Virus record (IMG/VR): IMGVR_UViG_3300027712_000177
Coordinates: 1 to 21,537 of that record
Source: a virus
Direction: 5' to 3' (one strand)
Length of the DNA: 21,537 bases
Numbering within the stretch: the first letter of the stretch is position 1; each line of letters opens with the position of its first letter. The notes below the pieces were generated by a model. That model had not been told where the DNA came from. It saw nothing but the letters and a program-made list of their open reading frames with translations, and ran no database searches. Position numbers and translations under genes: made by a program. Positions 1 through 21,537 of this stretch are shown piece after piece.

Positions 1-3000
1 AAGTATTCTTCTTTTCTTAATTGACGTAAGTCTTCTGCACCTCTTCTGAATGATTCAAAGTTTTGAGGAGAGAATGTATGGTAGTCTGTATTAAGCGATA
101 AAGTAGAAAGTTGCTTTTGCTGAGCTTCAAACTCCATAAACTGCATAAATCTATAAAAGTCTGCAATAGGAGTTTCTTCAGTTAATAAGAAATCCTGAAT
201 AGCTTTTACGTCTGTAGTTTTGCTTGTCAATAAATTTAAAGCTTGAGCAACCGTTTTCTTAACATTAATACCTTTTGTACCTACTTTAATTAATTTTGCA
301 ATATCAGGGTTTGACATCATCTCTTCTAAGATGTCTTCAGCAGGTGTACCTAAACCATATCTAACAATAGAAGATCTTTGAGACTTCTCATCTGTTGGTT
401 GATTTTTGTACTTTTGGTTAATCAACCTAGTCACAGTAGAGATTGGAGTTCCTGCAATAGCTGTATAAAGAACTACTGGAGTAATTAAGTTATTAAAATA
501 GATTCTTGCTACTTCGTCTTCTTTTTCAATATCTACGTGAGCAGAAATCATCTGACCATTAAGAAGCGAGATTAAGTTTCCATCAACATCATAAATACTA
601 GAATAATAAACTTTACCATCTATTCTATTAGAAGGAAGAATGTATAATCTATTAGCTGATTTATTTTCTAAGTTTAATTTAGCCTTTTGAACTAAAGAGT
701 GGAAAGTATTTATTTTAGCACCTACACCTAAAGACTTTTTGTAAGTGTTCAAGTTAAATACATAAAGTTGATAAATAGGACTTAATATACTAGTATAAGT
801 TGCAGTTGTGTTAGGCTCAATTGTACCAAACTCTTTTGCTAAACCTTTAATGATGTCTGATGAGTTAGGAGTAATTAAACTTTCAAAAATATCAGACTGA
901 CTTAAGCGATCTACTACATTGAATACTAAGTTGTTAGCATGAGTTTTTCTTAGTCCCTCAATATCTAATAAAATATCATTTCTTTCTTTATATAATGCCC
1001 TTAAAGCAGTTACTGCTTCTTTGATTTCTGAAAAAGAAGTAATTTCTACATTTTCTCTTACCTTATTAACAGCTGTAGTTAATTTTTCAATTGCTACTCT
1101 TGTTTTAGGATTAGATTTCTTAATAGTCTCTTCGCTAGTAAAACGTTCTTTTAATTTTTGTAAACTATTTACTGCAATTGTTTCTTCATCTACTGAAGCA
1201 CTTGTAGGAGTTCTAAATGTTTTTAACTCGTTATACAGTTCTTCAAGAACTTTATTCTTATCTGTTCCTTTTTTATCTAGTATTTTATGAAGACCTACCA
1301 TTAATTTAATTTTTAAATCAGTGGTTTTTTTAATTTCTTCAGTAGATACTTCATAAGATTTTTCTAGTTTTTTCTTTCTATCAAAAGACTGTTGAGCAGT
1401 TTGAGTAGTTAAAGGAACAGTTCCATCTTCCTTTATGTAAGGATCGTAACAGAACAATTTATCAATATCATAATCCGAACCTGATTTAACAACCATTTCA
1501 TCTGGAACCAAGATAATTTCTACACTCTCCTCAGGTAAAAACTCAACTACTGTAAAGTTCTCCATAGAGTTGTATCCTTGTCCTGGAATACGAATAGCTA
1601 CCATTGAAAGAGCTTTCTCATTTGCTTTAACAAATGCAGGATTGTTTAGAGCTTCATTTAAGACAAGTAAAGCGTCAAAAGGATTGGTAGGTTCACCATT
1701 AGCGTCTAGTTCGCCTATAGGGCTTCCTTCATACATTAAATTAAGTAGAGGATAGTATCCTTTAGAGAACGAAACAATAACTTCTGCTTTATTGATTTTT
1801 TTTCCGTCTTTAGTCAAAGAATAATATTTTAGAGTTCTTCCTGGTCTTACTATAGATACAGGGTATTGTACTCTTTGTGCACCATTTAACTTTTGACGAA
1901 TAATTTTACGCTTAGCACTAGATACGATTGCACTTTCCATTACAGTACGATCAACCATAGAATCTAGCATATACATTAAAGAACCATCAGTCTTAAGTTT
2001 GATTAAGTCTTTGGTAGCTTCAGAAGCGTTTTTCTTCTCCAGTTCTTTAAGAAGGAAGTTAACTAATTTGTCTTTATCGTTTAAGTTTTCTAAATAGTTA
2101 AGTTTGTCGTAGTCTACAATTTCTTTTACGTAAGATTTGTAAGCTTCATAAAGTTTTAATACTTCTGCATCTTCAGCATCTTTGTAAAGGAGAGATCTAA
2201 ACTGCGTACTAAACACAGATTCAAAAGATTCTTTATTTTCGATTAAAACTTGTTCTTTTAAATGTTTAATATCAATTTGTCCAATAGGAACATTAGTAGT
2301 ATCTACTTTTCCATCTTTGAACAAAGATACAGATGATACAGTTTCTGCTATTTTAGTACCTGATTCGAATACAGCATAGTCAGCAGACGATGCATGTAAC
2401 TTATGAAGAATAGCTAGTAGTTCAGGATTGTTGACAGCTTCAGAAGGTAAGATAGGTTTAACAGAGTATTTGTGGAATACTGGAACACCTTCATTATTTA
2501 CTCCTTTAGCAAAACCTGCATACTGTAACTTCTTGATAGTAAACTTGTAAAAAGCTTTTGTATTTAACTCTTTAGATAAAGTTACTTGATCATTGTCTAA
2601 GATTGCTTGATAGATTCTATTTTGTCTATCTATCTCTTGATCCATCTCAGGAGTTATTCCTGTAGATAAAGCGTAAAATCTCTTAAAAAAATCTACTGTC
2701 ATAAATGCAGCAGCATCTTGAGTTTTATGTTTATCACTTGTAGTATAAGCGTCTAAAGATTCTCCGTAAGCTTCTTTGTTTTCTAAAGCTGTTTTAGAAA
2801 TAACTGGATTATCTTTTAGAACAATATAATTAACTTTTGAAAGATCGTTTATTTGTTCGTTAATAGGAATGTTGTTTTGTTCAGCATACTTAATAAATGA
2901 ATTTCTTTGAGTAAATACTCTGTTTTGTAAGAAAGCTGTGTTTGCAGCATCTAACATAGTATAACTACCAAAGGCATTCCAAGCAGATAAACGCTTTTCA

Positions 3001-6000
3001 ATGTCTTTAGCACTTTTATAGTAGTAAGGATGTCCATAGAATAATTTATGTTGTTCTAGTCTACTTAAGAAACTAAAGAAATGGTATTTAAACAAATCAA
3101 CAGGTTCAATAGTATCTAGATTTTTAGCTTTAAAAGACCTAAGAGACACATTCATTTGTTCAGTAAAGTGTTTGTTAAAGTTTTTAGCGATTTCAATAAC
3201 AATAGGATATTTTTCTACAGCCTCTTCAAATAATTTATTTAAGATGTTTTCTCCGTTTTCATCAGTTACGTCTTTGTCTTTAAACTCATTGTAAAGTTTT
3301 GTACGTTGTTCAGAACTTAAGATGTCTTCGAAATATCCTAACTTAGGACTTCCTTTAGAATCTCTGATACTTACTTTAGGATGAATATATACTTTTTGAC
3401 CATTAGCAATTTTACCTTCAATCTCTTTAGTCATTTTAATTTCAGACATAATAGCTTTGAAGAGAAGTCTCATTTGAGGGTCAAACAAGCGAATGTTTCC
3501 TTGTCCATCTTTACTTGCTAGCTCATTCATTCCTAAGAACTTTCTTAAACCTAAGTCTAAAACAAAAGCCCTAGTAGTAGATTTACCACTTAAACGGTTA
3601 ATCTCTTCTACTCCAGATTGTAAGAAACTATTTACTTCAGCAAAATGTTTATCAATATAGTTAGTGTTGATAGTTTTTTGACCATCTTCTTCTATTTTGA
3701 TACCTTCTAAGTTTGCTAACTCTACTTGTCTGTAAGTTGCTTTTCCTCCTTGATAAGAATCAGTTATGCGATTTCCTTCTTTATCAAATAAATATTCAAG
3801 AACAAAAGAACCTATAGTGTTTGAATTATATTCAGGATCTAGTTGAGGGAATGCTTTATAAACGTCTTTTGCAGTTGGATAAGTTTCGTAGTCATTTAAA
3901 GCACTAGCTACTCTTGACATAAATGTATGTTGATTTACAGACCAAACTCTAGAGCCTTCTGCATTCATTCGCATATCATCAATGTATTCTGGATTAGACT
4001 TTACTTCTAAGTTTAAGAAATAGTTTACTGCAGAGTTTTCAGACTTAATAACCGCTTTATCTACTTTGTGAGGACTAGATAATTGGTTTAAAGGATTACC
4101 TACGGTACCATTCTCTCCTAAAGATTTTAACTTAGTTCTAATAAAATTTACGTTTCTTTCAAGAACAGACATATCTTCTAAAGGAATAGAGTCTACTGCA
4201 GCTTGAGATAAGTTAAGTCCTAGAGGTCTAAGCAAATTAATCAATTGAGCTATTCTTGCTCTCTTTTCTTCGTTAGTAGCAAGTACTACTAGTCCTACAG
4301 GTAAGGAAGGATTGTTAGTGAAGTATGCGTCTACATCTAAGTCTTGAAGTCCTGTATTAGGATTCATAACTTTATACAAACCTTGAGTCATACCAAACTC
4401 TCCATCGTATAAGTTTTTAAGACGTACTGCATCCAAAGAACTAGACTTTTGTACTTTAACGTCAGTTACATTTCCATCTTCGTCTTTGTTTATCTTGGTT
4501 GTGTAGCCTTCCATGTAAGGCATAGTAAACAAATTAAAGAACTCATTCTTAAATGAAAGAGAACTGAAACGTTCTATAGAAGTAGGAAGGTAATTTATTA
4601 AAGAATTAAACTGAGGGTATTCTTTAGATAATTCTTTTAATCTAGAATACATTTGTTCGTAGGTAGTTAAACCTGCCAAACTTCTTCTTAAGATATTCCA
4701 GTTAGTGTCAAAATCTCCCAACTGAGGAACTCCAAATAAATAGTCTACTTCAGGATTAATGTTTCCTTTAATGTGTTTAGGTAAAGTTCTAATAGCACTT
4801 ATGATAAGATTAGATGCAAGTTCTTTCTGAGAGATTTCGTTTACACTCTTATCGTAACTTCCTAACTCTGTATTAGCATCTTGTTCTTCTTCTAAGGTTT
4901 CTAACTGAATACCTCTTTTAACCTTGTCATCAAAAATTAAACTGTTTTGAATATGGAACTGAGCTACTGTATCAAAGTTGTTTAATAGCTCGTCTAGGTA
5001 GTCTAATTTAGGGCTTACAGTAGTATCGCCTGCTTCTTCTAAATCAAGGAGTTCGTTATAGGTTTGAGAAATAATATTCTTTATTCCTTTATAAACTTGA
5101 GGAATAACTTGCTTACTTACTGCTACGTTTACGAATGAACCGTTTACACTTTTAGTAATCTGGTTTGCTACGTGTGTAAATAAAGAATCAAACTGTTTTA
5201 CTATTTTATCAGATTCTACAAAACTATAAGTTTTTAGTTCTTCGTCAGATTTGACAGAAAGTTTTCTACTAAACAATTCTTTAAAACGAATATTGTCTTC
5301 AGATCTGTTATAACTAGCAATGTTTCCTTTGTATAATTGTTTAAAATAGAAGTCTACAGTTTTCTTGTTTGAGAATAAGTTAGTAATAAAGTTCCAAATC
5401 TTCTCAAAGATATTTTTGGCTTCTTTAGACTTCTTAATAGCTTCAGGAAACACTTTACCAGCACTTAAAGCAAATAGTCTAAAGTCTTCTGCCATCTTTT
5501 CCTCTAATTCAAAAGGAGTTAAGTTACCGTAGATTTTAGCAGCTTCTTTATATAGTGCTTGCTTTTGTTCTGGAGTTAAGTAAAGTTGAGTAAATTCATG
5601 CCATGCTTCGTGATAAGCGTCTGCATAATTAGCTCCATTAAATAACTGAATACCTGCCTTAGACCATACAGCATAAGCTTCAGGGTGGTTAATAGTTTGA
5701 TCAAATATAAAAGCAGTATTCTTAAATATAGGATGATTCTCTACCCATGCTTTTGCTCTTGCTTTTTGTTTAGCGTTAATTTTATTTTCTAGTAATCTTG
5801 TTCTTTCTAGCTGAGATCTGTCTACTGTTATTTCGTTGTTTAAGTCTTTAGGACTTCTACGTTTACGTACTGGTTGTTCTGTAGTTACTTCAGGAATATT
5901 TTCTGAAGGAGTTTCTTGAACAGGTACAGGAGTAGGAATATTTTCAGCTTCAGTGATAGGAGTTTCTTGACTTGGAATATTCTCAAGTACTTCAGAAACA

Positions 6001-9000
6001 GTAACTTGGCTACTAGAAGGTGCATTAATTTGAGGAGTATCAAATCCTAAAGTTCTATTACCTTCTTCTCTGAAGGTTGCTCCAAACTCTGGACTCATTA
6101 CAAAGTCTCTATAAGTTGTTGCAGGAAGTAATTCTATTTCTCCTTTAGAGTTTAGTTTTGTTGGATAGTATCTGTCGTTAGAGTTTAGTCTATCAGCTAC
6201 AATATTCTTGTAAGCATCATTGAATGCTTCCACAATAGCTTGTTCAACATTAGGAGTAATTGTAGATACAGTTTGCCATTTACCTGCTATGTTTTTCTTT
6301 TTAAATACAATTTTATCTCCTACTTTGTTTTTGTCCAAAACGTAAACAGCTTTTTCTGATTTAAAAGAAGTTAGTTGATAAGTTCTTAAGTAACTTAAAA
6401 AGTCTTCAACACTCTCAGGTAATCCGTTTGGTAAAGTTCCGTTATTAAACGCTTCTACTAATTTAAATACTAACTGACCATCTGCCTTAGGTAAGGTAAC
6501 TGCAGTTGCAGACTTAAAGAAATTGTTAGAATTTATAATGTAAGTTCTACCTGGATACAAAGTATATGTTCCTGTAGTATCTGGTGTAGGAGTGTCTACT
6601 ACTCTAAGCGAATAATTAGGTTTGTTTTTAACTGATGAAAGTTTAATAGGCACTAAATCAGTTCCTGGAATAGTTCCTGTAATGTTTGCAACAGCAACTG
6701 TTTCAGAATTTGCTTTTATTTGATCTACTAGACTTTTTAGTTGTCCTTTTAATGTAGAAACTTTAAAAGTAGAAATTAAAGGAGTTCCTACTTGACTAGG
6801 TACACCATTCTTTTCAAACAACATTACTTTACCTTCTTCGTCTGTAAGAACGCTTAGTACTCCTGTTCCTATTGCAGAAGGGTTATCTATTAAATATTGA
6901 ATGAAGGAGTTCTCGTGAAAAGGTACTCCATTTAAAGATAGAATAGATTTTAGTGTTGCTACATCTTCAGGAGTTAAAGCAGCCTTGTTTTTAAGCGTTT
7001 TAAGAGCTTCAAACTTTGCAGAGGATAAAACATATGCATAAGTATCCATAGCTCCTTGTATGCGAAGTTTTACAGCAGGAAGTTTTTCTCTTAAGTTATC
7101 AAATGCATTAACAACATTAACAGCAAAAGCAGTTCTCGCATCATCTGTTAAAGGTACATTCGAACTATCTAAAGATACTATGTTTAAAGAAAGGTCTCTA
7201 GGAGTAACAGGAACTTGTTCAATTTGACTTAATAGTTCTTGGTCTCTAATAATACCATCAGTTACTTCATCTTCAAAGGTAGATTGAGGAATTTCTTCTA
7301 TAATCTGTTCTACAGGAGGTTCTTCAATATCTTCTTTAGGAGCTTCTTCTGGTTTAAGTTTTTCGTTTAAAACTTCTGTTAACTGTCCTATTTGACTTTT
7401 AACTAAGAAAGGAAGTAAGTTAGTATTAGGAGAATCTTCATAAGTAGCAAAGAACTGTTCTATGTTTTTAGCTTGTCCAGGAAACAACTTTCGATCACCA
7501 TACATAGCAAGTAACCCACTATAAATATCTAAAGGATCTTCTTGTACTAAGACTGTTTCAAATAAAGCAATTCTGTCGTTAGCTTTATCTTGAGGTTCTT
7601 CTATTTCGTCAATTACTCTGTTTTTTGCATTTACATCTGTATACACTAATACATTAATAGGAAGCGTATTTTCAAAATCTAATCCTAAATAATCTATAAT
7701 GTCTTGTGCATCTGCAGTAGGTTCTACAAAGTCAGTACTTGCTGTAGATTTTTTAACAAGTTCTGTAGTTTGGTTATTTTTCTCTAAAGGTTTCTTTTTT
7801 TCAGAAGTTTGTTGATCATCAGTTTGAGCTTGATAGTTGATTCCTAATTCGTTTACTTCTTTGATTTTTGCTAAAGCGTCTTCTTCAGTTAAACCTTGAG
7901 TAATATTATTAAAAAAACTAAGAGCATAAGCTCTTTGGTTTTCTAACTCAGTTACTTGTTCTGGATTTTCTTCTTTTTGAGAAGCATGCTCTTCAAGCAT
8001 TCTTCCTACTATAAATCTTTGTGCATCACTTAAATGTTCATGTGCACCTTCTTCTAGTTCTCCGTTTGCAATTTCTTGTTCGGATAATTCAGAAACACCT
8101 AATTGAATATTTTGAAGATGTTTAACTTCAGGGTTATTTAAGTTTCTATTAATCTCATTTGCAATTTGATCTTCGGAGTTGTATTGTCTTGTGTTTACTT
8201 CTAACTCTGCTAAGTCTTGTAAGCGTCCAAATTTACCTTTAGGTCCAAATACAGGTGCAAACGGAATTGCAGTATGCATTTTCTCGTACTCAGCTAATGC
8301 AGGCCCTAAAGTATGGTATAAATGTAAAGCTTCTAAATTTGTAAGTTCTTCAGGATTATTTTCTAAAGTATTAAGCAAAGAATCTACTTTTGTATTAAGA
8401 GCAGTATCTACTCTTTCTTTGTATTTTAAATGCTGGTCTAAAAGAAAATCATACCTTTCATCAGATTGATCAAATTGATTCAATTCTTTTAGAGAGTAAT
8501 TTCCATTATTTAATAAGTTCCCAAGAGTTGCATCAGGTTTCTCTAATCTTTCAGCTTGTCTGTTAAATACATTACTTATAATATCTTTCTTCTCAGGCTC
8601 TGTAAGGTTGGTATATTTGTCAGCTAAGGCTTTACTTGCTTGTAATTTAGTTTGAGTCTGATCTAAAGTATTCTCATAATCCTTTAATTCATCAGGAGTT
8701 AACTTTGTAGTATCTACTTGTAATAAATCTTCTTGAAATAAAGTATCTAAAAAGAAATCTCTTTGTCGTTCTTTATCATCAAGTAGGGTAGTTAAACTTT
8801 TAATATTTTTTAATTCAGGAATAATATCAAGTCTATCGCTTAGTTGTTTAATAGCTACCTTTCTTCTAAGACCTTCTTCAGGCGTAATTTTTCCTTTATT
8901 AATTTGTTGATCCACTAGAGCAGTATAGGTAGCAGGGTTATTTGCTATATCCCATCTAGATGAATTTATTCTTTCTATTTTGTTTTGTTTTTGTGCTACT

Positions 9001-11186
9001 CCAGCTCCAGAGATAAATAAAGAAGGTATAAAACCTTCTACAGCAGTATTAAGAAAGTTTTCAGCAGTAAGTTCATTTGTTTTCTCTATATCTGCGTTTT
9101 GATTTGAAGCGTATTTATCTATAAAATAATTACCTAATAAAGAAGCTTCTTCTTCAATTGTCTCTTGTAAAGCTCCAGAAATAGTTTTTCTAATTCTCAT
9201 AGGAGCCAATAACATTGCCATCTTAAGAGGCTTAATACTATTAGCAGGAAGAAGTCCTAAAGCAAGGTCTGTTGCTCTAGTTAGTCTGCTTAAATCAGTT
9301 GGATCTATTTTACTAGAAATATTTGCAAACAGATTATCTAAAGGACCAAACTTAGTACTTCCTGAAAACAATCTAGTTTCAGGAACAATACTCTCTGTAA
9401 GACCTTCTACAATAGATCTAGACAAAGCTGTACTAAAAGCTAAACTATCGTCTTTAAAGTTCTTTCTTTCTTCTGCATACATTCTAGGAAATACAGTAGC
9501 CATAGTACCTCCCATAGTTGAAATACGGGGAGCTACACTTTCTACAAATACTTTACTTGCGGCAGCATCCATTCCACCTAATTTTGCAACGTTTGCCCAA
9601 GAAGCTCCAAATTTTCTAGCTCCCATCCCTACTCCTCTAGTAAGTAACAGAGTTGCTGCAATATCTGCTACAATAGGAGCTACTTGTTCTGTAGCACTCC
9701 AAAAATTCCAATTACCTTCTCCTGTCTTAGGATCTTTCCAACGAATATTAGTTACATAGACAGGTTGACCATTTTCGTCTAAGTCGATTTCTTTGCCTTT
9801 TAATTGTCCGTCTTTGTTTAAATCAGTTCCTTTTCTATATTGAGGAGGAGTATAATAGTCAGAGGATAGATTAAGTCCCATACTAACACTCTTGTCTAAC
9901 TTTAGGAAAGAAGAAATTCCTGAAGCAGTCTTTAACATTCCAGACCAATAACCCTCTCCCATACGAACAAAGTGTTCTCCTGAGGTTGGATTTGTACCTT
10001 CTGCTAAGTTTTTATTAGCATAAACTTCTCTTGCATTATCTCTCTTAACACTTTCAGCTGCAGCAGGATCAAACTTTTTAAGATAAGAGTAGTAGTCAGA
10101 ATAAGGTTCTATAGTTTTACTAACTTGATCTAGACTATTTGAAGTATTAGTTAATTGAATTCTTTGGGCATTTAATGCTTGTCTTTTTTCATTTGCTTCA
10201 GGAGTTTTTAAATCAGATAGTTTAGATAACTCTTCATCTAATTTAGAAGTTTCTTGATAGTTATTTTTTTGTTTATCTGCTATAGCTTCTAGTAAAGCGT
10301 TATTATATCCAGTAGTTAACTCTGCCATATAACGACTATGCTGTTTAGCTATACCAGTAAGTTCTGATATTTTTCCTACAGGTTTATTGTACTTAAGAAA
10401 TTCTAAGTCATTAGGATTATATACTTGAGATCCTGGTCTATAACTATCTAAGTCTAAAAGTCTATTTTGAAGATAGTCGTAATCCCCTCCTAAATCATTA
10501 ATTAAAGTCTGAGGAGAGTTTGTCTTTGAGTAAGCGTTCTTTTTTAAAATTTCTTGTATCTGTGCAGGTGTTTTTGTTTGAAACAAATTATCTACTTGTT
10601 CAGTAGCAAGATCTTTTTTTAATTTATTACTATAATAACTTTGAATATTTTTATACTTTTTAATTAAGTCTTCTTTTGTAGCACTATCCAAATCAACTCC
10701 ATTGTCTATATTATCTACTATCTTTTTTAGTTCGTCTAAAGCAGGTTGAGTTTTTCCCCACCCAGAATCTAATATATCTTTAGTAAGAGATGCTGTATAA
10801 TTATGTTCAGGCTTAACTGCTTTTTCAGGATTAAATTCTATTTTTTTTGCAAATACTTCTCCCATAAATTTAGCAGGAGCATTAAAAATATTATCGTCTG
10901 TAGCCAAAGGAGTATAATACCCTACTTGATACTCCGACTGTTTAGATAAACTGTCTACTTGAGACTTAGAAGCATACAAAGAAGCAATATCATTTGAAAT
11001 ATCAATTTGCTGTTGAGCTTTTTGAGCAGCCTCATTAGCTAAGGCTTTGTCATAGTCAGCCTTTTGTCTAAATTGAGTAGCATATTCAGCAGCTCTTCCC
11101 ACTGATTGGGAAGTTAAAGACTCTTTTAAGTCTGACGGACTCCAAGGTTTAAAAGGGAGTGAACTAATTAAAGGATTTTTTGGCAT
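1..11186 (-). CDS. Giant virion RNA polymerase polypeptide of a crAss-like phage, C-terminus outside window
   Basis: The frame is open for 3728 codons from an ATG at 11186 to the left edge, so the C-terminus is missing. Around residues 3238-3242 lies DYDID within GSDYDIDK, the DxDxD metal-binding motif of crAss-like virion RNA polymerases. About 39 residues earlier is RIPGQGYNSM (R3199, P3201), which resembles the RxPxLH segment preceding NADFDGD in cellular beta-prime. An HEAWH zincin motif is at 1859-1863, with candidate third-ligand glutamates at 1895, 1896 and 1900. Pro/Glu/Thr-rich linkers lie near 1280-1313 and 1726-1776. Hydrophobic stretches lie near 491-535, 655-675 and 715-730. In the family, this polymerase is packaged, ejected with the DNA and transcribes early genes. 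The length suggests that about 1750 N-terminal residues are a neighbouring cargo protein fused to a roughly 2000-residue polymerase; this is inference. The gene follows the 581-aa cargo gene after a 63-base gap. Confidence 0.9.
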   Translation of the reverse strand, partial: MPKNPLISSLPFKPWSPSDLKESLTSQSVGRAAEYATQFRQKADYDKALANEAAQKAQQQIDISNDIASLYASKSQVDSLSKQSEYQVGYYTPLATDDNIFNAPAKFMGEVFAKKIEFNPEKAVKPEHNYTASLTKDILDSGWGKTQPALDELKKIVDNIDNGVDLDSATKEDLIKKYKNIQSYYSNKLKKDLATEQVDNLFQTKTPAQIQEILKKNAYSKTNSPQTLINDLGGDYDYLQNRLLDLDSYRPGSQVYNPNDLEFLKYNKPVGKISELTGIAKQHSRYMAELTTGYNNALLEAIADKQKNNYQETSKLDEELSKLSDLKTPEANEKRQALNAQRIQLTNTSNSLDQVSKTIEPYSDYYSYLKKFDPAAAESVKRDNAREVYANKNLAEGTNPTSGEHFVRMGEGYWSGMLKTASGISSFLKLDKSVSMGLNLSSDYYTPPQYRKGTDLNKDGQLKGKEIDLDENGQPVYVTNIRWKDPKTGEGNWNFWSATEQVAPIVADIAATLLLTRGVGMGARKFGASWANVAKLGGMDAAASKVFVESVAPRISTMGGTMATVFPRMYAEERKNFKDDSLAFSTALSRSIVEGLTESIVPETRLFSGSTKFGPLDNLFANISSKIDPTDLSRLTRATDLALGLLPANSIKPLKMAMLLAPMRIRKTISGALQETIEEEASLLGNYFIDKYASNQNADIEKTNELTAENFLNTAVEGFIPSLFISGAGVAQKQNKIERINSSRWDIANNPATYTALVDQQINKGKITPEEGLRRKVAIKQLSDRLDIIPELKNIKSLTTLLDDKERQRDFFLDTLFQEDLLQVDTTKLTPDELKDYENTLDQTQTKLQASKALADKYTNLTEPEKKDIISNVFNRQAERLEKPDATLGNLLNNGNYSLKELNQFDQSDERYDFLLDQHLKYKERVDTALNTKVDSLLNTLENNPEELTNLEALHLYHTLGPALAEYEKMHTAIPFAPVFGPKGKFGRLQDLAELEVNTRQYNSEDQIANEINRNLNNPEVKHLQNIQLGVSELSEQEIANGELEEGAHEHLSDAQRFIVGRMLEEHASQKEENPEQVTELENQRAYALSFFNNITQGLTEEDALAKIKEVNELGINYQAQTDDQQTSEKKKPLEKNNQTTELVKKSTASTDFVEPTADAQDIIDYLGLDFENTLPINVLVYTDVNAKNRVIDEIEEPQDKANDRIALFETVLVQEDPLDIYSGLLAMYGDRKLFPGQAKNIEQFFATYEDSPNTNLLPFLVKSQIGQLTEVLNEKLKPEEAPKEDIEEPPVEQIIEEIPQSTFEDEVTDGIIRDQELLSQIEQVPVTPRDLSLNIVSLDSSNVPLTDDARTAFAVNVVNAFDNLREKLPAVKLRIQGAMDTYAYVLSSAKFEALKTLKNKAALTPEDVATLKSILSLNGVPFHENSFIQYLIDNPSAIGTGVLSVLTDEEGKVMLFEKNGVPSQVGTPLISTFKVSTLKGQLKSLVDQIKANSETVAVANITGTIPGTDLVPIKLSSVKNKPNYSLRVVDTPTPDTTGTYTLYPGRTYIINSNNFFKSATAVTLPKADGQLVFKLVEAFNNGTLPNGLPESVEDFLSYLRTYQLTSFKSEKAVYVLDKNKVGDKIVFKKKNIAGKWQTVSTITPNVEQAIVEAFNDAYKNIVADRLNSNDRYYPTKLNSKGEIELLPATTYRDFVMSPEFGATFREEGNRTLGFDTPQINAPSSSQVTVSEVLENIPSQETPITEAENIPTPVPVQETPSENIPEVTTEQPVRKRRSPKDLNNEITVDRSQLERTRLLENKINAKQKARAKAWVENHPIFKNTAFIFDQTINHPEAYAVWSKAGIQLFNGANYADAYHEAWHEFTQLYLTPEQKQALYKEAAKIYGNLTPFELEEKMAEDFRLFALSAGKVFPEAIKKSKEAKNIFEKIWNFITNLFSNKKTVDFYFKQLYKGNIASYNRSEDNIRFKELFSRKLSVKSDEELKTYSFVESDKIVKQFDSLFTHVANQITKSVNGSFVNVAVSKQVIPQVYKGIKNIISQTYNELLDLEEAGDTTVSPKLDYLDELLNNFDTVAQFHIQNSLIFDDKVKRGIQLETLEEEQDANTELGSYDKSVNEISQKELASNLIISAIRTLPKHIKGNINPEVDYLFGVPQLGDFDTNWNILRRSLAGLTTYEQMYSRLKELSKEYPQFNSLINYLPTSIERFSSLSFKNEFFNLFTMPYMEGYTTKINKDEDGNVTDVKVQKSSSLDAVRLKNLYDGEFGMTQGLYKVMNPNTGLQDLDVDAYFTNNPSLPVGLVVLATNEEKRARIAQLINLLRPLGLNLSQAAVDSIPLEDMSVLERNVNFIRTKLKSLGENGTVGNPLNQLSSPHKVDKAVIKSENSAVNYFLNLEVKSNPEYIDDMRMNAEGSRVWSVNQHTFMSRVASALNDYETYPTAKDVYKAFPQLDPEYNSNTIGSFVLEYLFDKEGNRITDSYQGGKATYRQVELANLEGIKIEEDGQKTINTNYIDKHFAEVNSFLQSGVEEINRLSGKSTTRAFVLDLGLRKFLGMNELASKDGQGNIRLFDPQMRLLFKAIMSEIKMTKEIEGKIANGQKVYIHPKVSIRDSKGSPKLGYFEDILSSEQRTKLYNEFKDKDVTDENGENILNKLFEEAVEKYPIVIEIAKNFNKHFTEQMNVSLRSFKAKNLDTIEPVDLFKYHFFSFLSRLEQHKLFYGHPYYYKSAKDIEKRLSAWNAFGSYTMLDAANTAFLQNRVFTQRNSFIKYAEQNNIPINEQINDLSKVNYIVLKDNPVISKTALENKEAYGESLDAYTTSDKHKTQDAAAFMTVDFFKRFYALSTGITPEMDQEIDRQNRIYQAILDNDQVTLSKELNTKAFYKFTIKKLQYAGFAKGVNNEGVPVFHKYSVKPILPSEAVNNPELLAILHKLHASSADYAVFESGTKIAETVSSVSLFKDGKVDTTNVPIGQIDIKHLKEQVLIENKESFESVFSTQFRSLLYKDAEDAEVLKLYEAYKSYVKEIVDYDKLNYLENLNDKDKLVNFLLKELEKKNASEATKDLIKLKTDGSLMYMLDSMVDRTVMESAIVSSAKRKIIRQKLNGAQRVQYPVSIVRPGRTLKYYSLTKDGKKINKAEVIVSFSKGYYPLLNLMYEGSPIGELDANGEPTNPFDALLVLNEALNNPAFVKANEKALSMVAIRIPGQGYNSMENFTVVEFLPEESVEIILVPDEMVVKSGSDYDIDKLFCYDPYIKEDGTVPLTTQTAQQSFDRKKKLEKSYEVSTEEIKKTTDLKIKLMVGLHKILDKKGTDKNKVLEELYNELKTFRTPTSASVDEETIAVNSLQKLKERFTSEETIKKSNPKTRVAIEKLTTAVNKVRENVEITSFSEIKEAVTALRALYKERNDILLDIEGLRKTHANNLVFNVVDRLSQSDIFESLITPNSSDIIKGLAKEFGTIEPNTTATYTSILSPIYQLYVFNLNTYKKSLGVGAKINTFHSLVQKAKLNLENKSANRLYILPSNRIDGKVYYSSIYDVDGNLISLLNGQMISAHVDIEKEDEVARIYFNNLITPVVLYTAIAGTPISTVTRLINQKYKNQPTDEKSQRSSIVRYGLGTPAEDILEEMMSNPDIAKLIKVGTKGINVKKTVAQALNLLTSKTTDVKAIQDFLLTEETPIADFYRFMQFMEFEAQQKQLSTLSLNTDYHTFSPQNFESFRRGAEDLRQLRKEEY

Positions 11187-11206
11187 TTAACAAATGGTTA
11201 ATTTTA

Positions 11207-11214
11207 CAAATATA
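11207..11214 (-). promoter_or_regulatory. Possible internal promoter before the RNA polymerase gene
   Basis: The minus strand reads TATATTTG, matching the Bacteroidota -7 box TAnnTTTG, about 20 bases upstream of the giant gene's ATG. A second match, TACATTTG, lies at 11248-11241 next to the upstream stop codon. I see no TTG at the usual 17-23 base distance upstream of the first box, so this is weak. In such A+T-rich DNA chance matches are likely. Confidence 0.3.
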
Positions 11215-11249
11215 ATGAATAATAAAGATAAAGACTAATACAAATGTAT

Positions 11250-12995
11250 TTATGGTTCTGTATCTGTGTATGAACTTGCAGGATAGTTAGGAGTTCCTTT
11301 TTGACTAAATTTAGTAGTAGTGGTAGTTCCAGCATCAAGTCCTTTGTCTTTAGTAGTAATAGAAACATCAGGAGAAGCTACTGCAAAACGACTTCCAAGT
11401 TGATCTGCATTCCTAATAAAGTCAAAATTATCAAGAGCTCCTAAAGTATAGTCAAAGCTATTATTAAAACTTATTTCTTGTCTTGAATTAAATCCTGACT
11501 TATTCTTAGTATTCCAAATATCTGTAATAGACTGTTGAGCATCTGCCAAAGCTTTTTTGTAATCTATTCCAGAACCTGTTAATCCTAAACCAAATTCTAA
11601 AGCTGCAGAAGCTTCTGGTCCAAAAGAAGTTTTTTGTATAATGTTAATTATATCATTTAGTGCCTCAAGTTGCTTTAATCCTTTTTCTTTCTTAAAAGCG
11701 TTTAAAGGCTTATCTAATCCTTTAAGAGCTTCCTGCATAGTAGGATTACTTTTATAAGAATTTTGAATTTTCATTAAAGCTTCAGACCAATTATTAGTAC
11801 GATTTAAAACGTTGCTTAACTCTGTAGTGTTTATTTCACGGTCTTTATCTGTTGCATTATACTTATCTATCTTAACTTTTTCCATACCTAACCTATGTTT
11901 GTATAGTTCTTTTTGTAGACTCATATTAGCTTCCCAAACTTTATCTTCCTTAAGTTCTCTTTTAACTTTCTGTCCAGAATATAAATTAGCCATATTGTTA
12001 ATAAGGTCATTTTGATACATAGTAGCATAGTCATTTATATCAAAACTTTCTAAAGGAGTTTCAGCTTCTGCTTTAGCATAAAGGTATTTTTGAGACTGAT
12101 TTGCTAAATTATTTTTAAGGTCTTGAATTCTTTGCTTTACAATAGGAGAAGGGACCTTTGTATAAATATCTTCAGTTTCTTTTAAAGCTTTTTTAACTTG
12201 ATTAACGTTTTGTTCAGCTAACTGCATTTGGAATGCCATCTTTTCTGTATAAGCTTGATGAGTGCCTTCTTTACCCAGAGTAATTAATCCTGCTCTTGTA
12301 TCAATCTGAAGTTGTTGTAAAGACTTAGGATTAGTAGCTAAGTAAGATCTAAACATGTCAGCTACTTTACTCTTATCAAATCCTTCAGTAGTCTTCATTT
12401 CAAAATAACCTTGAGGAGTATCTTTTCCTTTTAAAATTTCTGTTTGTTGGTCTACAGGGAGATTTTTAAAAAACTTACTCCAATCTTCTGAAATATCTGT
12501 AAACTCTATATAATCTTTTCCGTACTGTACATCTTGACCTAATTTATTATTTTTAATTTTCTCTTGAATGTCTTCCATGTAAACTAAGTCATTAGTTTTG
12601 AACTTTTTAGAAGAATCTAGTTTAGATAAATAATCTACTCGTCTTTGATATTCTTTACCACTTTTAATAGCTGTTACAATATTATTGTCTTTTTCCAAAG
12701 GTTTACCTATGTTAAGAACAGCTTGAGTATTTGCTTTAACAGAAAAATCTATTCCTGCACTACTATTAATTGCTTTTACCATTCCATCCATAGTTTGGTC
12801 AAAGTAGTCTTTTTCTGCAGAAGTTAACATATTACTTCTTAAGTCCCCATAAGCGTCTATAGTAGATTGTACTTTAGCAACTCCTTCGTCAAAAAGTTCT
12901 TGCTTCTTATAAGCTACTTTAATAAAATCATCTGCTGGTAATGGAGCAATATAATCAGGGTAAGTAAACTTGGTATGTTGAGCTGATATTGGCAT
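11250..12995 (-). CDS. Predicted crAss-like cargo (packaged virion) protein, 581 aa
   Basis: The N-terminus (PDYIAPLPADDFIKVAYKKQ, then a YFDQ..DGMV..IN.SAG segment at about 63-84) has the form I associate with a protein encoded just upstream of the virion RNA polymerase in crAss-like phages. The chain is hydrophilic, rich in Lys, Gln, Asn and Glu. It is probably largely alpha-helical with coiled-coil stretches, especially about 255-320. There is no signal peptide, membrane segment or catalytic motif. The family role, from structures of crAss-like virions, is storage inside the capsid and passage through the tail with the DNA. I infer that role here from order: 786-aa gene, this gene, polymerase. 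The ATG start at 12995 is only 3 bases after the previous stop, which implies translational coupling. The exact cargo class cannot be assigned by eye. Confidence 0.65.
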   Translation of the reverse strand: MPISAQHTKFTYPDYIAPLPADDFIKVAYKKQELFDEGVAKVQSTIDAYGDLRSNMLTSAEKDYFDQTMDGMVKAINSSAGIDFSVKANTQAVLNIGKPLEKDNNIVTAIKSGKEYQRRVDYLSKLDSSKKFKTNDLVYMEDIQEKIKNNKLGQDVQYGKDYIEFTDISEDWSKFFKNLPVDQQTEILKGKDTPQGYFEMKTTEGFDKSKVADMFRSYLATNPKSLQQLQIDTRAGLITLGKEGTHQAYTEKMAFQMQLAEQNVNQVKKALKETEDIYTKVPSPIVKQRIQDLKNNLANQSQKYLYAKAEAETPLESFDINDYATMYQNDLINNMANLYSGQKVKRELKEDKVWEANMSLQKELYKHRLGMEKVKIDKYNATDKDREINTTELSNVLNRTNNWSEALMKIQNSYKSNPTMQEALKGLDKPLNAFKKEKGLKQLEALNDIINIIQKTSFGPEASAALEFGLGLTGSGIDYKKALADAQQSITDIWNTKNKSGFNSRQEISFNNSFDYTLGALDNFDFIRNADQLGSRFAVASPDVSITTKDKGLDAGTTTTTKFSQKGTPNYPASSYTDTEP

Positions 12996-12998
12996 GGT

Positions 12999-15359
12999 TT
13001 ATTTGAATTTGGTTAATGATTTTTTACTAGTTGCTTTAGAAACTAACATTCCTTTTTTAGCTTTTTTAGTTTTCTTATCTTCAGTGTTTGCAGTAATTGC
13101 TTTATCTGCAGGTTTGTTATAATTAAACGTAGGCATTCCTTCAGGGTTTAAAGTCATTTGTAAAGTATTACCATCTGCATCATAGGAATGTACTCCATTA
13201 TCAAAGTACCACTTTTTAAGGTTTTCACTTTGGTCATGTTTAGCACTCTTCTCTACCATGTTAGCAAGGGCTGCTTGCTTCTCTGCAGATTGTGCATCTC
13301 TAGCTTGTCCAATCATTTGATTGTATACAGAGTTAAAAGCACTAGCATTGTATTGGTCTGCATTTAGTTGTCCTTGTGCATTAAACATATCTGCTTTACT
13401 TCTTCCTTCTGCATCATAGTTTTGTTTAGTTTGGAAAGACTTTTGTTTAGCGTCCATTCCAGCTAAATAAGAAGTTAATGGATCTGCTCCTGCTCTTACG
13501 GCTGCTGTACCCATATTATCTATATCTTGTAACTGAGATTGAATATTTAAAGTTTGAGGCTTTAAGTAAGGTGCATTAATTTCAGGAATAGCATAAGGAA
13601 AAATACTTTGAGACTCTGCTAATCCATAAACGTTAGGAATAGCTTGAGCTAAAGGAAAATTCATTTTATTATAGTTTCCAGGCTTAACTCCTTTTACTCC
13701 AGTAAATCCAGGAGGAATTATTTTATCTTCAACTTTAGGAGTTTTGTCTACTTTAGTTTCAGCAGTTGTAGGAGTTGTACCAGTAGTAGGAGTAGTAGCT
13801 GTAGTAGGCATTACTGTTCTAGCTCCCAATTTATTATCTATGTATGCTTTTTTCATAGATGCAAGTACTTCAGGAGTTAAGTTTTCTTTTGAAATTTTTC
13901 CTGTAGGAAACATTTTTGTTAAATCTGAAAACTCTTTACCTTTATTTGTATTACCAAATTTAGTCCACATATCTACAAGACTTTCAGGATTATTTTTTAA
14001 AGCATGATTGTAAATAGCTTCTTGAGCTTGTCCTTCCGTCATAGTCTCAATTCCTGGAATAACCTTTAGCCAAGGTTGTAAATACTCTTCAGCAGTTTTT
14101 GTTTTAGCAAAACTAGATTCTCCTGTAGGAGTAACACTTCCTTGTGGAGTATTAGCTTTTGTATAAATTTTTGCTTTAACTGTATTACCTCCTCCATCAT
14201 ATTCAGGAAGTTGGTATCCACCATACTCCATATTAGCAATGATTTGATCTTGTACTGCTTTAGGTAATGCTCTAAATCCTGGATTGTTAATTCCACCATC
14301 TCTCATTTCTCCGTTAGAGTTTCCATTCATAGACTGTTGATCATTAAATAAGTCGTCTAGCTTCTTTTGATTTCTTTTAAGCATAATAGTTGCTGTGTCT
14401 TTATCTACTTGTTTTTTAAACGGATCATCTATAGTTGTTTTGTACCCGCTAATATCATACTTTTTAGCAAGTTGTGCAAATGTTTTTTTAGAACCTTCTG
14501 GCTTTAAATGGTCTGAATAAACTCTAGTACCTTCAGGTAAATTAGTTTTGATTCCACCTCTTTCATGAGAAGGACCTTCTGCATGTTCTGTATCAAAGTT
14601 AGGAAGTTGAAGAAACTCTCCTCCTTCAATTTCTACGTTGTTTGCTCCGTACGGAGTGTTAAAACGTTTTGTAATTTGTGCTCCCATTTCTGCTTTTATT
14701 GTGGGTTGATATTCTGTTCCTCCACTAGTTGTTCTACCATACATATAGTTATAGTCGTAGAGAGGCTTAGATTGTCTATTTTGAATGCTTTCGTTAAGTA
14801 TGCGTTGATTCTTGAGGTCTTCGTTATAACCTAGTCCCATATCTATTGCTCCTAGTCCTAAAGAGAACATAGAGTTATAATCTAGATTAGCTTTTTTTGC
14901 TGCTCCTTCTATTTTTTGAGTAGCTGTTTGTGGACCATATCCAGGAGCAAAAGAACTTTGATTACCATTTAAATCTTTTCCTGTAGTTGTTCCCAAAGGA
15001 GCACCTGTAATAATATTATTACCTTGTCCAAATGTATTTAAAAAATCTAGAGTTTGTACTCCAAAATTAGGAGAAGCAATAGATTGTACAAATGGCGATC
15101 CATTTCCTTTAGGCTCTCCTGTAATCCTAGTCTCTCCTGCAGTGTTAATATCTGCAGATAGTCCTTGATTAGTATTGGAAGAATTAAATAGAGAAGGAAC
15201 TTTAAATGTAAAATTAAAGTTATCCGCAGATCCCCAATAGTTCATTTTAGGATTTTCATTGATATTCAATGAGTTACCATTACTAGGTTGATCTACTCCA
15301 TCAACTGCTTTAGGTAGATTAGACTTTGAGAATTTTTTATAAAGATTAGCTCTTAACAT
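12999..15359 (-). CDS. Predicted crAss-like virion/cargo protein with GPSHERGGI domain, 786 aa
   Basis: This is the first gene of the second transcription unit, with an ATG at 15359. Residues 1-200 are Asn/Ser/Gly-rich and look disordered. Residues about 242-300 hold a compact domain with EIEGGEFLQLP followed by GPSHERGGI (262-270) and LPEGTRVYSDHLK. This type recurs in large virion proteins of Bacteroidota phages and its function is not known to me. A helical segment follows (about 300-345). A Thr/Pro-rich linker (about 517-545) separates it from a Gln/Ala-rich helical C-terminal half. The last 25 residues are Lys-rich and end SLTKFK. There is no signal peptide. Its position directly before the cargo gene and the RNA polymerase suggests a muzzle-associated or packaged cargo protein. 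The role is inferred from context and resemblance. Confidence 0.6.
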   Translation of the reverse strand: MLRANLYKKFSKSNLPKAVDGVDQPSNGNSLNINENPKMNYWGSADNFNFTFKVPSLFNSSNTNQGLSADINTAGETRITGEPKGNGSPFVQSIASPNFGVQTLDFLNTFGQGNNIITGAPLGTTTGKDLNGNQSSFAPGYGPQTATQKIEGAAKKANLDYNSMFSLGLGAIDMGLGYNEDLKNQRILNESIQNRQSKPLYDYNYMYGRTTSGGTEYQPTIKAEMGAQITKRFNTPYGANNVEIEGGEFLQLPNFDTEHAEGPSHERGGIKTNLPEGTRVYSDHLKPEGSKKTFAQLAKKYDISGYKTTIDDPFKKQVDKDTATIMLKRNQKKLDDLFNDQQSMNGNSNGEMRDGGINNPGFRALPKAVQDQIIANMEYGGYQLPEYDGGGNTVKAKIYTKANTPQGSVTPTGESSFAKTKTAEEYLQPWLKVIPGIETMTEGQAQEAIYNHALKNNPESLVDMWTKFGNTNKGKEFSDLTKMFPTGKISKENLTPEVLASMKKAYIDNKLGARTVMPTTATTPTTGTTPTTAETKVDKTPKVEDKIIPPGFTGVKGVKPGNYNKMNFPLAQAIPNVYGLAESQSIFPYAIPEINAPYLKPQTLNIQSQLQDIDNMGTAAVRAGADPLTSYLAGMDAKQKSFQTKQNYDAEGRSKADMFNAQGQLNADQYNASAFNSVYNQMIGQARDAQSAEKQAALANMVEKSAKHDQSENLKKWYFDNGVHSYDADGNTLQMTLNPEGMPTFNYNKPADKAITANTEDKKTKKAKKGMLVSKATSKKSLTKFK
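13765..13809 (-). repeat. Thr/Pro codon repeat encoding a linker
   Basis: An imperfect run of ACT/ACA and CCT codons encodes the TTPTTGTTPTT stretch of the 786-aa protein. It probably forms a flexible linker between its two halves. Its complement gives the Val-rich plus-strand open frame here, which is an artefact. Confidence 0.7.
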
Positions 15360-15376
15360 GGCTTTTAACTTAGAAT

Positions 15377-15401
15377 GTTATTAACATAGAAAGTTAATAA
15401 C
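15377..15401 (-). promoter_or_regulatory. 9-bp inverted repeat in the leader of the 786-aa gene
   Basis: GTTATTAAC and GTTAATAAC form a perfect 9-bp inverted repeat with a 7-base spacer. It lies between the predicted transcription start (about 15418) and the ATG at 15359. The right arm also pairs with an adjacent TTATTAA (15402-15408), so alternative pairings exist. It could be an operator dyad or an mRNA leader hairpin. The stem is A+T-rich and no T tract follows on the minus strand, so it is not a typical terminator. Confidence 0.5.
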
Positions 15402-15424
15402 TTATTAATTTATAATTAGGTATA

Positions 15425-15454
15425 CAAATATACGAGATTAATTAAAAAAAGCAA
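15425..15454 (-). promoter_or_regulatory. Bacteroidota-type promoter for the cargo/RNA polymerase unit
   Basis: On the minus strand TTG (15454-15452), a 19-base spacer and TATATTTG (15432-15425) fit the Bacteroidota consensus TTG-N(17-23)-TAnnTTTG. It sits in the only sizeable intergenic gap, just downstream of a terminator and about 66 bases before the 786-aa gene's ATG. The -33 element lies inside the terminator stem. Transcription start is expected near 15418. Use of a host-type consensus implies reading by the host primary sigma factor. Confidence 0.7.
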
Positions 15455-15471
15455 GGGTTTAATTCCCTTGC
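15444..15471 (-). terminator. Intrinsic terminator of the upstream unit
   Basis: On the minus strand GCAAGGG, a 7-base loop and CCCTTGC form a perfect 7-bp stem, followed directly by seven T. The stem includes the last codons of the 49-aa gene, and its TAA stop falls in the loop. It ends the unit that begins beyond the right edge. Confidence 0.9.
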
Positions 15472-15608
15472 CCTCTTCCTACTTTTAGGTAGTTCTTAGA
15501 ACTTTTTAGTTTAGAACTTTTGGTCTTTGCTACGATTCCTTTTCTTTTAACTTTCGTCTTAGCTTGAAAGTTAATTACTGAGGCAGTTGATTTTACTTTT
15601 GTTGCCAT
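15459..15608 (-). CDS. Small Lys-rich protein, 49 aa
   Basis: The frame starts at an ATG (MATKVKSTASV) and ends in TAA inside the terminator loop. About a third of its residues are Lys or Arg, with almost no acidic residues. The C-terminus SSKNYLKVGRGQGN resembles a SKNY..YRGQG tail that I associate with tiny proteins of Bacteroidota phages. The gene lies 18 bases after the 152-aa gene and is the last gene of the upstream unit. It is probably a DNA-associated or packaged virion peptide, inferred only from charge and context. The overlap of its end with the terminator and the tight operon spacing support it as real. Confidence 0.7.
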   Translation of the reverse strand: MATKVKSTASVINFQAKTKVKRKGIVAKTKSSKLKSSKNYLKVGRGQGN

Positions 15609-15626
15609 TATATGTTTTATTAGTTT

Positions 15627-16085
15627 TTAACATTTCCAACGTCTTCTTGCTTGACGTATTCTTGAATTAGGATCATTCCTAGTTTCTGCAGAAGAGTTTT
15701 TAAGTTGTCCTAGTGATCTAGCACAATAAGACTTTCTTCTCATAGCTGATTTACTTCCTGGTTTAACTGTACCTGTTACAGCAGTTTTTAATTTAGATCC
15801 TGGATTAGCTCTTCTATATGCTTCTACTCCTTTTCTAGTCATACCTGCTCCTGATTTAGTTGGGCGATAATTTGCACTAGGTCCTTTAGTAGTATGCGAG
15901 ATAGTTCCTCCTGCCTTCATGTAAGCAGCTTTTAATCTGCCACCTAGTTCCATTTTAGATTCAGACTTAATCTTTCTCTCTTGTTTAAGCATTTCAGGTG
16001 TAGGTTTTTTACCACTACCTTTATTTGCTCTTATGTTATTCCATAAAGAATTCTTTACTCCTAATTTATTTAATTTCTGTTTCAT
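15627..16085 (-). CDS. Small basic protein with C-terminal SYCARS-type domain, 152 aa
   Basis: I choose the ATG at 16085, which overlaps the preceding endonuclease stop as ATGA, over a TTG at 16103 that would add six residues. Residues 14-42 (LWNNIRANKGSGKKP then EMLKQERKIKSE) and the C-terminal 116-152 (RRKSYCARS, DPNSRIRQ, ARRRWKC) are modules I recognise from small proteins of many tailed phages; their function is unknown. The ends carry two cysteines, C121 and C152. In the middle (49-57) is GRLKAAYMK, like the N-termini of two neighbouring proteins. The protein is highly basic with no membrane segment. A virion or DNA-associated role is plausible, not shown. Confidence 0.75.
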   Translation of the reverse strand: MKQKLNKLGVKNSLWNNIRANKGSGKKPTPEMLKQERKIKSESKMELGGRLKAAYMKAGGTISHTTKGPSANYRPTKSGAGMTRKGVEAYRRANPGSKLKTAVTGTVKPGSKSAMRRKSYCARSLGQLKNSSAETRNDPNSRIRQARRRWKC

Positions 16086-16702
16086 ATTGTAATATTTTTC
16101 CAAGTTCTACCTCTATGTATATCTTTAATTGCATGATAACTTAAATTTAAAAAATCAGCCACTTGTTTAGGCTTTAAACCTAAAGCTAATTGTTTTTTAA
16201 TACTTACTACTTCTACTTCAGTTAGCTTTGCCATTTTATGATTTACCCCTGATTTCCAGTTCTTTGAAAGCTTTTCTAAATGTTTTTTTCTATATTCAGA
16301 ATCTTTCCAATTATTCTGTTGAATTATTGATTTTTGTAATTTAACTTCTTTAGTTCTTTTTATCCCTAAGTTACTCCCTGCAACTTTTGCTACATTATAT
16401 TCAGGCAATAGGGTATCTAAATAATATTGTTCTCTTGTAAGTAAGTCTTGATTTCCACATTCTTCTATAATTTCTAATTTAAAATTATCCTCTCCATACT
16501 TAGTGACTGCACGAATTAAAACAGTGCAAGAACTTTTACCTGTCCTTATATGGTTAATATGTGTATAATACCTTTTAATAAAATTCTGACTACTTCCTAT
16601 GTAAAAATGCCCATTAACTAGATTAGTAATCTTGTAAATAACTCCACTACGACTTTTTTTAGTCATATACTTAGTTACTTGATCCTCTGTTAAAGCTAAC
16701 AT
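16082..16702 (-). CDS. GIY-YIG homing endonuclease with C-terminal HTH, 206 aa
   Basis: The catalytic GIY-YIG domain occupies about 18-106: GVIY at 20-23, YIG at 34-36, R44, E91 in the REQYY segment, and N103 in YNVA. These match the conserved residues of the family. Residues about 160-204 form a helix-turn-helix-like DNA-binding module (LTEVEVVSIKKQLALG, then KQVADFLNLS and IKDIHRGRTW). Enzymes of this type nick or cut DNA to spread their own gene. It is free-standing: it sits between the 358-aa gene, whose stop is one base before its ATG, and the 152-aa gene, which its TGA overlaps in ATGA. It uses TGA, whereas every other stop seen is TAA, which fits later arrival. Neighbouring frames are intact. 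Confidence 0.93.
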   Translation of the reverse strand: MLALTEDQVTKYMTKKSRSGVIYKITNLVNGHFYIGSSQNFIKRYYTHINHIRTGKSSCTVLIRAVTKYGEDNFKLEIIEECGNQDLLTREQYYLDTLLPEYNVAKVAGSNLGIKRTKEVKLQKSIIQQNNWKDSEYRKKHLEKLSKNWKSGVNHKMAKLTEVEVVSIKKQLALGLKPKQVADFLNLSYHAIKDIHRGRTWKNITI

Positions 16703-16703
16703 A

Positions 16704-17780
16704 TTATTTCTTTACCTTTGATTTGTTTAAGAAGTCATTTAGACTATACTTTACTTTTTCTCTGTTGAATTGATTAGAGAGTTGATTAGCTAATTGTAGT
16801 CTATTCTTTTTATCTTTTACTCTACGTAAGATACTTGCTACTCCATTAACCATATCGTCATCGTTACTATGGTCAACTTTACCCCCTTTTTTAAATCCTG
16901 GAGCTAATGCATCAGGAGTATTTAGACTTTCAGGAGCTTTACCTGTTTTTAAATAGCCTTGATAGTCTTGTAAAAACTGTGGATTTAAGAATTGCATTTC
17001 TTGTTTGTAGGGAGCATACTCTGCATCATTAGATACCATACCCCTTACATAAGCGTCTGCTCCTCCATTATTTTCTACCATACCTTTTCCATATCTACTA
17101 TTAAGTCTATTCTCTAATCTTTGATTTAAAGTTTGGTATGTAGGATCTCCATGTAATGCATGACTCATAAAGTCATTGGTTGCTATGTTTTTAACTTGTT
17201 GACGATTCAATCCTTTCTTATTAATAAGCGTAGTGTACTCTCCTGGATTAGGATTTCTAATTACTCCGTTGTCTAAAGTAATATCTCCTTTGTAAGGGTA
17301 TCCTGAATCTGTGTCATTTTGGTTATCAGGAACACCATTACGATTGTTGTCTTTATCAAAGTATTCAGGATTATGTTTAGCGGCTTCTAAGAGTCTACGT
17401 TGACTTCCTTTTGCATAATAGATGTTTGTATTGTCTGAGTTTAGAACGTTCTTTAAAACAGGGTTTTCATTTAAAATTTCCTGCTTCATTAATTGTCTAT
17501 CTCTGAAAGTTCTATTAAACCAGTTATTCTTAATATCTCCTCCTCCAGGCATTTTCTGAAGTCCTCCCATTTGCATTTTAGCTACACCACCACATTTGTG
17601 ACAGCTTAAAGGATTAAGTCCTCCTTCTGATGCTTTCCAAGACCATCCACATTTAGAACATGTAATAGTTTTATCTGCCATTCCTCCTTTTTTCATACCT
17701 ACTATATGACCTTCCATTGTTCTAGGGTCGTATAGTTCTGCTCCGTGTTTAGCTTTTTTATATGCGTTCTTTAGTCTCAT
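16704..17780 (-). CDS. Zinc-ribbon virion-type protein, 358 aa
   Basis: Residues 1-7 are MRLKNAY, shared with the 123-aa protein. A zinc ribbon follows, CSKCGWSW at 41-48 and CHKCGG at 60-65, giving four cysteines in two CxxC pairs. This GWSWK..GG..CHKCG form is familiar to me from crAss-like phage proteins. Residues 142-160 (DKDNNRNGVPD, then NQNDTDSG) look like a calcium-binding loop of the thrombospondin type 3 kind. The remainder is hydrophilic, and the C-terminus is Lys-rich (KSKVKK). No enzyme motif is evident. The ATG at 17780 lies inside the 71-aa gene (23-base overlap), so translation is probably coupled. Likely a minor structural or packaged protein; the function is unknown to me. 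Confidence 0.7.
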   Translation of the reverse strand: MRLKNAYKKAKHGAELYDPRTMEGHIVGMKKGGMADKTITCSKCGWSWKASEGGLNPLSCHKCGGVAKMQMGGLQKMPGGGDIKNNWFNRTFRDRQLMKQEILNENPVLKNVLNSDNTNIYYAKGSQRRLLEAAKHNPEYFDKDNNRNGVPDNQNDTDSGYPYKGDITLDNGVIRNPNPGEYTTLINKKGLNRQQVKNIATNDFMSHALHGDPTYQTLNQRLENRLNSRYGKGMVENNGGADAYVRGMVSNDAEYAPYKQEMQFLNPQFLQDYQGYLKTGKAPESLNTPDALAPGFKKGGKVDHSNDDDMVNGVASILRRVKDKKNRLQLANQLSNQFNREKVKYSLNDFLNKSKVKK

Positions 17781-17973
17781 TGTTAAAATCTATTGTATGG
17801 TTAAAAGAAACTTTAATTTGATTAGTGTTGTAGTGTTTTAAAGTTCCATCTTTTTGTAATGCAACTAAAAAAATCATATTTTCATGAACTCCATAATCAA
17901 GTGCTAGGATAGCTATCCCATCTCCATGAGGAGTTTCTACCCATAGCACTTGTTGGAATTCGTGTACTGTCAT
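17758..17973 (-). CDS. Conserved small phage protein, 71 aa
   Basis: The ATG at 17973 follows the previous stop directly, with no gap. The core VLWVETPHGDGIAILALDYG near residues 9-28 looks like a short beta-barrel fold, and a second beta segment ends with HYNTNQIKVSFNHTID. I do not recognise a function. There are no cysteines and no membrane segment. The 23-base overlap with the 358-aa gene, and placement among small virion-type genes, suggest co-production with that protein. Confidence 0.7.
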   Translation of the reverse strand: MTVHEFQQVLWVETPHGDGIAILALDYGVHENMIFLVALQKDGTLKHYNTNQIKVSFNHTIDFNNETKERI

Positions 17974-18345
17974 TTATTTCTTTTTGAATTTTGCAAGTTT
18001 AGATGTACCTGCATTTTTTCTTGGAAAGCTTTGTCCTGTCTTAGGCGTAGGAACACTTGGTCCTATTACAGAACCATTAACTCCTGGTACAGACATTCCT
18101 CCCATTCCTTTATTCATTTTAGAAAGCGTTTTAGCTAGGTTAGCTCTTTTTACAGTAGTAGAAGAGTAGTCGCTTTTGTTAGCTAGTACTTTGTTCCTAA
18201 AACCTGAAACCGACATTCCTGCTGATTGAGCTTGTTTAGTAAAAGATCCTGGGTGTGTAATAGCACCTTTGATCCAACCTCCTTTTTTCATCTTAGTACC
18301 TCCACATTCCATGCAGGTAGAGTAAGCGTTTTTTAATCTTGACAT
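17974..18345 (-). CDS. Small basic phage protein with HPGSFTKQA module, 123 aa
   Basis: It begins MSRLKNAYSTCMECGG, with a single CxxC pair (C11, C14) just after the RLKNAY motif. KKGGWIKGAITHPGSFTKQA at about 20-39 and ANLAKTLSKM near 69-78 form a module I recognise from many tailed-phage proteins, of unknown function. A Gly/Pro-rich linker leads to a Lys-rich end, TSKLAKFKKK, similar to the end of the 786-aa protein. It is strongly basic with no membrane segment. It comes 15 bases after the endonuclease gene, with an A-rich leader and no Shine-Dalgarno sequence, as is usual in Bacteroidota. Probably a packaged or DNA-associated virion protein (inference). Confidence 0.72.
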   Translation of the reverse strand: MSRLKNAYSTCMECGGTKMKKGGWIKGAITHPGSFTKQAQSAGMSVSGFRNKVLANKSDYSSTTVKRANLAKTLSKMNKGMGGMSVPGVNGSVIGPSVPTPKTGQSFPRKNAGTSKLAKFKKK

Positions 18346-18360
18346 TTTTTTTTAAATTTT

Positions 18361-19092
18361 TTAGTTTTCTTTATATTTCCAATAATGGTTGTAACGTACT
18401 TTGTTGTATTTTATTCCAGACCAAATATTGCCTACACTTTTAGATAAGGCAATAGCTGCGGATTGTAAACTATCCCACTCTTTAACTAAATTCATTTCTA
18501 AGTCAAATTGTAAAATAGGTTTTTTATGGGCTTCTGCATTTTTTCTAGCAGCAGTAATTAAATTAGCAAGTTCTTCCTTTGGTCTTTTTAAATTCCTTTT
18601 TTTAGAAGACTCACTCATCTTCTTTAAAGACTCTTCTGAGTAAACTCCTACTTTTCCTTTATTCCAAACAGGCTTTAAGTTCCTAGCATCTTTAAGGATA
18701 TTAATCAGTTCAGGATTTTTAACAAACTTTTCAGCACTTTTAATACCTATTTTTTTCTTAGTCTCCTCTGATAAAGTCTTTTTACCTAAATAATCCAAAC
18801 TAGCCAAGTTGTAGTCAGCATTTAAACTTGTAATAAAGTATCCTTCTCTTTGTAGCAGTTGAGTTAAATCTAAAACCTCTTCTAAAACTTCAAAGTTAAA
18901 ACTACATTCTCCATACTTACAAAAAGAATTTTGAAGATAACTATTAGAGTGTGTCTTACTTAAAAGTTTTAAAATGTGTTCTCGACAGCGTTTGCGAATA
19001 TTTACACTGCTCCCTATATAACATTTGTTATTTATAGTATTTGTAATTTTATAAATACCAGCTGTTTTAGGGAGATGTGCAAATTTATTCAT
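18361..19092 (-). CDS. GIY-YIG homing endonuclease with NUMOD modules, 243 aa
   Basis: The catalytic domain occupies about 10-96: GIY at 12-14, YIG at 25-27, R33 or R35, E83 in LLQREGYFI, and N95 in DYNLA. All the usual catalytic positions are filled, so it is probably active. Two NUMOD3-like DNA-binding repeats follow (LSEETKKKIG at 107-116 and YSEESLKKMS at 151-160). A C-terminal NUMOD1-like module (about 192-243, starting PILQFDLEMN) ends NHYWKYKEN. This is the layout of free-standing phage homing endonucleases related to I-TevI and Seg proteins. It lies 2 bases after the 131-aa gene's stop and 15 bases before the 123-aa gene. Both neighbours are intact, so it is an intergenic insertion, not an intron. 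Confidence 0.93.
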   Translation of the reverse strand: MNKFAHLPKTAGIYKITNTINNKCYIGSSVNIRKRCREHILKLLSKTHSNSYLQNSFCKYGECSFNFEVLEEVLDLTQLLQREGYFITSLNADYNLASLDYLGKKTLSEETKKKIGIKSAEKFVKNPELINILKDARNLKPVWNKGKVGVYSEESLKKMSESSKKRNLKRPKEELANLITAARKNAEAHKKPILQFDLEMNLVKEWDSLQSAAIALSKSVGNIWSGIKYNKVRYNHYWKYKEN

Positions 19093-19094
19093 TT

Positions 19095-19490
19095 TTAAGA
19101 CAAAGTCAATAGATACAATACATGCGTAATTAAGCCTAGAATTTCATCTATAATATTTTGGATATGTGTATTTTCCATACCAAGTACTCCTCGGTGCTTA
19201 AAAATGTACTCCTTCATATAAGTCAGATGAGCCTTTGAGTTCATATATTCTGAAGCTGGAATTTTAAGATTTAATCTCTTTCCAATAGTTCCAAAGTAAG
19301 TCTCTATCAAATCATCTGTTAAATCAAGAATATCTTCGTAGTACTTTTTTAAAGCTTGGTGTTCACCTAGGCTAACTGTTGCTAAGTGAGTTAGGTGCAT
19401 AATGTCTCTGCTCTGAAATAATTGTCCTAAAAATATTTCAGGCTTGATGGTCGTGAAAAGTTCTTTTTCTTTCATTTTTGGTGTGATCAT
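19095..19490 (-). CDS. Dps/ferritin-like helical protein of unknown role, 131 aa
   Basis: The protein is almost entirely helical by composition. Between 20 and 70 it reads FLGQLFQSRDIMHLTHLAT, then EHQALKKYYEDILDLTDDLI and ETYFG. It may belong to the phage family Pfam lists as DUF5856; I cannot confirm this. H32, H44, D59 and E63 reproduce the spacing of Dps ferroxidase ligands (L. innocua H31, H43, D58, E62), but the fifth ligand (D47) is replaced by K48. It could therefore be a four-helix-bundle protein with a partial metal site. The start is ATG at 19490; M6 is a possible alternative. It is 2 bases downstream of the muzzle-like gene, so a structural or packaged role fits the context, but the function is unknown. 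Confidence 0.7.
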   Translation of the reverse strand: MITPKMKEKELFTTIKPEIFLGQLFQSRDIMHLTHLATVSLGEHQALKKYYEDILDLTDDLIETYFGTIGKRLNLKIPASEYMNSKAHLTYMKEYIFKHRGVLGMENTHIQNIIDEILGLITHVLYLLTLS

Positions 19491-19492
19491 GG

Positions 19493-21537
19493 TTATGGTT
19501 GGATTTGGGTTATTTGTATGTGATTGATAAATTTATATCTGTTATACTTATCTTGGATAAGACGTACTTTACAGAAGTCAGATTTAATTTTTTGTTTTTG
19601 ATAAGCTACAGATACAGGTCTTACTGCTTTAGTACTTGGTACTTTGTCTATAGGATATTGGTTTTGAATGTCTGCCCATTTAGTAGACCAAATAGGTTGA
19701 CCTGATCCTTGACTACTAATACTCCAAAATCCATTAAACGAATAAACATTTTCTCTTCTTCCTATTAGTGTTTCTATGCCAGTACCTGTCATCTTTGGAT
19801 ATGCGATTTTTTGTGCTTTATTTCCGTAAATCTCTGATATCAAAGTAACTACACCTGAAGACTGCTCTTTATTATAAATAATAGCTTTTGTAAAATTGGC
19901 CAAATTTTCGTTGTTACCAGTAGACAAAGAATAGTATTCATAATTTGAGAAATACTCTTGTATGTCTTGTATAAGAGTGATAGAATTAACCATGCTAGTT
20001 TTAGGCATTGAGTTAGCAGAATATTCCAAAATGTACGGGTACAATTTGTTATAGTAAGTTTGATATGTAAGAGCATTTAAATTATGGTTCCAAGTAGACG
20101 CACCTGTTGATGTGTTTGTAATAGTTTGAAAATGGTCTACTAAAGGTACATAGTAATTTGGCAAAAAGGAATAAAACGATATAAAGTTTTGTAGAGTAGG
20201 AGAATAAGCTACTGTCCATGATTTATTTTCAAACACAGTTTTGTCAGAAAAGAAAACTTCAGTAGTAGTTCCTGTTTTAAAGTACTTTCCATAAGTAGTA
20301 CTAGCAGGGTCTGAGTCATAAGTCACTAATACTCCGCTAATTAACTTGTAGTCAAGCTTAGTAATAAATACACGTTGGAATCTTAAATCCCATCCCATAA
20401 CAATACCTACTCCTTTAGCTGGATTGTCTATGTCAGCGTTAGGGAAATCTTTAAGTATTTGGAAAGGTAAGTTTTGTTTAAACCAGTTGTAGTTTTGGTC
20501 TTTTACTAAGTTATTAAAGCCTTGAGCTGATAGTTGATAAATGTTTCCTCTCTTAGCATCTACCCAGAATTGACCATGTTCAGTCTTTACAATAGCTTTA
20601 TGCTGACTTCCCATAAAACCTAAATCTGTTTTAGAGAGATCTAAAGGCTTTTGAGAAAACATTGATGCATTACCTATCTCTAATTGTACAGGTGCTGTAG
20701 ATTCCATTACTACACGAGCATTATATATCTTAGTAGTGTTTTCAAATCTAGCATATACTCTTTCATTCTCTCCTGAGTTTAAGTCGATTAAGCGACCTCC
20801 TTCTTTTGAAAAATCATAAAAATCGCCTCTCTTGTAAGTTCTCCAAGCATCTGAATAATAAGTATTAGTATTGGCAGGACTTGAATAAATAACTCTATTA
20901 GGGTGAATAGTCAAACAGTCTTTTGAAGGATTATTAACTATATAAGGTAAGTTAGGAGATTGATTTTGAGCAGAGTAAGTCGCATTATAATGATAGAAGT
21001 TATCAAACTTAATAGGAACATTCTTTTCTTGTAACCATTCATCAGGAACTCCAGTACCTACATTAGGATAGAAGTTTTCTTTATTATCATCTCTACCGTG
21101 TCTAAAGTCTACGTTAATATCAGACTCTACAAAGAAGATAGGAATACCATAAGAAGCAGTATAAAATTGTCCTGTTTTATAAAACCCTGAGTAACTAGAG
21201 TTATTTAAATTAATTTTTGCTAACTGTAGCTTGTATAACTCAAACATTGCAAGACTTATTCCAGTTGCCATAGCTGCTCCTGCAGCATCTACTCCTGCTG
21301 TACCTAGTCCTAAAGCCGCTGTTGCTAAGTAATAGGCTGCTAGTGCAATTCCTACGTCTACTAAAGCACCAGCCAAGCTACTAGTACTAAACTCTGCTGA
21401 ACTATTTCCTATATAATAAGCAGGATAAGCTAAGTTAGGATACTTCCAATAATCAAAAGGAACATCATTAACTGTAGCAGGTAAATTTACTAAGTTACGA
21501 GTAAAGAAAGAGTGTTTACGTTTTAAAGCAAACTTAT
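19493..21537 (-). CDS. crAss-like muzzle / tail stabilization-type structural protein, N-terminus outside window
   Basis: The frame is open to the right edge, so 680 C-terminal residues are visible and the start is missing. A TTG at 21376 is internal: 53 more codons are open upstream. Numbering from the edge, an Ala/Gly-rich hydrophobic stretch lies at about 54-96. It is followed by segments I recognise from the muzzle/stabilization (P22 gp10-like) protein of crAss-like phages: VDAKRGNIYQLSAQG near 322, GWDLRFQRVFITKLDY near 380, and SWTVAYSP..FISFYSFLPNYY near 440-460. These look like repeated beta strands. The family role is to form the channel or closing part of the short tail below the portal. 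The order fits, with small virion genes, cargo proteins and RNA polymerase downstream. The exact structural position remains an inference. Confidence 0.75.
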   Translation of the reverse strand, partial: KFALKRKHSFFTRNLVNLPATVNDVPFDYWKYPNLAYPAYYIGNSSAEFSTSSLAGALVDVGIALAAYYLATAALGLGTAGVDAAGAAMATGISLAMFELYKLQLAKINLNNSSYSGFYKTGQFYTASYGIPIFFVESDINVDFRHGRDDNKENFYPNVGTGVPDEWLQEKNVPIKFDNFYHYNATYSAQNQSPNLPYIVNNPSKDCLTIHPNRVIYSSPANTNTYYSDAWRTYKRGDFYDFSKEGGRLIDLNSGENERVYARFENTTKIYNARVVMESTAPVQLEIGNASMFSQKPLDLSKTDLGFMGSQHKAIVKTEHGQFWVDAKRGNIYQLSAQGFNNLVKDQNYNWFKQNLPFQILKDFPNADIDNPAKGVGIVMGWDLRFQRVFITKLDYKLISGVLVTYDSDPASTTYGKYFKTGTTTEVFFSDKTVFENKSWTVAYSPTLQNFISFYSFLPNYYVPLVDHFQTITNTSTGASTWNHNLNALTYQTYYNKLYPYILEYSANSMPKTSMVNSITLIQDIQEYFSNYEYYSLSTGNNENLANFTKAIIYNKEQSSGVVTLISEIYGNKAQKIAYPKMTGTGIETLIGRRENVYSFNGFWSISSQGSGQPIWSTKWADIQNQYPIDKVPSTKAVRPVSVAYQKQKIKSDFCKVRLIQDKYNRYKFINHIQITQIQP

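Follow-up and report, generated by a model that had tools for sequence, protein, structure and literature searches.

Does the giant reading frame at the end of this viral contig encode a virion RNA polymerase, and if so, to what is the polymerase fused? The stretch of DNA analyzed here (hereafter the window) is an entire IMG/VR record of 21,537 bases, with nearly all of its content on the minus strand. We consider, with a probability of about 0.92, that the giant protein combines two parts: a gp47-type cargo module, which has a zincin-like segment at its end, and behind it the catalytic subunit, a single chain, of the RNA polymerase carried in crassvirus virions. Judging from studied phages, the protein would be packed into the virion, ejected, and active in transcription.

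Extent of the giant gene and its neighbors

The sequence-only reading described one frame of at least 3728 codons in which RIPGQG precedes DYDID by about 39 residues. Both statements hold, since the frame is continuous and still open where the contig ends, and the two motifs lie exactly 39 residues apart (Table 1). The nearest relative, L004, extends 365 residues past the window end, which puts the giant gene at ~4093 codons, and untruncated homologs have 4007‒4798 residues. Recoding of the frame was also considered and rejected; the frame is open under translation table 11, and table 15 gains nothing.

Table 1 Features of the window. Residue numbers refer to the giant protein.
Feature	Positions	Strand	Evidence or remark
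Giant fused gene	3..11186	-	~4093 codons, 3728 of them in the window; truncated at contig end
N-terminal module, residues 1-1149	7740..11186	-	Exchanged between phages; putative virion cargo/ejection part
Acidic/proline-rich linker near residue 1295	7257..7355	-	Inserts of 127-235 aa in relatives
Proline-rich linker near residue 1761	5832..5984	-	Inserts of 98-163 aa in relatives
Zincin-like metalloprotease segment, residues 1809-1960	5307..5762	-	crAss001 gp47 C-terminus (96.7%, E 4e-10); Suoliviridae giants
HEAWH, zinc-ligand-like motif, residues 1859-1863	5598..5612	-	HE[AS]WH in 14/14 aligned relatives
RNA polymerase catalytic core, residues 2777-3671	174..2858	-	Lineage-free profile, AlphaFold2 model, Foldseek match to 6vr4
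Lys2906	2469..2471	-	99% of 85 polymerases; candidate catalytic Lys, first barrel
Lys2945	2352..2354	-	98% of 85 polymerases; second candidate Lys, first barrel
RIPGQG, residues 3199-3204	1575..1592	-	R and P invariant in 85 polymerases
DYDID, metal-binding catalytic triad, residues 3238-3242	1461..1475	-	Invariant Asp; phi14:2 has DFDID at 1361
Hypervariable segment behind catalytic motif, residues 3274-3410	957..1367	-	34-41% identity to L004 amid >90%
581-aa gene, second cargo protein place (C2-like by position)	11250..12995	-	Position as in crAss001, Suoliviridae, and Fpv3
786-aa gene, first cargo protein place (C1-like by position)	12999..15359	-	Position
GIY-YIG homing-endonuclease gene	16082..16702	-	PHROG/Pfam
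358-aa protein, CSKCGW...CHKCGG zinc-ribbon-like stretch	16704..17780	-	Without PHROG or Pfam match
GIY-YIG homing-endonuclease gene	18361..19092	-	PHROG/Pfam
DUF5856/phrog_858 gene	19095..19490	-	Annotated starvation-inducible transcriptional regulator
Muzzle protein, C-terminal 680 aa	19493..21535	-	Pfam crAss_MUZ 1.8e-21; PHROG virion structural 1.9e-69; 5' end cut by contig

The layout of a muzzle gene, two mid-size genes, the giant, and a second large gene is shared with the Suoliviridae and phage Fpv3. No relatives of the 581-aa gene turned up in the viral contigs searched. Between the muzzle gene and the 786- and 581-aa genes lie several small genes, among them the DUF5856 gene directly after the muzzle gene and the two homing-endonuclease genes. 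In relatives of the window, the gene after the giant is gp49-like (hhalign, 90.8%; L004 11548-20427, L016 15688-23577, L018 6712-14994, and L024 15371-23653). This gene carries HEFGH or HEFSH and occurs in a form of 1926‒2312 aa and in a form of >2600 aa with an extra HEPVH or HEVAH.

The C-terminal part is a polymerase catalytic subunit

The giant is too divergent for single-sequence or library searches: phmmer with the whole protein against PDB returned chance NusG matches only, and the Pfam and PHROGs searches gave no match. Full-length HMMER models of 4‒5 sequences had no matches either; very long models are probably too weak after entropy weighting. In their place, we used hhalign and a deep profile of the core only, disregarding as artefacts the first hhalign matches of one or two columns on single long sequences. 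Polymerases were collected from viral contigs of the window lineage, Suoliviridae, Steigviridae, and many other lineages, and 85 of them were aligned.

A profile from which the whole window lineage had been removed matches residues 2777‒3671 of the giant with E = 8.4e-81; the same protein, shuffled or reversed, gave no match. With the window lineage included, the full profile finds the phi14:2 polymerase (PDB 6vr4, E = 1.2e-187). The last 1199 residues match crassvirus polymerases by tblastn, including the catalytic subunit of phi14:2, g066, and a search for relatives of the giant in bacterial and archaeal genomes found none.

The AlphaFold2 model of residues 2763‒3622, built from the 85-sequence alignment, has a pLDDT of 89.9 and a pTM of 0.89. 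In a Foldseek search of PDB, this model matches 6vr4 with E = 1.3e-21, a probability of 1.00, and a TM score of 0.60 over 930 columns. No other PDB entry falls below E = 0.001, and the weaker matches are the RNA polymerases of phages AR9, PhiKZ, and P32. The confident model thus matches the phi14:2 structure around residues 3190‒3250, where a double-psi barrel had been expected, and it predicts two such barrels in one chain with the 6vr4 fold, a correspondence that holds for the model as a whole rather than strand by strand. An earlier model from 16 sequences (pLDDT 52), whose Foldseek matches were meaningless, is superseded by the present one. The C-terminal part of the giant is a Crassvirales virion RNA polymerase, namely its catalytic subunit. 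At a sequence identity of near 20% to the polymerases of other lineages, it may differ from them in details of promoter choice and of partners.

Fusion to a probable cargo module

Upstream of the polymerase, residues 1847‒1917 match the C-terminus of crAss001 gp47 in a profile comparison (96.7%, E 4e-10). The histidine motif of this segment reads HEAFH in gp47 and HEAFH, HEAYH, or HEAWH in the Suoliviridae. From the zincin-like segment into the polymerase (residues 1809‒3246), the window lineage and the Suoliviridae giants are collinear over 1301 columns (hhalign, 100% probability, E 3e-48), with a spacing from zincin to DxDxD of 1379 residues in the window versus about 1475‒1530 in the Suoliviridae. 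The gp47, gp49, and gp50 proteins were all detected in crAss001 virions by mass spectrometry (PMC10172136). Together, the gp47 match, the presence of gp47 in virions, and the collinear order support a fusion in which a gp47-type cargo module, ending in the zincin-like segment, is probably joined to the polymerase. The fusion with an upstream cargo protein proposed in the sequence-only reading thus gains a virion protein as its likely source at the zincin, but most of residues 1‒1800 remains unmatched: hhalign detected no separate protein for it outside the lineage, the body of gp47 and phi14:2 g067 included, and the gp47 match is confined to residues 1847‒1917.

The N-terminal part also behaves differently from the rest within the lineage. 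The window and L004 share about 92‒94% identity over most of residues 1150‒3728 but only 41% over residues 557‒1149, the overlap available, where L004 is no closer to the window than the rest of the lineage is. A second drop lies behind the catalytic motif. Such sharp drops between otherwise nearly identical genes indicate that the N-terminal module, like the post-motif segment, has been exchanged by recombination. The resulting mosaic marks natural module borders (1149 and 3274‒3410), which are of use for cutting expression constructs. The two linkers vary by insertion (Table 1); one insert of L004 has a 56% identical relative in L032 and L033 at a different position, and none of the linker inserts has a significant Pfam domain. 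In the L019 giant, a 134-aa insert after window residue 1295 looks like a GNAT acetyltransferase by eye (RNKGYG), with no significant Pfam match.

These observations leave some room for a different origin, in which the N-terminal part has no homology to gp47 and an unrelated cargo protein joined the polymerase independently in this lineage, gaining the zincin. The lack of any separate protein matching residues 1‒1800 would fit such a history, as would the free exchange of the N-terminal module. We nevertheless regard it as rather unlikely, since the gp47 zincin match and the collinear match to the Suoliviridae are more simply explained by one fused ancestor or gene pair, and the gene order is identical to that of relatives.

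The position of the zincin-like segment at the junction of the two modules, with variable proline-rich linkers on either side, raises the question of a polyprotein. In that case, the zincin within the chain might cut near residues 1760‒1960 and release separate gp47-like and polymerase proteins in the virion, corresponding to the separate genes of crAss001, where the two halves are encoded on opposite strands. The conservation in the lineage of HE[AS]WH and of a downstream EEKLAEDF, which resembles an acidic ligand, is compatible with a working protease. However, the phi14:2 polymerase and the gp47 half function elsewhere as uncut genes, no cleavage site was seen, and the Fpv3 giant gives no match to the zincin segment. 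Moreover, the second His is replaced in the giants of L026 and L027 (HEAFE instead of HEXXH, residues about 2300‒2520), in which the zincin segment and the fusion are present. The zinc site has probably been lost in these two, and the fused form cannot depend on proteolysis in general. We therefore regard as improbable a polyprotein with self-processing or docking, in which the junction zincin would stand between a conserved polymerase and an N-terminal ejection module open to exchange. With such a protein, lineages could swap the entry module and keep the transcription engine.

Catalytic residues of the polymerase

Turning to the polymerase itself, the sequence-only reading likened the arrangement of RIPGQG and DYDID to that of RxP and DFDGD in cellular enzymes and noted an Ile in place of Gly. 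The arrangement is indeed present. Across the 85 diverse crassvirus polymerases, Arg3199, Pro3201, Gly3236, Asp3238, Asp3240, Asp3242, and Lys3243 are invariant, and Lys2886, Lys2906, Lys2945, Gln2995, and Gly3102 are kept in at least 95%. The Ile is no departure, since GSD[FY]D[IV]DK is the motif in nearly all polymerases collected, DYDIDK at 3238 in the window and the DFDID of phi14:2 included; crassvirus polymerases normally carry Ile where DFDGD has Gly. In L016, L030, L032, L033, and L035, GGDFDID replaces GSDYDID as the catalytic motif. Seven residues without variation in the alignment, and several lysines that hardly vary, are thus directly testable in phi14:2 gp66.

The missing Gly of DFDGD, and the distance of the sequence from every tested enzyme, could suggest a barrel protein that is catalytically dead or otherwise used (e.g., RNA-templated). 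This is very improbable, because the three Asp residues, RxP, and the lysines are all retained, and the phi14:2 polymerase, which carries the same DFDID, is reported to be active in vitro and in vivo (PMC10136315).

Distribution of giant polymerases and placement of the lineage

Polymerase genes of up to ~6000 aa have been described in crAss-like phages, and giant polymerases have been called a hallmark of the group (PMC10136315). A survey of 50 virus records with the polymerase profile placed the polymerase in frames of 3900 codons or more in 23, of 3400‒3800 codons in 10, and of about 2200‒3200 codons in 13; the frame is interrupted by stops, mostly TAG, in the remaining 4. The giant fusion is thus not peculiar to this phage, since it is also seen in the Suoliviridae, in Fpv3, and in roughly half of the records surveyed. 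Although the window is one metagenomic record with both ends cut, an assembly artefact joining two genes can be dismissed, since a single frame of >4000 codons is found in all 17 close relatives whose gene escapes truncation by a contig end, and fused giants also occur in the Suoliviridae and in the cultured phage Fpv3.

In the polymerase tree (FastTree), giants are found to either side of the midpoint. The window lineage groups as a clade with full support, which sits on a long branch away from the Suoliviridae and Steigviridae; beyond the clade itself, the placement is soft. Its polymerase branch lies outside the Suoliviridae clade, and its capsid protein is nearest to those of the Leptolyngbya phage Lbo-JY46, the epsilon phage csAssE-Sib, and FpV4-like phages (27% identity to epsilon/Lbo-JY46 relatives); the lineage is thus no member of the Suoliviridae. 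The muzzle protein is nearest to those of the same phages and phi4:1 (31‒36% to epsilon/Lbo-JY46 relatives). The host of Lbo-JY46, as deposited, is the cyanobacterial Leptolyngbya.

In agreement with a report that epsilon-group phages lack the transcription block (PMC7886860), the polymerase profile had no match anywhere in the genomes of Lbo-JY46, csAssE-Sib, and phi4:1. The window lineage resembles the epsilon/Lbo-JY46 group in muzzle and capsid but has the polymerase, and we therefore do not file it there; it combines an epsilon-like body plan with a retained polymerase. This combination bears on the loss or exchange of the transcription block. What is new here is a distinct uncultured lineage (about 20 records found), deeply separated among crassvirus virion polymerases, with a capsid and muzzle nearest to those of polymerase-less phages and with an exchangeable N-terminal module (residues 1‒1149).

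Proposed mechanism

By analogy with phi14:2 and crAss001, the chain of ~4093 residues would be packed in the capsid as cargo near the portal. As proposed for the crAss001 cargo, it may leave through the muzzle before the DNA in a partly unfolded state (PMC10172136). After refolding in the host, it would transcribe early phage genes independently of the host enzyme, in the manner reported for phi14:2 (PMC10136315), with the lysines and the DxDxD metal site provided by the two predicted barrels of the one chain.

Comparison with known systems

The closest structural counterpart, phi14:2 gp66 (6vr4), shares with the window giant the fold of the catalytic core, RxP, GSDxDIDK, and the conserved lysines. 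In phi14:2, however, the polymerase (2180 aa) follows a separate gene of 1797 aa, g067, in which a zincin was sought and not found, whereas the window has one fused gene, and sequence identity between the two is low. In crAss001, gp47 (2341 aa), gp49, and gp50 (2412 aa) are three separate genes, with gp47 on the strand opposite to gp49 and gp50; the C-terminus of gp47 holds the zincin, and gp50 holds DFDVD.

The Suoliviridae giants (cr118_1 gp14, 4946 aa; cr10_1 gp32, 4460 aa; cr53_1 gp57, 4645 aa) show the same fusion as the window, with the zincin followed by DFDID ~1500 residues on, and the same gene order. They differ in their N-terminal 1800 residues, which have no detectable similarity to those of the window, and the window capsid and muzzle have their nearest relatives elsewhere. 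The cultured Flavobacterium phage Fpv3 encodes a giant, gp32 (4287 aa), of the same layout, with a polymerase core matching at E 3e-116, but the zincin segment was not found in the corresponding place.

The virion RNA polymerases of N4-like phages are T7-like single-subunit enzymes of a different fold, without double-psi barrels. They resemble the window giant in being giant single chains in a podovirus virion (Schitoviridae, e.g., DEV, 3398 aa; PMC10925440). Fused giants are thus an already known kind of protein, and the window adds an uncultured branch to the crassvirus giants.
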